From Dyadobacter luteus (GTDB taxonomy: Bacteria > Bacteroidota > Bacteroidia > Cytophagales > Spirosomataceae): a stretch of DNA of 64,000 nucleotides. The stretch covers positions 1-64,000 of the forward strand of contig NZ_QNUL01000017.1 in assembly GCF_003383615.1 (NCBI RefSeq), in the 5' to 3' direction. The notes beneath the pieces are model-generated. The model made no database searches and was not told the DNA's origin. It saw only the letters and a list, made by a program, of their open reading frames with translations. Position numbers and translations under genes: made by a program. Below are positions 1 to 64,000 of the stretch, piece by piece; within the stretch, counting starts at the first letter, position 1; every line of letters begins with the position of its first letter.

Positions 1-78
1 CCATCAGCTAACGATAAGTACTGCAACTCTCGTTCGGGACTTGCACCCTATAGATATAGAACATGCCTGACACACACT

Positions 79-117
79 AAAAACAGGCTGCCGGAAAATT
101 TCCGGCAGCCTGTTTTT
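79..117 (-). terminator. Perfect inverted repeat, rho-independent terminator
   Basis: Two 19-base arms, 79-97 and 99-117, are exact reverse complements around a single central base. The core is GC-rich (caggctgccgg) and both ends are A or T runs, so it can work in either direction. It lies 20 bases downstream of the stop of the minus-strand SHOCT gene. The first 78 bases of the window hold no gene I can recognise. Confidence 0.85.
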
Positions 118-137
118 GTAATTGTAAAAATCTGTTT

Positions 138-926
138 TTACAATCTTGATAACAATTCCGTCTTTTTCGTACTGAATTCCTCCTCCGTAATCTGCCCTCT
201 TTCAAAAAGTACATTCAGCTTTTCAATAGTTGAAATAATAATCTCTTCCGGAGTTCGCAATGGAGTCTCATTCGGATTACTGTATGCACGCGTCACATCA
301 TAAGGAATATCGGGCGTATCCTGAATTTTATCCGCTGGCTCTGATATAAGTGTAAGGTCGCTCAGATCAATTTCCCCCTCCTGACTGGTGAAGCGATAGG
401 AACGTGCGTTTCCCTGTTGCTGGGCAACCCCGGAAATATGATGATGCTTGGTATCATAAATCGACCTTTTTCCATTCTCTTCCACAACCAAGCGATGTTT
501 CGGTGCAAAATAGGCATATCTGAAATTATTCTGAGAGCCGCTGGCTGTAGGGTTTCCAAATACTGTTGGCCAGGCACTACCCGGTTTCACTTCCACCAAT
601 TCTGAGTCCGATTCGTATTCTGACTGATATGCAGGATCGTTTTCTTCTGATGTAAAAATAACTCTGGTAGAAACCAGATCGGACAATTCGGCTGCCACCT
701 GTTCTACTTTTACTTTGAGCCCATGATTGAACATATCTCCGATCATGGTCATTCCGCCTTTCATCCATTGCCCCGCTCCACCCAGCTCAGGAATATTGAA
801 TTGAGCCATAGTTCCGTGCCCCTTTACAACGGCGTTCAGCAAAGCTTCGACTGTTTGAAATTCGAGATCGTGCCTTTTAGCAGTTTCTTCAATAATATGC
901 CGGCCTTCAGTTGTTAATGTTTTCAT
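138..926 (-). CDS. SHOCT domain-containing protein
   Basis: A 262-residue soluble protein of unknown function. The C-terminal 35 residues (TPEEIIISTIEKLNVLFERG and on to LLSRL) have the pattern of a SHOCT domain, a short helical domain at protein ends thought to mediate oligomerisation. The middle section carries Gly/Gln-rich turns (GGAGQWMKGGMTMIGDMF, SGVAQQQG), which I recall from a conserved Bacteroidota family of this length. The frame stays open to 1013, but the ATG at 926 is preferred: the protein then begins MKTLTTEGRHIIEETAKRH, the usual family start, and the extra 29 residues look unstructured. No signal peptide. The terminator at 79-117 follows. Function not inferred. Confidence 0.8.
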   Translation of the reverse strand: MKTLTTEGRHIIEETAKRHDLEFQTVEALLNAVVKGHGTMAQFNIPELGGAGQWMKGGMTMIGDMFNHGLKVKVEQVAAELSDLVSTRVIFTSEENDPAYQSEYESDSELVEVKPGSAWPTVFGNPTASGSQNNFRYAYFAPKHRLVVEENGKRSIYDTKHHHISGVAQQQGNARSYRFTSQEGEIDLSDLTLISEPADKIQDTPDIPYDVTRAYSNPNETPLRTPEEIIISTIEKLNVLFERGQITEEEFSTKKTELLSRL

Positions 927-1016
927 AGTAATCAGCGTTAAGCTGGCATCCCGAAAGATACCTGCAAAGTGTGTATTTATACTGCTCGCAACAAAAACAA
1001 TGCCATAAGGCACATT

Positions 1017-1262
1017 TCAAAACTGTAAAGGATAGCCCATTGTGAAAAGGAAGCCCGGATCAAGCCAGGTCTCGATCATCTCATGAAGGGTTTCCGTTCG
1101 AATCAGATGCCTTTTCTCGTTACTTACGTGAAATACCTGCAATAAATCCAGACTCTGATCCTCTCTGAAATTGTAGCATTTAACGATAAAGGACTCATAA
1201 TCTTCCTCTTCCAGCATGGAGACAATCCTCCCTCTTTCGTCCTTCACAGTTATCTGATACAT
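1017..1262 (-). CDS. Small hypothetical protein (81 aa)
   Basis: An unrecognised, fairly acidic 81-residue protein beginning MYQITVKDERGRIVSMLEEE and ending in a hydrophobic, aromatic tail (LDPGFLFTMGYPLQF). No signal peptide, membrane segment or metal-binding motif is visible. It lies on the same strand as the SHOCT gene, about 90 bases upstream of that gene's preferred start, so the two may be co-transcribed. No larger frame competes with it. The residue mix (charged start, alternating hydrophobic residues) looks like a real folded small protein, but no function can be assigned. Confidence 0.55.
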   Translation of the reverse strand: MYQITVKDERGRIVSMLEEEDYESFIVKCYNFREDQSLDLLQVFHVSNEKRHLIRTETLHEMIETWLDPGFLFTMGYPLQF

Positions 1263-1394
1263 CTGTGTAATTGCCTTAAAACCACTAAATAACTTATAAT
1301 CGGGTGTTGAAAGAACAAATTTAAATAACTGGTTTTCAATCCTGAAATGGACTTATTCAACGGTTAAATGGTACAACCTCAGCGAAGCATCCGG

Positions 1395-1832
1395 CTACAT
1401 TTTGACATTCTCCACCTTTTTGCCTTGGTGATCAAAAAATACATCCACGTCCTCAGAGCCTTTTTTCAGCTCAACTTTGTATAACGTTTCCTTCCCATTT
1501 TGCAGCTTTTCAACATCATCAATCCTGTACCCTTTGTAATCTTTGGCGATCACTGTTTTTACCGCTGCCGGCAAATCAGCGCTTCGTATATCCTCCTTGT
1601 GTTTCACCACATTTCCTGATTCATTAATCCATAGGGAGTGGTCTTTTCTACTTATTTCAAATTCCACTTTGTACAATTCCCCCTTGCGTTCCCATTCAAC
1701 GTCGGCCGCTTTAGGAAATTTCTGATTAAAAACATTCATAACAACAGACGGTACTTCTCTGGCAGGAATATCCTGAGCAAACCCACTCAATGTGCATAGC
1801 AACATCAATGCAGACAACATTTTCTTTTTCAT
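1395..1832 (-). CDS. PepSY-like periplasmic protein (BLIP/PepSY-like repeat)
   Basis: A 145-residue exported protein. The frame opens at 1940, but the ATG at 1832 starts a clean signal peptide (MKKKMLSALMLLCTLSGFAQ, cut after FAQ), so that start is chosen. Two PepSY-like units follow: one with VVMNVFNQKFPKAADVEWER and YKVEFEISRKDHSLWINESG, a second with AVKTVIAKDYKGYRIDDVEK and YKVELKKGSEDVDVFFDHQG. In Bacteroidota, such proteins are often encoded beside two-component systems and are suspected of modulating or reporting on envelope state. It is the last gene of a minus-strand run of regulator, kinase, outer-membrane protein and PepSY protein, 79 bases after the one before it. The family call is firm; the sensory role is inference. 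Confidence 0.82.
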   Translation of the reverse strand: MKKKMLSALMLLCTLSGFAQDIPAREVPSVVMNVFNQKFPKAADVEWERKGELYKVEFEISRKDHSLWINESGNVVKHKEDIRSADLPAAVKTVIAKDYKGYRIDDVEKLQNGKETLYKVELKKGSEDVDVFFDHQGKKVENVKM

Positions 1833-1911
1833 GTGTTTTAATATTAAAGTGAAGAAATCCGGATAAAAAATGGGAGCAATTTTCTTGCTTCTCAGTATTT
1901 GAAGATGTTTG

Positions 1912-2733
1912 TTATTTTCTTTTTGGCTCGTAAATGACACGCGCCATGAAACTCATTCCGTTACTCTGAAAGCTGGTGGGAATACCTGTAATGAGCCCCA
2001 GAGCGAGGTTATCGGCGAGAACAATTTTCATTTGAGGACGAAGTACCATCTGATTACTTCCCTTGCCATATTCGTCGTTCACCTCCAGACCCACGAAATT
2101 GCCGGAAGCAAGAACATAATGCGCACTGGCATTGACCTGATAAAACAGATCACGACGATTTTCTTCCGGAGTAAATTCCCACTCCGGCCCGGTGTAGAGC
2201 ATTGTATTCCATCGCTGCCCAAACTTTTTTGCCATAATCAGAAAAGGACTTACCGAATTCCCTTTCAACATTCCCCGACCATGATCAATCGAGTAGAATG
2301 AATGCGCTCTGAACTCATGCATATACCCTGCAGCCATGGATAACTGATGTTTGGGAGAAACCAGAAAGGTATATTGAGTAGCCAGTTTGAGCCCTTCTAC
2401 CCTGTTACGCGGAATGGCTGCATTTTCGTCACTGCCAACGGATCTGTAAAAGGAAAAAGGCACTTCCACTTCGAGCCCGAGCCGGTTTAAAGGGGAAAAT
2501 TCATATTCTACAAAAGTGTGATTGACTGTATAATCCTTGTGTCCTTCAATACCATATCCCACGTTCCATTCTTTCTCTCCCTTTCTTGCGCCAAGGTCTC
2601 TGATCAAATCCATATATAATGGTTCTGCATGACGGATTTTAACTGGTAATTTTTTCTCAGTTGAGTCGGACTGAGCCATTGCGTGCTTACCGGCAATGAC
2701 AAAAATGACGAATATAAAAAAGCTGTACTTCAT
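1912..2733 (-). CDS. Predicted outer-membrane protein, HAEPLY family
   Basis: A 273-residue protein with a signal peptide (MKYSFFIFVIFVIAGKHAMA, then QS). After it comes a conserved-looking segment, HAEPLYMDLIRDLGARKGEK, that I recall from an uncharacterised Bacteroidota family. The rest alternates short amphipathic strands with turns (TFVEYEFSPLNRLGLEVEVP, FVGLEVNDEY) and ends in a typical beta-barrel strand, FMARVIYEPKRK, so an outer-membrane barrel is likely. It sits 78 bases after the histidine kinase and before the PepSY protein, pointing to a shared envelope role, as client or target of the two-component system. Some family members carry misleading enzyme names in databases, as I recall; nothing here supports an enzyme. 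Confidence 0.72.
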   Translation of the reverse strand: MKYSFFIFVIFVIAGKHAMAQSDSTEKKLPVKIRHAEPLYMDLIRDLGARKGEKEWNVGYGIEGHKDYTVNHTFVEYEFSPLNRLGLEVEVPFSFYRSVGSDENAAIPRNRVEGLKLATQYTFLVSPKHQLSMAAGYMHEFRAHSFYSIDHGRGMLKGNSVSPFLIMAKKFGQRWNTMLYTGPEWEFTPEENRRDLFYQVNASAHYVLASGNFVGLEVNDEYGKGSNQMVLRPQMKIVLADNLALGLITGIPTSFQSNGMSFMARVIYEPKRK

Positions 2734-2811
2734 ACTTCCGGTGTTTTTGATACAATGTTAAATGTCAAAACCGGAAGGAATTGGGAACAATCTGTCGCGA
2801 AGGAAAAGATC

Positions 2812-4080
2812 TTAAGTTTTGAAAGAAACCGTCATTGTGTGCGCACCATCATAGTGATAGGTGATCGTCACAGCATACATGTCTGTAATAGCCTTCACAA
2901 TGGCCAATCCCAAACCTGTATTGTTTTTATCGGACGAAGACTTTTCAAACCTTTTGAAAATCCGCTCACCGTCCAGTGGCTGAGCTGATCCTGTATTGGT
3001 AATATTGAAAAAATGCCTGTCCACCGCAATTTTCACAGTACCTCCTTCTTTATTATGGATAATGGCGTTGCGCAGCAGATTGGAAAGTAGAACCACAGCC
3101 AGATCCTTCTGCATGTAATAACTGAGTTCTCCTGATTCTTCCACATTCATCTGCACCTCCTTATAATCTGCAAAGTCCCGGAATTCAAGAACAAGCTCTT
3201 TGATAATCATATTAAGACTGACCAGCTCACCTTGTTCAAACTGACGATTTTCAATTTTTGAAAGCAACAGTAAAGATTTGTTCAGGCGCGTCAGTCGTTC
3301 CAGCGTTTGAATCACACGCCCTACCGTTTCCATATCCGGCTCTGTCAATGCCCCTTTTTCTGCCAGCAGCTCCAGTCTGTTAATACTTATAGCGATAGGA
3401 GTCTGTATCTCATGACTGGCATTTTCAATAAATTGTTTCTGGCTATTGAAAGTGTCTGTTGTGTGCCGGGTAAGGGATATCAAAGAATCATTCAATACCT
3501 TAAATTCCTTCACTTCGGTTTTTACCGAGCCGACAGGATTGTTCACGCCCAACCTGAAATCCTTCAATTGCTCCAGCATACTGTAAAATGGCTTCCAGAC
3601 TTTACGTAACAAAAAATTATTAATGATAAGAATACTGCCGATCAGAGCGATATACAGCCAGATCAGTGCATAGAACAAATCCTCAATTAAATCATCCTCC
3701 TCCACCATGGAAGAAATGATTTTGAGTTCATAATATCTGTCATTTTTTTTGAACGCTGTAGTGAGCAGCCGTACAGGCTCCAGATCATTTTCATAAGGCA
3801 TGTACATGAGCGTATCCTTATGCACATCCTTTATTTTCTTTGCATAGCTTTCAGCTACTTCTCGTATCTCATAGTTGCCTTCTGCAAATTCGTTTCGGAA
3901 AAGTATGGTCGAATCCTGACTTGCTTTTTCAATGATGAGCATTTTAAAGTTGTCCAGCCCGTCGTCCAGACTGTCATATACTTCATCCAACATATTTACA
4001 TAAAAGATCACTGCCCATACATTTATGATTCCAAACAGTGCAAATGCCAGATACTTAAGTGTGTAGTTCAGTAAGCTCAT
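2812..4080 (-). CDS. Sensor histidine kinase
   Basis: A 422-residue membrane sensor kinase that would autophosphorylate and pass phosphate to the regulator encoded just upstream. Membrane segments lie near residues 9-30 and 135-157, enclosing a periplasmic sensor of about 105 residues rich in charged residues. The dimerisation helix holds the phospho-acceptor, H223, in NASHEIQTPIA; the usual motif is SHELRTP, so Q replaces R. The catalytic domain has an N box (NLLRNAIIHN) and a G box (NNTGLGLAIVKAI). Its ATG overlaps the stop of the regulator gene (ATGA), which shows translational coupling. The neighbouring barrel and PepSY protein suggest an envelope signal, but the ligand is unknown. Confidence 0.93.
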   Translation of the reverse strand: MSLLNYTLKYLAFALFGIINVWAVIFYVNMLDEVYDSLDDGLDNFKMLIIEKASQDSTILFRNEFAEGNYEIREVAESYAKKIKDVHKDTLMYMPYENDLEPVRLLTTAFKKNDRYYELKIISSMVEEDDLIEDLFYALIWLYIALIGSILIINNFLLRKVWKPFYSMLEQLKDFRLGVNNPVGSVKTEVKEFKVLNDSLISLTRHTTDTFNSQKQFIENASHEIQTPIAISINRLELLAEKGALTEPDMETVGRVIQTLERLTRLNKSLLLLSKIENRQFEQGELVSLNMIIKELVLEFRDFADYKEVQMNVEESGELSYYMQKDLAVVLLSNLLRNAIIHNKEGGTVKIAVDRHFFNITNTGSAQPLDGERIFKRFEKSSSDKNNTGLGLAIVKAITDMYAVTITYHYDGAHTMTVSFKT

Positions 4081-4754
4081 AGCTGTATAAGTTTATACCC
4101 AATGCCATACACTGCCTGCACTTCCACATCGGCACCCTGATCCTTTAGTTTTTTTCGAAGATTTTTGATTTGAGAATAAATGAATTCGTAGTCGTCCGCG
4201 TCTTCCATGTGATCCCCCCACACGTGCTCAGCAAGAGCCGTCCTGGTTACCAGTCTGTTTTTATTGACAAGCATATAGGTCAGGATATCAAATTCTTTCC
4301 GGTTAAGCGCGAGAGAATCCCCGTTCACTGTCAATGTTCGTTCATCAATATCCAGTTTCAGATTCCCCAAAATCATAGTATTGTTTCCCAAAAATGATTT
4401 GCGTCTTAAAACTGATTTAACCCTTGCGGTCAGCTCTGCAATATGAAAAGGTTTGGTCAGGTAGTCATCCGCTCCCAGATTCAAACCGGCGAGTTTATCA
4501 TCCAATGAATCTTTCGCGGATATGATAATCACATTGTCTGATTTGCCAAGCGCTTTCAATTCGGAAAGTAATTCCAGCCCGTTACCACCGGGAAGCATTA
4601 TATCCAACAGAATACAGTCATATTCAAAACCAATAATCTTGTCCAGCGCAGATGTATAATCACCGGCAGACTCTACCACATATTGCTCTATTTCCAGGGA
4701 TTGTCGGATTACATCCTGCAGATCCGCCTCATCTTCAACAATCAGTATTTTCAT
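4077..4754 (-). CDS. OmpR/PhoB-family response regulator
   Basis: A 225-residue two-component regulator. The receiver domain (residues 1-120) has the acidic pocket E7/D8, phospho-acceptor D51 (CILLDIMLPGGNG), S79 and K101 (DYLTKPF). The DNA-binding winged helix (about 128-224) ends in the typical FIYSQIKNLRKKLKDQG and YGIGYKL. It is the first gene of a minus-strand operon with the histidine kinase (4-base overlap), a barrel protein and a PepSY-like protein. The 132 bases upstream, shared with the divergent proline-rich gene, must hold its promoter; I could not identify a convincing box there. Target genes are unknown, but its own operon is the obvious candidate. Confidence 0.94.
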   Translation of the reverse strand: MKILIVEDEADLQDVIRQSLEIEQYVVESAGDYTSALDKIIGFEYDCILLDIMLPGGNGLELLSELKALGKSDNVIIISAKDSLDDKLAGLNLGADDYLTKPFHIAELTARVKSVLRRKSFLGNNTMILGNLKLDIDERTLTVNGDSLALNRKEFDILTYMLVNKNRLVTRTALAEHVWGDHMEDADDYEFIYSQIKNLRKKLKDQGADVEVQAVYGIGYKLIQL

Positions 4755-4886
4755 AACAGGTAAAATAACCAGGCAAAACCGGAAAAATTAGGGAATAGAT
4801 CTATCATCTGGTGCTATAGTTTGAATAAAGGCACAATTATTTTAATACCATGCGAAACTATTTACTAGTATAAACGTCTAATCGTC

Positions 4887-5183
4887 ATGGATATATATCA
4901 AGTGGCTACCGCCTTCTGGGAACAAAACCAGAACATTTATTCGAATAGTTTCAATACCGAGCCTACACCTGCTCCTACAGGTCCGGATGAAATGCCCCCA
5001 TTCGATCCACGTCCGGAAGTGCCGGTTCCCGATGCACCGGAAGAAACTCCACCCTATGAAAGAGAACCAGAGACACCACCTGTAAAACCGGAACCCGAAC
5101 TACCGCCTGTAGAGCCAGTAGTTCCTGAAACGGAGCCACTTCCTTATCCGGGAGAGGAACCGGAAATCCCGGCTTTTAAATAA
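4887..5183 (+). CDS. Proline/glutamate-rich small protein (98 aa)
   Basis: A 98-residue protein, about a third proline and strongly acidic. The first 25 residues are ordinary (MDIYQVATAFWEQNQNIYSN); the rest is low complexity with repeated P-E-x-P-P and E-P-E units, for example EPETPPVKPEPELPPVEP. There is no signal peptide and no membrane segment. It should be disordered and extended, perhaps a spacer or binding tail. It stands alone between the divergent two-component operon and the large glycoside hydrolase. The consistent codon frame and absence of stops favour a real gene over chance. No function can be assigned. Confidence 0.5.
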   Translation: MDIYQVATAFWEQNQNIYSNSFNTEPTPAPTGPDEMPPFDPRPEVPVPDAPEETPPYEREPETPPVKPEPELPPVEPVVPETEPLPYPGEEPEIPAFK

Positions 5184-5392
5184 ATTATTAAGGATTGATC
5201 ATTATTGGCAAACCGTCTGAGGACGACCTCGGTTTGGCGCACATTCCCAAAGCTACTGTTTACTCCCGTAACAGAATGTCCTTTATGTGCCAGTCAAATA
5301 TAATCTCTTAAGGATGAAACAAATCCAGGTTTCGAATCCTCCTACCCGCTTCAAATCAAAAATATTGCCCTGTAAACTATAAAATTCCAGCA

Positions 5393-5441
5393 TTGTAAAA
5401 ATACATTGTATACCTGTAGAATATAATCTATATTTTTACAA
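5393..5441 (+). promoter_or_regulatory. Inverted repeat upstream of the CBM6 glycoside hydrolase gene
   Basis: The 11-base arms ttgtaaaaata (5393-5403) and tatttttacaa (5431-5441) are exact reverse complements 27 bases apart, centred about 120 bases before the hydrolase ATG. The whole gap 5184-5538 (355 bases) has no gene; its last 160 bases are AT-rich and hold the short direct repeat acattgta. A weak aaaccg/cggttt hairpin lies near 5208-5236. A regulator-binding site or a leader hairpin are both possible. Confidence 0.35.
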
Positions 5442-5538
5442 AAAATTATTTTCGCTCAAAGCAAAATGATTGATTAAAATTTCTACATTGCTACAAATAA
5501 ATTACAATAATCTCCTCCCGGATTTTCGAGATCAACAA

Positions 5539-8500
5539 ATGAAAAAACTGCTACTCCCTCTACTCTTAATTTGGGGCTTTGTGTGCGCCAATGCCCAGAA
5601 TTACACCTCAGTTCCTTCCAGAATTGAAGCTGAAGATTACAATGGCATTCATGATGCCGGTACGGAAACTACCGCTGATACAGGTGGCGGAAGTAACATC
5701 GGAAGCATCAATAATGGCAGCTGGATAGACTACAACATTAAGACATCCCAGGCCGGAGGATACACACTCCAACTAAGAGTGGCTAACGGATTCAATGATA
5801 ATGCCGAGGTACATATCAAAAATGCAGATGGCACCAGACTGGCGGGTACCATTGTACCACGTACCGGTGGAATGCAGGCATGGCAGACTATCTCTTTGTT
5901 CGTGACGCTTCCAGCTGGAAATCAAACCATAAGAGTGTATGCACAAAACGGACTTTTCAACCTCAACTGGATCGAATTTGTTGCACCTAAATTACTTACA
6001 GCACGCATTGAAGCAGAAGATTTCAACGCAGCCACCGACGTAAGGCCTGAAACTACTGCAGATACAGGAGGCGGAAGCAATCTGGGATATATTGATGATG
6101 AAGACTGGATGGATTACCACGTAAAAGTGGCTAATTCAGGTGTACATACTTTTTCATTCAGAGTCGCTAATGCGTACGGAAACGGAATTATTCAGATCAG
6201 AAACCAGAACGCAGATGTGTTGGGAAGTGTGAACGTGCCGCAAACAGGAGGATGGCAAACGTATACTACTGTTAGTACTACTGCAACACTTAACGCAGGA
6301 GACCAGGTAATCAGGCTATTCCTGCCAAAAGGAACTTTCAATTTCAACTGGTTCGAAGTTGCAGAGGGAGGACAGGCAGAACAACCTACACAGTCTGTCA
6401 TTACATTTGAAGCAATACCGGCTGTAAAAGTGGGCGGCAATAGCTTCAACCTCTACGCCACAAGTAACAATGCTCTAAGTCCTGTTACATTTACATCTTC
6501 CAACCCTTCGGTAATTGCACTCACAAACAATGCAGGTACATGGATCGCGACAATTCTTGCAGAGGGAAACACAAGCATCACCGCCTCACAGGCAGGCAAC
6601 GGATCATTTACAGAAGCTGAGAATGTGACCAGAAACGTCATTGTTCAGCCCGCTGATCCAACTACGCCTGCAACTTATACACAAATCCCTTCCAGAATTG
6701 AAGCTGAAAATTACAGTGCTATTCACGATGCCGGTACGGAAACTACCGCTGATACAGGTGGCGGAAGTAACATCGGAAGCATCAACAATGGCAGCTGGAT
6801 AGACTACAACATTAAGACATCCCAGGCCGGAGGATACACACTCCAACTAAGAGTGGCTAACGGATTCAACGATAATGCTGAAGTACATATCAAAAATGCT
6901 GAAGGAATAAAGCTGGCAGGTACCATTGTACCACGTACCGGTGGTATGCAGGCATGGCAGACTATCTCTTTGTTCGTGACGCTTCCAGCCGGAAATCAAA
7001 CCATAAGAGTGTATGCACAAAACGGACTTTTCAACCTCAACTGGATCGAATTTGTTGCACCTAAGCTACTTACAGGACGCATTGAAGCAGAAGATTTCAA
7101 CGCAGCCACCGACGTAAGACCTGAAACTACTGCAGATACAGGAGGCGGAAGCAATCTGGGATATATTGATGATGAAGACTGGATGGATTACCACGTAAAA
7201 GTGGCTAATTCAGGTGTACATACTTTTTCATTCAGAGTCGCTAATGCGTACGGAAACGGAATTATTCAGATCAGAAACCAGAACGCAGATGTGTTGGGAA
7301 GTGTGAACGTGCCGCAAACAGGAGGATGGCAAACGTATACTACCGTTAGTACTACTGCAACACTTAATGCAGGAGACCAGATAATCAGGCTATTCATGCC
7401 AAAAGGAACTTTCAATTTCAACTGGTTCGAAGTTGCAGAGGGAGGACAGGCAGAACAACCTACACAGTCTGTCATTACATTTGAAGCAATACCGGCTGTA
7501 AAAGTGGGCGGCAATAGCTTCAACCTCTACGCCACAAGTAACAATGCTCTAAGTCCTGTTACATTTACATCTTCCAACCCTTCGGTAATTGCACTCACAA
7601 ACAATGCAGGTACATGGATCGCGACAATTCTTGCAGAGGGAAACACAAACATCACCGCCTCACAGGCAGGCAACGGATCATTTACAGAAGCTGAGAATGT
7701 GACCAGAAACGTCATTGTTCAGCCTGCTGATCCGGTATCCAATGCTCAGAAAATCACACTTGACCCTAAACGCTGGTATCAGCTAACCAATGCCGCTAAC
7801 GGCCTTGACCAGTTATTTGACGGTAATTTAACTGAGACCTTACAGACAGGATGGGGGAAAGTGATCAGTGAATATGAGGCTTACTATCCCTTACTTGAAG
7901 GAGAAGAAATGACCATTGAAAGTCTGAGGTTTTTTGACCTGGAAGGGTCGAATACTCAAAATCCGGCGAAATTATCCATCATCACCGATCAGTGGGAACG
8001 CATCGAAATTGCAAGATTCACCGGAGACAGATACAATGGATGGGTTGGACCATATCCTGAGCGCAACCTGTCCGGAAATGCCCAGTTCTTACTTGATGCA
8101 CCGGTTGGAAATATCCGCTATCTGATTTGGGATATACGTGGAATTATGCCGACGGAAATGGAAATTTACGGAACCCATACTCCTGCCACTGTAACTCCTT
8201 CACCTGTACCTGCAAAATCTGTTCGTCTGGGCGACATGTTTGGCGTGAATGGCTATGAATGGAATTTCCAGCATGGAGCCAAACCATGGGAAAATGACGA
8301 AAACCTGGTTAATGCTGCTAAAAACTTCAAAGGTTTGAGACACTATCTAGATTGGGAAAAGCTTGAATCAAGTGAGGGTGTATATTCTTTCAATCCGACA
8401 CTTATTGGTGGCTGGCATTACGACCTGATGTACGAACGTTGCAAGCAAGAAAACATAGAAATTCTGGCATGTATCAAAACGCTGCCTGGCTGGATGCTTG

Positions 8501-10014
8501 CAACCTATCCTGAAGGGCATCGCGAAACAGAATTTGTTCCTGTAAAATCTGGCAAAAACTTCGCAGATCCTCTTTCCTACATCGAACAGGCTAAGGTAGC
8601 ATTTCAATTCACCGCGAGATATGGAAGAAATACCTCAGTAGATCCATCTTTGTTAAGCGTATACAGTGAACCAAGATGGCCCGGTGACAATCCCAACACC
8701 ATCAAAATCGGATTGGATCTGGTGAAGTACCTGGAATGTGACAACGAGCGTGACAAATGGTGGAAAGGTCGTATGGGTTATCAGACTGCCCGTGAATACG
8801 CAGCAAACCTCTCTGCATTCTATGATGGACACAAAAATACAATGGGACCTGGCGTAGGCGTTAAAAATGCCGATCCAAGTATGCTTGTAGTTATCGCCGG
8901 ACTTGTTACAGGCCCTGACTATGTAAAAGGAATGGTGGACTGGTGTAAGGAATTCAGAGGTTATAATCCTGACGGCACTGTGAACCTCTGCTGGGATGTC
9001 ATTAATTTTCACCTTTACACCGACAACACCTCTTCCGCTCAAAGCGGAACTTCCACAAGAGGTATGTCAGCAGAAATGACGCCTGCTAATATCATTGTTG
9101 AAGAATTCATGAAAGTAGCTCACGAAATTTGCTACGATATGCCCGTATGGCTTACTGAGACCGGATTCGATGTTCAGCCCAACAGTCCGATTAAAGCCAT
9201 TCCGATCGGAAACAAATCTGCTCTGGAAACGCAGGCAGACTGGACCATCAGAACTTCACTATTCTCAGCCAGAAAAGGAATTGACAAGGTATATTTCTAT
9301 CAGATGTACGACGACAATCCACTGGCTGGAATGTTCGGATCGTCTGGGCTTCTGAACACAGACCAGACCCGCCGACCAGCTGCTGACTACATTGTGCAGA
9401 TCAATAAGCTTTTTGGTAACTATCGTTATAAAGAAACCATTTACAGCGATCCTATTGTGGATCGTTACGAGCTGGACGGCCAATCTCTGTATATTCTCGC
9501 TGTTCCCGACGAGGTGGGAAGAACAGCTGATTACATCCTTAATCTTCCAGGAAGCTCTAAAGCGCAGATATACCGTCCCGTCATAGGTGGTGACGATATG
9601 TCCTTGGAAGAACTTCCCGTAGCTAACGGAAAAGTAAACATTACTGCTACCGAAACACCTATGTTTGTACTTGGAGCAGGCAATCTGAATGCGCGCCGGG
9701 CTCTAATTGATACAGCACTAACGCAACTTACTAACAGCGAAGAAATTATTCCTTTGCAACGTGTTGTGTCTGTTTACCCCAACCCTACTGCCGATTACAT
9801 TACAGTTGATCTTGCGAATACATCGACCGGAAATATAGAACTGCGGATTTTTGATACCGGCACCGGCAGACTGTACAAAAAAGAAACGCTGTCCAAATCA
9901 GAGAATAATTTCAAACAAAAGATCAGCGTTGCTCATTTACCTACCGGCTCCTACATTGTAGAAGTCATTCAGGGACAGGACAGAGCTTTCAGAAAGATCA
10001 TTAAAACACATTAA
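5539..10014 (+). CDS. Secreted multimodular glycoside hydrolase: four CBM6-like modules, clan GH-A-like domain, T9SS tail
   Basis: A 1491-residue secreted protein. The ATG at 5539 begins a signal peptide (MKKLLLPLLLIWGFVCANAQ); the frame opens 69 bases earlier but that extension spoils the signal. Order by approximate residue: CBM6-like module 25-150, second CBM6 152-275, Ig-like 285-370, the same three again to about 730, a discoidin-like domain 735-880, and a TIM-barrel-like catalytic domain 893-1310. The last 80 residues begin VYPNP near 1412 and are a type IX sorting domain (type A), giving export across the outer membrane. WLTETGFD provides a candidate nucleophile, E1207; the likely acid/base is E1044 in VYSEPRWPG. 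The CBM6 modules carry the ligand-face pattern IEAEDY and GGGSN. The sugar target is unknown; the GH family cannot be fixed by eye. Confidence 0.85.
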   Translation: MKKLLLPLLLIWGFVCANAQNYTSVPSRIEAEDYNGIHDAGTETTADTGGGSNIGSINNGSWIDYNIKTSQAGGYTLQLRVANGFNDNAEVHIKNADGTRLAGTIVPRTGGMQAWQTISLFVTLPAGNQTIRVYAQNGLFNLNWIEFVAPKLLTARIEAEDFNAATDVRPETTADTGGGSNLGYIDDEDWMDYHVKVANSGVHTFSFRVANAYGNGIIQIRNQNADVLGSVNVPQTGGWQTYTTVSTTATLNAGDQVIRLFLPKGTFNFNWFEVAEGGQAEQPTQSVITFEAIPAVKVGGNSFNLYATSNNALSPVTFTSSNPSVIALTNNAGTWIATILAEGNTSITASQAGNGSFTEAENVTRNVIVQPADPTTPATYTQIPSRIEAENYSAIHDAGTETTADTGGGSNIGSINNGSWIDYNIKTSQAGGYTLQLRVANGFNDNAEVHIKNAEGIKLAGTIVPRTGGMQAWQTISLFVTLPAGNQTIRVYAQNGLFNLNWIEFVAPKLLTGRIEAEDFNAATDVRPETTADTGGGSNLGYIDDEDWMDYHVKVANSGVHTFSFRVANAYGNGIIQIRNQNADVLGSVNVPQTGGWQTYTTVSTTATLNAGDQIIRLFMPKGTFNFNWFEVAEGGQAEQPTQSVITFEAIPAVKVGGNSFNLYATSNNALSPVTFTSSNPSVIALTNNAGTWIATILAEGNTNITASQAGNGSFTEAENVTRNVIVQPADPVSNAQKITLDPKRWYQLTNAANGLDQLFDGNLTETLQTGWGKVISEYEAYYPLLEGEEMTIESLRFFDLEGSNTQNPAKLSIITDQWERIEIARFTGDRYNGWVGPYPERNLSGNAQFLLDAPVGNIRYLIWDIRGIMPTEMEIYGTHTPATVTPSPVPAKSVRLGDMFGVNGYEWNFQHGAKPWENDENLVNAAKNFKGLRHYLDWEKLESSEGVYSFNPTLIGGWHYDLMYERCKQENIEILACIKTLPGWMLATYPEGHRETEFVPVKSGKNFADPLSYIEQAKVAFQFTARYGRNTSVDPSLLSVYSEPRWPGDNPNTIKIGLDLVKYLECDNERDKWWKGRMGYQTAREYAANLSAFYDGHKNTMGPGVGVKNADPSMLVVIAGLVTGPDYVKGMVDWCKEFRGYNPDGTVNLCWDVINFHLYTDNTSSAQSGTSTRGMSAEMTPANIIVEEFMKVAHEICYDMPVWLTETGFDVQPNSPIKAIPIGNKSALETQADWTIRTSLFSARKGIDKVYFYQMYDDNPLAGMFGSSGLLNTDQTRRPAADYIVQINKLFGNYRYKETIYSDPIVDRYELDGQSLYILAVPDEVGRTADYILNLPGSSKAQIYRPVIGGDDMSLEELPVANGKVNITATETPMFVLGAGNLNARRALIDTALTQLTNSEEIIPLQRVVSVYPNPTADYITVDLANTSTGNIELRIFDTGTGRLYKKETLSKSENNFKQKISVAHLPTGSYIVEVIQGQDRAFRKIIKTH
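5614..6659 (+). repeat. Tandem intragenic duplication, copy 1 (CBM6-CBM6-Ig block)
   Basis: The block recurs at 6688-7733 with a constant offset of 1074 bases (358 codons). Both copies start at ccttccagaattgaagctga and end at ctgatcc. The second CBM6 and the Ig-like parts are almost identical between copies at base level. The first CBM6 holds most differences, for example DGTRLAGT in copy 1 against EGIKLAGT in copy 2. Confidence 0.95.
6688..7733 (+). repeat. Tandem intragenic duplication, copy 2 (CBM6-CBM6-Ig block)
   Basis: Partner of 5614-6659. Mismatches are sparse and many are silent (ctacta/ctacct-type third positions), which suggests either a recent duplication or gene conversion between copies. 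A threonine/proline linker of about nine codons separates the two copies. Confidence 0.95.
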
Positions 10015-10033
10015 AATCTATTCCTTATCCCTG

Positions 10034-10069
10034 ATAGGCTCGAAAGTTGGTTATAACTTTTGAGCCTAT
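10034..10069. terminator. Bidirectional terminator between convergent genes
   Basis: Arms 10034-10048 (ataggctcgaaagtt) and 10055-10069 pair over 15 bases with one G-T wobble and a six-base loop. A run of T follows on the plus strand, so it should end the hydrolase transcript. The stop codon of the convergent ASCH gene (10066-10068) lies inside the right arm. Confidence 0.8.
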
Positions 10070-10653
10070 TTTTTTGCTCCTGCCTTGTTAAGATATGCCT
10101 CACCACGTGGAGAAATGGAGTATCCGGGTTCATGACTAATCGTGAGTCCGAGCCCTTTTAATTTTCTGACATTCAGCTTCAGCCACTCTTTCTCCCGCTT
10201 CACAAGCACTGCAAGGTCTGCCGCTTTAAGTCTTGGATTAGCTTTAATTGCCTCCAAAACTTTACCTGTCCATTTACCGGTTTTACTATTCTTGTCAAGG
10301 TTCAGCAACTCTTTCTGGATTTGCACAAAATCAACCTCTTCCAGTTCCACCGTCTCTCTTAATTCTATGCGGGGATCTTCTGAATCAAACAGCACCCCCA
10401 TTCTATAAACCTGGCCTTCGTCCTGTTTTCCCAGTAATCCAATCAGTGTGGAAGCATCTCTTAATCCTGCACTTACGGCTTCAGTATCAGAGATCTGAGA
10501 TACGTTGATTTCCTCCACAGTAGTGATGCGGATTACCCCAACACTTGTTTTTATCAGGCTTCCGGGTTTTACCGCTAACTTTTTCCATCTGCGAAATGCA
10601 AGGGTTATTTTACCCGATTTTATAGCTTCCAGATGTTTCTGTTTGAATAACAT
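10066..10653 (-). CDS. ASCH domain protein with C-terminal helix-turn-helix-like region
   Basis: A 195-residue cytosolic protein. The N-terminal part (about 1-110) has the ASCH-type opening MLFKQKHLEAIKSGKITLAF with RRWKKLAVKPGSLIKT, a beta-barrel fold related to PUA and linked to RNA binding or nucleotide modification. The C-terminal part (about 125-195) looks like a winged helix: KAADLAVLVKREKEWLKLNV, RKLKGLGL, then a wing with SISPRGEAYL. That pairing suggests an RNA- or DNA-linked regulator, but no target is evident. It stands alone, convergent with the large hydrolase and divergent from the copper-binding gene. The family call is moderately firm; the role is unknown. Confidence 0.75.
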   Translation of the reverse strand: MLFKQKHLEAIKSGKITLAFRRWKKLAVKPGSLIKTSVGVIRITTVEEINVSQISDTEAVSAGLRDASTLIGLLGKQDEGQVYRMGVLFDSEDPRIELRETVELEEVDFVQIQKELLNLDKNSKTGKWTGKVLEAIKANPRLKAADLAVLVKREKEWLKLNVRKLKGLGLTISHEPGYSISPRGEAYLNKAGAKK

Positions 10654-10754
10654 ATCAATTTTTTAATAAGTGTAAATTCCTAACTGCCACTAACTCGTAT
10701 ATGGCAGGATTTTTGGCAAAGATTGACAAATCGAAACAATTCCCAGCCATGGTC

Positions 10755-11101
10755 ATGAATATCGAAGCAAAGATAATGTATTGTATTGATGCCTGTAACG
10801 CATGTGTGACCGCATGTAATTATTGCGCAAGCAGCTGCCTCGGAGAAGAACATGTAACGTACCAAATCAGATGCGTCAATCTTGCTTTGCATGTGCTGCG
10901 TCATGCCAGGCTGCAGCTCAGCTTATGCTTCTGAAAAGTAATTATACAGCCGAATTTTGCGCGGTGTGTGCTAAAATTTGTAATGAGTGTGCCGAAGAAT
11001 GCGAAAAGCACGCCGTCATGCATATGGAGCATTGCAGGATATGTGCCGAAGCGTGCAGAAGATGCCAGGGGACCTGTGAATTTCTTGCACTTGCTGCCTG
11101 A
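10755..11101 (+). pseudogene. Four-helix bundle copper-binding protein (DUF326), frameshifted
   Basis: A Cys-rich small protein split over two frames. The first frame reads MNIEAKIMYCIDACNACVTA, then CNYCASSCLGEEHV, up to RCVNLA. The expected continuation, FACAASCQAAAQLM, and three further Cys-rich helices (FCAVCAKICNECAEECEKHA, HCRICAEACRRCQGTCEFLA) lie in another frame. The break is at about 10884-10887 (cttgctttgc): adding one base there, for example gac for gc, would give NLDFACAAS and restore a 115-residue protein of normal family length with its spaced Cys and His ligands. Intact relatives store or bind copper. The downstream part is well preserved, so the break is either recent or a sequencing error. 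An ATG at 10701 could add 18 residues. Confidence 0.8.
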
Positions 11102-11108
11102 CTTTTCG

Positions 11109-12116
11109 TTATAAAGCTCCCATTCCGGCTGTCTGTCCATTCCGCTTAGGATCCATTCGGGCTACATTGAACTTGGCCCGGTAATCCTTTGGCGTGAGTC
11201 CTGCACTTTTTTTGAAAAGCTGACGAAAAGATTTAAGATCATTATATCCCGAATTCAGCATCACTTCCAACACGCTCTGATCCGTTTGCTCCAATAATTT
11301 TTTAGCCGCCTCTATTCTCGTTTTCTGAAGATATTCAATGGGAGTTATACCCGTCGCCTGTTTGAAACGACGTACCACATTCCGCCGGCTTGCAGGAATA
11401 TCCTGAATCAACTCCTCAATCGTTCTTCCTTCCTGATATTGTTTTTCGATTTGCTTTTGCGCCATATTAACGATACCATCCCCATGATTCACCGCTGGCT
11501 CAAACGTCCCGAAATAGGTCTGCTGCTCACGGTCCATATCAATCGCAAACATCTTCGCAATACGCGTAGCCATCTCTTTGCCACAATAGTTTCGTATCAG
11601 ATAAAGCATCAGATGAAAACTACTCGTAGCTCCACCGCTTGTGTACGTACGGTTATCATCCGTCACCACTGCATCTGCAGTCAGCAACACATGTGGAAAT
11701 GATGCAGAAAACGGAATAGAGGCATTAATATGCGTTGTCGCTCTTTTGCCATTCAACAGGCCGGTAGCCGCAAGTAAAAATGCACCTGTGCAAAAGCTGG
11801 CAATCTCAGCTCCGCGGTTATACTGCTGATGTAACCAGGGAATCAGAGGCGCATTTTCGCCGATAGCATGCGATATGTCCTCAGCAGAAAAGGCAGGAAT
11901 AAATATCAGTCCCGGTTCCTTTGCTTCGGAAATAGGGCGTACCGGATGTTTACCATATGCCTGAATATCTGTGGACGGTGCATATAATTTAATATCGAAA
12001 AATTCAGGTTGTCCGTCACTTTTATAAAACAGATTTACCGATTCAAATACATCCAGAATGGCTGCAACGCTTAACATCCTGTGTTTATTGGTGATCAATA
12101 AAGCTAACTGTATCAT
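11109..12116 (-). CDS. GATase1-like/AraC-family transcriptional regulator
   Basis: A 335-residue regulator with two domains. Residues 1-190 resemble the DJ-1/PfpI (class I amidotransferase-like) fold, with the elbow SFCTGAFLLAATGLLNGKRA carrying the Cys of the family. Residues about 225-320 are an AraC DNA-binding domain: two helix-turn-helix units, the second with LNSGYNDLKSFRQLFKKSAG and LTPKDYRAKF. The ATG at 12116 (MIQLALLITNKHRMLSV) is preferred over an upstream one 15 codons earlier because it begins right at the first strand of the fold. Relatives often control adjacent small enzymes; the divergent pair at 12276 and 12775 are likely targets. Ligand unknown. Confidence 0.9.
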   Translation of the reverse strand: MIQLALLITNKHRMLSVAAILDVFESVNLFYKSDGQPEFFDIKLYAPSTDIQAYGKHPVRPISEAKEPGLIFIPAFSAEDISHAIGENAPLIPWLHQQYNRGAEIASFCTGAFLLAATGLLNGKRATTHINASIPFSASFPHVLLTADAVVTDDNRTYTSGGATSSFHLMLYLIRNYCGKEMATRIAKMFAIDMDREQQTYFGTFEPAVNHGDGIVNMAQKQIEKQYQEGRTIEELIQDIPASRRNVVRRFKQATGITPIEYLQKTRIEAAKKLLEQTDQSVLEVMLNSGYNDLKSFRQLFKKSAGLTPKDYRAKFNVARMDPKRNGQTAGMGAL

Positions 12117-12275
12117 ATTGTAAGATTTTTCTTTTGTATAGTGTTTCTGCAAGATTCCCACAAGTTAGTATTTTGTCCCGAATACCCCTCGCAGCTGTCT
12201 GATTCCGCCATACAAATTTTGCGTCATTCTATGTATTTTTGTTCATAGTTGCCACGTAAAATCTGCAGAGTCAAA

Positions 12276-12740
12276 ATGGATGCTGTTTTCAAAAAGCTTA
12301 ACTTCAAAATGCAATCCCCGGTAGTCATCCTGAATGCTCCGGATTCCTTCATTTCAAACATAGACAGTATCCGGGAGGAGGCTGTTATAGTTACAGAATT
12401 GGATCAGGTTATCCATACTGAATTTTGTATGGCATTTGTAACAAAGCAGGCAGAGATTGATGCCCTAATACCCAGCCTTGCCCCATTACTTAAAGGCGAC
12501 GCAATACTGTGGATGTGTTATCCCAAAGGAACATCTAAGCGATACAAATGTGATTTCAACCGGGATACAGGCTGGACCATCATGGGGCAATTCGATATGG
12601 AGCCCGTCAGAATGGTAGCCATTAATGAAGACTGGAGCGCTTTGCGGTTTAAAAAAGTCGACTATATCAAAACCATGAAACGAAATACAGAAGGCGCTTT
12701 ATCAGAAAAAGGAAAGATCAAAGCAGGTCAGAATTCTTAA
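12276..12740 (+). CDS. Hypothetical protein (154 aa)
   Basis: An uncharacterised soluble protein with no signal peptide. The ATG at 12276 (MDAVFKKLNFKM) is taken rather than the in-frame TTG at 12249. Visible features are an alternating alpha/beta layout with LLKGDAILWMCYPKGTSKRY, DFNRDTGWTIMG and a C-terminal basic tail. I recall similar proteins in other Bacteroidota beside DUF1579 and SRPBCC genes, but cannot name a domain. It is transcribed away from the GATase1-AraC regulator, with 159 bases between the starts, and lies 34 bases ahead of the DUF1579 gene, so the two probably form an operon controlled by that regulator. Confidence 0.7.
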   Translation: MDAVFKKLNFKMQSPVVILNAPDSFISNIDSIREEAVIVTELDQVIHTEFCMAFVTKQAEIDALIPSLAPLLKGDAILWMCYPKGTSKRYKCDFNRDTGWTIMGQFDMEPVRMVAINEDWSALRFKKVDYIKTMKRNTEGALSEKGKIKAGQNS

Positions 12741-12774
12741 ATTTTAACATCTCATCTCAATCCAATATCAGTTC

Positions 12775-13266
12775 ATGAGTAAGTTCGAAGAATCGTTATC
12801 ATCAGGAATTCATAAAGAATTGTCGGCACTGACCGGTGCATGGAAAGGCATAACCAAAACCTGGTTTGAACCGGATGTACTCGCAGATGAATCCGAAATG
12901 GAAGCTACCTTTCGTCCTGTACTCGGAGGGCGCTTTCAGATGTTTGAATACAAAGGTCAGATGCAGGGAAAACCTTTTGAAGGCATCGCTTTCTATGGTT
13001 ATGATATTCCAAATGAAACCCTGCAATGTGCCTGGATTGACAGTTTCCACATGGGTACCGGCATCATGTTATCAATGGGAGCGAAACAAGAGAAAGGCAT
13101 TTCAGTTTTGGGCAGCTACGGTGGACCTGACATTCCGGTTCCCTGGGGATGGCGCACCGAAACAATACTTACAGAAGACGATACACTGGTGGTAACGGCT
13201 TACAATATTTCACCGGAAGGCGAAGAAAACAAAGCTACCGAAACGATTTTTCGCAGGGTGCAATAA
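12775..13266 (+). CDS. DUF1579 family protein
   Basis: A 163-residue soluble protein of the DUF1579 family, a lipocalin-like beta-barrel of unknown ligand. Typical signs are LTGAWKGITKTWFEPD near residue 19, FRPVLGGRFQMFEYKGQMQG, then FEGIAFYGYDIPNETLQCAW and a final strand ETIFRRVQ. There is no signal peptide. It follows the 154-residue unknown by 34 bases, so the two are likely co-transcribed. It ends 13 bases before the stop of a convergent membrane protein gene with no strong hairpin between. No enzymatic function is established for the family. Confidence 0.85.
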   Translation: MSKFEESLSSGIHKELSALTGAWKGITKTWFEPDVLADESEMEATFRPVLGGRFQMFEYKGQMQGKPFEGIAFYGYDIPNETLQCAWIDSFHMGTGIMLSMGAKQEKGISVLGSYGGPDIPVPWGWRTETILTEDDTLVVTAYNISPEGEENKATETIFRRVQ

Positions 13267-13279
13267 AACAAGGACGTCA

Positions 13280-14572
13280 CTATCTGTTTTCGCTGGAATG
13301 CTGATCACATGCCCCGTCATAAATAGGGTTTGTCAGCACCTTGTTGCAAATCGCCCACTCCAAAACGCCGGACGTGTTTTTAGCATCGTGGTAATAAACA
13401 AGCGGTATCGATTTATCCTTTTTCCACTTTACAACAGTTTCGTTTAGCTCTGTACGCATGGCTTTGAGAGCGAAATAGTTATTGTAAAAAGATAAGCCCC
13501 AGATTGAAAGCGTAACCGGCAGAATATACCTTAGCTGCGGCCACTTGATGATTCTCATATCCAGCAAAATCAGGACGATCATGACGGGAATGGTGGCCGT
13601 GAAGAACATGTAACGTGGGGCAATTCCTCCGGCAGATTTGGTTTCAAACCGTGAAATGGAAATGATAATTCCTGTTACAACCGGCAAAGAAAACAGCACA
13701 TAAAGCAAAGGTTTTCTAAAAGCATATCCTGAAAAAAACAACCATAACCAGAAACCAGCTACAACTATTCCCGCCAGCATGCACACAATGATGTTGGCGT
13801 AGTGCCCTACCGACGGATTTACATACAGGAAACTCCCCAGAAAAGTAAACAACAACCTGCCCATCCATTCGAAATTGAAATCAACTACGGATAGCCTTTC
13901 AGGTTTATCAATCCGGAAGCCATAAATGATCATCATGCTGGTAAACAGAATCCATATAATCAGCAACTTGTAGCGGCTTCTTACAAACAATAAAAAACAG
14001 CCCATCAGCAAGGCCAGTATTCCATTTCCGAATGAGAGCGTGGCCAGCATGCCAGACAAAACCGCGAGCCCAAATCCGGAACTCCACCATTTTTCAGAAT
14101 CATTTAAGCAAACCAGACATAAAAATGAGAAAACAAACACTGTGTAATGTTGAATACCACCCCAGTAAAATGAAGTGACCTGATAAAATGACAATCCGAA
14201 CAGAAAGGAAGTGATGAATAAAAAGATAACAGGATTAAGCACTGCATACTTCCGGTATAAACGGACAACGATTCCGACAAACGCGAGTAGAAAGAGATTC
14301 TGAAGAATAAGCAGATGATGAAAACTAAGTTTTCCAAAAATGCAATAATAAGTCGCAGCCAGCGCTCTGGAAATGACAATTCTGTGTTCGTTGTGCCTCG
14401 CAAACAATAAGCCTAGCTGCTTCGCAAAGTCTGCATCTTCGAAGTAGAAGGTTTTGATCAGATACAGCGTGGCAAAATAATCATCAAAAGAAGGAATATC
14501 AGGAACAGCGAAAAAAACAATATATCCGAAAGCCAGAATCATAATGATACTGGCAGCAATGTATTTGATCAT
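13280..14572 (-). CDS. Polytopic membrane protein, possible GT-C-like glycosyltransferase
   Basis: A 430-residue integral membrane protein with about ten hydrophobic segments, beginning with MIKYIAASIIMILAFGYIVF. Early loops contain DDYFATLYLIKTFYFEDADF and RHNEHRIVISRAL. An acidic first loop and an arginine-rich second one before many membrane spans recall polyprenol-sugar-dependent (GT-C-like) enzymes and polymerase-type surface glycan proteins, but no motif is diagnostic. It is monocistronic, convergent with DUF1579. The last 30 residues are soluble and include three Cys. The topology is certain; the enzyme class is a guess. Confidence 0.7.
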   Translation of the reverse strand: MIKYIAASIIMILAFGYIVFFAVPDIPSFDDYFATLYLIKTFYFEDADFAKQLGLLFARHNEHRIVISRALAATYYCIFGKLSFHHLLILQNLFLLAFVGIVVRLYRKYAVLNPVIFLFITSFLFGLSFYQVTSFYWGGIQHYTVFVFSFLCLVCLNDSEKWWSSGFGLAVLSGMLATLSFGNGILALLMGCFLLFVRSRYKLLIIWILFTSMMIIYGFRIDKPERLSVVDFNFEWMGRLLFTFLGSFLYVNPSVGHYANIIVCMLAGIVVAGFWLWLFFSGYAFRKPLLYVLFSLPVVTGIIISISRFETKSAGGIAPRYMFFTATIPVMIVLILLDMRIIKWPQLRYILPVTLSIWGLSFYNNYFALKAMRTELNETVVKWKKDKSIPLVYYHDAKNTSGVLEWAICNKVLTNPIYDGACDQHSSENR

Positions 14573-14914
14573 TTCTCAAAAGCGTGCTACTGGTGTTACT
14601 CAAATATCTGCAAAAAAACTATCGAACAAAAGCTATAAAAAAAGTGGAGCAACCAAATAGTTGCATATTTAACAGAATGATAAAAAGAGACGTTTTTCAG
14701 GTAACTACAGATCTTACAGGAAGGCCGATTCTGGTGTTAATAACTGATGGGGAAATGTTCTTGTAGATTCAAACCTGGCTTGGCAAGAAATTTGATTACC
14801 TATCAATACTGCTAAATGCGTAAAACAGATCAACGGCTGTCACAATTCAGGCAACTCCGGGAAGTAGGTCTCAGCCGGCTGGATGAATATTAACCAACCT
14901 AAATTCTGAAAACG
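14573..14914. other. Intergenic region without a convincing gene
   Basis: The 342 bases between the membrane protein and the SRPBCC gene hold short open frames only: one ending at 14766 and a 25-codon one at 14816-14893. Neither has recognisable content. I see no hairpin with a T run here. The region must hold the outward promoters of both flanking genes, but no clear TAnnTTTG box stood out. Confidence 0.5.
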
Positions 14915-15406
14915 ATGAAAACTGACCTGTTAATGAACTTCTTGGTAGACAAAGAAAGTAAGAAAATCCATGTTGACCGGGAATTTGCTGCTCCGTTGGA
15001 CAAAGTATGGGCAGCATGGACACAAAGTGAGATCCTGGATCAATGGTGGGCTCCGAAACCATGGCATGCACGCACCAAATTTATGGATTTCAGTGTAGGA
15101 GGTTACTGGCTATATGCCATGGTAGGACCTGAAGGTGAAGAACACTGGGCACGTGCCGATTACAGCGCGATCACTCCGGAAGATACATACACGGCACAGG
15201 ATGCCTTCTGTGACGAAGAAGGCGTCATCAATACTTCATACCCGGGATCAACCTGGACCAATAAATTTGTGCAGTCAGGGACAAACACAAAGGTTCACAT
15301 TGAGATTTCCTACGATGATTTGAAAGATCTTGAAGCTACACTGGAAATGGGCTTTCAGAAAGGTTTTACCATGGGATTACAAAATCTCGACGAGCTGTTT
15401 CAATAA
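14915..15406 (+). CDS. SRPBCC (AHSA1-like) domain protein
   Basis: A 163-residue START/Bet v 1-like (SRPBCC) protein of the AHSA1 branch. The opening VDREFAAPLDKVWAAWTQSE followed by LDQWWAPKPWHARTKFMDFS is the family signature; later GGYWLYAMVGPEGEEHWARA and the final helix LEMGFQKGFTMGLQNLDELF complete the fold. Such proteins bind small hydrophobic ligands in a deep pocket; in many genomes they sit with ArsR or DUF1579 genes and lack known substrates. It is cytosolic (no signal) and monocistronic, followed by a hairpin at 15415-15457. The first ATG is used, since family members usually have this short N-terminal stretch. Confidence 0.88.
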   Translation: MKTDLLMNFLVDKESKKIHVDREFAAPLDKVWAAWTQSEILDQWWAPKPWHARTKFMDFSVGGYWLYAMVGPEGEEHWARADYSAITPEDTYTAQDAFCDEEGVINTSYPGSTWTNKFVQSGTNTKVHIEISYDDLKDLEATLEMGFQKGFTMGLQNLDELFQ

Positions 15407-15414
15407 CATCCGGG

Positions 15415-15457
15415 CATGTGAGGCTTATCACCAACGAAACGTGCAGAGCCTCACATG
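15415..15457 (+). terminator. Hairpin after the SRPBCC gene
   Basis: Arms catgtgaggct (15415-15425) and agcctcacatg (15447-15457) are exact reverse complements of 11 bases around a 21-base loop, 8 bases after the stop. The T run that follows is weak (ttgcagtttgtttc), so termination is likely but not certain. The rest of the gap to 15712 is AT-rich and holds the operator-like repeat listed next. Confidence 0.6.
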
Positions 15458-15655
15458 TTGCAGTTTGTTTCTACAAAACCTATTTTTGCCTGCTTTCATA
15501 AGTAGTTTCAGTCAGTAGCTGCTTTAAGTATTCTTCCCTAACAAATAATACAGGATGATTTTTCCGCCCGATCTATAGTGATAAAAACGGAAATGTAAGT
15601 TTAAAGCCGATTCATCCGGAATAATTTCACTAAATTAAAATCGGAATAGTATTAT

Positions 15656-15690
15656 TTTTTAACGACAAAGTTTTATATTATCGTTAAAAA
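15656..15690 (+). promoter_or_regulatory. Operator-like inverted repeat before the ECF sigma gene
   Basis: Arms tttttaacga (15656-15665) and tcgttaaaaa (15681-15690) are exact 10-base reverse complements with a 15-base spacer, ending 22 bases before the ATG of the sigma factor. The site overlaps the expected promoter and 5' leader. It could be an operator or part of an autoregulated promoter; which protein binds is not evident. Confidence 0.4.
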
Positions 15691-15712
15691 TAAAAGTTAG
15701 AACATTGCAGCA

Positions 15713-16300
15713 ATGTCAGAGGAAGAGCAACTGTGGAAAGACTTTACGGGCGGAGATGAGAAAGCGCTGGAGCAGTTGATAAAGCTGTTTGGGAAACCGC
15801 TTGCACTTTATGGCAGGAAACTCATTAAAAATGATTTGCTGATACAGGATTGTATACAGGAAGTATATATTCAGCTCTGGCAATACCGCTCTGGCCTTCG
15901 CCAGCTTACAGAAATACGTCCTTACCTGTTCACCTGCCTTCGCCGGAAAATTATCAATACACTTAAAAAAGAAAGTGTATTTGTTACCAGTGAGCAGGAC
16001 GACGAAGATCCATTTCTTTCGGAATTCTCAATCGAAACACGGCTTATCGAAAATGAAACCGAGGCCGAACGTGTCCGTACAATCAACCATTTCATCAATC
16101 AGCTCCCCCGCAGACAGAAAGAAGCGATATATCTTCGCTTTTATGAGAACATGAGCAATGAGGAAATTGCAGAAGTAATGGGTGTCAAATACCAGACAGC
16201 TACAAATCTTATTCACGAAGCGCTTACCTCCCTCCGCCAGTCGTTCCCGCTGAATTCAATATCAGCCATGCTTTTTTACTTCAAATTTTATTTTTTTTAA
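15713..16300 (+). CDS. ECF-type RNA polymerase sigma factor
   Basis: A 195-residue extracytoplasmic-function sigma factor. Region 2 spans about residues 20-90 with LIQDCIQEVYIQLWQYRSGL and RPYLFTCLRRKIINTLKK for -10 binding; region 4 lies at about 125-180 with LPRRQKEAIYLRFYENMSNE and EIAEVMGVKYQTATNLIHEA, the helix-turn-helix for -35 binding. It is followed by a FecR anti-sigma gene (83 bases), then SusC and SusD. This is the standard Bacteroidota cell-surface signalling layout: SusC binds its glycan, FecR releases the sigma factor, and the uptake genes are induced. It should drive the susC promoter and perhaps its own. Confidence 0.94.
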   Translation: MSEEEQLWKDFTGGDEKALEQLIKLFGKPLALYGRKLIKNDLLIQDCIQEVYIQLWQYRSGLRQLTEIRPYLFTCLRRKIINTLKKESVFVTSEQDDEDPFLSEFSIETRLIENETEAERVRTINHFINQLPRRQKEAIYLRFYENMSNEEIAEVMGVKYQTATNLIHEALTSLRQSFPLNSISAMLFYFKFYFF

Positions 16301-16383
16301 AAATTTCAAAAAAAAATATAATCAAACCAGTATAAACTTTAAGAAGTGTTGCTACTGCTAATAAACGGCAATATTAACATTTC

Positions 16384-17466
16384 ATGATAAACTATTCCCA
16401 TTACAAAGTAACCGACTATTTGTCCGACGAAAGTTTCAGACAATGGGTGCTTGACGGAGGCTTTCGAAATAGCGATACAGCATGGAGTTTATGGCTGTCA
16501 CAAAATCCAGAACCGGCCAAAGAAGCAATGAAAGCCAGAGAAATTGTTCTGGCAAGCATCATCAGAGAAGAACCATTTCCGGACGATTATTTTGAAACGA
16601 TCAGCCGCGAGACAATCAAAGCTGTAAGAGCAGGGCGATCAGGCTATATCAAACCCATTTACTGGCGCGCGGCGGCTGCGGTTGTGCTAATTTCTGCTTT
16701 TGCCGGCTGGTATTTCCTGACAAAACAAACTTCCGGTGATATTCAACCGGAACACTATTCCGCAGTTACCACTAAAACCATACCGGTAAGTATTTATAAA
16801 GAGAACAAAACCAACACGGTTGTACCGGTTGCATTGCCCGATGGAAGCTCCGTATTGCTTCACCCCAAAAGCACTTTGGAATATGAAAAAGAAGCAGGTG
16901 GCAACAGGACGGTGCATCTGACAGGAAAGGCTTTCTTTGAAGTTACAAGAGATCCGTCTTCTCCATTTTTGGTATATACAGGTGAAATGCTGACAAAGGT
17001 TTTGGGCACAAGTTTCACGGTAACCGCCTATTCAGGAGATAAAGATTATTCTGTAGTTGTGAAAACGGGAAAAGTGGCTGTATCAAGTATTTCGGAGCAA
17101 CCGGGCAAAAATGAAACGGTCAATCTTGTACCTAACGAGCAAGTGATCTTCAATAGAGCAAAGTCCGGTTTTAACCGGAAAGATCTGGAAGCACAGGATT
17201 TGCTCAAATATGTTCCTGCCACACCAAGTTCCTATGCTTTTACGGACACGCCTGTTACAGAAATTTTTGAACAGATTGCCAAAGCATATGGATTAAAAAT
17301 AGAACTGAGTGAAGCGCTATTGGACGGTTGCGAATTGACTACCAATCTGACAGACGAGCCCTTATTCGAGAAGCTGAATATCGTATGCAATTCAATCGGC
17401 CCCGGCACCAGCTACATAATTGAAAACGAACACATAAAGGTTATATCAAAAGGATGTAACCAATAA
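16384..17466 (+). CDS. FecR-type anti-sigma factor with DUF4974 domain
   Basis: A 360-residue single-pass inner-membrane anti-sigma factor. The cytosolic N-terminal part (1-90) binds the sigma factor; one membrane segment lies at about 93-112 (IYWRAAAAVVLISAFAGWYF). The periplasmic FecR domain covers about 145-240 with LPDGSSVLLHPKSTLEYEKE and VHLTGKAFFEVTRDPSSPF. A C-terminal DUF4974 (STN-like) domain spans about 283-358, with FTDTPVTEIFEQIAKAYGLK. It relays occupancy from the SusC N-terminal signalling domain to the sigma factor encoded just upstream. Downstream is the susC gene, 194 bases away, which leaves space for its own sigma-dependent promoter. Confidence 0.94.
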   Translation: MINYSHYKVTDYLSDESFRQWVLDGGFRNSDTAWSLWLSQNPEPAKEAMKAREIVLASIIREEPFPDDYFETISRETIKAVRAGRSGYIKPIYWRAAAAVVLISAFAGWYFLTKQTSGDIQPEHYSAVTTKTIPVSIYKENKTNTVVPVALPDGSSVLLHPKSTLEYEKEAGGNRTVHLTGKAFFEVTRDPSSPFLVYTGEMLTKVLGTSFTVTAYSGDKDYSVVVKTGKVAVSSISEQPGKNETVNLVPNEQVIFNRAKSGFNRKDLEAQDLLKYVPATPSSYAFTDTPVTEIFEQIAKAYGLKIELSEALLDGCELTTNLTDEPLFEKLNIVCNSIGPGTSYIIENEHIKVISKGCNQ

Positions 17467-17660
17467 GAATTTCACATTTAAACCTGAATCTATGCTGATA
17501 AATATGTTTTACTCTCCCTGACAGGTCTATAAAAAAGCCGGGCATGTTCGTACCATGACCGGCTGAAATCCCCGACTTGTTTTCGATGCCAAGCTGCTCC
17601 CTTGCCGGGGAGCATGAGGAATGTTTTTGCCTTTTCAAATCACAAAAACCTATTAAATCT

Positions 17661-20600
17661 ATGCAAAAAAATTATAACTATACCAATCTGTGGTTTAGGA
17701 TTATGAAAATTACTACAGTACAGATTTTCATGACATTGCTGTTTTGCGGCGTTTCTTACGCAGGTGCCGCGCAGGAATTGCTTCAGAAACGGCTGCGGAT
17801 ATCCAGGGAAAATACAGAAATGCGTACCGCTCTGGATCAGATCAGCAAGGCTGCTAATGTCAGGATTTCTTTTAATTCAAAACTGATACCAAAAGGACAA
17901 CCTGTAACCTTATACGCCAACGACGAACGTTTGTCGGAGGTGCTCGACAGAATTCTGACACCTTACGGAGTTTCGTACATCATTATGAACAAACAGATCG
18001 TGCTCCGTAAAAACACGGAAAAGGATCAAAGTGAAGTGCTGGATCTTCAGACTGCCCCTTCTATTGACCGGACTATTGCCGGTACTGTCAGGGATGCAGC
18101 CAATGAACCACTCCCCGGGGTAAGCATTGTTGTGAAAGGAACCAGCAGAGGTACCACTACCGGGTTTGATGGCCGGTATTCCATAGAAATTCCCGATAAG
18201 GCAGTGCTCACATTTTCCTATGTAGGTTACGAAACACGCGATGTTGAGATCGGTAACCAATCGGTACTGGACGTTACCCTTACGAATGATAATAAGACAC
18301 TAGAGGAAATTGTAGTAATCGGATACAACCGTGTTAAGAAAAGCGATCTGACAGGTTCAGTAGCCAGTGTAGGCGCTGATGAAATCAAGAAAAGACCGGT
18401 GGCTAACGTACTGCAGGCTATGCAGGGAAGAGCTGCAGGGGTGGATATTACCTCCAATGAACGTCCTGGTGAAATGGGCAGTATACGTATACGGGGTAAC
18501 CGTTCACTCAGTGCGAGTAACTCTCCATTGTATGTTGTGGATGGAATTCCGCTTGCGGCTGGTGGTATTGAATCAATCAATCCCAACGACATTGAGTCGA
18601 TTGATGTTTTGAAAGATGCTTCTGCTACAGCCGTTTTCGGTTCCCGTGGCGCGAATGGGGTCGTTCTTGTAACTACCAAACAAGGTAAAAGCGGAAAGCT
18701 TTCACTGAACTACATCGGTACCACTACGATCGAAAATCAGCATGATCGCACGCAAATGATGAACTCAGCTCAGTATGTTCAGTTCAGAAGAGATGCATTT
18801 CGCCGTGCGGGAAATTATCCTGCTACGCCTACACAGGCTGACGATCAGCGTATTTTCGGAGGAGATTCCTATGCATTGGCCAATATCATGAAAGGCTGGG
18901 AAGGCGGCACCTGGAATGGCGATTTGGTACCGACCACCAACTGGACTGACATGGTGCTTAAAACCGGCGTAACCCAGGATCACACGCTAAGCCTGAGCGG
19001 GGGAACCGACAAAATGAAAGCCTATGGCTCAATTGGCTATTTATTCCAGGATGGTACGCAGCTGGGACAGGACTTCGAACGTTTCAATGCAAAATTCAGC
19101 GTAGAGATGTCTCCTGTGAAATGGTTCAAATTCGGAGGTAGCATCAATGGAACCTTTAGCCTGCAAAACTATGGCTTCGCTTCAAGCAGTGCGTCAGGTG
19201 CAGGTAACCTCTATTTTGCTGCACAAGGTATGCTTCCATTCGCTGTTCCGTTTGATGACAACGGAAACCGCATCAACCTCCCTGGCGGTGACATCAACAT
19301 TTTGAATCCGATTGGTGAAGATAAATACAATATCAACGAAAGAAAGGTATTACGTACGCTAGGTGTATTATTTGCAGAAGTGGATATTTTGAAAGGACTT
19401 AAGTACCGCATGAATTTTGGTCCTGACTTTTACAATCTGCGTAACGGAAGATGGATGGATAAAAACTCTATCAACCGTGGTGGCGGTGAGCCAGGTTCAA
19501 CCAACTACGCTCAGCTTAACCAAACTTCACGTTTCTCTTACACACTGGATAATCTTCTTTACTACGATCGTACTTTCGGAAAACATACAGTGGGTCTAAC
19601 ATTGCTGCAAAGTGCATCTTCCAACCTGACTGAAACCAGTGGAATGACTGCCACTAACCTTCCATGGGACAGCCAGAGATGGCATCAGCTCAATTCTGTG
19701 AGTGCTTTGGATGGTTTTGGAACAGGTTTAAGCCAAACACAGCTACTCTCCTATATGGCTCGTGTCAATTATGGATTTAACGACAAATACATGTTTACTG
19801 CATCGGCTCGCTGGGACGGAGCTTCTCAGCTGGCACCAGGCAACAAATGGGACTTCTTCCCATCAGCGGCATTTGCATGGAATATAGATCAGGAAGAATT
19901 TCTTAAAACAGTTCCATGGGTGAATCAGCTTAAAACCCGTATCGGATTCGGTAGTACAGGTAATGCGGCGATCAGTCCTTATCAAACCAAGGGAGCTGTA
20001 CAAACGCTTTATTATACATGGGGAAACAAGGTTGAAGCAGGTTATGTATCATCTGATCCCTCTTCTCAAAGCCCTACTGCAATGGCTAATGAATTATTAA
20101 GCTGGGAGCACACAGCGCAAGTAAATATCGGTATAGATTTTGATTTATTCCGTCATCGCATAGGTGGAACACTTGACTTATATAAATCGCGTACATCCGG
20201 ACTATTGCTATTACGAAGTGTAAACTCAGTGTTAGGCTATACAACCTCATGGGACAATATCGCCAGTACCTCAAACAAAGGGATAGACTTAACGCTAAAT
20301 ACCATAAATATAAAAACGCGAAAATTTGAGTGGTTGTCAACTGCGAATTTCTCAGCAAATACTGACAAAATAGAACAGCTTGTAAATGGAGATACGGACG
20401 ACCTTAGAAACTTGTGGTTTATTGGTCAAAGACTAGCCGTATATTATGATTACTCTAAGCAGGGAATCTGGCAAAATAGCGAAGCAGACTTGGAAGAAAT
20501 GGCAAAATTCAATGCTAATGGACACAGCTTCAGAGCGGGCGATATCAGAGTAGAGGATTTAAATGGTGATTACCGTATCGACGCTAACAATGATAGAAAG

Positions 20601-21062
20601 ATTGTAGGGAATTCAAGTCCTAAATTCACATTCGGATTCAACAATACGTTTACATACAAAAACTGGGATCTGGCTGTATTTATGTTCGGACGCCTTGGAT
20701 TTACAGTAGCAAGAGGGGCAGAATCCCTTCAAGGACGTTTTTCTCAACGCGTTGTTGACTATTGGACACCAGAGAATCCAACTAATGATTATCCTTCTCC
20801 AAATTACAATTCAGCAGCAGGTGATCCTTTCAAAAGTGCAATGAACTATCAGGATGGGTCATTTGTCAAAATCCGTAATATTTCACTGGGTTACAATGTT
20901 CCAGCAAACATTGCCGGAAAACTGCGCATGAGCAACTTCCGTGTCTACGCACAAATCCAGAATCCCGGTCTGATCTATTCAAACATATCCTGGCTGGATC
21001 CTGATCTTGGGGGTTCTACCTTCAACCGCGGATTTGTATTTGGTTTGAACATTGGTTTCTGA
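17661..21062 (+). CDS. SusC/RagA-family TonB-dependent outer-membrane transporter
   Basis: A 1133-residue TonB-dependent transporter. The ATG at 17661 is preferred over the frame start 28 codons earlier, though MKITTVQIFMTLLFCGVSYA (from 17703) marks the signal peptide core. Domains: an STN signalling domain (about residues 45-115, LRISRENTEMRTALDQISKA), a carboxypeptidase-like barrel (about 130-210, GTVRDAANEPLPGVSIVVKG), a plug with LEEIVVIGY and DVLKDASATAVFGSRGANGV, and a 22-strand barrel ending FNRGFVFGLNIGF. The STN domain matches the FecR neighbour for sigma signalling. With SusD it should import an oligosaccharide. The stretch near 20080-20640 is AT-richer than the rest and uses rarer codons. 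Confidence 0.95.
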   Translation: MQKNYNYTNLWFRIMKITTVQIFMTLLFCGVSYAGAAQELLQKRLRISRENTEMRTALDQISKAANVRISFNSKLIPKGQPVTLYANDERLSEVLDRILTPYGVSYIIMNKQIVLRKNTEKDQSEVLDLQTAPSIDRTIAGTVRDAANEPLPGVSIVVKGTSRGTTTGFDGRYSIEIPDKAVLTFSYVGYETRDVEIGNQSVLDVTLTNDNKTLEEIVVIGYNRVKKSDLTGSVASVGADEIKKRPVANVLQAMQGRAAGVDITSNERPGEMGSIRIRGNRSLSASNSPLYVVDGIPLAAGGIESINPNDIESIDVLKDASATAVFGSRGANGVVLVTTKQGKSGKLSLNYIGTTTIENQHDRTQMMNSAQYVQFRRDAFRRAGNYPATPTQADDQRIFGGDSYALANIMKGWEGGTWNGDLVPTTNWTDMVLKTGVTQDHTLSLSGGTDKMKAYGSIGYLFQDGTQLGQDFERFNAKFSVEMSPVKWFKFGGSINGTFSLQNYGFASSSASGAGNLYFAAQGMLPFAVPFDDNGNRINLPGGDINILNPIGEDKYNINERKVLRTLGVLFAEVDILKGLKYRMNFGPDFYNLRNGRWMDKNSINRGGGEPGSTNYAQLNQTSRFSYTLDNLLYYDRTFGKHTVGLTLLQSASSNLTETSGMTATNLPWDSQRWHQLNSVSALDGFGTGLSQTQLLSYMARVNYGFNDKYMFTASARWDGASQLAPGNKWDFFPSAAFAWNIDQEEFLKTVPWVNQLKTRIGFGSTGNAAISPYQTKGAVQTLYYTWGNKVEAGYVSSDPSSQSPTAMANELLSWEHTAQVNIGIDFDLFRHRIGGTLDLYKSRTSGLLLLRSVNSVLGYTTSWDNIASTSNKGIDLTLNTINIKTRKFEWLSTANFSANTDKIEQLVNGDTDDLRNLWFIGQRLAVYYDYSKQGIWQNSEADLEEMAKFNANGHSFRAGDIRVEDLNGDYRIDANNDRKIVGNSSPKFTFGFNNTFTYKNWDLAVFMFGRLGFTVARGAESLQGRFSQRVVDYWTPENPTNDYPSPNYNSAAGDPFKSAMNYQDGSFVKIRNISLGYNVPANIAGKLRMSNFRVYAQIQNPGLIYSNISWLDPDLGGSTFNRGFVFGLNIGF

Positions 21063-21098
21063 TAAATCCTTTTTGAAACACTTTAAGATAGAATTTTT

Positions 21099-23072
21099 AT
21101 GAATCATATAAAGTCGATATTTAACAAAGTTTGCATGGGAACTCTTTTACTGACAGCGCCGTCTGCCTGCAAGGAAAGCTTCCTGGATGAAGATCTGATC
21201 ACGGCAAGAAGTACCCAGGATTTTGAAACCCCAAACGGATTGGACGGACTCGTAACAGGAATGTACCAAAGTCTCCGTTTCCACTTCAACTACGAATGGG
21301 CCTATGCTACCACTAATTATGGCACTGATGAATTTGCTGTGGGTGGCGACCGCACCATGCAGATGTGGAATTCGTACGATGCAAACCTGAACTCCCTGAC
21401 CGGAGATGTAGGATCTGTTTGGGATAATATGTATGGTGTTATTAACTCTGCCAATATCGTCATCCAGAATGTACCGGTTTACTACGGCGATGGTACCAAC
21501 AAAAATATCCGTCTTGGTGAAGGATATTTCATGCGTGGCTTCAATTATTTCAAATTAGTGAAGCAATATGGTGGCGTTCCGCTGAAGCTGGAACCATCGA
21601 CAAGGGTAGAATCTGAGTTCTCACGTAACACTGCACAAGAGGTATATACGCATCTCATCAGTGACCTTGAAAAAGCTTATGAGCTACTTCCCGCAGCTCC
21701 CGCCGAAACGGGAAGAATTACAAAATGGGCAGCTGCTCACTTCCTGGCCAAGGCTTACCTTTACAGAGCCAGCGAACTGTATAGCGACTGGAACAGTAGC
21801 AGCCGTCAATCAGATCTGGAGAATGCGGTCAAATATGCCAATCTGGTTATTGATAGTGGATCCCATAGCCTTGCTCCTAATTTCAGTGATTTATGGAACT
21901 ACACTGCTACTGATGGCGCTTCTGAAAGATTACCGGAAATTATTCTTTCAGCTCAATTTTCAGGCAACACCGCCACACAAGGCCGTTATGGAAATCAAGT
22001 TCACTTGTACTATCCGTCTGTATATCAGAATCTGGCAGGTATGCAACGTGATATCCCGGGAGGACGTGAATTCCAGCGTTTGCGTTCTACAGATTACGCT
22101 CTTGATGTATATGACAGAGTGAACGACAGTCGTTTCTGGAAAAGCTTTAAAACAGTATATCTTTCTAACCGTCCTGCAGCTGCACCGGTCTGGACCGCTG
22201 CGAATGCACCAAGCGCTGATCTTGTAGGCAAGCCAAGATTTGCAGGTGGAGAGCAGTCTATCCTGTACATTGTCAATAAAGCAGGTGACACACGTTATAC
22301 ATCCGAGAATATCCAGCGCCGTGCTCCCCACATGTTCGTAAGATATTTCTCAGGCCAGGCTGAAAATATGTTGGGAGGACATGGTAACTATGAGGCAAGC
22401 CGTTTCGTGGCACTTTCCAAATTTGCCGACGGATCACGTATTTCTGTAGCAACACAATTTGGCCAGCGCGATGGCATTCTTGCACGTCTGGCAGAAACCT
22501 ACCTGATTGCAGCAGAAGCTTACGGACGTCTTCAGCAATATCCCCAGGCTTTGGCATATATCAACAAAGTACGTGACCGTGCCGCATACAAGTCAGGCGA
22601 AGATCGTACAGCTTATGTGGACGGAGGTGTAGCATACAAAAACAATGTAGCCGCCAATACAGCTGCATTTGTATCTTATTCTGACAAAAACACTTACTAT
22701 GAGTCCAATAACGTTGCGACCACCACAGCCAGTTCTCTTGATGGATTGCACCTGACAAGCATCAATGACATTTTCAATTCTACGACTGAGTTTTATACCA
22801 AAGTAGGTGCTTCTACAAACGAAAGTAAATTCATCCATTTCATACTGAATGAGCGTTCACGCGAATTGATGGGAGAACTGATGCGCTGGGAAGATCTTGC
22901 ACGTACTAAAACTTTGGTGTCACGCGCTTTGGTTTTCAATGATGAGGCCAAACCAAGTGAAGCCAAACATTACCTGCGGCCAATTCCACAAACCTTCCTT
23001 GATGCCATTCAAAAAAGTGGCAGACCGCTTACAACTGATGAAAAAACTGCTATGCAAAATCCGGGTTGGTAG
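21099..23072 (+). CDS. SusD/RagB-family glycan-binding lipoprotein
   Basis: A 657-residue surface lipoprotein that caps the SusC barrel and captures glycan. Family features are present: C24 followed by KESFLDED, a TPR-like alpha-helical core (GEGYFMRGFNYFKLVKQYGG; RLAETYLIAAEAYGRLQQYP), and the C-terminal RSRELMGELMRWEDLARTK. The length is above the common 500-600. The lipobox, TAPSAC, has P at position -3, which is unusual; the rest of the leader (MNHIKSIFNKVCMGTLLLTA) is ordinary. It starts 36 bases after susC, so they form one transcript, ended by a hairpin at 23087-23125. No glycosidase lies in the same operon; the ligand is unknown. Confidence 0.95.
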   Translation: MNHIKSIFNKVCMGTLLLTAPSACKESFLDEDLITARSTQDFETPNGLDGLVTGMYQSLRFHFNYEWAYATTNYGTDEFAVGGDRTMQMWNSYDANLNSLTGDVGSVWDNMYGVINSANIVIQNVPVYYGDGTNKNIRLGEGYFMRGFNYFKLVKQYGGVPLKLEPSTRVESEFSRNTAQEVYTHLISDLEKAYELLPAAPAETGRITKWAAAHFLAKAYLYRASELYSDWNSSSRQSDLENAVKYANLVIDSGSHSLAPNFSDLWNYTATDGASERLPEIILSAQFSGNTATQGRYGNQVHLYYPSVYQNLAGMQRDIPGGREFQRLRSTDYALDVYDRVNDSRFWKSFKTVYLSNRPAAAPVWTAANAPSADLVGKPRFAGGEQSILYIVNKAGDTRYTSENIQRRAPHMFVRYFSGQAENMLGGHGNYEASRFVALSKFADGSRISVATQFGQRDGILARLAETYLIAAEAYGRLQQYPQALAYINKVRDRAAYKSGEDRTAYVDGGVAYKNNVAANTAAFVSYSDKNTYYESNNVATTTASSLDGLHLTSINDIFNSTTEFYTKVGASTNESKFIHFILNERSRELMGELMRWEDLARTKTLVSRALVFNDEAKPSEAKHYLRPIPQTFLDAIQKSGRPLTTDEKTAMQNPGW

Positions 23073-23086
23073 TTAGATTTAAATGC

Positions 23087-23125
23087 AAAGAGGCGGAGAT
23101 ATCACAAGGGTATCTTCGCCTCTTT
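23087..23125 (+). terminator. Terminator of the SusCD operon
   Basis: Arms aaagaggcggagata (23087-23101) and tatcttcgcctcttt (23111-23125) pair over 15 bases with one wobble and a nine-base loop, 15 bases after the susD stop. The arm itself ends in a T run. Confidence 0.8.
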
Positions 23126-23157
23126 ACGTTTACGCTATCTTCTTTTAAATAATCACA

Positions 23158-23658
23158 TTAAAATGTCCGTTCATCGGCCGAAGGTCCATATATGGATGGC
23201 ACAGCAATGTCATTCAGGCGCATGTATACCGTTAGCTGTCCACGGTGATGGACCCAATGCCTGACCGTCGCACCCAGTTCCTCAATCACTTTGGCTGTAT
23301 ACAACAGTTCTCCATTTTGTTTCAAAGAAAAAGAACCTGCAAGCCTCTCTTCTGTCGCCCCCTTCAAAGACTCCTTTGCTCTGACCAGATTTTCTTCAAA
23401 ATGTGCAGATAATTTATCCTGCGTGCTTAGCTCAAAATGCTGATAATTAGCAAAGTCAATTTCACCCTTATCAATCATAAAAGTAATCCACGCCGGTATT
23501 TCGGCCACCAAAAGAGCCAGATAACCCAGATTCATGGATTTGGGATTAGGTTTGAAATCATAAAGCGATTCGGGAATTCTCTTCAGACATTTTCGTGTAG
23601 CAGTAGCTTCGGCATCAAGATCTCTGAGATAGATACCGGTAAGATCCATATTTTGCAT
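23158..23658 (-). CDS. DinB family protein
   Basis: A 166-residue four-helix-bundle protein of the DinB/YfiT group, metal-binding proteins that include thiol transferases. The C-terminal helix VRHWVHHRGQLTVYMRL carries the His cluster of the metal site. The helix LGYLALLVAEIPAWITFMID stands where many members have their first His ligand, but here none is visible, so the site may be incomplete or use another residue. Start choice: the frame opens at 23697, but MQNMDLTGIYLRDLDAE (ATG 23658, or 23649) fits better than the longer forms. It is convergent with susD and sits outside the uptake operon. Function not specified by context. Confidence 0.78.
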   Translation of the reverse strand: MQNMDLTGIYLRDLDAEATATRKCLKRIPESLYDFKPNPKSMNLGYLALLVAEIPAWITFMIDKGEIDFANYQHFELSTQDKLSAHFEENLVRAKESLKGATEERLAGSFSLKQNGELLYTAKVIEELGATVRHWVHHRGQLTVYMRLNDIAVPSIYGPSADERTF

Positions 23659-23812
23659 AGTGCTGATTGATTTTAGCATCACCCACAAAAAATCCATACC
23701 TGATATTAAACATCAGCTATTTATAACATTCCTGCATGGAATTACTTATTAAGCGGAGCATGAATATTTTTCTAACTCAGTAACTTTCCATCATTACTTA
23801 ATCCATCATAAG

Positions 23813-24379
23813 ATGAAATCTGTTACCGGCCTCCTGTTTTGCCTTTTCATTTCCATTCCAATATTCGCCCAAAAACCTGCAGCTGACACATGGTCAAATG
23901 TACCTAAAGCACAGGACGACAGATATACCAACCCTAAAAGCGCAGTATATGCGGGACCGAATGGATGGTGGAATTTTGGAGAGGTTCGCGCGGAAGGCGC
24001 TTCGTCTCCGACACTTAAATTCTCCTACAAAGGTGGTCTGAGTACCAATAGTGGTATTTTTTCTTTCAACGAATCAGGAAAGCTTCAGATTCTAAATGTA
24101 GATTTTGGCACTGATGAGCCCATACCCGGAACATATCAAATCACGAAAAAACCTGATTTGGCAGGTAAAAAAGTATCCGTTTCTTTCTCCGATGTAGCTA
24201 ACAAGGCCATCAGGAGCTGGTCAGGAGACAATGGTTCGGGAACCATTATAGTTACCAAATCAGGTGATTTTATTTATTTAAAAGCAAGAAATATTGTGCT
24301 TCAGCCCAGCGATGTCTACAACAAAAATGAAAGCAAACAAGCGCTAAAATTAGGTTTTGAAGGTGCATTAAAACCATAA
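23813..24379 (+). CDS. Exported hypothetical protein (188 aa)
   Basis: A 188-residue secreted or periplasmic protein with a clear signal peptide (MKSVTGLLFCLFISIPIFAQ). The mature part is beta-rich with Gly/Ser/Asn turns (GPNGWWNFGEVRAEGASSPT; SVSFSDVANKAIRSWSGDNG; SGTIIVTKSGDFIYLKARNI). No catalytic motif is visible; the layout resembles a small jelly-roll or lipocalin-like domain. It ends 5 bases before the stop of the convergent sulfatase gene, with no terminator between, so the two transcripts must overlap. Function unknown; its place at the edge of the sulfatase locus suggests, but does not show, a link. Confidence 0.75.
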   Translation: MKSVTGLLFCLFISIPIFAQKPAADTWSNVPKAQDDRYTNPKSAVYAGPNGWWNFGEVRAEGASSPTLKFSYKGGLSTNSGIFSFNESGKLQILNVDFGTDEPIPGTYQITKKPDLAGKKVSVSFSDVANKAIRSWSGDNGSGTIIVTKSGDFIYLKARNIVLQPSDVYNKNESKQALKLGFEGALKP

Positions 24380-24384
24380 GCTAC

Positions 24385-25818
24385 TTACCTTTTCTCATTT
24401 TCACCAAATGGGAATAATGCAGAAGGTACATGCGCCTGGTTCATCAGCTCTCCCAGCTTTTTAGCCTCATCCGGATGCTGTCCGGCTATATTCGTTTTTT
24501 CAGCAGGATCTTTCGACAGATCGTAAAGTTCAACGGGTCCACCAGGTTGATCAGCTGCTTTTAAGCGCACGGCTTTCAAGTTGCCCTGTCGCACGGCCTG
24601 CCGACCTCCCTGCTCATGGAATTCCCAGTAGAGATAATTGTGCTGTATTTGTTTTCCTTTTCCGGTAAGCGTTGGTACAAACGAGACACCATCTATTGAT
24701 CCGGTTACTTTCGTTTGAGCCAATTGAGCAAAGGTGGGAAGCAAATCCCAGAATGCCCCTACATGATCGTTGGTTTTGCCCGAAGCAATAACACCAGGCC
24801 AGCGCGCCACAAATGGCTCCCGTATCCCGCCTTCATAAAGATCACGCTTCACACCTCTGAATCCACCTCCACTATTGAAAAATGTCGGATCAGCACCGCC
24901 TTCAACATGAGGTCCGTTGTCACTTGTAAAAATCACCAGCGTATTTTCATCCAGCCCCTTCTCCTTCAGTCTGGTCATTACCTGCCCTACGTACAAATCA
25001 AGTCGAGCTACCATGGCCGCAAAGGCTGCATGCGGATATTCCTGTGAGGCATAACCTCCATCCTTAGCATCCGGACCATAGTCTGCTCCCTTGTAAGGCT
25101 TTTCTGCAAACTTACCTTTGTAATATTGAAAGATACTGTCTTCCGGCACCAACAACTCTGCGTGTGGCAAAATATAAGGAAGGAACAAAAAGAAAGGTTT
25201 CTCTTTGTTCTGAGCATCGACGAATTCAAGTGCCTGTTTCTGGATCAGATCCGGAGCATACTCTTTATTATATAACAAGTTCTGGTTTGCCTCCAGGATC
25301 ACCTTTTTGTCATTATTCCACAAATGATTCGGATAGTACCTGTGCGCCAAAGACTGACAGTTGTAACCATAAAACTGATCAAAACCCTGTTTATTCGGCT
25401 CACCTTCCGAACCTACCGGTCCGAGCCCCCATTTGCCAAATGCCCCCGTAGCGTAACCTGCTTTTTTCAACACCTCAGCTATCGTCACAACCGAATCAGC
25501 AATAGGCTGCTGCCCTTCCGGATCCACCCCTTTGTTGCCGCGTATGTAAGTATGCCCTGTATGTTGACCCGTCAGCAAAGACGAACGTGAAGGAGCACAA
25601 ACACTCGTACCTGCATAAAACTGGCGGAATTTTGTCCCTTCTTTGGCAAGTCGGTCAATATTGGGTGTACGAATCAGCTTCTGTCCATTGAAACCTACAT
25701 CACCGTAACCAAGGTCATCGGCCAGAATAAGCACTATATTGGGACGCTTTGCAGAACCCTTTTGAGCCAAGGCCACAGATGCGACAAATAACAGGATTAG
25801 TAACAAACACTTTTTCAT
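24385..25818 (-). CDS. Type I (formylglycine) sulfatase, exported
   Basis: A 477-residue exported sulfatase that hydrolyses sulfate esters. The signal peptide is MKKCLLLILLFVASVALAQ. Calcium ligands D34/D35 lie in LILADDLGYGD; the catalytic Cys is C74 in SVCAPSRSSLLTG, which a maturase turns into formylglycine (C-x-P-S-R). Later motifs are GKWGLG (substrate/phosphate-side Lys), LVIFTSDNGPH (third and fourth metal ligands) and GGIREPFVARWPG. Length is normal. It follows the DUF6250 gene by 45 bases, so the two form a divergent operon opposite the LacI regulator. The substrate is not readable, but nagA, nagB and the permease nearby point to a sulfated amino sugar. Confidence 0.94.
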   Translation of the reverse strand: MKKCLLLILLFVASVALAQKGSAKRPNIVLILADDLGYGDVGFNGQKLIRTPNIDRLAKEGTKFRQFYAGTSVCAPSRSSLLTGQHTGHTYIRGNKGVDPEGQQPIADSVVTIAEVLKKAGYATGAFGKWGLGPVGSEGEPNKQGFDQFYGYNCQSLAHRYYPNHLWNNDKKVILEANQNLLYNKEYAPDLIQKQALEFVDAQNKEKPFFLFLPYILPHAELLVPEDSIFQYYKGKFAEKPYKGADYGPDAKDGGYASQEYPHAAFAAMVARLDLYVGQVMTRLKEKGLDENTLVIFTSDNGPHVEGGADPTFFNSGGGFRGVKRDLYEGGIREPFVARWPGVIASGKTNDHVGAFWDLLPTFAQLAQTKVTGSIDGVSFVPTLTGKGKQIQHNYLYWEFHEQGGRQAVRQGNLKAVRLKAADQPGGPVELYDLSKDPAEKTNIAGQHPDEAKKLGELMNQAHVPSALFPFGENEKR

Positions 25819-25863
25819 ACTTATTAAACCTGGTTTTCTTTTATATCTACCTTCTGAAAATTG

Positions 25864-26568
25864 TCAAAGCGAGTCAATCCTGAAATTATCAATCTGGTGA
25901 CGAGACCATGTTGACCTGAAGCCGAAATAACCCTCTGTTAACGGTGCAGGATCTTTGTAATCGAAGTATTTTTCCCCATCTACCCAAAAGCTTGTTTCAC
26001 CATTTTGAACAACGATTCTGATTCGATAAGTATGATTAGGTTTCAATAAATGTTCCTGATCTGTATATTCCTGAAGCAGTTTCCTTTCACCCTTTCCATC
26101 GTATTTTCTGAACCGGGTAGTAGTGTTGGTATTGCCACCCATTCCTACATAATAAAGGCTGAGCGAATCGTATTCTTCAAACTTGCCGGTACGGGTAAAA
26201 AGCGAAGTATTTTTCGGATCTGTAGCCATCCAAAACTGGTTCAGATCTGAGAGCCGGTCATTCTTCCCTCCTGCCACAATCACTTTCCAATCATATGCAA
26301 TGACAAAATCACCTTTCAATTTTTTATCGAGCCAAACCGTGACACCGCCGGGAGAGTCAATCACCAGTTTTCCATTTTCCGTTGCAACCAATACCGGTGC
26401 TGCTATTTCCGTTTTCCAATGATTCATATTCAGCTTCTCACCGAATTGATCTTCGAAAATAGTCTTCGATTTCCGGGACTGAGAGAAGCATTGTCCGCTT
26501 AGCAGGATCAGACCAAAAAGTAAAAAGTGAGCAGGTTTGAAACAAGTGAAAGAAAACTGAAGTATCAT
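25864..26568 (-). CDS. DUF6250-domain exported protein
   Basis: A 234-residue exported protein. The ATG at 26568 (MILQFSFTCFKPAHFLLFGL, then ILLSGQCFSQ) gives a plausible, long signal peptide; the frame opens 17 codons earlier. The mature part has a laminarin-like beta-sandwich pattern: FEDQFGEKLNMNHWKTE, LNQFWMATDP, YRIRIVVQNGETSFWVDGEK, and GYFGFRSTWSRHQIDNFRID. That matches DUF6250, found beside sulfatases and oxidoreductases in polysaccharide loci and structurally like 3-keto-glycoside hydrolase (DUF1080) proteins. No mechanism is established. It is the first gene of the sulfatase operon, divergent from the LacI-type regulator. Confidence 0.8.
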   Translation of the reverse strand: MILQFSFTCFKPAHFLLFGLILLSGQCFSQSRKSKTIFEDQFGEKLNMNHWKTEIAAPVLVATENGKLVIDSPGGVTVWLDKKLKGDFVIAYDWKVIVAGGKNDRLSDLNQFWMATDPKNTSLFTRTGKFEEYDSLSLYYVGMGGNTNTTTRFRKYDGKGERKLLQEYTDQEHLLKPNHTYRIRIVVQNGETSFWVDGEKYFDYKDPAPLTEGYFGFRSTWSRHQIDNFRIDSL

Positions 26569-26703
26569 GAATATAAAATGTAGTCGTACTGCAAGGTCGG
26601 TAAAATATACACTCACCACCAGATTTATACTGAATTCCTGTGGATTTTACCTAAACTTATCAAAAGATCAAATACCAAAAGTAATCGGTTGCATACTGAA
26701 TGG

Positions 26704-26734
26704 TCTGAGCATTTAGTAAATCCGTCTACATTTG
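26704..26734 (+). promoter_or_regulatory. Bacteroidota-type promoter for the LacI-family gene
   Basis: The -7 box tacatttg (26727-26734) matches TAnnTTTG exactly. A -33-like tctg (26704-26707) sits 19 bases upstream and differs from TTTG at one base. Transcription would start roughly 45 bases ahead of the ATG at 26787. Confidence 0.45.
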
Positions 26735-26786
26735 TACTTATTTGAACGGAGACTTCCGAAACCTTTAATTACTTCCGTAACAACGA

Positions 26787-27845
26787 ATGGAAAACGAGAA
26801 TACATACTCTGGTGTAAAGGAGATAGCACGAAGGGCGAAAGTATCCATTGCCACAGTGGACAGAGTGTTGCATAACCGAACCGGCGTTTCTGAGAAAACG
26901 AAGAAAAGAATCAATGAAATCATCAAGGAATTGAATTACCAGCCCAATATTCTCGCGAGCAGACTTGCCTCCAAAAAAGTAATCAGCATTGGCGTACTGA
27001 TCCCAGCCGTATCTGAGGAAACGGACTTCTGGGAAGCACCTTTAAGGGGAATTCGCAGAGCTGAAAGTGAGATCAGACAATACGGTATTCAGGTACACAC
27101 TTTCCTGTTTGACCTTAACAATAAAAGGTCTTTTCAGGAACAATCTGATCTCTTGCTGAAAACAGGAGTGAGTGGTGTACTCATCGCTCCTTCGTTTATA
27201 GAAGAAGCATCAACATTCGCTCAGGAATGTAAAAGACTCAAAATTCCGGTGATTTGTATTGACAGCAACTTACCTGATACCGAAACACTTTCCTATATCG
27301 GGCCACATCTGTCTCAAAGTGGCTATGTGGGTGCCAGACTGTTGACATACAGACTTCAACCTGATCGCAAAATCCTTTTTATCAATATCTCTCCAGAAAA
27401 AGAAAGTTACAACTACATCCGGATCGAAGAAGGGTTTAGGTCCTATTTCAAAGATCACAATCAGCTGAATGACATTGTACGGATTGACTTACGGGATACC
27501 GATTTTCTCTCAGTGTCAAAAGCTTTGCTGGAAGCATTTCAAACTCATTCAGAAATCGGTGCCATTTTCGTTACCAATTCCAGGGTTTTTACTATTGCCA
27601 AATATTTGCAGGAAAAGGGTCTTACCGATATCGGTCTGGTTGGATATGATTTCATTAAAGAGAATGTAGTTTTTTTACAAAACGGAACGATTGATTTTCT
27701 GATCTGTCATAAACCTGAGGATCAGGGATATCGGGGGGTCATGTCTCTGTACCAAAATCTGGTATTGGGCACGTCCGTGGAAAAGGCTTACTTCATGCCT
27801 ATTGATATTGTAACAAAGGAAAACGAAGCCTTCTATCAAAACTAG
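26787..27845 (+). CDS. LacI-family transcriptional regulator
   Basis: A 352-residue repressor-type regulator. The N-terminal helix-turn-helix (about residues 9-32, VKEIARRAKVSIATVDRVLH, then NRTGVSEKTKKRI) and hinge (LNYQPNILASRLASKK) are standard LacI. The rest is a periplasmic-binding-protein-like ligand domain (IGVLIPAVSEETDFWEAPLR; GAIFVTNSRVFTIAKYLQEK; GLVGYDF). D in TVDR occupies the second-helix position that usually reads TVSR, a common variant of the subfamily with sugar-ABC-type binding domains. It is divergent from the sulfatase operon and directly upstream of the oxidoreductase-nag genes, so it probably controls both. A 14-bp palindrome at 27959-27972 is its candidate operator. 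Confidence 0.93.
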   Translation: MENENTYSGVKEIARRAKVSIATVDRVLHNRTGVSEKTKKRINEIIKELNYQPNILASRLASKKVISIGVLIPAVSEETDFWEAPLRGIRRAESEIRQYGIQVHTFLFDLNNKRSFQEQSDLLLKTGVSGVLIAPSFIEEASTFAQECKRLKIPVICIDSNLPDTETLSYIGPHLSQSGYVGARLLTYRLQPDRKILFINISPEKESYNYIRIEEGFRSYFKDHNQLNDIVRIDLRDTDFLSVSKALLEAFQTHSEIGAIFVTNSRVFTIAKYLQEKGLTDIGLVGYDFIKENVVFLQNGTIDFLICHKPEDQGYRGVMSLYQNLVLGTSVEKAYFMPIDIVTKENEAFYQN

Positions 27846-27958
27846 AAGTATGCTTGTCCCGAGCACCCGCTATAGGATTAATTTATCAATATTAAATCAC
27901 ATAAAAATATAAATTTATTCCTTTAAGGAGCGATTTACAGAAATATTTGATAATTTCA

Positions 27959-27972
27959 CGGGTACGTACCCG
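27959..27972. promoter_or_regulatory. 14-bp palindrome, candidate LacI-type operator
   Basis: The sequence cgggtacgtacccg is a perfect palindrome with a central CG, the form LacI-family operators take. It lies between the LacI gene stop (27845) and the oxidoreductase start (28024), 51 bases ahead of that ATG. It could also be a chance restriction-site-like palindrome. Confidence 0.55.
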
Positions 27973-28023
27973 ATCTTTATGTTAATTGCTGACTATTCCT
28001 AAATCCTATAATTACATTTTGCA

Positions 28024-29025
28024 ATGAATACCTTTTCCAGAAGAAAATTCGTTGGCACGGCGCTGGTTGGTGGTGTATCACTCGCGCTGATGGATAGCCT
28101 GGCACTCAGAGCGGCCGGCAATGTTGGCAAAAGAGTGGGAATCATTGGTCTTGACACTTCCCATAGTGTCGCATTCACAAAAGTGTTAAATGTCCCGGAC
28201 TCCGATGCTGCTTACAATGGCTATAAGGTGGTAGCTGCTTATCCGCATGGCAGTAAAGATATCGTTTCGAGTACCAAAAGAATTCCTGAATACATCGAAG
28301 AAGTAAAAAAGCTGGGCGTAGAAATCACCGGTTCCATTCAGGAATTAATCGCGAAATCAGATGTGATTCTACTGGAAACCAATGATGGTCGCCGACATCT
28401 GGAACAGGCAACTGAAGTCTTAAAAGCCGGCAAGCGTATATTCATAGATAAGCCTGTAGCAGGTACGCTAACCGACGTAGTAGCCATATATAAGGCAGCT
28501 GAAAAATATAACATCCCTGTTTTCTCCGCATCATCACTCCGCTACATCACAGGTATTGAGGGTATTGACAAATCTAAAGTATTAGGTGCTGATACATTTA
28601 GTCCGGCTGTTCTGGAGAAAACGCATCCTGACCTGTTCTGGTACGGCGTCCATGGCGTGGAAACCTTATATACTGTCATGGGTACAGGCTGCAAAACTGT
28701 GACCCGAGTGAGCACACCCAATACCGACATTGTGGTTGGTACCTGGGAAGACGGACGCACCGGTACGTTCAGAGGTACCCGCACCGGCAAACATGACTAC
28801 GGAGGAACCGTATTCACAGAATCAGGCAACAAAGTTCTGGGACCGTATAATGGCTATGAGCCCCTGCTGAAAGATATTATTAAGTATTTTCAAACCGGAC
28901 AAGTACCGGTGACACCTCAGGAGACCATCGAAATATTTGCTTTTATGGAAGCAGCTGACGAAAGCAAAAGATTAGGCGGAAAGAGTGTAACCATTGAAAG
29001 TGTGATGAAAAAAGCGAGATCATGA
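28024..29025 (+). CDS. Gfo/Idh/MocA-family oxidoreductase, exported (Tat-type signal)
   Basis: A 333-residue NAD(P)-dependent sugar oxidoreductase. The N-terminal MNTFSRRKFVGTALVGGVSL has a twin-arginine (SRRKF) signal, so it is probably folded with its cofactor and exported to the periplasm. The nucleotide fold follows with VGIIGLDTSHSVAFTKVL, and the EKP-like motif appears as DKPVAGTL (IFIDKPVAG), with K at the catalytic/dinucleotide position. The C-terminal half is short for the family (GFO_IDH_MocA_C type). It is the first gene of the plus-strand operon after the LacI regulator. Related enzymes oxidise C3 or C1 of sugars or glycosides; the substrate is unknown here. Confidence 0.88.
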   Translation: MNTFSRRKFVGTALVGGVSLALMDSLALRAAGNVGKRVGIIGLDTSHSVAFTKVLNVPDSDAAYNGYKVVAAYPHGSKDIVSSTKRIPEYIEEVKKLGVEITGSIQELIAKSDVILLETNDGRRHLEQATEVLKAGKRIFIDKPVAGTLTDVVAIYKAAEKYNIPVFSASSLRYITGIEGIDKSKVLGADTFSPAVLEKTHPDLFWYGVHGVETLYTVMGTGCKTVTRVSTPNTDIVVGTWEDGRTGTFRGTRTGKHDYGGTVFTESGNKVLGPYNGYEPLLKDIIKYFQTGQVPVTPQETIEIFAFMEAADESKRLGGKSVTIESVMKKARS

Positions 29026-29044
29026 TATTCCTAAACTCTTAACT

Positions 29045-30418
29045 ATGAAAAATACTTCCATCTCAGAACCTGCTGATACTGAATCTCGTCGTGGATTCAT
29101 CAAAAAAACATTAGCCGGCTCAGCCTTGCTGACTTTCGGCGGCGTGCTCCCGGGCTTCAGTGCCAAAAGCTATTCCCGTATTTTAGGAGCCAATGAAAAG
29201 ATAAAAGTGGGTGTGATGGGAGTAAACAGCCGGGGGCTGGCACTGGCCGGCAACTATGCACTTCAGCCCAATTGTGAAGTATTATCAATCTCTGATGTAG
29301 ACTCCCGCGCCGCTGAAAAATGCATCAGTACGGTTGCCTCCATTCAAAACAGCAAGCCTGCCAACATTCCTGATTTCAGGAAATCGCTTGAAAACAAAGA
29401 TATGGATGCGCTTGTGGTAGCCGCTCCCGATCACTGGCATGCGCCTGCCGCTATACTGGCTTCCAAAGCCGGTAAACATGTATATCTTGAAAAACCCTGC
29501 AGCCATAATCCGCATGAAGGCGAACTGCTTGTAGCTGCGGCAAAGAAATATAAAAATGTAATTCAGATGGGTAATCAGCGCCGTTCCTGGCCTAATGTGG
29601 CCGCTGCCATTCGGGAAGTACAGAACGGAGTTATCGGCAGGCCCTATTTTGCCAAAGGCTGGTATACCAACAACAGAGCTTCTATAGGAATCGGGAAACA
29701 AACTGCTGTTCCCTCCTGGCTGGATTATGACCTTTGGCAGGGACCCGCTCCCAGAGTTGCCTATAAAGACAACCTCATTCACTACAACTGGCACTGGCTG
29801 TGGAACTGGGGTACCGGAGAAGCTTTGAACAACGGGACACACATGGTGGATCTTATGCGCTGGGGTCTTGGAGTGGAATATCCCACGCACGTAACCTCGT
29901 CCGGTGGTAGATTTAGATATAAAGACGACTGGGAAACACCTGATACACAAGTCATCACATGGAATTTCGATAACAATACTGCTATCACCTGGGAGGGAAG
30001 AAGTTGCAACGGACGCACTGTAGAAGGTGATAGTGTGGGTGTCGTTTTTTATGGTGAAAATGGATCTGTACAGATTTACGGCGGTAATGAATACAAGATT
30101 TATGACCTCAACAACAAGCTTGTAAAAGATGTCAAAAACGATCTGGTGATTGATCCCCGAAATAAAATGAATCCTTCTCAGGCGTTGGATGCGATCCACA
30201 TCCAGAATTTCTTTGACGGAATCAAAAAAGGTACGGCACTCAATGCAGAAATCGTCGGCGGACATCAGAGTACATTGCTTTGCCAATTGGGCAACATTGC
30301 GCAGCGTTCAGGAGGTTCTTTAAATATCGATCCTAAAAACGGACACATCATTGGAAATAAGCAAGCACAGAAATATTGGAAACGGGAATATCAGAAGGGC
30401 TGGGAGCCTACGGTTTAG
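29045..30418 (+). CDS. Gfo/Idh/MocA-family oxidoreductase, exported (Tat signal)
   Basis: A 457-residue oxidoreductase with a Tat signal (ESRRGFIKKTLAGSALLTFG). The Rossmann domain begins IKVGVMGVNSRGLALAGNYA. The conserved EKP motif is intact (HVYLEKPCSHNPHEGELLVA), as is the acidic pair before DHWHAPAAI. The C-terminal catalytic domain carries WHWLWNWGTGEALNNGTHMV, whose H is the usual sugar-site histidine. It begins 19 bases after the first oxidoreductase, so they are co-transcribed. Long Tat-exported members of this type in Bacteroidota often work on glycosides (for example as glycosyl hydrolase family 109-like or 3-keto-forming enzymes). The exact reaction is inference. Confidence 0.9.
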   Translation: MKNTSISEPADTESRRGFIKKTLAGSALLTFGGVLPGFSAKSYSRILGANEKIKVGVMGVNSRGLALAGNYALQPNCEVLSISDVDSRAAEKCISTVASIQNSKPANIPDFRKSLENKDMDALVVAAPDHWHAPAAILASKAGKHVYLEKPCSHNPHEGELLVAAAKKYKNVIQMGNQRRSWPNVAAAIREVQNGVIGRPYFAKGWYTNNRASIGIGKQTAVPSWLDYDLWQGPAPRVAYKDNLIHYNWHWLWNWGTGEALNNGTHMVDLMRWGLGVEYPTHVTSSGGRFRYKDDWETPDTQVITWNFDNNTAITWEGRSCNGRTVEGDSVGVVFYGENGSVQIYGGNEYKIYDLNNKLVKDVKNDLVIDPRNKMNPSQALDAIHIQNFFDGIKKGTALNAEIVGGHQSTLLCQLGNIAQRSGGSLNIDPKNGHIIGNKQAQKYWKREYQKGWEPTV

Positions 30419-30490
30419 GGGGCTGGGCAAAGGGCTGAGGGGGTTGGGCAAAGGGTGCAGGGTAAGGGGCTGAGGGGCATGGGGAAGGGC
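30419..30490 (+). repeat. G-rich repeat tract between oxidoreductase and permease genes
   Basis: At least eight runs of three or more G lie in about 72 bases, with the unit tgggcaaaggg at 30424-30434 and again at 30445-30455 (offset 21). It could form a G-quadruplex on the plus strand, so also in the mRNA. The tract sits right after the stop codon at 30416-30418 and ahead of the permease. Confidence 0.75.
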
Positions 30491-30522
30491 GTTCTGATAA
30501 TTTTTATTAAAACTTTTGGGCA

Positions 30523-31866
30523 ATGAAAACAGCTACAGCTGCTATTAAAGTTGAAAGTCTCACCAAGTCGCAAACCATGTTATCGATCTTCCTGATCGGT
30601 GTGATGTTTTTCATTTTTGGCTTTGTTTCGTGGGTCAATTCTATTCTGATTCCTTATTTTAAAATTGCCTGCGAACTCACCAGCTTTCAAGCCTACCTGG
30701 TGGCATTTGCTTTTTACATTGCCTATTTTATCATGTCCGTTCCTGCTTCCTATTTGCTCAGGACGGTGGGTTTCAAAAAAGGTATGATGGCAGGCTTCTG
30801 GTGTATGGCGCTGGGTGCCTTTATATTTGTACCGGCTGCAATGAGCCGCACTTATGAAATCTTCCTGGCAGGACTATTCACAATTGGTATCGGACTTGCC
30901 ATATTACAAACGGCTGCCAATCCTTACATTACCATTCTGGGTCCCAAAGAACGCGCCGCTCAGCGGATCAGCATCATGGGAATCTGTAATAAGGCGGCAG
31001 GGATATTGTCTCCTATTGTATTTGCAGCGGTTATTCTTCGCCCTACTGATACAGATCTTTTTGCACAACTCGGAAGTATGACCGACATTGAGCGAAGTGC
31101 CGCTTTGGATGAACTGGTCAGAAGGGTGATTAATCCCTATATAGGTCTGGGTGTGTTTCTGCTGGTACTGGGTTTACTGGTCTATCTCTCCCCTCTACCC
31201 GAAATCGATACAGAACACGAAGATGAAAACCTTAGTGTCACCAACGCAGGAAAAACAAGTATTTTTCAATTCCCCCATCTGATACTCGGCGCATTGGCCA
31301 TCTTCCTGCACGTGGGAACCCAGGTTATCGCTATTGATACAATCATCAGTTATGCCGGCTCAATGGGCATCAGTTTACTCGAAGCCAAAGTTTTCCCATC
31401 CTACACCCTGTTCTGCACCATTTGTGGTTATTTCATCGGCATCGCACTCATTCCAAAATACCTGAGTCAGGTGAATGCGCTTAGAATCTGTACGTTGCTC
31501 GGAGCTGTCTTTACCCTGCTGATCATTTTTGCCAAAGGGCCGATACAATTTCTTGGACACGATACAGATCTGTCCATCTGGTTTGTCGTATTGCTCGGTT
31601 TGGCCAATTCATTGGTGTGGGCAGGAATATGGCCACTGGCGCTGGATGGTTTGGGGAGATTCACAAAGCTTGGTGCATCCATCATGATCATGGGACTTTG
31701 CGGGAACGCCATCATGCCTTTATTCTACGGACATTTTGCCGATGTATATGGACTGCGTGAAGCCTATTGGGTGCTGTTTCCCTGCTATCTGTATTTGATT
31801 TTTTATGCTGTAAAGGGGCACCGGTTCAGGAAATGGGGTTTTTATGATCAGAATACCCGCCACTGA
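30523..31866 (+). CDS. nagP: FHS-family sugar:H+ symporter, probable N-acetylglucosamine permease
   Basis: A 447-residue major facilitator protein of the fucose-galactose-GlcNAc (FHS) group with 12 hydrophobic segments. The opening MLSIFLIGVMFFIFGFVSWV and NSILIPYFKIACELTSFQAY is typical of the NagP/FucP branch, as is ILQTAANPYITILGPKERAA and NKAAGILSPIV. It moves sugar across the inner membrane with protons. The next two genes, nagA and nagB, make N-acetylglucosamine or a related N-acetyl sugar the likely cargo. The symbol is offered on that context; closely similar permeases carry fucose or glucose. It follows the G-rich tract and is probably in the same operon. Confidence 0.85.
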   Translation: MKTATAAIKVESLTKSQTMLSIFLIGVMFFIFGFVSWVNSILIPYFKIACELTSFQAYLVAFAFYIAYFIMSVPASYLLRTVGFKKGMMAGFWCMALGAFIFVPAAMSRTYEIFLAGLFTIGIGLAILQTAANPYITILGPKERAAQRISIMGICNKAAGILSPIVFAAVILRPTDTDLFAQLGSMTDIERSAALDELVRRVINPYIGLGVFLLVLGLLVYLSPLPEIDTEHEDENLSVTNAGKTSIFQFPHLILGALAIFLHVGTQVIAIDTIISYAGSMGISLLEAKVFPSYTLFCTICGYFIGIALIPKYLSQVNALRICTLLGAVFTLLIIFAKGPIQFLGHDTDLSIWFVVLLGLANSLVWAGIWPLALDGLGRFTKLGASIMIMGLCGNAIMPLFYGHFADVYGLREAYWVLFPCYLYLIFYAVKGHRFRKWGFYDQNTRH

Positions 31867-31899
31867 TTACCACCTGCTTTTGAAATTCTTCTGATTATT

Positions 31900-33099
31900 A
31901 TGAAACTCAAAATAACAAACGGAACGGTCATTACTCCTCACAGGTGTATTGAAAGCGGCACAGTATTGATTGAAGATGGTAAAATCATCGGTATAGAGCA
32001 GGGAAACACCGACTTCCCCGATGCTGAAATTATTGATGCCGGCGGCCAATACATTTCTCCTGGTTTTATTGACATCCATATTCACGGTGGTGGCGGATTC
32101 GATTTCATGGATGGTTCAGAAGAAGCTTTTTTGAACATAGCAAAAATCCACGCCCGGTACGGAACAACATCTCTTGTTCCCACTACGCTGACCAGCGAAA
32201 AAGAGGATCTCTTAAAAACACTGGATTACTATAAATCTGCTAACGAAAAGAATCACCATGGGGCGCAGTTTCTTGGGATGCATTTAGAAGGACCTTATTT
32301 TGCCTTGAATCAGCGGGGCGCACAGGATCCACGTTATATCCGTAATCCTGATCCGGCAGAATATGAAGAAATACTCGCCTATTCAGATTCCATCGTCCGC
32401 TGGAGCGCCGCGCCCGAACTTCCTGGTGCGATTTTATTCGGACAGAGACTTCGTCAAAAAAATATATTGCCGGCCGTGGCGCATACCGATGCGATTTACG
32501 AGGAAGTGCTGGAAGCATACGAAAACGGATATACACTTGCCACACATTTGTATTCAGCTATGTCGGGCGTCACGCGCAAAAATGCCTTCCGGTACGCCGG
32601 AACTATAGAAAGTGCATTATTACTGGATATGGACGTGGAGCTTATAGCAGATGGTGTCCATTTGCCGGCACCGTTGCTAAAACTCGTATTCAAGATAAAA
32701 GGACCTGAGAGAATTGCCCTGATCACAGATGCAATGCGCGCAGCTGGAATGCCAGAAGGCGACAGTATACTTGGTCCGCTGAACAATGGATTGAAGGTAA
32801 TCGTAGAAGATGGTGTAGCCAAACTTCCCGATCGCACCTCCTTTGCCGGAAGCATCGCTACTGCTGACCGGCTCGTGAGAACAATGATTCAAAAAGCGGA
32901 AGTCTCCCTGACTGACGCCATTAAAATGATGTCGCTCACACCAGCACGAATTATGAAGGTTGATCATCGCAAGGGATCCCTTGCAGTTGGCAAAGATGCT
33001 GATATCGTGATTTTCGACAACCAGATTAACATAAGTCACACCATTGTATCCGGTAAACTGATATTTGAAAACAACAGTAGGCCGGGAAACAAACACTAA
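31900..33099 (+). CDS. nagA: N-acetylglucosamine-6-phosphate deacetylase
   Basis: A 399-residue amidohydrolase that converts GlcNAc-6-phosphate to glucosamine-6-phosphate and acetate. The metal-binding H-x-H is H60/H62 in GFIDIHIHGGGGFDFMDG; next come the acidic ligand in MHLEGPYF, the His of VAHTDA and of ATHLYSAMSG, and the catalytic Asp in LITDAMRAAGMPEG. The small beta-sandwich at both ends (MKLKITNGTVITPHRCIESG; IVIFDNQINISHTIVSGKLI) completes the fold. Length is normal. It begins 33 bases after the permease gene and is followed 20 bases later by nagB, so they act as consecutive cytosolic steps. It needs a phosphorylated substrate, but no kinase gene is seen here. Confidence 0.95.
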   Translation: MKLKITNGTVITPHRCIESGTVLIEDGKIIGIEQGNTDFPDAEIIDAGGQYISPGFIDIHIHGGGGFDFMDGSEEAFLNIAKIHARYGTTSLVPTTLTSEKEDLLKTLDYYKSANEKNHHGAQFLGMHLEGPYFALNQRGAQDPRYIRNPDPAEYEEILAYSDSIVRWSAAPELPGAILFGQRLRQKNILPAVAHTDAIYEEVLEAYENGYTLATHLYSAMSGVTRKNAFRYAGTIESALLLDMDVELIADGVHLPAPLLKLVFKIKGPERIALITDAMRAAGMPEGDSILGPLNNGLKVIVEDGVAKLPDRTSFAGSIATADRLVRTMIQKAEVSLTDAIKMMSLTPARIMKVDHRKGSLAVGKDADIVIFDNQINISHTIVSGKLIFENNSRPGNKH

Positions 33100-33119
33100 C
33101 ACCCTTATACAAACCTGAC

Positions 33120-33869
33120 ATGAAAGTAGATAATCTGAACATCAGCGTATTTGAAACGAGGCGGGATCTTGGACAAGCGGCTGCTGTACTTGTGGCTGAC
33201 CGCATTCGCAAACTGCTCAAAGAAAGAGAACAGGTCAATATTATTTTTGCATCCGCACCTTCCCAAAACGAATTTCTTGAATTTCTTTCCGATGAAGAAG
33301 GTATTGAATGGCATAGAATCAATGCCTTTCATATGGACGAGTATATCGGGCTACCTGATGATGCACCCCAGAATTTCGGATATTTCCTGAAAGTCAGGTT
33401 ATTTGAGAAAGTGGGAATACAAAACGTCTTTTATCTGAACGGCAACAATCCTGATATTGAGTCCGAAGCTGACCGGTATGCCTCTCTGCTTCAAAAATAT
33501 CCAACAGATATTGTCTGTTTAGGAATTGGGGAGAACGGACATATTGCTTTTAACGATCCGCATGTCGCTGATTTCAATGATCCGCTTTTGGTAAAAAAAG
33601 TAGATCTTGACTTAGCCAGCAGACAGCAACAAGTTCATGATAAATGTTTTGATGAATTGTCGGAAGTTCCTGAACATGCGCTCACACTCACCATTCCTGC
33701 ACTGATGAAAGCCACCCATGCCTACTGCATGGTTCCGGGTCCTACAAAAGCACAAGCCGTACTCAACACCATCACCAAAGATATTATTGAGGAATTCCCT
33801 TCAACCATTCTACGCCAACATCCCGATTGTATTCTGTTTATTGATGAAGACAGTTCAGGGCAATTGTAA
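33120..33869 (+). CDS. nagB: Glucosamine-6-phosphate deaminase (variant active-site motif)
   Basis: A 249-residue deaminase/isomerase that turns glucosamine-6-phosphate into fructose-6-phosphate and ammonia. The general-base Asp appears in HMDEYIGLP. The second motif reads GIGENGHIAFNDP, with the His of the E. coli-type enzyme present but D where most NagB proteins have E (FNEP). The following ADFNDPLLVKKVDLDLAS is also unlike E. coli NagB and matches a divergent branch I associate with Bacteroidota. It directly follows nagA (20 bases), which supports the role. Length is close to the 266 of E. coli NagB. There is no signal peptide. Confidence 0.88.
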   Translation: MKVDNLNISVFETRRDLGQAAAVLVADRIRKLLKEREQVNIIFASAPSQNEFLEFLSDEEGIEWHRINAFHMDEYIGLPDDAPQNFGYFLKVRLFEKVGIQNVFYLNGNNPDIESEADRYASLLQKYPTDIVCLGIGENGHIAFNDPHVADFNDPLLVKKVDLDLASRQQQVHDKCFDELSEVPEHALTLTIPALMKATHAYCMVPGPTKAQAVLNTITKDIIEEFPSTILRQHPDCILFIDEDSSGQL

Positions 33870-33983
33870 AAATTTGCGTCGGTATTGTTAGCTTTTCTAT
33901 GACAAAATCATGGCGATTAGAGTAAAATTGTAACCTCAACCAGTTATTAGTATTTAGCTGCAAAGATTTATAACCACAATCAG

Positions 33984-35366
33984 ATGAAGGGAAAACTGTT
34001 AATGATCGCCGTAACGGGCATACTTGCTTTGAATCAGGGATGTAATCAGAAAAAAGAGGAAGCTCAGGAATCGAAAAAACCTTTGAGCCTTATCGTGGTA
34101 GAACCAGGACACTTCCATGCCGCTTTGGTGCAAAAATCTATGTATGCCGATGTTGATTCGGTTGTGCATGTATATGCTTCGGAAGGCCCCGATGTGAAAG
34201 CGTATCTTGACAAAATTGAAAAGTATAACACCAGACCAGAAGAGCCAACCCACTGGAAGGAGGAGGTATATACCGGACCGGATTTCCTGGATAAAATGAT
34301 TGCTGATAAAAAAGGCAATGTAGTCGTACTTGCCGGTAACAATCAGAAAAAGACAGATTTTATCAAAAAGTCTGTAGATGCGGGGCTTAACGTACTGGCC
34401 GACAAACCCATGGCTATTGATGCAGCTGGTTTTGACAAACTGCAGGAAGCATTCACAAGTGCTGAAAAGAACAAGGTACTGCTATACGATATCATGACAG
34501 AACGTTATGAGATCACCAATACGCTGCAACGTGAACTGGCATTGCTTCCGGACATTTTCGGTGAATTGCAAAAAGGTACGCCAACTGATCCCTCAGTAGT
34601 AAAAGAAAGTGTTCACCACTTTTTCAAATACATTTCCGGTGAGCCTTTGGTACGTCCGAGCTGGTTTTTTGATGTAGAACAGCAAGGTGAAGGTATGGTG
34701 GATGTAACAACTCACTTAGTAGATCTTGTACAATGGAGCTGTTTCCCGAATGTATCTCTGGACTACAAAAAGGATATCAATTTACTTTCTACAAAGCGCA
34801 CTGCAACCAAAATAACACCATCTCAATTTAAGCTGGTTACCAAAAGCGATACCTATCCTGACTACCTTAAAAAGGACGTTACGGACAGCACGCTTAACAT
34901 TTACTCAAACGGTGAACTGAATTATACGCTGAAAGGCGTTCATGCGAAAGTGTCTGTAATCTGGAATTTTCAGGCACCGGAAGGAACCGGAGATACGCAT
35001 TATTCGATCATGAAAGGTTCTAAAGCCAATCTCATCGTGCGCCAGGGTAAAGACCAGAAGTACAAGCCCGTTCTTTACATCGAAACAAAAGATAAAAGTA
35101 AGGCTTACGAAGATGCCGTTGCTGCAAGTTTCAAGGTTGTTCAGGATAAATATCCGGGCATTGAGTTGAAGAAAAACAAAGCCGGTTGGGAAATCAGCAT
35201 TCCTGCGAAATACGACAACGGACATGAGGCACACTTTGCTCAGGTGGCGAATAAGTACATGGAGTATCTGAAAGAAGGAAAACTACCTGAGTGGGAAGTT
35301 CCTAATATGATCGCCAAATATTACACCACAACACAGGCGTTGAAACAGGCGAAAGAAAAGAAGTAA
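33984..35366 (+). CDS. Gfo/Idh/MocA-type oxidoreductase, predicted lipoprotein
   Basis: A 460-residue protein with a lipoprotein signal (MKGKLLMIAVTGILALNQGC; C20, box LNQGC). The N-terminal half is Rossmann-like: LSLIVVEPGHFHAALVQKSM, then DKKGNVVVLAGNNQKKTDFI and VLADKPMAIDAAGF, where DKP stands for the usual EKP. The second half (putative oxidoreductase C-terminal domain) contains VDVTTHLVDLVQWSC. So this is an envelope-anchored relative of sugar dehydrogenases. It is third of its type in the locus, 114 bases after nagB, and ends with a strong hairpin at 35389-35432. The substrate is unknown; the lipid anchor suggests work in the periplasm. Confidence 0.85.
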   Translation: MKGKLLMIAVTGILALNQGCNQKKEEAQESKKPLSLIVVEPGHFHAALVQKSMYADVDSVVHVYASEGPDVKAYLDKIEKYNTRPEEPTHWKEEVYTGPDFLDKMIADKKGNVVVLAGNNQKKTDFIKKSVDAGLNVLADKPMAIDAAGFDKLQEAFTSAEKNKVLLYDIMTERYEITNTLQRELALLPDIFGELQKGTPTDPSVVKESVHHFFKYISGEPLVRPSWFFDVEQQGEGMVDVTTHLVDLVQWSCFPNVSLDYKKDINLLSTKRTATKITPSQFKLVTKSDTYPDYLKKDVTDSTLNIYSNGELNYTLKGVHAKVSVIWNFQAPEGTGDTHYSIMKGSKANLIVRQGKDQKYKPVLYIETKDKSKAYEDAVAASFKVVQDKYPGIELKKNKAGWEISIPAKYDNGHEAHFAQVANKYMEYLKEGKLPEWEVPNMIAKYYTTTQALKQAKEKK

Positions 35367-35388
35367 TAGTTTCAGAAAATAATATGTT

Positions 35389-35432
35389 AAAAATGCCGTA
35401 GGTGTGCGATGTTGCATGCCTACGGCATTTTT
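35389..35432 (+). terminator. Terminator of the oxidoreductase-nag operon
   Basis: Arms aaaaatgccgtagg (35389-35402) and cctacggcattttt (35419-35432) are exact 14-base reverse complements around a 16-base loop, 22 bases after the stop codon, with a T run at the end. Confidence 0.88.
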
Positions 35433-35457
35433 GCTTCGCCACACATAACCTTGCTGC

Positions 35458-35603
35458 TACCGAAATTATATCCCTGACGGGATTTCTACATTTGATATTT
35501 GATATGCGCAGATAAAGACATTAACAGGTACAGGCAAGTCCCGTTTGGGACGTAATTTCGGTAGAAACAATCCAGCCTGAATTTTCCAAATCCCGTCAGG
35601 GAT
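35458..35603. repeat. REP-like palindromic element
   Basis: Inverted arms ctaccgaaatta (35458-35469) and taatttcggtag (35553-35564) enclose two smaller near-palindromes: atccctgacgggat (35470-35483) and gtcccgtttgggac (35538-35551). A third unit, atcccgtcagggat, lies at 35590-35603. Such tcccgtcaggga-type units are known to recur between genes in Cytophagales, often linked to REP-associated tyrosine transposases. The gap 35367-35704 (338 bases) has no gene: it holds the terminator, this element and about 100 plain bases. Confidence 0.7.
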
Positions 35604-35704
35604 GGAATATCCGCAATGACGTAAGCATGTCCTAACCCCCTAAATCAACAATGGGCGCCCGCATTACTACGGACACCCATTATCACTTATCATTGAATTA
35701 CCTT

Positions 35705-36352
35705 CTATCGCAAATCAACAACCTCCACACCCGGATATTGTTTTTTATCAAAAACAAAGAAGGCTTCCGCTACATTTACGTCAGGCTGAAACTGCTCCAC
35801 TTTATAAGTAACCTTAGCTCCACTTTTTGGAAAAATTTTCCAGCTGGCAATTGACTTATCTGATTTGTTTACCTGAATCTGCACCTTGTTCACCTGGCTG
35901 GTTTTACCTGTTGGCGTAAGTTCCACAGTTTCCAAAACCTGGTTTCCTACTTTCTTCTCGTCCACAAAAGTATATTTAAATCCTTTTTTGTAAGCCGAAT
36001 AAATCTTTGTCGGATCCAGGTCACCCGTTGCAGTAGGATCGAAATCCTGCACATTTACCTCATTTGTTTCTTTGATATAAGTCGACATCAGTTTACCGTC
36101 ATTGAATATCTCCTGCCCTGCCATTTTAAGACGAAACTTCGTTCCTTTCACTGTCACATCCCCTTTCAATGCTTTTCCACCTTCGGGTGTATAGGTAAAA
36201 ACTGCCTTAAAGGATTTGATTTTCTGATATTTGGCACTCATGGCTTCCAGAATAGCCGTAGACTTTTTATCTCCCTGAGCCGACACTTCTACTGCGTTAC
36301 CCACACAAACAAAAAACAGCAGGAGAGATAACAGAACTTTCATTTTTTTCAT
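35705..36352 (-). CDS. lolA: LolA-family outer-membrane lipoprotein carrier
   Basis: A 215-residue periplasmic carrier that moves lipoproteins to the outer membrane. The ATG at 36352 gives a signal peptide (MKKMKVLLSLLLFFVCVGNA, then VEVSAQ). The mature protein follows the LolA half-barrel: AILEAMSAKYQKIKSFKAVF, FRLKMAGQEIFNDGKLMSTY, VELTPTGK, and KSGAKVTYKVEQFQPDVNV. It is 121 bases downstream of ftsK on the same strand, an order that recurs in Bacteroidota. In the Bacteroidota, LolA homologues occur without a clear LolB, so the receptor at the outer membrane is not settled. The name rests on fold pattern and synteny. Confidence 0.85.
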   Translation of the reverse strand: MKKMKVLLSLLLFFVCVGNAVEVSAQGDKKSTAILEAMSAKYQKIKSFKAVFTYTPEGGKALKGDVTVKGTKFRLKMAGQEIFNDGKLMSTYIKETNEVNVQDFDPTATGDLDPTKIYSAYKKGFKYTFVDEKKVGNQVLETVELTPTGKTSQVNKVQIQVNKSDKSIASWKIFPKSGAKVTYKVEQFQPDVNVAEAFFVFDKKQYPGVEVVDLR

Positions 36353-36473
36353 AATTACAGAATTGATTCCAAGCGGGTTAATTGCAAAATTGTTTTTTAA
36401 AACACACAAATTTTAGACCAGCTCACAACAAGATGGTTTAATATACACTACTTAAATGTATTGAGCTGATGCA

Positions 36474-39026
36474 TTAATTGATACCCATCACGCGCAGATG
36501 CTCCTCCAGTCCGCTCAAATCCATGAACATGACATCCCTGGCTTTACTCCCGGTGAATGGACCGACAACACCAATGGATTCAAGCTGATCCACAATGCGA
36601 CCCGCACGGTTGTAACCCAGCTTCATCTTACGCTGGATCAATGATGTGCTACCTTGTTGGTGTGTTACGATCAGTCGGGCTGCTTCTGGCAAAAGATTGT
36701 CAAAATCATCAACGTTGACTTCACTCTTACCTTCTCCGCCTTCTTCACCTTCGTACTCAGGCAATGCATAAGCGCCATCATAACCGCGTTGCGCACCGAT
36801 GAAATCGCAAACGTCTTCAATTTCACGGGTGTCGATAAACGGACATTGCAAACGGATCATTTCGGAGTTAATAGACAGAAGCATATCTCCTTGTCCTACA
36901 AGCTGCTCAGCCCCCCCTGCATCAAGGATAGTGCGTGAATCAATACTGGATGTTACGCGGAAAGACAAGCGTGCTGGGAAGTTGGCCTTGATCAAACCCG
37001 TGATAACCTTTACAGACGGGCGCTGCGTTGCTACAACCAGGTGAATTCCGACCGCACGGGCAAGCTGAGCAAGACGTGCAATTGGCGTTTCAACTTCTTT
37101 ACCAGCTGTCATCATCAAATCAGCAAGCTCATCGATTACTAACACGATATAAGGAAGGAAACGGTGCCCGCGCTCCGGATTGAGCCTGCGCTGCGCAAAT
37201 TTGGCGTTGTATTCCTTTAGGTTACGCACTGATGCTTCTTTCAGCAAGTCATAGCGCTGATCCATTTCAATACAAAGCGAATTCAGCGTAAAAATAACCT
37301 TCTTCGTATCGGTGATAATAGCTTCACCCGAGTTGGGTAACTTCGCAAGGAAATGCCTCTCCAGTTTATTGAAAAGTGTAAGTTCTACCTTTTTAGGATC
37401 TACAAGTACAAATTTCAATTCGGCGGGATGTTTCTTATAAATCAAAGACGCCAGAATCACGTTCAAACCTACCGACTTCCCTTGTCCGGTTGCTCCGGCC
37501 ATGAGTAAGTGAGGCATCTTAGCAAGATCTGCAATATGGATTTCGTTGGAAATTGTTTTTCCCAGAATAACCGGCAAATCGTAAGTTGATTTCTGGAAAC
37601 GCTCATTGGACAATACTGACCTGATAAAAACCGTCTCCCGGTTTTTGTTGGGCACTTCAATACCAATCGTACCACGGCCAGGCATAGGTGCGATAATACG
37701 AATACCCAATGCAGCAAGACTCAGTGCAATATCTCCTTCAAGATTCTTAATTTTCGAAATCCTTACCCCCGCTTCCGGTATAATCTCGTACAGTGTTACA
37801 GTAGGCCCGATCGTAGCTTTAATCTTGGAAATATTAATTCCGTAGCTGCCCAGCGTATCTACAATCCTTGTTTTATTTCCTTCCAACTCATCGTGAGATA
37901 CCTTTTCATGCGCGTTTTCGAATACCTCATTCATTAAGGATACATCCGGAAACTGGTACGAAGGCAAATCCAGAGTTGGATCGTACTGCCCGAATTCGCG
38001 CAAAATAGAGGCATTTACATCTTCCTCTTCCACAACAAACTCTTCAGGCTCTTTCACCATCGTATCCTCTACTTCCAACTCCAATACTCCGGGAACCGAT
38101 ACTTTCGCAGGTTGAGCAACAGCTACTACCGGTTCTACAGAAAGCATTACAGGTTCCGCAGCAGAAACAGCCACAGGAGTCTCTTCAATCTCCTCGGCAA
38201 CTGGCTCTACCTCTTCTACTACTTCTTCCTTCTCTTCCTCTAAGTCGTCGTAGGTATCATTCACCACCGAAACATATTTCGGTTCTTGAGGCTTTACAGC
38301 CTCTTTTTCTTCTGCTACGGGTTCGGTTGATACAGTTGCATCATCATTTACTTCGACAGTAACCGGATCCGGCACCGCATTTTTCACCTGCCATTGTTCA
38401 ATGGTATCTCTGAAATCGTAGAAGTAAACTGCAAAAAGAAACAATGCAAAGATGATCGGAATAATACTTCCCCATTTAAGCCAGTCAAACAGGATTACGT
38501 TGATCGCATAACCCATTCCACCGGAAATAAAGCTCAGGCTACTTTCCTGATTGCTCATCAGCACAACGTACCCCATAAGCACACTTCCCCAGATCAGGAA
38601 GAAAACAACTTCTTTTGTTTTACGGCTTAACGAATAAGGTTCTCTGCCGAACGCAATTTTCCAGCCTCCCAAAACCGCGATAACAGGCAAGAGAATCGCA
38701 CTGATCCCAAACCAACGATAAACAAAGATGTGAGAAATGGTGGCGCCGAGCACACCCAGCACGTTGCGTGTCTGCCTGCCAGCGTCACGTATAGATTCTT
38801 CTCTGATACCATCAATCACACTTTGGTCTGTGATACCAGTAAATATGTAAGAGACAAAAGATACCTCCATCACAAGGCCAAGCACCATGAAAAAGATACC
38901 CCATGCCAGCGTACTTTTCGGACTGGCAAAAATCCCATCCCAGTCTATCGACAAACGAAGACGTGAACCCGCGGCCTTTTGCTCCTGCTGCCTCTGTGTA
39001 TTCCCCCGGGGTTTGTTAACTGCCAT
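36474..39026 (-). CDS. ftsK: DNA translocase FtsK/SpoIIIE
   Basis: An 850-residue DNA motor for chromosome segregation at division. Four or five membrane segments occupy about residues 30-210. A linker at 215-355 is rich in Glu, Val and Pro (EEKEEVVEEVEPVAEEIEET), longer in acidic content than usual. The motor (about 385-770) has Walker A GATGQGKSVGLNVIL, Walker B IVLVIDELADLMMTA, and the sensor run VVATQRPSVKVITGLIKANF. The C-terminal gamma winged helix (about 780-845; STSLIQRKMKLGYNRAGRIV, then DQLESIGVVG) reads KOPS-like polar sequences. It is followed by lolA. Its start lies 50 bases past the pyrD stop, so pyrD, ftsK and lolA may share transcription. Confidence 0.96.
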   Translation of the reverse strand: MAVNKPRGNTQRQQEQKAAGSRLRLSIDWDGIFASPKSTLAWGIFFMVLGLVMEVSFVSYIFTGITDQSVIDGIREESIRDAGRQTRNVLGVLGATISHIFVYRWFGISAILLPVIAVLGGWKIAFGREPYSLSRKTKEVVFFLIWGSVLMGYVVLMSNQESSLSFISGGMGYAINVILFDWLKWGSIIPIIFALFLFAVYFYDFRDTIEQWQVKNAVPDPVTVEVNDDATVSTEPVAEEKEAVKPQEPKYVSVVNDTYDDLEEEKEEVVEEVEPVAEEIEETPVAVSAAEPVMLSVEPVVAVAQPAKVSVPGVLELEVEDTMVKEPEEFVVEEEDVNASILREFGQYDPTLDLPSYQFPDVSLMNEVFENAHEKVSHDELEGNKTRIVDTLGSYGINISKIKATIGPTVTLYEIIPEAGVRISKIKNLEGDIALSLAALGIRIIAPMPGRGTIGIEVPNKNRETVFIRSVLSNERFQKSTYDLPVILGKTISNEIHIADLAKMPHLLMAGATGQGKSVGLNVILASLIYKKHPAELKFVLVDPKKVELTLFNKLERHFLAKLPNSGEAIITDTKKVIFTLNSLCIEMDQRYDLLKEASVRNLKEYNAKFAQRRLNPERGHRFLPYIVLVIDELADLMMTAGKEVETPIARLAQLARAVGIHLVVATQRPSVKVITGLIKANFPARLSFRVTSSIDSRTILDAGGAEQLVGQGDMLLSINSEMIRLQCPFIDTREIEDVCDFIGAQRGYDGAYALPEYEGEEGGEGKSEVNVDDFDNLLPEAARLIVTHQQGSTSLIQRKMKLGYNRAGRIVDQLESIGVVGPFTGSKARDVMFMDLSGLEEHLRVMGIN

Positions 39027-39076
39027 CTAATATAGACTTGTAATGTGTGAAGTGAATTTCAATGAAAACAAGGTAT

Positions 39077-40108
39077 TCAACGTGCCACCATCGCTTTACA
39101 GATTCGGCTGGCCAATCCAGGTCCCTCGTAAATAAAACCTGTATACAACTGAACAAGGCTTGCACCTGCTCTGCGTTTTTCCAACGCCTGCTCCGGTGAT
39201 GCTATTCCACCTACACCAATAACAGGAAAAGCGTTACCTGATTGCTGGCAAAGATAACTGATCACCTCAGTCGCTCTGTTCGCCAAAGGCTCCCCACTCA
39301 ATCCGCCTGCACCCATTCTTGCAATTTCCGAAGCCGGTGTTTTCAGGTTTTCCCTGCTGATGGTTGTATTGGTTGCGATCACGCCGGCAATACCACTTGT
39401 TTTTACTATATCAATAATATCATCCAGCTGACTGTTCGTCAGATCCGGCGCTATTTTTAAAAATATAGGTTTGGGCGTAAACTTTTCTTTATTCTTCTTC
39501 TGCAACTCTCCCAACAATGCCGTAAGCGGTTCTTTCTCCTGCAATTCTCTCAGCCCGGGAGTGTTTGGCGAACTTACATTTACTACAAAATAATCAACCA
39601 CCTCGAACAACTCGCGGAAGCAGATCAGGTAGTCGCTCAATGCATCTTCGTTGGGTGTATTTTTATTCTTGCCAATATTTCCGCCAACCAGAATCTTCGA
39701 TTTACGGGTACGTAATTTAGCAGCTGCTACCTCAACCCCCTTGTTATTAAAACCCATTCTGTTGATCAGCGCCTTGTCCGATTTAAGGCGAAACAACCTT
39801 GGCTTATCATTGCCCGGCTGTGCCTTTGGCGTAAGTGTTCCGATCTCTATAAATCCAAAACCCAACGCTTCCAGCTGGTCAACCATTTCCGCATTTTTGT
39901 CAAACCCTGCAGCAAGTCCCACCGGGTTACGAAAGCGCAAACCTGCTACTTCCTGAACCAGATCAGGGTGTTCGTAGGTGTACAACGAGCGGAGGATTTG
40001 AGGTACGAATGGAATTTTAAAAGCAAAATCCAGCACGTCACAAACAAAGTGATGTACCCGCTCGGCATCGAACAAAAAAAGGAAAGGCGCAACAATAATC
40101 TTATACAT
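39077..40108 (-). CDS. pyrD: Quinone-dependent dihydroorotate dehydrogenase (class 2)
   Basis: A 343-residue FMN enzyme oxidising dihydroorotate to orotate in pyrimidine synthesis. The class 2 N-terminal helix pair ([20 protein letters not shown]) docks on the inner membrane for quinone access. The catalytic Ser lies in [16 protein letters not shown], and FMN contacts lie in [34 protein letters not shown] and [20 protein letters not shown]. Length and start are normal. It is followed on the same strand by ftsK. Its upstream 397-base gap has no gene. Confidence 0.96.
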
Positions 40109-40505
40109 GTTGCAAAAATAGAAGGTTTGTAGAAAGGGATAAGTTGATACCAGAATTTTATTTTTTACGCGCCCCTCATACTTCTTCTTGTCCTGATCTT
40201 TCCCTGTATTATATCAAAAGGCCAATTCTGGCTTCCCGATTGCGTGCCTTCGTTACATCTAAACGGAATAATGATAATCCAGCGTACCCGGAAACAATTA
40301 AAAAAATGCCTTCGAAGCCCGACAACAGTTTTAAATACTTCTTTTTTAGCATTTTTTACAATTTTATATATTAAATTGCGATAAATGTCCGTTTGTCTGG
40401 ACAACGGTAAAATCATAAATGGTGAAACCGAATTACATCAGACAGTCCTACGGTCTGCCCTGCATTAGCTTTATATCCTAATCCCTAACATAACTTACCA
40501 TTACT
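40109..40505. other. Divergent promoter region, no gene
   Basis: The 397 bases between pyrD and the outer-membrane receptor gene hold only two overlapping open frames of 76 and 83 codons on opposite strands with no plausible protein content. The portion 40320-40385 is very AT-rich, as expected of promoters, and tgtcc/ggaca arms near 40386-40403 form a small hairpin. Confidence 0.5.
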
Positions 40506-42905
40506 GTGAAAAGTAAACCTTTTCTTCTTCACCTTACTGTATTTTTCATTCTGAGCAACATTGTATCCGTTTCTATGGCCAGACCACTGGACGGCGGAAA
40601 ACTTGTTGGGAAAATTGTTGAAGCATCCAATAATGAAGGCGTCAGTTTTGCTACTGTTGCTCTGCTGACATCCAGAGACTCTTCCCTGGCCTTCGGAGCT
40701 GTAGCTGATCTGGATGGTGTGTTCACCATTACAAGCGTAAAGCCAGGAAACTATATTCTTAGGGTCACTAACATCGGATTCGAAACACTTTATAAGCCGG
40801 GCGTAAGTGTTGCCACTGAGGCCAACGTGCTGGATCTGGGTACAATCAAAATGAACTCGGCAGCGCAAAAGCTGAATGAAGTGACGGTTACAGCTGAAAA
40901 AAGCATGATCGTTGATGACATTGATAAAAAGGTGATCAATATCGGTCAGGATCTGCTTGCATCCAGCAACAGCGTGAGTGATCTGATGGAAAAACTTCCT
41001 GCAGTTTCATTGGATGAAAATGGAAATCCTCAGGTGAGAGGAAAAGGAAATGTAGTCGTACTGATAGACGGTAAGCCATCCAACTTATATGGAAACGACC
41101 TTCCGACGATACTACAATCTTTCCCTGCCAATCTTATAGAACGCATTGAAGTGATGACAACCCCTTCCGCAAAGTATGAAGGAGAGGGAGCTTCAGGTGT
41201 TATTGACATTATTACCAAAAAAGTAAAAATACGCGGAACAAACGGAAGTGCAAGACTGAGCCTGGGAAACAAAAACAACCATAGCGCCTCGGGTAACCTG
41301 AACTACAAATCCGGTAAATTCGGACTTACTGCCGCCCTCAACGGGCAGTCGACAAACCGCTATAACAAACGTACCCTGAACAGGGAAAACTTCATTTCGG
41401 AGACTCCCACCTTGCTGGAGCAAACCGGAACTGGGAATAACAACAATAAGAGTCTCTTTGGAAGGGTTGGTATTAACTACGATTTCAATAGCAAAAACAC
41501 ACTTGAAGTTGGTGTGAATTATTCTCTTAATGAGAATGGAAACCGTTCCGACATATTGAACCGTACGACATTATCCGATGGCTTTGTGCTGGAAGAATTT
41601 ACCAGAATTAACAGAGGTACCGGTAATGGGGAAAGTATGAATATGAGCCTCGATTACCGCAAGAAATTCAATAAGGAAAACCAGGCATTCTCTTTTACGG
41701 CCAACTACTCATTAGGCAGCTCCGATAATGATTCGTACTTCGATCAGGAAAGTAGCATTGACAGTCTGGACAGGTTTCAGAAAAACCTACGCAATAATCA
41801 GCGTACGTCACTTTTTCTTAATTCTGATTACACCTGGCCTATTACCGCGACAGGAACACTTGAAATGGGCGTTCGTTCGAGAATTAGCTCTAATGACAAT
41901 GTAAACGGATTTTATAACCTCAACAGGGAAACGGAGTTGTTTGAGTTCAGTCCTGCACTGAGTAATGTATTTGCTTATAAGGATCAGACTTATACCGGGT
42001 TTATGACATACAGCCAGAAATCAGGGATGTGGGGAATACGCGCCGGGGTACGCCTTACGGATTATAACCAGGACATCAATCAGGTCAATATCAACCAATC
42101 ATTCAATGTACATTTCCTTACGTTGATCCCATCTCTTGCACTGACTCGTAAATTGAATGATGCAGCGCAGTTCAAACTGAATTACAGCCGCAGAGTACAG
42201 CGCCCGGAAGCAAACTGGCTGAATCCTTTCACCGATCTTTCGGATCCACGTAACGTACAAACCGGAAATCCTGAACTGAGACCTGAGTTCACACACAAAG
42301 CTGAACTTGCCTATTCTAATTACGAGGCTTCCGGTGGTTGGGGACCATCCCTGTTCATGGATTATTCTGACAATGCCATTACCCGTATCAGAACCATTGA
42401 TGAAAACGGGGTTTCTCTTACGCGTTACGACAATGTCGGTAGAGAAATATCATACGGAGTAGAAACAGATTTTTCTAAAACTGTTTGGGAAATACTCAAA
42501 ATCAACGGGAGCGGACGTGTATTCAGAACTGAAGTAGTGTCGCAAATGGCTCAGATCGACAACCGTACATGGAGCTACTCCGGTAACCTGAATGCATTTA
42601 TAAAACTCCCGATGGACTTTAGGGCTTCCGCTTATATCAATTATGAGGGTCCCAGGGCAATTGCACAGGGAACGCGGGAAGGTGTATTTATTGCCAATAT
42701 GGGGATTAGAAAGGATGTTCTGGAAAAAAAAGCCACAGTTTCATTTAATATACAGGATGTGTTTTTGTCAAGAGCTTACAAGAGCCAGCTGAATACTGCT
42801 ACCTATTCTCAGAATTCGTTATGGCAGCAGACCAACCGTCTGGTTAATCTTAGTTTCAACTACCGTTTCGGAAAAATATCAACAGGAAACGGCAACGGAG
42901 CATAA
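40506..42905 (+). CDS. TonB-dependent receptor-like outer-membrane beta-barrel protein
   Basis: A 799-residue outer-membrane protein. It starts with GTG at 40506, the only choice that gives a signal peptide (MKSKPFLLHLTVFFILSNIV, ending in SVSMA). Next is a carboxypeptidase-like domain (about 30-115; GKIVEASNNEGVSFATVALL), a plug (about 130-230; LMEKLPAVSLDENGNPQVRG, then VVVLIDGKP and LIERIEVMTTPSAKYEGEGA), and a barrel closing with NLSFNYRFGKI. This plug-barrel type (OMP_b-brl_3-like) is widespread in Bacteroidota; unlike SusC it has no partner SusD here and no STN domain. It is monocistronic with a strong terminator at 42948-42988. Cargo unknown. Confidence 0.9.
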   Translation: MKSKPFLLHLTVFFILSNIVSVSMARPLDGGKLVGKIVEASNNEGVSFATVALLTSRDSSLAFGAVADLDGVFTITSVKPGNYILRVTNIGFETLYKPGVSVATEANVLDLGTIKMNSAAQKLNEVTVTAEKSMIVDDIDKKVINIGQDLLASSNSVSDLMEKLPAVSLDENGNPQVRGKGNVVVLIDGKPSNLYGNDLPTILQSFPANLIERIEVMTTPSAKYEGEGASGVIDIITKKVKIRGTNGSARLSLGNKNNHSASGNLNYKSGKFGLTAALNGQSTNRYNKRTLNRENFISETPTLLEQTGTGNNNNKSLFGRVGINYDFNSKNTLEVGVNYSLNENGNRSDILNRTTLSDGFVLEEFTRINRGTGNGESMNMSLDYRKKFNKENQAFSFTANYSLGSSDNDSYFDQESSIDSLDRFQKNLRNNQRTSLFLNSDYTWPITATGTLEMGVRSRISSNDNVNGFYNLNRETELFEFSPALSNVFAYKDQTYTGFMTYSQKSGMWGIRAGVRLTDYNQDINQVNINQSFNVHFLTLIPSLALTRKLNDAAQFKLNYSRRVQRPEANWLNPFTDLSDPRNVQTGNPELRPEFTHKAELAYSNYEASGGWGPSLFMDYSDNAITRIRTIDENGVSLTRYDNVGREISYGVETDFSKTVWEILKINGSGRVFRTEVVSQMAQIDNRTWSYSGNLNAFIKLPMDFRASAYINYEGPRAIAQGTREGVFIANMGIRKDVLEKKATVSFNIQDVFLSRAYKSQLNTATYSQNSLWQQTNRLVNLSFNYRFGKISTGNGNGA

Positions 42906-42947
42906 TCATCTTCCTATTGTTATATCGTAACTGAAATTATTATATTT

Positions 42948-42988
42948 CACAAAAAAGAGAATGCTCACAAGGCGTTCTCTTTTTTGTG
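42948..42988 (+). terminator. Strong terminator after the receptor gene
   Basis: Arms 42948-42964 (cacaaaaaagagaatgc) and 42972-42988 pair over 17 bases with one wobble and a seven-base loop, with an embedded T run. The rest of the gap to 43252 has no gene and should hold the next promoter. Confidence 0.85.
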
Positions 42989-43252
42989 ACCGAAAGTATA
43001 TGAAAGGTTCAGTTACCCGATCTTTTCAGCATTCCTCTGTTGGCTCAATTCAGGTAATCTTGTAGCTTTACTTTTACACAGGATCAGATGGAACAATTTT
43101 TGTCAAACGTGTAGTAACGTTAACAAAAGTTAAGACAATCATGTTTTTTAAACTTTGTGCAGTTACGGTACTCTAAAAAAAAGTTTTGAAAATTACTTCC
43201 TGTGCCGCAATTCGTATTACTATTGTACAAACTAATTAAAAACACAATTAAC

Positions 43253-43966
43253 ATGAAAAAGCTTTTAAGTACCGCCGTAGCTCTGCTCCTGATACATACA
43301 TTCTCATTCGGGCAAAAATTACCGGCGGATTCCATTTTTGCCAACTATTACAAGGCTACAGGTGGGAAAGAATTATGGGACGGCGTGAAGTCTTACGCGC
43401 TCAAACGTAATTACGCATCTGCAAGTGCTGCACCTTTCGAGGCAAATGTATCGGTTTCTATTCCGGATCAATCCATGTATAAATCAAAGGTGATTATGAG
43501 ACGTAACTTCGAATATGGCGTTAAACCTGACGGAGGCTGGATCAAAGTTCCTATCGGTAACAAAATTGATGTGAAAGACCTGAGCCAGGCTGAACAGGAA
43601 AACATGAGAACTGAGATTTATGAGAACCTTGCTGCTTTCATTGATTATCAAAAAAGAGGGTTCATTGCAACAACTGTAGGTACTGAAGCAGTAAATGGTG
43701 TTACAACCAACCATGTTGAAATGCAGGGAAAAGGAATAAAGTACAATTTGTATTTTGATGCAGCTACCGGTTTACTGGTTCGTCAGCGCGAAACCGTGGG
43801 AGGAATAGAAACAGTATCGACCTATTCTAACTACGTGAAATCGCCATACGGAATTAGTTACCCAACCAAGATTGTGCAGGTAAACAGTTCAGATAAAAAG
43901 CCTGTGACAGTTACATCCAGCCTGACTGTGAATCAGACAATTGCTCCTGAGGTATTCAAGAGATAG
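43253..43966 (+). CDS. Exported LolA-like hypothetical protein
   Basis: A 237-residue exported protein. The ATG at 43253 starts a signal peptide (MKKLLSTAVALLLIHTFSFG); the frame opens earlier at a GTG with an implausible extension. The mature part begins ADSIFANYYKATGGKELWDG, a common opening of outer-membrane lipoprotein-sorting-like (LolA-fold) proteins of Bacteroidota, then has strands like NVSVSIPDQSMYKSKVIMRR, YNLYFDAATGLLVRQRETVG, and SPYGISYPTKIVQVNSSDKK. It probably binds a hydrophobic ligand in a half-barrel, but the partner is unknown. It is monocistronic between two strong hairpins. Confidence 0.78.
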   Translation: MKKLLSTAVALLLIHTFSFGQKLPADSIFANYYKATGGKELWDGVKSYALKRNYASASAAPFEANVSVSIPDQSMYKSKVIMRRNFEYGVKPDGGWIKVPIGNKIDVKDLSQAEQENMRTEIYENLAAFIDYQKRGFIATTVGTEAVNGVTTNHVEMQGKGIKYNLYFDAATGLLVRQRETVGGIETVSTYSNYVKSPYGISYPTKIVQVNSSDKKPVTVTSSLTVNQTIAPEVFKR

Positions 43967-43992
43967 TCTGTTAATAACATAAAACGTTTATT

Positions 43993-44024
43993 ACTGGATA
44001 GTTATCTGATCATAACTATCCAGT
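43993..44024 (+). terminator. Terminator after the LolA-like gene
   Basis: Arms actggatagttat (43993-44005) and ataactatccagt (44012-44024) are exact 13-base reverse complements around a six-base loop, followed by a run of six further T. Confidence 0.9.
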
Positions 44025-44090
44025 TTTTTTAGCTTAACCAGTTTGCAAATTGCCCGGAACGAACACAAGTACCAGGTTTAACACTAAGGA

Positions 44091-47000
44091 ATGAAAAAGG
44101 TATTGAAAGTATTGGCGGTCATTCTCCTGACGATATTGATTCTGATAGGTGTCCTTATATGGGGTATACAAACTCCGGCGGGACAAAATTTCCTGACCGA
44201 CCAGGCCAATTCATACCTCAGAAAAAAACTCAAAACCAAGCTGAATATTGAAAAGGTACGGTTTGACGTACCGGATTGGATAATGCTGGAAGGTGTATAT
44301 TTTGCTGACCAGAAAGGTGATACACTACTCTACGGAAAAAGACTCTACGTTGATATAGATATGTACAGCCTGATTAAAGGCAATGTGGGTATCAATAAGG
44401 TAGAATTGGAAGGAATAAACGCCAACATTTACCGCACACTTCCCGACACCGTTTTCAATTTTCAGTTTATTGCAGATGCTTTTGCAGGCTCGGATGAGCC
44501 CACTCCTGTAGACACCACATCCAAACCGATGGAAATGCGGTTAGACAGAATTTCCCTCAAAGATGTCCGTCTTTCTTATCGGGATGCTGTTATTGGTACG
44601 GATGCTGAAGCTAAAATTGACTCTGCCTCTGTACAATTCGACAAGTTCAATCCTTCCTTATCACAGTATCACCCGACCAAGGTTACTTTGCTGAACAGCG
44701 GCGCTAAGCTAAGAATGTACGCTGCTCTGAAAACAGATACAACATCTGCCCCATCCAATCCGGCTGATTCGCTGGATCTTAAATTGGGAGATATTGATAT
44801 CCGTCAGTTCGACTGGGTATTTACCGATGAGACTTCAGGTTTAAAAAATGGTGTGACCGTTGGCAAACTGGAAGGGAAAATCAACAAAATTTATATGGGT
44901 AGCCAGCATGTTGATATAGACAAGATCAATCTGGAAAACATGACTGCTTATGCTGAATTTGCCAAAAAGGCGACAAGTGGTGCTAAGAAAGTAGGAAATG
45001 AAATTGACAAAGCAACTACCACTCCGGAAGAGGTTGCCAAAAAGCCGGATGCCAAAGCAGAGGATGTTCCAGGCTGGAATGTCAAAGTAGGCAGCATTAA
45101 TCTTGTAAATAACAATCTCCGTTACGACGACTTTAATTCCCCTCAAATACCAAAGGGACTTGACTATTCACACTTGGATATTAAAAATCTGAACATTGAT
45201 TTACAGGAATTCATTTTCTCTCCTGAAAATATTGCCGGTGCTTTAAAATCAGCATCATTCAGAGATAAAAGCGGATTCAGAATTGATGAATTCAGAACCA
45301 ATTTCGCTTATGGCAACGAACAGACCTACCTGAAAAATCTGTTGCTCAGAACACCCAATACAACACTCCGCGATGAGCTTGTTTTAAGATACAGCAATCT
45401 GGAACAGCTTACTAACGACATAGCCAAAGTTAAAATCCGCCTGAGACTTACAGACAGCCGTGTTGCCTTTGCTGATTTGCTCATGCTTGTTCCCGACCTG
45501 GCAACTACTCCACCTTTCAACAAAGAGCCTAACGGCGTTCTGAAAGGCAGCGGACTGGTAACCGGTTCGGTAGATGATATGCTCATTTCAAAAGCCAGGT
45601 TCAGTATGCTGAACGGTACAGTGCTCAGTCTCGACGGGCGTATACAAGGATTGCCCGATGCCGAAAAACTGTCCATGAATATGAATATCGGCGAGTTGTC
45701 ATCAACAAAACAGGATTTGCTGAAAATGCTTCCCGACAGCGCGTTACCGTCATCTATAGAACTCCCTGAGCAAATTAAAATCTCCGGGAAAATAAATGGC
45801 TCTATGGCCAACCTGAGCCTGAATACGACGATCAATACCTCTTTTGGTACCGGAACTTTTGCAGGAAACCTGAAAAATATTACTGATAGTATTAAAGCTG
45901 AATACGACGGTACGCTTAGTTTCCAGGAATTTGATCTTGGAAAATTGATGAAGCAGCCGCCTGAACAAATGGGGAAACTCACGCTCACTACCGACCTGAA
46001 TGGTGTTGGCTATGACCCGAAAACTATGATGGCAAATGTTAACGGAACCATTCAGAGTGCTGACCTTAATGGATACGTTTATAAAAACCTGACCTTAAAG
46101 GGAAATATAGACAAAGGAATGGCGGGTGTTTCTGCCAAAATGGATGATCAGAATATCAAGGTAAGTGTAGACGGACAAGCCGATTTATCCAAAGAATTTC
46201 CGTCTGTTAAAGGTGATGTTAATATCAATCACCTGGATCTGACCGCCCTGAACCTTTATGCTGATTCATTGCAAATCAAGGGTGACATTAAAGTAGACAT
46301 GCCATCCACCAATCCAGAAAATCCATTGGGTACGGTGAATATTGCTGACCTTGTACTGACCCATCATGGTAAACCTGTAGGAGTTTCGGACATTAACATG
46401 AGCCTTACTGATTCCAGCGGTGAGCGCCAGGCTATTATTGATTCTCCGTTCCTGAAAGCGAAAATGGAGGGCGAATTTGTTTATACTGAACTTGCAGATG
46501 TCCTTTTCACTGAAATTGGTAAGAATTTCAAAGCTCCTGATCTCACCTACAATGAGGTTACAAAACCTACCAATTTTACGCTGGACGCTACTGTGACCAA
46601 CCACCCGGTTTTCAAGATTGTAGCACCAAAGCTTACCGAACTGAATCCTATTCGTTTCCAGGCCAAAGTAGATAACCAGCAGGATTCATCAATAGTAGCG
46701 ACATTGAATATTCCGGTTGTAGAATTTGACAGTATCCGTACGGAAAGGATCAACGTCAAGTTCAGCAATCTTCAGCAAAATGCTGTGTTGAACTCTACAA
46801 TCGGCCTGGTTAATACAGGTGGCTTCCGCATGCAAAATGCTTCACTGGAAAGTGATATTGTAAACAATGATATCAAGTTTGATTTTACAGTAAGGGATTC
46901 AGCGCTCGTGGAGCAGCATGCATTAAAAGGGGACCTTCTTCTGGCAGACAATAAATACCGGCTCAACCTTCGTGATAACCTGCTACTGAATTACCGCAAT

Positions 47001-49070
47001 TGGGAAACCGATACTTCCGGGTATGTACAATATGCTACTGACAGTGTCTTTGTTAGTAACCTGATCATTAAGGATGGCAATCAATCTTTAAAAATTAATT
47101 CAACCACTCCGGAACCGAACAGCCCACTGGATATTGAGCTCAACAATATTGAAATAGGTCCGATGATCGCCATCGCAACCCGCGACTCAACCTTGGCTAC
47201 CGGATTGCTCAAAGGAAAAATTCTGTTGAGTAATTATATGACTTCTCCGGTTTACACAGGTCAGCTTACAATTGATAATCTCGCTGCGATGCAGATACCG
47301 GTGGGTAATCTAAGTTTGAGGTCTACCAACGAAACTGAAAACCTGATAAGAGTCGGTATGTCGTTGGTAAGTGATAAAAATGACATTCGCATAGGTGGAA
47401 GCTATAACCTTCAGGATGAGAACAATGCACTTAACTTCAATATGGACTTGAAGAAGTTGAGTGGTGAAACAGTTGAAGCATTCAGCTTCGGCCAGTTACA
47501 GAGAGCTACCGGCAATTTGACCGGCAAAGCCAAAATAACGGGATCCACTTCTGCACCGAAGCTCGATGGCTCAGTAGATTTTGATAATGTAGCTTTCAAC
47601 GTTACCCAGCTGGGTTCCAGATATTCTCTCAACAATCAAAAGATCAATTTCAACGGGCAGAATATCAATTTTAACAACTTCGTCATTGCTGATTCTCTGC
47701 AACAGGAGATGAAAATTAATGGGAATGTCAATATCGCTGCTTTGCCGGATGTAGGCTATAACCTGACAATAGGAGCCAAGAACTTTACGGTTTTGAACTC
47801 TACACAGAAGCAAAACGAAATGTTCTTCGGCAAAGCCAAAATTGATGCAAACCTTACTGTAAAAGGAAAAGGCAGTAAGTCTGTAGTAGATGGAAACGTA
47901 AAGGTGGATCCCGGAAGCGATATCACTTTTGTAATGATCAATGAGGCGACAGAAACGGGTGATGCAAGCAAAGGTATTATCGAATTTGTGGACATGAGTG
48001 ATTCAACGCAGGTTGCAAAAGCAGATTCTGCAGTTGCCGCGCCAATCATCGTAGATTTTGCATCGGAAATAACCCTGGATATAGATGTGGACGACAAATC
48101 CATGTTCAAGGTGGTTATTGATGAGCTGAATGGTGACAATATCCAGCTGAAAGGAAATGCCAAGCTCAATACCGGTATTGCACCAAACGGCCAGCTGTAC
48201 CTGATCGGAGCGTATGATGTAAGTGAAGGTTCTTACGATCTCACGCTACAGATTCTTAAAAGGAAATTTGAAATAGCCAAAGGAAGTAGTCTGATCTGGA
48301 CCGGCGATCCGATGAAGGCTGACCTGAATATCACAGCTGTATATCAGGTAATGGTAGATCCTGGCTCTATTGACAATAATTACAAAGGAGACAGAAAAAT
48401 ACCGATTGATGTTCAGATTATAATTACCGGAAATCTGTCGTCGCCAAGTATCGTATTCAATGTGATACCTAATGAGGAGGTGAGCCAGAATGTACAAAGA
48501 GATATTACTTCTCAGACGTTCTGGAACGATATGAAAAACAATCCTTCAGAAATGAACAAGCAGGCATTTTCGCTGCTGATTACCAATCGCTTTATCACAG
48601 ATCAATCCTCCGGTGGATTTGACATAGGATCGAGCGCAGAAGCGATTGCTCGTCAAAGCGTAAGTCAGCTATTAAGTGACCAGTTGAATAACCTTGCTTC
48701 TGATCTGGTAAAAGGAGTAAACCTTGATCTCGATCTTAACTCTTCAACTGACCAAGCCGCCGGTGCGCGAACTGACCTCAACGTAGGCCTCAGCAAGGCG
48801 TTCATGGGCGACCGCCTTAAGATATCAGTGGGTAAAAACTTTGAACTTGAAAGCAAAAGCCAGACGCCAAGTTCATCACAGGTATTCGACAACATCGCAC
48901 TTGATTACTCCCTTAGCAAAGACGGACGCTATTTATTCCGCGGTTACCGCAAAAATCAATATCAGTCCATTCTTGAAGGTTTCATTATTGAAACAGGGGT
49001 TAGTTTTATTATAACGGCAGACTACGATTTGTTCCGTGAAATATTCCAAAAGCAAAAAAATGAGAATTAG
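44091..49070 (+). CDS. tamB: Translocation/assembly module TamB
   Basis: A 1659-residue AsmA-like protein that would bridge the periplasm as a long hydrophobic groove for phospholipid or outer-membrane-protein delivery. An N-terminal membrane anchor (about residues 3-25; VLKVLAVILLTILILIGVLI) is followed by long beta-rich repeats, typical of the AsmA/TamB superfamily. The C-terminal DUF490 domain covers about the last 400 residues, with YLIGAYDVSEGSYDLTLQIL, IDVQIIITGNLSSPSIVFNV, and DRLKISVGKNFELE. A Lys/Thr/Ala-rich, likely flexible stretch (about 295-325) interrupts the repeats. The downstream tamL overlaps its end by 11 bases, a strong sign of a joint complex. Confidence 0.94.
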   Translation: MKKVLKVLAVILLTILILIGVLIWGIQTPAGQNFLTDQANSYLRKKLKTKLNIEKVRFDVPDWIMLEGVYFADQKGDTLLYGKRLYVDIDMYSLIKGNVGINKVELEGINANIYRTLPDTVFNFQFIADAFAGSDEPTPVDTTSKPMEMRLDRISLKDVRLSYRDAVIGTDAEAKIDSASVQFDKFNPSLSQYHPTKVTLLNSGAKLRMYAALKTDTTSAPSNPADSLDLKLGDIDIRQFDWVFTDETSGLKNGVTVGKLEGKINKIYMGSQHVDIDKINLENMTAYAEFAKKATSGAKKVGNEIDKATTTPEEVAKKPDAKAEDVPGWNVKVGSINLVNNNLRYDDFNSPQIPKGLDYSHLDIKNLNIDLQEFIFSPENIAGALKSASFRDKSGFRIDEFRTNFAYGNEQTYLKNLLLRTPNTTLRDELVLRYSNLEQLTNDIAKVKIRLRLTDSRVAFADLLMLVPDLATTPPFNKEPNGVLKGSGLVTGSVDDMLISKARFSMLNGTVLSLDGRIQGLPDAEKLSMNMNIGELSSTKQDLLKMLPDSALPSSIELPEQIKISGKINGSMANLSLNTTINTSFGTGTFAGNLKNITDSIKAEYDGTLSFQEFDLGKLMKQPPEQMGKLTLTTDLNGVGYDPKTMMANVNGTIQSADLNGYVYKNLTLKGNIDKGMAGVSAKMDDQNIKVSVDGQADLSKEFPSVKGDVNINHLDLTALNLYADSLQIKGDIKVDMPSTNPENPLGTVNIADLVLTHHGKPVGVSDINMSLTDSSGERQAIIDSPFLKAKMEGEFVYTELADVLFTEIGKNFKAPDLTYNEVTKPTNFTLDATVTNHPVFKIVAPKLTELNPIRFQAKVDNQQDSSIVATLNIPVVEFDSIRTERINVKFSNLQQNAVLNSTIGLVNTGGFRMQNASLESDIVNNDIKFDFTVRDSALVEQHALKGDLLLADNKYRLNLRDNLLLNYRNWETDTSGYVQYATDSVFVSNLIIKDGNQSLKINSTTPEPNSPLDIELNNIEIGPMIAIATRDSTLATGLLKGKILLSNYMTSPVYTGQLTIDNLAAMQIPVGNLSLRSTNETENLIRVGMSLVSDKNDIRIGGSYNLQDENNALNFNMDLKKLSGETVEAFSFGQLQRATGNLTGKAKITGSTSAPKLDGSVDFDNVAFNVTQLGSRYSLNNQKINFNGQNINFNNFVIADSLQQEMKINGNVNIAALPDVGYNLTIGAKNFTVLNSTQKQNEMFFGKAKIDANLTVKGKGSKSVVDGNVKVDPGSDITFVMINEATETGDASKGIIEFVDMSDSTQVAKADSAVAAPIIVDFASEITLDIDVDDKSMFKVVIDELNGDNIQLKGNAKLNTGIAPNGQLYLIGAYDVSEGSYDLTLQILKRKFEIAKGSSLIWTGDPMKADLNITAVYQVMVDPGSIDNNYKGDRKIPIDVQIIITGNLSSPSIVFNVIPNEEVSQNVQRDITSQTFWNDMKNNPSEMNKQAFSLLITNRFITDQSSGGFDIGSSAEAIARQSVSQLLSDQLNNLASDLVKGVNLDLDLNSSTDQAAGARTDLNVGLSKAFMGDRLKISVGKNFELESKSQTPSSSQVFDNIALDYSLSKDGRYLFRGYRKNQYQSILEGFIIETGVSFIITADYDLFREIFQKQKNEN

Positions 49071-51504
49071 TATAGTAGCCTTCTTTGTGATTTGCATTGC
49101 GTTGAGCAGCTGCTCGGTTCAGAAGTATGTACCGGAGGGGCAAAGTCTCTATGTAGGAAATAATGTAAAAGTACAACCTGATACCCTTACAAAACCTGAT
49201 GTTTCCGGCCTGGCAAGCGGGCTTGAATCGATCATTAAACCCACTCCCAACAAAACACTGTTTGGTTTCCCATGGAAGGTTTGGTTTCATTATTTTATTG
49301 GCGAACCCAAAGATGAAGGAGGACTAAAAAGCTGGTTCAGAAAGAAACTAGGCGAACCGCCGGTATTTGCTACGCAACGTTTACTTGATATCAATGCGGC
49401 CAATATGGTTGGCTACATGGATAATGAAGGCTACTACCGTTCATCGGCAAAAGGCAAACTTAAAGAATCAAAGAAAAAACGTACTGCCATCGCCGAATAC
49501 CAGGCTTATGTAATGCCGAGATATGTTATTAACCAGGTTAATTATGTGGTACCCGACAGCTCTACATTTAATAAAAACCTCGTTCTGACAGCAAAAAAAA
49601 CATACTTACGTAAAGGAGACCCGATCAGGCTGGATGTAGTAACCGCAGAACGTACCCGTATTGACCAGGATCTGAAAGGAAAAGGCTACTATTATTTCAA
49701 TCCTGATTATCTCATTGCAAAAGTCGATTCGACGATTGGAAAGCAGGACTCTACATTAGGACCTCAGCAGGTGAATATTTATCTGGAAGTAAAAAAAGAA
49801 ACTGCCCAGACAGCCCTGAAACAATATTACATCAACAACATTTTTGTCAATACCGGAACGAAAGAAACCGCGACAACGGATAGCATGGCGATAAGACAGC
49901 CGCTTCGCAGAGGTATCAACGTGACAGATCCGGGCAGGTTATACAAAAGAAGAATTTTTTATGACGCCATTGGTTTCAGGAAAGGAGATATGTATACCAA
50001 CATCATGCATGATGTGTCGGTGAGAAGGCTGGTTAATTTTCAGAATTTCAAATTTGTCAAAAACACTTTTGAGCTTGTCCCACGATCCGACTCCGCATTA
50101 CTGGATGTGCGTTACGATCTGGCTCCGATGAAGAAAAAATCGTTACAGACCACAATAAGTGCCAGCACGAAATCCAATAACCTGGGCGGGATGGAACTGT
50201 CTCTAAACTGGAAAAACCGCAATTTCTTCAAAGGTGCTGAAATTCTCAGCCTGAGTGCCTACTACGGTTTTGACTTACAGTTGGGTGGAAACAGGGTTGA
50301 AAATCCTAATCGCGTAGGTAACGAATTTATCAGGTATGGTGCGCAGGCTAGCTTATCTTTTCCTCGTTTTGTAATTCCTTTTTCCAGAATACGGCCTGAA
50401 AAAAGTAATATTTTACCCAAAACCATATTGGCTTTAAATTATGAGAATAGGATTCAGAAGGGGTTTTTCAAATCGACTTCTATCCGTGCGGACTGGTCTT
50501 ATGTCTGGAGTAAAAATTCAAAACTGGAGCATACTCTCACGCCTATTGCTATCAATTATGTAATTCCGAGTAATGTAAATATAGAGCTACTGGGAAAAAT
50601 CGCTGAAGTGTTACCAGCCTTGGAAGTTGAGAGATATTATCAATTGGTAGACCAGAATTTCTTTATTCTGGGCTCAAATTACAATATCACTTTTCGGCCT
50701 TCTACAAGACCATTCAGTAAAAATCAGTTTGTATTAATTGGAGGATTAGACTGGGGAGGTAATTTACTTAGCCTACTTGGAAAAAAGGACTCCACAGATC
50801 TTACTGGTGCGAAAAGTTTTTTGGGCGCCCCTATTCTCCAGTTTGCCAAGTTTGACGGTGAAGTACGTTATTACAGAACTATTAATTCCAGAGTGAAATG
50901 GGCTAACCGCTTTGTGGCTGGTGTTGGTATTCCCTATGGAAATTCAAGGAACGATCAGCTACCCCAATTCAAACAATACTTTGGTGGTGGTAGCGTAGGT
51001 TTACGCGCATTTAGGGCACGCGCTTTAGGACCTGGTGCTTATAATGCAGACACGACATCAGTTAGCCTATTAGGATATAACTCATTTGGGGATATTCGCC
51101 TCGAGTTTAATTCAGAGGTGAGAATGAAATTTACGGATATTATTAATGGTGCCGTCTTCGTGGATGCAGGTAACATTTGGTCCTACAATGAGAATACCGG
51201 TAAAGGTTATGGGCCTGAATCAGTATTTAATAAAAATACTTTCCTCAAACAAGTCGCTGTTGGTGGAGGTATCGGGCTTCGTCTGGATTTCTCCTTCCTG
51301 ATATTCCGTCTGGATCTGGCCACCCCATTCAGGAAACCTTGGTATACTGTCACACCTGTAGAAACAGATCCGGACGCACCATTCGATCCGGATGCACCTG
51401 TTGTTTATAAAAATCCGTGGGTGTTTAAAGAAATCAACTTCGGAAGCAGAGCCTGGAGAAAAGAGAATTTAGTATTGAATATTGCGGTGGGTCTGCCCTT
51501 CTAA
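49060..51504 (+). CDS. tamL: TamL, lipoprotein BamA/TamA-like outer-membrane protein
   Basis: An 814-residue outer-membrane barrel lipoprotein, the Bacteroidota counterpart of TamA. The ATG at 49060 is used (MRISIVAFFVICIALSSC; lipobox LSSC), overlapping the tamB stop by 11 bases; the in-frame GTG at 49036 would add eight residues and weaken the signal. POTRA-like repeats occupy about 30-390 and the Omp85 barrel about 400-814. The barrel shows the lid-loop region QFKQYFGGGSVGLRAFRARA (GLRAF for the VRGF motif) and ends RKENLVLNIAVGLPF, closing with a terminal aromatic. It acts with TamB. It is the last gene of this transcript and convergent with mce. Confidence 0.93.
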   Translation: MRISIVAFFVICIALSSCSVQKYVPEGQSLYVGNNVKVQPDTLTKPDVSGLASGLESIIKPTPNKTLFGFPWKVWFHYFIGEPKDEGGLKSWFRKKLGEPPVFATQRLLDINAANMVGYMDNEGYYRSSAKGKLKESKKKRTAIAEYQAYVMPRYVINQVNYVVPDSSTFNKNLVLTAKKTYLRKGDPIRLDVVTAERTRIDQDLKGKGYYYFNPDYLIAKVDSTIGKQDSTLGPQQVNIYLEVKKETAQTALKQYYINNIFVNTGTKETATTDSMAIRQPLRRGINVTDPGRLYKRRIFYDAIGFRKGDMYTNIMHDVSVRRLVNFQNFKFVKNTFELVPRSDSALLDVRYDLAPMKKKSLQTTISASTKSNNLGGMELSLNWKNRNFFKGAEILSLSAYYGFDLQLGGNRVENPNRVGNEFIRYGAQASLSFPRFVIPFSRIRPEKSNILPKTILALNYENRIQKGFFKSTSIRADWSYVWSKNSKLEHTLTPIAINYVIPSNVNIELLGKIAEVLPALEVERYYQLVDQNFFILGSNYNITFRPSTRPFSKNQFVLIGGLDWGGNLLSLLGKKDSTDLTGAKSFLGAPILQFAKFDGEVRYYRTINSRVKWANRFVAGVGIPYGNSRNDQLPQFKQYFGGGSVGLRAFRARALGPGAYNADTTSVSLLGYNSFGDIRLEFNSEVRMKFTDIINGAVFVDAGNIWSYNENTGKGYGPESVFNKNTFLKQVAVGGGIGLRLDFSFLIFRLDLATPFRKPWYTVTPVETDPDAPFDPDAPVVYKNPWVFKEINFGSRAWRKENLVLNIAVGLPF

Positions 51505-51521
51505 GCTCTCAGGTATGGCAA

Positions 51522-51929
51522 TTATTGATTGATCTCCTGGCAGAGCTCAATCAATATGCCGTTAGTCGTTTTGGGATTTAGAAAGCAAACCAGCTTATTG
51601 TCTGCCCCCTTCTTAGGAATCTCATTCAAAAAGCTAAAACCTTTTCCTTTCAATCTTTCGATTTCTGAGAGGAGGTCGTTCACCTCGTAGGCTATGTGAT
51701 GAAAACCTTCACCTTTTCTCTCTATAAACTTTGCAATAACACTATCCGGCGCTGTGGCTTCGAGTAATTCGATCTTGGTTTCGTTAACTTTGAAAAAGGA
51801 AGTAGAAACCGCTTCAGAAGCAACTGTCTCTCTTTTGTATGGAAGGATATTGAACAGACGACTGTAGAGTTCCTCGGCCTGAGCCAGGTCTTTCACTGCA
51901 ATTCCGATATGTTCCACATTTTTAAACAT
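51522..51929 (-). CDS. mce: Methylmalonyl-CoA epimerase
   Basis: A 135-residue vicinal-oxygen-chelate enzyme that interconverts the methylmalonyl-CoA epimers, linking propionate to succinyl-CoA. The fold has two beta-alpha-beta units. Metal ligands are visible as H7 (FKNVEHIGIAVKDL), the paired His of GFHHIAYEVND and the terminal E of NGILIELCQE. Length is typical. The neighbouring rsgA lies 9 bases upstream on the same strand, so they are co-transcribed. The mutase genes are not in the window. Confidence 0.93.
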   Translation of the reverse strand: MFKNVEHIGIAVKDLAQAEELYSRLFNILPYKRETVASEAVSTSFFKVNETKIELLEATAPDSVIAKFIERKGEGFHHIAYEVNDLLSEIERLKGKGFSFLNEIPKKGADNKLVCFLNPKTTNGILIELCQEINQ

Positions 51930-51938
51930 GATTGCAGT

Positions 51939-52874
51939 TTACTTCCTGTTATCACCGCCGCCTACCATGCTCAGGTAACTCTCATATCTGCTGAAAGCAA
52001 TTTGTCCTTCCTGTACTGCATCTTTTACTGCGCAGCCAGGCTCATTGATATGCTGGCAATTGTTAAACCGGCATTCATTTAAGAGCTCTCTCATTTCCGG
52101 AAAATAATGACTGATTTCCCCTGGCTTCATATCGGCCAGACCGAGTTCTTTGATACCCGGCGAGTCTATAATGAAAGTATCTTTTTCCAGTTCAAACATT
52201 TCTGCAAACGTGGTAGTATGCACCCCTTTGTTTGCGAAAGTAGAGACTTCCTGTGTTTTAATGGAAAGTCCTGGCGAAATTGTATTCACTAAGGTAGACT
52301 TACCAACTCCCGAATGTCCCGAAAACAACGATACTTTTCCGTGAAGCAAATCCTTCAGTTCCTGTACGCCGTGGTTGTGCAATGCATCCGTAGCCAGACA
52401 AGTATAGCCCAGACTTTCGTATAAATCCATGAGCTGCTGCTGAAAATCACGTATTTCGTCGTTCAACAAATCCTGCTTATTAAATACAATCACACCTGGA
52501 ATCCTGAATGACTCAATAGCCACCAGAAATCTGTCTATAAATCCCAGAGAAGTCCGGGGGAAGATAAGTGTCGCAATTAATATTGCCTGATCAACATTGG
52601 CTGCAAGCAAATGGGCATGGGCGGTTTTATGTACAGAGCTTCTGATTACATAATTGTCACGAGGCAAAATTTCATGAATGATTCCGAAATTCTCAGTTTC
52701 ATTTTCAATTTCGAACATTACATAGTCGCCAACCGCCAGTGGATTGGTAACCTTAAGTCCCAGATTTTTAAATTTCCCTTTCAGCCGGCATTGCCATATA
52801 TGTGCATCACGTGTGTCTCTCACCTCATACCAGGAACCCGTCGACCGTAATACCAATCCTTTTTGTAACTGCAT
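51939..52874 (-). CDS. rsgA: Ribosome small-subunit-dependent GTPase A
   Basis: A 311-residue circularly permuted GTPase that helps mature the 30S subunit. Its order is OB fold (1-70), then G4 (FNKQDLL), G1 (GHSGVGKSTLVN), and G3 (IDSPGIKELGL), the rearranged layout of the family. The C-terminal zinc finger has C-x6-C-x... in CRFNNCQHINEPGC. The start at 52874 gives the usual MQLQKGLVLRSTGSWYEV opening. Downstream mce begins 9 bases after its stop. It is preceded by a 341-base gap without a recognised gene. Confidence 0.96.
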   Translation of the reverse strand: MQLQKGLVLRSTGSWYEVRDTRDAHIWQCRLKGKFKNLGLKVTNPLAVGDYVMFEIENETENFGIIHEILPRDNYVIRSSVHKTAHAHLLAANVDQAILIATLIFPRTSLGFIDRFLVAIESFRIPGVIVFNKQDLLNDEIRDFQQQLMDLYESLGYTCLATDALHNHGVQELKDLLHGKVSLFSGHSGVGKSTLVNTISPGLSIKTQEVSTFANKGVHTTTFAEMFELEKDTFIIDSPGIKELGLADMKPGEISHYFPEMRELLNECRFNNCQHINEPGCAVKDAVQEGQIAFSRYESYLSMVGGGDNRK

Positions 52875-53215
52875 TCTTTCAATTCAATTTTAAGCAATTA
52901 CGAATATAACAGAAGTTTAAGGTTATCAGGAAATACGTAGAAATAAAAAGCATTCTTTACTCCTCCACATAGTAGTTTTCTTCATAGAACTGCCTTTTCT
53001 TACCGGCTTAGAAATCCTGCCTGGCAGGGAGCCAAAACCAGTAAACCGAATCCCCTGAGCTGATTGTTTCGAGTATTTATCATCTCTGAAGTAATCAGTG
53101 CTAAATCGTTTTATTAAGGCAATTATCATATTAAATTTATTATTTATGACATTTATTAAGAAATATTAATAATAGCCGTATATTTAGTAAATGAAAATGC
53201 TTTGCGTAACCGTTT
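52875..53215. other. Divergent intergenic region, AT-rich
   Basis: The 341 bases between rsgA and the ROK gene hold a minus-strand open frame at 52926-53129 (67 codons) of doubtful value. The part 53110-53200 is very AT-rich with repeated atttatta words and contains tatattta (53179-53186), one base off TAnnTTTG, 30 bases ahead of the ROK start; it may be that gene's -7 box. Confidence 0.45.
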
Positions 53216-54442
53216 ATGAACCTAATTGCTGAGGAAGCAAATTCCGTAATAGATATTCGTAAGAATCGTGTCAGGAGCAATCTCTTGCTTCACCTCTACA
53301 ATTCGGGCGACACATCCATCAATAAAATGGCACGTATGTTCCATGCCAGCATCCCGTCCGCAACCGGGATCGTCAATGAACTAATACGGGACGGATGGAT
53401 TGTGGAGACCGGGACGGGCCCTGCAAGAGCAGGACGTCCTCCTGTTTTATATGGCCTGAATCCGAATAAATACCTGACACTGATCATGGATATAAACCGC
53501 CATGATACGCAGTTCATTATTTTCAATCTGCACAATAAGCTTATCACAAAACGAAAAGTTGACATCAGACTGGACGATTCTGCAGAGTTCCTCGAAACAC
53601 TCTTTGAAGCAGCACACGACTTTCTGAGTTTCAACAATATCTCTGTTTCTAATATTTGGGGAATAGGAGTGGCTATGCCAGGACTGATCAACTCGATACA
53701 AGGTATTAATCTCACATATCCCAACCTGACCCCGGGTGGCACTTCACTGTCGGGATACATAGGAGCGCATTTCAATCTGCCTACTTACCTTTTTAATGAT
53801 ACAAAAGCGACAACGATTGGTGAACACCGGTTCGGATTCGCTGTAAATAAATCGCAGGTACTTACCATCAATATCGACTGGGGAGTTGGTTTGGGTATTA
53901 TTGTAAATGGAGAAGTATTTCACGGAACTTCAGGCTTTGCCGGAGAGCTTGGGCATATTCAGGTAAAATCAGACGGCATGTTATGCCATTGCGGAAAAAT
54001 AGGATGCCTTGACACCGTTTCATCGGCGATGGCGCTGATCAGGCAAGCCAAAGAAGAAATACAGAATGGTCGTGCTACTATTTTGTCTCAGATTGTTAAT
54101 AACGATTTGAACAAACTTGACACTTCTCATATCATTGAAGCAGTTCACTCCGGTGACGAATTATCTATTGATCTGTTAAGTGTAGTGGGTACTGAATTAG
54201 GAAAAGGATTGGCTACCGCTGTTCATTTGTTCAATCCGGAAGTGATTATTGTAGGCGGAATGCTGGCAGAAGCGGGTCCGTTTATTTCGAATCCTATTGA
54301 GCATGCCATCAATAAATATTGCCTGTCTGACTTCAAAAATTCACTATCCATTCATATTTCAAAGTTGGGAGCCAATGCCCGTTTACTCGGCACACAGGCT
54401 TATCTCTTTGAACACTTGATCACCAGAGAATTTTCCAACTAA
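53216..54442 (+). CDS. ROK-family transcriptional regulator (NagC/Mlc-like)
   Basis: A 408-residue ROK protein with an N-terminal winged helix (about 15-75; LYNSGDTSINKMARMFHASI, then PSATGIVNELIRDGWIVETG). The sugar domain keeps the zinc/sugar motif GFAGELGHIQV with CHCGKIGCLDT, and the glycine-rich INIDWGVGLGIIVNGEVFHG. The first phosphate-binding motif, normally DxGxT, is degraded (LIMDINRHDTQFI), while the Asp of FNDTKA is present. This fits a sugar-sensing regulator without kinase activity. Related Mlc/NagC proteins sense glucose or GlcNAc-6-phosphate, so control of amino-sugar genes is possible. It is monocistronic. Confidence 0.88.
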   Translation: MNLIAEEANSVIDIRKNRVRSNLLLHLYNSGDTSINKMARMFHASIPSATGIVNELIRDGWIVETGTGPARAGRPPVLYGLNPNKYLTLIMDINRHDTQFIIFNLHNKLITKRKVDIRLDDSAEFLETLFEAAHDFLSFNNISVSNIWGIGVAMPGLINSIQGINLTYPNLTPGGTSLSGYIGAHFNLPTYLFNDTKATTIGEHRFGFAVNKSQVLTINIDWGVGLGIIVNGEVFHGTSGFAGELGHIQVKSDGMLCHCGKIGCLDTVSSAMALIRQAKEEIQNGRATILSQIVNNDLNKLDTSHIIEAVHSGDELSIDLLSVVGTELGKGLATAVHLFNPEVIIVGGMLAEAGPFISNPIEHAINKYCLSDFKNSLSIHISKLGANARLLGTQAYLFEHLITREFSN

Positions 54443-54450
54443 AATATTCA

Positions 54451-54485
54451 AGGCTGATAGCAGTAACCTAACTCTGTTATCAGCC
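54451..54485. terminator. Terminator between convergent ROK and waaA genes
   Basis: Arms aggctgatagca (54451-54462) and tgttatcagcct (54474-54485) pair over 12 bases with one wobble and an 11-base loop. On the plus strand a short T run follows (aacttttttg). The waaA stop codon (54480-54482) falls in the right arm. Confidence 0.75.
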
Positions 54486-55730
54486 TAACTTTTTTGCTAC
54501 TTCCTTCATTACAAGATCCGTTGCCCCCACTCTCTCCTCTACGTAATGCCTGCTTATATTTCCTGCTGCATCGCTTATTTTCGGATTTCTCCATTCCTGA
54601 ATTAATCCTGTTAGCTGAGCCACATCAGCTACCGCAACAGCACCACCTTCAGCGATAAGGTCTTTTGCTTCCTGAAATTTATAATAACCTCTATTTCCGA
54701 ACATCACCGGCAAACCGAATGTAGCTGCTTCCAGAATATTATGGAGACCATTGCCAAAAGATCCTCCGATATAAGCCATTGTTCCATACCTGTAAAGGGA
54801 CGAAAGCATTCCTATATTGTCAATAAACAGATAGTCCGCATCCACATGAATTCCTTTTACAAATTCTGAATAGCGAACAGAACTACCCTTCAACTGATCT
54901 TGCCATTTAGCAATTTCCTCTGTTTTGATTTCATGTGGTGCAATGATCATTTTTATGCGCTGTTTCAAAGCATTAACAGCCGGAATTAACACATGCATAT
55001 CTGACTCCCAGACAGATCCCGCTACAAGGCATGCTTCTCCCTTTACAAAATCAGCTATCTGAGGCAACTCCCGGGCCTGGCCTGCAATCGCAAAAACTCT
55101 GTCGAAACGGGTATCACCTGCTAACGAACAATTCGTAATCTGAATGTGCTGTAACAATTTTACCGATTCTTCATTCTGTACAAAAATATGATCGAAGTAA
55201 CATAGCAGACCTTTGTAGAAACCTCCGTACCATTTGAAGAAAACCTGATCCGGACGAAAAATGGCAGAAAATGAATAGACATACCGATCTCCCGATTTTA
55301 GTTCTTTCAGATAGTTATACCAAAACTCATATTTGATAAAAAAGGTAATTTGCGGATTCACAATCCGTACAAATTCAAGTGCATTTGCTTTGGAATCATG
55401 AGGTAGATAACAGATATAATCCGCGCCATTGTAGTTTTTTCTCACCTCATATCCTGAAGGAGAAAAGAAGGTTAGCAGGATAAAATAGTCAGGATACTGT
55501 GCTCTGAAAGCCTCCATTACAGGCCGCCCCTGCTCAAACTCTCCCAACGAAGCTGCATGAAACCAGGCTACCGGTCTTCCTTTTACAAGTCCTGCAAATG
55601 AATGGTCCAATTCTGAAAGCAAATTTACTCTGCCTTCCACACCCTTGCGGATCTTACTGCTAAATGATGAAGCTATACGCATCCCCAACTGAAGCAGGAG
55701 GATGAAAAACTGATACAAAAATGCTGTCAA
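54480..55730 (-). CDS. waaA: 3-deoxy-D-manno-octulosonic acid (Kdo) transferase
   Basis: A 416-residue inner-membrane glycosyltransferase adding Kdo from CMP-Kdo to lipid A precursors. The N-terminal hydrophobic helix ([20 protein letters not shown]) is followed by the acceptor-binding AWFHAASLGEFEQGRPV, whose E is the likely catalytic base, then FIKYEFWYNYL, GDTRFDRV and the GT-B motif GGSFGNGLHNILEAATFGLP. Length is normal. No ATG is available at the family-typical position: the start is TTG at 55730; an ATG 16 codons on (55682) would remove most of the membrane helix. Transcription is convergent with the ROK gene. Confidence 0.93.
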   Translation of the reverse strand: MTAFLYQFFILLLQLGMRIASSFSSKIRKGVEGRVNLLSELDHSFAGLVKGRPVAWFHAASLGEFEQGRPVMEAFRAQYPDYFILLTFFSPSGYEVRKNYNGADYICYLPHDSKANALEFVRIVNPQITFFIKYEFWYNYLKELKSGDRYVYSFSAIFRPDQVFFKWYGGFYKGLLCYFDHIFVQNEESVKLLQHIQITNCSLAGDTRFDRVFAIAGQARELPQIADFVKGEACLVAGSVWESDMHVLIPAVNALKQRIKMIIAPHEIKTEEIAKWQDQLKGSSVRYSEFVKGIHVDADYLFIDNIGMLSSLYRYGTMAYIGGSFGNGLHNILEAATFGLPVMFGNRGYYKFQEAKDLIAEGGAVAVADVAQLTGLIQEWRNPKISDAAGNISRHYVEERVGATDLVMKEVAKKLG

Positions 55731-55968
55731 TGGGCTGCTGATTTGATGTAACCAAAAAATGAGTGACCTGCATACAGGTGAATTTTTCGGTTAATATGTA
55801 AGTGTTAAACTTTGTAAAGATCAAACGAAGATTTTTATTGTTAACAATAAGAACATAAATGTACAAAAAACCGTTAAACTGGTGTCGGAGCGGTGAGGAT
55901 ATATCAATAATTAGTATATTCACCCTTCCTACTCTGAATTGCTAATAGTCACTGAGATATAGAACCAT

Positions 55969-56730
55969 ATGATTCGTGCCAGACTTTTACTTATTTCATT
56001 AGCCCTGATCGCTGTGTCAATGGATTTGTACGCTCAGCGCAAACCAAAAATTGAAGATAACGAAGACGCTTACAAAACCTTCACTTCTGCCGGACTTACG
56101 ACCAATACAAATTCAGGAATACTGGGTGGGTTTGTTTTCAGGCAATCCTCTGCTTTGTCATCTAAAATGTTCGGAAAAAACCAGTATCGTTATCTGGCCG
56201 TGGAATTGGTTAATGTAAAACATCCGAAAGAACTTGCGGAGCAAAACTTTTCGACCGGTTCCAGATTTGTATACGGCAAGCGAAACTACCTCTTTTCCCT
56301 GAGACCTGAATATGGCCGGGAAATCACACTTTTCAACAGGCATGAAGACGAAGGTATTTCTATCAGTGCCCTTCTTGCAGCAGGACCAACCTTGGGTCTC
56401 GAAAAGGCCTACATGGTACAGTTCCGGAATTCTGACGGGCGTGTAGAGTATCGTCCAATTGATGCATCTAAAGCTAATCCTTATGAAAATGCTGTAGGTG
56501 GCGGCAACTTTTTCCAGGGCTTCGGGCACATTAAGGTAGTACCTGGTGTTCACGTGAAGGCAGCAGTTACTTTTGAACTGAGTGCATTCCGCGAAAGTGT
56601 AACAGGAGTAGAGATCGGTTTTTTGGGTGAAGCCTTTACGCGTAAACCTGAGATAATGCTATTTGCAGATAACAAAAGCTTTTTCACATCAGGGTATCTT
56701 ACGCTGTATTTTGGAAGCAAAAAGAAATAA
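55969..56730 (+). CDS. Exported hypothetical protein, likely outer-membrane barrel
   Basis: A 253-residue exported protein with signal peptide MIRARLLLISLALIAVSMDL (then YAQRKPKIEDNED). The mature part is strand-rich with Gly/Asn turns (GILGGFVFRQSSALSSKMFG; YLFSLRPEYGREITLFNRHE; GISISALLAAGPTLGLEKAY) and ends GYLTLYFGSKKK, which would fit an eight- to ten-strand barrel finishing in an aromatic residue near the C-terminus. No family name can be given. It lies 55 bases ahead of lipA and may be co-transcribed with it. There is no sign of enzyme motifs. Confidence 0.72.
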   Translation: MIRARLLLISLALIAVSMDLYAQRKPKIEDNEDAYKTFTSAGLTTNTNSGILGGFVFRQSSALSSKMFGKNQYRYLAVELVNVKHPKELAEQNFSTGSRFVYGKRNYLFSLRPEYGREITLFNRHEDEGISISALLAAGPTLGLEKAYMVQFRNSDGRVEYRPIDASKANPYENAVGGGNFFQGFGHIKVVPGVHVKAAVTFELSAFRESVTGVEIGFLGEAFTRKPEIMLFADNKSFFTSGYLTLYFGSKKK

Positions 56731-56785
56731 TTTGAAGTACCTAACCGACGTAGACTAATAACCTGTCGTCAGTATTTATATAACC

Positions 56786-57664
56786 ATGATTGAATTACCA
56801 GTTATTCCTTCGGAACGTAAAAAAAGACCCGACTGGCTGAGAGTGAAGCTTCCGGCAGGACCTGAGTTCCGGAAAGTCCGCCAGCTGGTGGATAATTACA
56901 AACTACATACAATATGCGAAAGTGGCAGCTGCCCTAACATGGGTGAATGCTGGGGTGCCGGGACTGCCACATTTATGATATTAGGCAATGTGTGTACGCG
57001 CAGTTGTAGTTTCTGTGCAGTAGCAACGGGGCGCCCTAATGAATATGATGCAGATGAACCACGCCGTGTTGCAGAAGCGATTAAGCTTATGCAGGTGAAA
57101 CATGCTGTACTGACTTCCGTAAACAGAGATGAATTAAAGGACCGCGGAGCGGAGATATGGTATCAAACTGTAGTACAGGTAAAAGAAAATACTCCTGAGA
57201 CAACCATCGAAACTTTAATTCCCGACGTGAAAAACAATTGGGATGCTTTGATCCGTATGATTGAAGGAGGCCAGGAGGTTGTTTCTCACAACATGGAAAC
57301 TGTGGAACGCCTGTACAGAGCAGTACGTCCGCAAGCAAAATATGCGAGAAGTCTTGAACAGATCAAACGTACTAAAGAATACGGACAGCGCACCAAATCC
57401 GGTATCATGCTCGGACTTGGGGAAACACAGGATGAAGTATACAAAGCCATGGATGATCTGGTAGAAAACGGGCTGGATATCCTTACTCTGGGACAATATC
57501 TGCAACCGACAAAAATGCACCACGAAGTAATCGAGTGGATTACACCTGAAATGTTCGATAACTACCGTGAAGAAGGTCTCAGACGCGGACTTAAATATGT
57601 TGAGTCAGGGCCGCTGGTAAGATCCAGCTACCACGCTGAAAGACACGTAAATGTGCCTATCTGA
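56786..57664 (+). CDS. lipA: Lipoyl synthase
   Basis: A 292-residue radical-SAM enzyme inserting two sulfurs into octanoylated domains. Both iron-sulfur sites are visible: the auxiliary cluster in [12 protein letters not shown] (C-x4-C-x5-C) and the radical-SAM cluster in [10 protein letters not shown] (C-x3-C-x2-C). Further family motifs are [32 protein letters not shown], and the C-terminal [10 protein letters not shown], with the conserved final Ser. Length is normal. It follows the exported unknown by 55 bases and ends with a strong hairpin. Confidence 0.97.
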
Positions 57665-57683
57665 TCAATGAAATTTATAGATA

Positions 57684-57717
57684 TAAAGCCTTGCCTCTAC
57701 ACCGAAGCAAGGCTTTA
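57684..57717 (+). terminator. Terminator after lipA
   Basis: Arms taaagccttgc (57684-57694) and gcaaggcttta (57707-57717) are exact 11-base reverse complements with a 12-base loop. A short T tract (tgtttt) follows. Confidence 0.78.
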
Positions 57718-57795
57718 TGTTTTAGCGATTTATCCGACTGCTCAATTTTAAAGATCACACTGATAACTTTTCCAAATATAAAATTTGGTTAATTT

Positions 57796-57882
57796 CTTAA
57801 AAAAATTCAATTTTACACCTCAAACTGTTTGAATGCCCAAGCGGCACTTGGCAGCTTATAACATCTTAAAAATTCAATTTTT
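57796..57882 (+). promoter_or_regulatory. metK leader with direct repeat and hairpin
   Basis: A direct repeat brackets the leader: cttaaaaaaattcaatttta (57796-57815) and cttaaaaattcaattttta from 57865, offset 69 bases, the second copy running into the metK ATG. Between them, ccaag/cttgg (57837-57841 and 57847-57851, extendable with one bulge) can form a hairpin. I see no match to the SAM-I or SAM-II riboswitch consensus. Confidence 0.35.
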
Positions 57883-59163
57883 ATGCCATATTTATTTACC
57901 TCGGAGTCTGTTTCCGAAGGACATCCCGATAAAATTGCAGATCAGATATCAGATGCTTTAATTGACAATTTTCTTGCCTGGGATACTGATAGTAAAGTTG
58001 CTTGCGAAACGCTTGTAACAACAGGACAAGTTGTGTTGGCTGGTGAAGTAAAGACAAATACTTATCTGGATGTACAAAAAATCACACGCGAGGTAATTAA
58101 GAAAATTGGTTACACGAAAAGTGAATATATGTTTGAAGCCAATTCATGTGGCATTCTTTCGGCTATTCATGATCAGAGTGAAGATATAAACCAGGGTGTA
58201 GACCGCGCAGCCGCAGGACAATCTTTCGAAGACAAAGCCAACGCACAGGGTGCCGGTGACCAGGGAATGATGTTCGGATACGCAACCCGCGAAACCGAAA
58301 ACTATATGCCACTTGCTTTGGATCTTGCACACAAGATTCTTCAGGAAATGTCATATATCCGAAACAATGAACCTCAACTGATCTCATACCTTCGTCCTGA
58401 TGCAAAATCTCAGGTTACAATTGAATACAGCGACGACAATGTGCCTTTGCGTATTGATACGATCGTAGTTTCAACTCAACATGACGATTTCGATTCAGAA
58501 GAAAAAATGCTTGCTAAAATCAAAGAGGATGTGATCAACATTGTAATCCCTCGTGTTAAAGCAAAGCTTTCAGCTGAAATTCAGGCATTGTTTACAGATG
58601 ATATTACCCACCACATCAACCCAACGGGCAAGTTCGTAATCGGTGGACCACACGGTGATACAGGTCTTACAGGCCGTAAGATCATCGTAGATACCTACGG
58701 TGGAAAAGGTGCTCACGGTGGCGGTGCGTTCTCAGGTAAAGATCCTTCCAAAGTAGACAGATCTGCTGCTTATGCAACACGTCATATTGCTAAAAACATG
58801 GTTGCTTCGGGGCTTTGCGACGAAGTACTTGTTCAGGTTTCTTACGCGATTGGTGTTGCCAAGCCTTGCGGTCTTTATGTAAACACTTACGGAACAGCAA
58901 AAGTATCTGACCATGACGGTGCTATTGCCGAAAAAATCGGTGAAATTTTCGACATGCGTCCATATGCAATCGAACAAAGATTGAAACTACGTAATCCTAT
59001 CTATTCTGAAACTGCTGCTTATGGCCACATGGGACGTAAGAATGAGATTGTTAAAAAGTCTTTCAGAGCAGCTAACGGAGAAGAAAAGGAAGTAGAGGTA
59101 GAATTGTTTACCTGGGAAAAACTTGATTTCGCAGATCAGATCAAAGCGAAGTTCAGCTTGTAA
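57883..59163 (+). CDS. metK: S-adenosylmethionine synthase
   Basis: A 426-residue cytosolic enzyme making S-adenosylmethionine from methionine and ATP. Motifs are the ATP-binding [32 protein letters not shown], and the phosphate-binding [20 protein letters not shown] with [13 protein letters not shown]. Start and length fit the family, which is usually 380-430. Monocistronic: the strong lipA hairpin is upstream and one at 59190-59217 follows. The codon use is typical of a highly expressed housekeeping gene. The leader carries an unexplained direct repeat. Confidence 0.97.
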
Positions 59164-59189
59164 GAATTACAGGATATATCTTAATATTG

Positions 59190-59217
59190 AAGAAGGCTGG
59201 CATCCGTCAGCCTTCTT
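59190..59217 (+). terminator. Terminator after metK
   Basis: Arms aagaaggctg (59190-59199) and cagccttctt (59208-59217) are exact 10-base reverse complements with an eight-base loop, followed by a further T run (ttttttt), 26 bases after the stop. Confidence 0.88.
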
Positions 59218-59283
59218 TTTTTATGGCTTTTCCCAGATTTGCATAATATTATTGGGAATTAGTGGCAAATTATAAAATTAGTT

Positions 59284-59314
59284 TTTAGCTGGATTGAATT
59301 AATATATACTTTTA
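59284..59314 (+). promoter_or_regulatory. Candidate promoter of the desaturase gene
   Basis: The -7 element tactttta (59307-59314) is one base off TAnnTTTG, with a -33-like ttta (59284-59287) 19 bases upstream. Transcription would start about 75 bases ahead of the ATG at 59398. Confidence 0.35.
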
Positions 59315-59397
59315 GCTAATAAATTGAAGCATGTACCGTTCCCTAAAGGTTGAAAGGAGAAAATCTTCTTACTGGCTTCTTAAATTTGCCGCCTCTT

Positions 59398-60531
59398 ATG
59401 CAGTATCAGAAGATTAAATTTTCAAATAAGGACAAGTCAGTCTTTTTCCCCGTTCTGCGCCAAAGAATTGACCATCATTTTTCCTCTAACAATATCTGTA
59501 AATCAGGTGGAAAAGGGATTAAGTACAAAGCTTTATTTATGCTAAGTCTTTATCTGATTCCATACGCCCTAATCCTGTCCGGAAATTTTTCTAATATGAT
59601 TAATCTGGCGCTTGCAGTCATCATGGGACTAGGCGTAGCAGGAGTTGGTATGTCTGTGATGCACGATGCCATTCATGGTTCTCTGGCGACTTCAAAACTT
59701 TGGAACAAATTTTTCGGAGCATCTATTTACCTGCTGGGTGGTAATGCGTACAATTGGGAAGTACAACATAACAGGCTTCACCATACCTACACCAACATTC
59801 ACGAGGTAGATGAAGATATTACAGGAAAGTTCCTCCTGCGTTTATCGTTTCAGGAAAAGTACAAATCAATCCACCGCTTTCAGCACATCTACGCTTTCTT
59901 TTTGTACAGCCTGATGACCATATCGTTTCTATGGAAAGACTTTAAGGAGATTTCCTTATTTAATAAAATGGCTGAATCGGGAATGACTAAGCCTTTTCCA
60001 AAGAAAGAACTGGCTACACTCATCATCAGCAAGATAGGTTATGTAATTTTTATATTGGCAATACCTATGTATTTCCTGCCTATCAGTTTCGGACAATGGC
60101 TTCTTGGGTTTCTGGCCATGCATTTCACGTCAGGAATTATTCTAAGTACCGTTTTCCAGATGGCGCACGTGGTGGAAGGAGTACATCAGCCGGAACCTGA
60201 CGAAACAGGCTGTGTAGAAAATGCCTGGGCTGTACACCAGCTTCAGACTACGTCTAATTTCGCTGGAAAAAGCAAACTTTTATCATGGTACATCGGCGGA
60301 TTGGATTACCAGATTGAACATCATTTGTTTCCATCAATTTCGCACGTGCACTATCATGCTATCTCTCCGATAGTGCGAGCTACAGCACTGGAGTTTGGTT
60401 ATGATTACAATGCCAAAAAGAATTTCATTACGGCGCTAGGCTCACACATCCGTATGCTGCGCAGCATGGGTTATCCATTTCCGCCAGCTGTATTTGCACA
60501 ACAACCGGAAGAGGTATCGGTTCCTGCTTAA
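59398..60531 (+). CDS. Membrane fatty acid desaturase
   Basis: A 377-residue di-iron membrane desaturase. Three histidine boxes are present: HDAIHG, HNRLHH and QIEHH (YQIEHHLFPSISHVHYHAIS), with a further H-x-x-x-H, and at least four membrane spans (FMLSLYLIPYALILSG; LGVAGVGMSVMHDAI; VIFILAIPMYFLPI; LLGFLAMHFTSGIILSTVF). The order matches acyl-lipid or acyl-CoA desaturases, for instance linoleoyl-CoA/front-end types. The ATG at 59398 is preferred over a TTG 48 bases earlier. It probably tunes membrane fluidity. It is monocistronic and convergent with the RND pump; the regiospecificity cannot be read from sequence. Confidence 0.92.
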   Translation: MQYQKIKFSNKDKSVFFPVLRQRIDHHFSSNNICKSGGKGIKYKALFMLSLYLIPYALILSGNFSNMINLALAVIMGLGVAGVGMSVMHDAIHGSLATSKLWNKFFGASIYLLGGNAYNWEVQHNRLHHTYTNIHEVDEDITGKFLLRLSFQEKYKSIHRFQHIYAFFLYSLMTISFLWKDFKEISLFNKMAESGMTKPFPKKELATLIISKIGYVIFILAIPMYFLPISFGQWLLGFLAMHFTSGIILSTVFQMAHVVEGVHQPEPDETGCVENAWAVHQLQTTSNFAGKSKLLSWYIGGLDYQIEHHLFPSISHVHYHAISPIVRATALEFGYDYNAKKNFITALGSHIRMLRSMGYPFPPAVFAQQPEEVSVPA

Positions 60532-60567
60532 CAAAAGCGCCAGGAAACTCAAAAACAATATACATCT

Positions 60568-60625
60568 GTATAGCAAAAGAAAGTGAGACAGGCCTACTCA
60601 GCCATCTCACTTTCTTTTGCTATAC
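60568..60625. repeat. 21-bp perfect inverted repeat over the end of the RND permease gene
   Basis: The arms 60568-60588 and 60605-60625 are exact reverse complements over 21 bases, around a 16-base loop (caggcctactcagcca). The right arm is coding sequence for the last residues of the RND permease; its stop (60594-60596) lies in the loop. It can serve as a bidirectional terminator for the convergent genes, although there is no long T tract outside the stem. Confidence 0.85.
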
Positions 60626-63600
60626 GGTCAATCATCTTCATGTTCTCATAGTCCTTCTCTCTGGAAAGGAATGTATAAATTGCCGGTATTACATAAAGGG
60701 TAAGTACCAGCGAGAACAGCAGTCCACCCATAATTACAATTCCCATCGACATCCGGCTTCGTCCTGCCGAGCCCAATGCCATCGCGATAGGCAGCGCTCC
60801 TAAAACCGTTGCCAAACTTGTCATTAATATGGGACGAAAACGTAAGGTGGCTGCTTCCAGAGCAGCTTCTTTAATACCAAGCCCTTTTTCTCTGAGCTGA
60901 TTGGCGAATTCCACGATCAGAATTCCATTTTTGGTCACCAATCCAATCAGCATAATCATACCGATCTGGCTGAAAATATTGAGGGTCTGATCGAAAAACC
61001 ATAATGAGAATACGGCACCACCAATGGCAAGCGGAACTGTAATCATAATAATGAAAGGATCAATGAAACTTTCAAACTGCGCCGCAAGGATGAAATAAAT
61101 CAGGATCAGAGCCAGGAAGAAAGAGAACATGGTATTGGATGAACTTTCCGCATAATCTCTCGACGAACCGCTCAGCGCAGTCTGTATGGATTCATCCTTC
61201 AGCTTATCACGGATTTTGTCCATCGCAGCGATTCCATCGCCGATCGTCTTCCCGGGAGCAAGTGCTGCCTGTACCGTGGCACTCATGTAACGATTGAAGT
61301 GAAATAATTGCGGAGGACTACTCTCCTCCTCAGCTTTCACAATATTATCCAGCTGAACCATACTACCACTGCTTGTTCTCACAAACATGCTTTTCAAATC
61401 CAGTGGCTCATCCCTGTTCATTCTGTCATACTGACCTATCACCTGATACTGCCGGCCATTCATGGTAAAATACCCGAACCGCTGTCCGGCAAATGCCAGC
61501 TGCATAGTTTGCGCTACATCCTGAACGGATACGCCTAAAGATTTGGCTTTTTCACGATCAATAGAAATTTCCAGTTCCGGTTTACTGAATTTGAGATTCA
61601 CATCCGTGATGGAGAAAGTGGGATCATTGGAAACCTCTTCCATAAACTTTGGCAGGTATTCGCGAAGCTTCTCAAAATCGGGAGCCTGGATCACGTATTG
61701 TATCGGTAACCCACCTCTCGAATCCACAGAAATGGTTTGCTGCTGTACTACAAACGACTTGGCATCAGGCATTTGTTTCAATTTGGCATTGACATAATCT
61801 GCAATTTCCTGTTGTGTTTCCTTTCGGTTCGTCTTATCTACCAATGCAATACGTCCACTTCCTGTATTGGCTGCACCCAGCCCTGAATTCCCCGGAGACG
61901 TAATCAGCATCAAACCTTTTCTTCCGGGCATAGAATCCATCAGCATATTACCCACCTGCTGTACGTAACGGTCCGTAAACTCAAACGATGAACCTTCAGG
62001 AGCCGTCATATTGATCCTGAACCAATTTCTGTCATCCAGCGGTGCAAGTTCTGACTGTAGACCTTTGCCAAAAAAGTAAATCATTCCAAGAGTGAGACCT
62101 ACCAACGGAATAGCGACCCATCTCATTTGCAGGAACTTAGCCAGCGCATTTCCATAATTTTCAGTAATACGCTCGAAAAATGGCTCGGTCTTTTCATAGA
62201 ACCAGCTTTTCTTGTGATCCTTACGAACCAGATAAGCGTTCAGCATCGGTGTCAATGTGAGCGATACGAAAGCAGAAATCAATACAGCTGCTGAGATCAC
62301 GATACCGAATTCTCGGAACAGCTTCCCCACAAAGCCCTGCATAAATATCACCGGAAGAAATACCGACGCCAGTGTAATAGAAGTTGAAATCACCGCGAAA
62401 ATAATTTCGTTCGCACCTTTGATCGCCGCTTCTACCGGCTTCATTCCTTCTTCGATTTTCTTGAAGATATTTTCCGTCACCACAATACCATCATCTACCA
62501 CCAACCCCGTTGCAAGAACAATGGCCAGCAGCGTAAGTACATTGATGGAAAAACCCATGATGTACATGACGAAGAATGTCCCGATCAGCGAAACGGGAAT
62601 ATCAATAAGGGGACGGAAAGCAATGAGCCAGTCTCTGAAAAACAGATAAATAATCAATACAACCAGTACGATCGCAATCAACAGCGTCTCTCCTACCTCT
62701 TCAATAGATCGTTCTACAAAAATGGTGTTGTCAATCAGCGTGTCCAGTTCATAATCCTTTGGCAGTTCCTTTTTGATATCCGCCATCCGTTTATTTACCT
62801 CTTCCGCAATATTGATATAATTAGCCCCCGGCATTGGCGATATCGCCAGACCGATCATCGGAATATTGTTCAATCTCAAAATGGTCTCCTCATTTTCCGG
62901 ACCAAGTTGGGCAAAACCGATATCACGTAGGTGGATGGTTTGGGTAGAGGAATTTTTAACGATCATATCATTAAAATCCTCAACAGTACGGAAGCGCCCG
63001 ATTGTTTTTACCGTAAGTTCGGTATTGTCACCAGCCAACTTCCCGCTCGGCAGTTCCACATTTTCTTTATCCAGGGCAGATTTCACATCCTGTGTCGTAA
63101 TACCCAGGGAAGCCATTTTGATAGGATCCATCCATATCCGCATGGAATATTTCTTCTGACCAAAAATGCGGATTTCGCTCACTCCTTCAATCGTCTGCAG
63201 GCGTTGGGCAATGACATTTTCGGCATAATCACTCACTTCCAGGTGCGACCGCGTGTCACTCTTGAAAGTCAATACAATAATAGGTTCCGAATTGGCATCT
63301 GCCTTCGCCACCACAGGCGGACCGTCTATATCCAATGGCAATGTTCTGGAAGCTGAACCCACTTTGTCACGCACATCATTGGCAGCGCGTTCCATATCCA
63401 CACCTATATCGAATTCTACGGTGATCTGGCTCGTTCCCTGACTGCTCGTAGAACTGATCGACTTGATCCCTTCGATACTATTCAGCTGTTTTTCGAGTGG
63501 TTCAGTAATTTGCGATTCAATAATATCGGCATTCGCTCCCGTATAGCTTGTACGGATAGAAACTACCGGCGGGTCAATAGAAGGGAACTCCCTCATCCCG

Positions 63601-63695
63601 AGATAGGTATACCCTAAAAAGCCAAACAGAATGATGAGCAGGTTCATCACAATGGCTAAAACAGGGCGTTTGATAGAAATAGTTGAAATACTCAT
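60594..63695 (-). CDS. RND efflux transporter permease (AcrB/MexB-type)
   Basis: A 1033-residue inner-membrane proton-driven efflux pump. It has the twelve-span pattern with two large periplasmic loops: FGFLGYTYLGMREFPSIDPP after the first span, and central repeats. The proton-relay Asp pair is in LATGLVVDDGIVVTENIFKK, and the C-terminal half repeats the design, with GLVTKNGILIVEFANQL and SMGIVIMGGLLFSLVLTLYV. This is HAE-1 type (drug or solvent), not a metal pump. The adaptor gene follows upstream on the same strand (36 bases between), so they form an operon. An outer-membrane channel gene is not in the window. The last codons lie in a 21-bp inverted repeat. Confidence 0.95.
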   Translation of the reverse strand: MSISTISIKRPVLAIVMNLLIILFGFLGYTYLGMREFPSIDPPVVSIRTSYTGANADIIESQITEPLEKQLNSIEGIKSISSTSSQGTSQITVEFDIGVDMERAANDVRDKVGSASRTLPLDIDGPPVVAKADANSEPIIVLTFKSDTRSHLEVSDYAENVIAQRLQTIEGVSEIRIFGQKKYSMRIWMDPIKMASLGITTQDVKSALDKENVELPSGKLAGDNTELTVKTIGRFRTVEDFNDMIVKNSSTQTIHLRDIGFAQLGPENEETILRLNNIPMIGLAISPMPGANYINIAEEVNKRMADIKKELPKDYELDTLIDNTIFVERSIEEVGETLLIAIVLVVLIIYLFFRDWLIAFRPLIDIPVSLIGTFFVMYIMGFSINVLTLLAIVLATGLVVDDGIVVTENIFKKIEEGMKPVEAAIKGANEIIFAVISTSITLASVFLPVIFMQGFVGKLFREFGIVISAAVLISAFVSLTLTPMLNAYLVRKDHKKSWFYEKTEPFFERITENYGNALAKFLQMRWVAIPLVGLTLGMIYFFGKGLQSELAPLDDRNWFRINMTAPEGSSFEFTDRYVQQVGNMLMDSMPGRKGLMLITSPGNSGLGAANTGSGRIALVDKTNRKETQQEIADYVNAKLKQMPDAKSFVVQQQTISVDSRGGLPIQYVIQAPDFEKLREYLPKFMEEVSNDPTFSITDVNLKFSKPELEISIDREKAKSLGVSVQDVAQTMQLAFAGQRFGYFTMNGRQYQVIGQYDRMNRDEPLDLKSMFVRTSSGSMVQLDNIVKAEEESSPPQLFHFNRYMSATVQAALAPGKTIGDGIAAMDKIRDKLKDESIQTALSGSSRDYAESSSNTMFSFFLALILIYFILAAQFESFIDPFIIMITVPLAIGGAVFSLWFFDQTLNIFSQIGMIMLIGLVTKNGILIVEFANQLREKGLGIKEAALEAATLRFRPILMTSLATVLGALPIAMALGSAGRSRMSMGIVIMGGLLFSLVLTLYVIPAIYTFLSREKDYENMKMIDRIAKESEMAE

Positions 63696-63731
63696 TTTTG
63701 AGAAGTTAGAGTAGTTAAGGAGTTATAGAAG

Positions 63732-64000
63732 TTAGGGGGCAGCAACTGGCGCATTGACCCGAACTGCCGCATCCGGCTTCAGTGCAATAATCCCTGATAC
63801 AATCAGGGAATCGCCGGGCTGAAGGCCTTCTACCACCTGAATTTTCTTATCCGTACGTACTCCTGTTTTTACCATCGCCTCCACCGCTTTTCCATTTTTA
63901 ACTACAAATACCTTTTTTCCTTTCAAAACCGGCACAATTGCTTCCGTCGGAATCATCATCGCTGTATTGTTCGCATCCAGATTCGCCATGACCTTTACAA
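63732..64000 (-). CDS. RND efflux periplasmic adaptor, C-terminal part (runs off the window)
   Basis: The last 89 residues of a membrane-fusion (adaptor) protein; its frame is open through the window edge at 64000, and the visible part begins VKVMANLDANNTA. MMIPTEAIVPVLKGKKVFVV followed by VKTGVRTDKKIQVVEGLQPG and DSLIVSGIIALKPDAAV is the usual membrane-proximal beta-roll of AcrA-like adaptors. It ends 36 bases before the permease start on the same strand, so they are one operon. The lipoyl, hairpin and signal regions are outside the window. Confidence 0.9.
   Translation of the reverse strand, partial: VKVMANLDANNTAMMIPTEAIVPVLKGKKVFVVKNGKAVEAMVKTGVRTDKKIQVVEGLQPGDSLIVSGIIALKPDAAVRVNAPVAAP

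Follow-up and report, generated by a model that had tools for sequence, protein, structure and literature searches.

How did the N-terminal arm of a secreted glycoside hydrolase in Dyadobacter luteus come to be present twice within a single gene, and what would the second copy contribute to the enzyme? The gene lies near the start of the window, the stretch of 64,000 nucleotides that was analysed, and an earlier note made from the letters of the DNA had described it as a hydrolase with a T9SS tail and a near-identical internal duplication. Tandem CBMs are common, and repeat number tunes adhesins. We consider it probable that the gene encodes a T9SS-exported glycoside hydrolase whose N-terminal arm, consisting of a CBM6-A, a CBM6-B and an Ig unit, was doubled in tandem within the gene in the D. 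luteus lineage itself. The component features are as follows.

5539–10014, + strand: whole gene, multidomain glycoside hydrolase with T9SS tail, 1491 aa from ATG (open reading frame, Pfam, NCBIfam, orthologues)
5539–5598, + strand: probable signal peptide, MKKLLLPLLLIWGFVCANAQ (sequence read by eye)
5599–6660, + strand: repeat block 1, A-B-Ig (1074 offset to block 2, 96.5% identity)
5605–5988, + strand: CBM6 unit A1, clamp positions Ser/Met, Trp39 kept, in CmCBM6-2 numbers (Pfam, own-unit profiles, site mapping)
6004–6372, + strand: CBM6 unit B1, Tyr/Trp/Asn site kept (Pfam, own-unit profiles, site mapping)
6388–6672, + strand: Ig-like beta domain 1 (own-unit profiles, weak Big_2, structure model)
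6673–7734, + strand: repeat block 2, A-B-Ig (alignment to block 1)
6679–7062, + strand: CBM6 unit A2, clamp positions Ser/Met, Trp39 kept (Pfam, own-unit profiles, site mapping)
7078–7446, + strand: CBM6 unit B2, Tyr/Trp/Asn site kept (Pfam, own-unit profiles, site mapping)
7462–7746, + strand: Ig-like beta domain 2 (own-unit profiles; the structure model covers copy 1)
7759–8193, + strand: domain D, about 145 aa, beta-rich in the model (own-unit profiles, model)
8209–9438, + strand: GH39/PslG-like catalytic domain, then a small beta domain (fold matches, invariant Glu1070 and Glu1207)
9775–10011, + strand: T9SS type A C-terminal sorting domain (TIGR04183, 37.3 bits, cut-off 23; PF18962, 44.7 bits, cut-off 27)

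Profiles built from the protein's own units give the domain order A-B-Ig-A-B-Ig-D-GH-T9SS tail, in which the labels A and B denote the best-scoring profile rather than tested groups. A TTG upstream, at 5470, is also listed as a start of this open reading frame. The CBM6 name holds by score and by fold: PF03422 matches four stretches (E 1.2e-99; cut-off 28.9 bits), each of the four units scores 89–97.7 bits by itself, and CBM_35_2, which is also above its own cut-off on the protein, has 152.3 bits against 329.8 for CBM6. The Ig name draws on the predicted all-beta fold of the corresponding stretch in the structure model, whereas its support by sequence is weak, the match to Big_2 (14.5 bits) lying below the cut-off of 22.8. 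Domain D has no Pfam match at E values up to 1. The T9SS tail is confirmed by two models above their cut-offs, and T9SS machinery is represented in the genome by GldM (415.9 bits, over 180) and by four Peptidase_C25 matches that are candidates for PorU.

In a self-comparison of the window, 5599–6660 and 6673–7734 align without gaps at an offset of exactly 1074 bases, or 358 codons, with 37 mismatches in 1062 bases, and blastn recovers the same pair of blocks (97.2% over 1046 bases, E 0). Given that E value and 96.5% identity over such a length, a chance origin of the repeat is ruled out. The longest identical run between the blocks is 252 bases. The duplication described in the earlier note is thus confirmed, down to its codon offset, and so is its remark that the second halves are nearly identical while the first CBM6 units differ more: the mismatches number 24/384 in CBM6-A, 5/369 in CBM6-B and 3/273 in the Ig-like unit. 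Counted by position, 28 of 402 bases differ in 5599–6000 compared with 9 of 660 in 6001–6660 (Fisher p 2.6e-6), and the densest 51 bases hold 11 mismatches, a clustering equalled in 2 of 20000 random placements. Two diverged patches account for this pattern within A, at 5599–5652 (12/54) and 5794–5871 (12/78), with a single mismatch in the 141 bases between them; their synonymous divergence is 0.49 and 0.64, respectively, both rough values from short stretches. Compared between the two blocks, synonymous sites have diverged by 0.227 in A, by 0.037 in B and by 0.014 in Ig plus linker, and synonymous codon changes likewise concentrate in A (14/134 versus 5/220 in B and Ig; Fisher p 0.0013, or 0.0055 without the first 54 bases). 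At the protein level the copies are 94% (A), 98% (B) and 96% (Ig) identical.

The junction between the blocks contains no clear short repeat, and a look for a recombination site there gave only two 6-base words. Tandem Repeats Finder, which handles periods up to 500, reports nothing in the gene, and the window has no Rfam match at gathering score. On either side of the array lie two similar stretches, the signal-peptide end (5590–5606) and the linker before D (7741–7757), which by eye share 13 of 17 bases, and the linker between the blocks is unlike this pair; the likeness is perhaps due to chance, or perhaps a trace of the duplication event.

Two close relatives, designated G036 and G045, carry a single A-B-Ig block in open frames of 1132 and 1147 aa. 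In quick trees of the units, the copies in D. luteus form sister pairs (support of 100 for A1/A2, 99 for B1/B2 and 97 for Ig1/Ig2), and the single-copy units of these relatives branch next for A and B; the trees were made with short searches on few columns, from 92 CBM6 rows of 25 chosen proteins and, with six more proteins, 34 Ig rows. Both marks of a tandem internal duplication, sister copies and a single block in relatives, are therefore present. Across 73 proteins with units aligned end to end, the most similar pair inside one protein reaches 98% in D. luteus; the figure is 89% for Spirosoma terrae, and the genus members next in rank reach 75%. CBM6 pairs of one type are 39–70% alike in those other proteins of the genus that were compared unit by unit. 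Because the copies are sisters and other pairs in the genus are far less alike, the doubling belongs to the D. luteus lineage, and, judged by sequence, its two copies are the most recent pair among those compared. The proposal of a recent duplication is supported to this extent, “recent” meaning relative to G036, whose D and GH domains are 81% alike to those of D. luteus, in a comparison that includes a single strain of the species. In the tree of D and GH, the fork of D. luteus, G023 (A-B-A-B) and G036 with G045 (A-B) is left without resolution, with the ancestral number of units unsure.

Unequal recombination would have produced the second block. If a single duplication had been followed by drift alone, synonymous divergence should be the same in A, B and Ig, and so the uneven values point to later gene conversion or other recombination, which lends indirect support to that part of the original suggestion. 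Exchange between the copies might have evened out B and Ig while leaving A more diverged; alternatively, short diverged stretches might have been imported into the first A unit. Homogenised B and Ig, or diverged stretches brought into A1, both fit the data.

The import of parts of A1 from a diverged allele of another strain, which is compatible with the duplication itself, is unlikely but a real possibility. It would explain why the differences are clustered, why the A1 branch is longer than that of A2 (0.05 versus 0.008), and why block 2 agrees with G036 at codons 5599, 5608, 5635, 5641 and 5644 where block 1 differs. In the second patch and beyond, however, agreement with G036 and G045 is mixed between the blocks, and a donor was not found: the genome has no other close copy by DNA and, by protein, just a 43-residue stretch at 43%. 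Three further CBM6 places detected there by the CBM6 profile are distant. A different reading of the same two patches, with their high synonymous divergence on either side of a nearly unchanged interval, is that they display the true age of an old two-block form whose B and Ig units have been kept alike by recurrent gene conversion. This shares its conversion step with the preferred explanation, and we regard it as rather unlikely. The order A-B-Ig-A-B-Ig does recur in a far relative, the 1492-aa protein of a Cytophagaceae bacterium (SCN 52-12 MAG; L113), but its blocks are merely 54/57/46% alike in A/B/Ig, in contrast to the near-identical blocks of D. luteus, and its units stand apart from those of D. 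luteus in the trees, of which the Ig tree is weak at that point. L113 is probably an older, separate duplication. An old two-block form is also at odds with the single Ig found in 47 of the 48 genus genomes, D. luteus alone having two.

The earlier note had also cautioned that the assembly might have collapsed or expanded copies. The assembly, a draft of 6.95 Mb, comprises 59 contigs, and identical runs of up to 252 bases could mislead a short-read assembler. False expansion is unlikely, since the copies differ at 37 sites, and with an intact frame and an estimated contamination of 0.02 the second block does not look assembler-made; what stands of the concern is a possible collapse of a third, identical copy. 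An incorrect copy number in the draft is, overall, very unlikely.

With the catalytic part as query, an orthologue was recovered from each of the 48 Dyadobacter genomes searched, D. luteus included, and orthologues in Dyadobacter, Spirosoma, Larkinella and Runella share the same core of D, GH and T9SS tail and the same CBM6 types, assembled into arrays such as A-B, A-B-A-B, B-A-B-A-B and A-B-B. Among the 48 genomes, A-B-A-B occurs in 26 (that of G026 being taken from locus L102), B-A-B-A-B in 7, A-B-B in 6, A-B in 4 and A-B-B-B-B in 2, while B-A-B, A-B-B-B and the A-B-Ig-A-B-Ig of D. luteus are found once each. The proteins accordingly contain two CBM6 units in 4 genomes, three in 7, four in 28 and five in 9. 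On a quick tree of D and GH (53 rows, 52 of them labelled and five from outside the genus, with G026 left out), the number of units changes at least 10 times and the form of the array at least 14 times. Changes in both directions are suggested. In Dyadobacter sp. LHD-138 (G042), the A unit of a two-unit array joins A1, and its B unit joins B3, of five-unit relatives, which suggests a contraction by deletion between repeats; a separate expansion of units is suggested in Spirosoma. Genomes G036, G045, G023 and G042 appear to correspond to loci L082, L080, L081 and L092, respectively. Plasmid records gave 23 matches, all below 60% identity and none covering 80% of the protein.

The canonical CBM6 site, as defined in CmCBM6-2 (1uxz), has an aromatic clamp formed by Tyr33 and Trp92. 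This clamp is present in B1 and B2, which retain Tyr33, Trp92 and Asn121, and absent in A1 and A2, which carry Ser and Met at positions 33 and 92 and keep Trp39. The model of block 1 (pLDDT 92.9) has a beta-sandwich fold that matches 1w9s with Z 21.7 and 1uxz with Z 20.9; over the modules CmCBM6-2, BH0236 (1w9s), ZgLamC (5fui) and CBM6E (8j3y), Z ranges from 20.5 to 21.7 and identity from 30 to 38%. Residues 33, 92 and 39 of CmCBM6-2 are, we assume, the counterparts of the clamp aromatics and the concave-face Trp of ZgLamC. In ZgLamC the variable loop site is clamped by a pair of aromatics and the concave face site is marked by a Trp, and CBM6E is itself without the clamp, having Ile and Val (PMC10956234). 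Loss of the clamp therefore need not mean loss of function, and binding by the A units may use the concave-face Trp, or these units may be spacers. Across the genus, with the G026 sequence partial, position 33 lacks an aromatic or His in 7 of the 81 A units; the same holds for 26 of the 104 B units, the single B of G036 being one of them.

With the clamp kept in B and missing from A, the second block brings the arm one canonical CBM6 and one altered CBM6. The description of the array as a four-CBM fibre-like anchor ahead of the catalytic domain consequently stands in part: four CBM6 folds are present, N-terminal to that domain, but both A units lack the canonical clamp, and the roughly 145 residues of domain D intervene. 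As to the ligand, the top fold matches include CBM6 modules from enzymes for beta-1,3-glucan and mixed-linkage glucan, and xylan-type CBM6 modules follow closely. The best chain by sequence, for A and B alike, is 8zvk (AaBgIC in the record), followed by the 2y8k group (an arabinoxylanase by title) for A and CmCBM6-2 for B. These matches give a weak hint of a beta-glycan ligand.

The catalytic domain, to judge from its model, seems to be distantly related to GH39 and PslG. The model of D and GH, built from 50 sequences, has a mean pLDDT of 89.7, and the nearest solved fold to the GH part is a Bacteroides cellulosilyticus GH39 enzyme (5jvk; VIA-align Z 31.1, 371 aligned, rmsd 2.8), followed by PslG of Pseudomonas aeruginosa (5bx9, 4zn2 and 9g17; Z 29.5–29.6) and then by GH30 entries at Z 24.5 and below; the first four rows in Foldseek are the same 5jvk and PslG entries. 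The D. luteus enzyme has in common with these proteins a catalytic barrel and a small beta domain, but identity is just 16–19%, and domain D, the CBM6 array and the T9SS tail are additions of its own. For a solved catalytic relative, a sequence search returned no match at E values up to 1, and a profile search returned 5jvk at E 0.0068 together with two weaker chains. Pfam GH39 (PF01229) scores 19.1 bits, below its cut-off of 26, and matches 8 of 18 relatives at E values up to 10, with 6.3e-07 the best, and 17 of the 18 have a weak GH42 match (best 2.1e-05); for these reasons the domain is called GH39-like rather than filed as GH39.

Asn1069-Glu1070 and Glu1207 are invariant in the 50 sequences (codons 8746–8748 for Glu1070 and 9157–9159 for Glu1207). 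Glu165 serves as acid/base and Glu276 as nucleophile in PslG (PMC11912335), and the positions of Glu1070 and Glu1207 would fit these respective roles. The Glu of a YSEPRW motif was considered as the acid/base and rejected, aligned relatives having Thr or Val at this position and the invariant residue being instead Glu1070, in CDNERD. Among the titles and beginnings of abstracts listed, no assay of the catalytic domain was found, nor any work on the enzyme or its variation in unit number. Held at the surface, the enzyme would cut a beta-glycan, the best guess for its substrate being a beta-glucan or a glucose-containing extracellular polysaccharide. The doubled arm, by adding a second canonical B-type and a second A-type unit, could increase retention on the polymer.

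Upstream of the enzyme gene, and divergent from it across a gap of 784 bases, are genes for a histidine kinase and an OmpR-type response regulator (2812–4754, − strand). The pair is also seen at loci L081, L082, L100 and L101, and the regulator at L105 too; conceivably, it might control the enzyme gene. In 54 named loci of 80, the AraC-type gene is a neighbour in 21, the response regulator in 5 and the kinase in 4, counted over flanks of about 5 kb or less, such that misses are partly out of reach. The nearest SusC/SusD pair seen in the window starts at 17.6 kb. It falls within 15713–23072 (+ strand), where a sigma factor, a FecR-type anti-sigma factor, a SusC-like and a SusD-like protein are encoded one after another, as is typical of a surface-signalling and uptake cluster. 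Elsewhere in the window, at 44091–51504 (+ strand), a TamB-like gene (1659 aa) overlaps an Omp85 gene.

A tandem-CBM enzyme with an internal duplication is already known in kind and is a fairly ordinary case; the more interesting part, of moderate interest, is that unit number varies genus-wide in a core gene. With the enzyme in every one of the 48 genomes and its unit number so often altered, natural variants with 2 to 5 units are available for testing the benefit of extra CBMs, and the doubled block offers one canonical and one altered CBM6 per copy. A broader idea, which the comparative analysis leads us to put forward tentatively and which we hold to be doubtful, is that the CBM6 arm behaves as a recombination-driven accordion, its units expanding, contracting and homogenising between species inside one conserved frame and thereby tuning the hold on a polymer, in analogy to adhesins. 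If so, the D. luteus gene would be the freshest step in this process, and the polymer would possibly be a matrix polysaccharide of the cell itself or of a neighbour.
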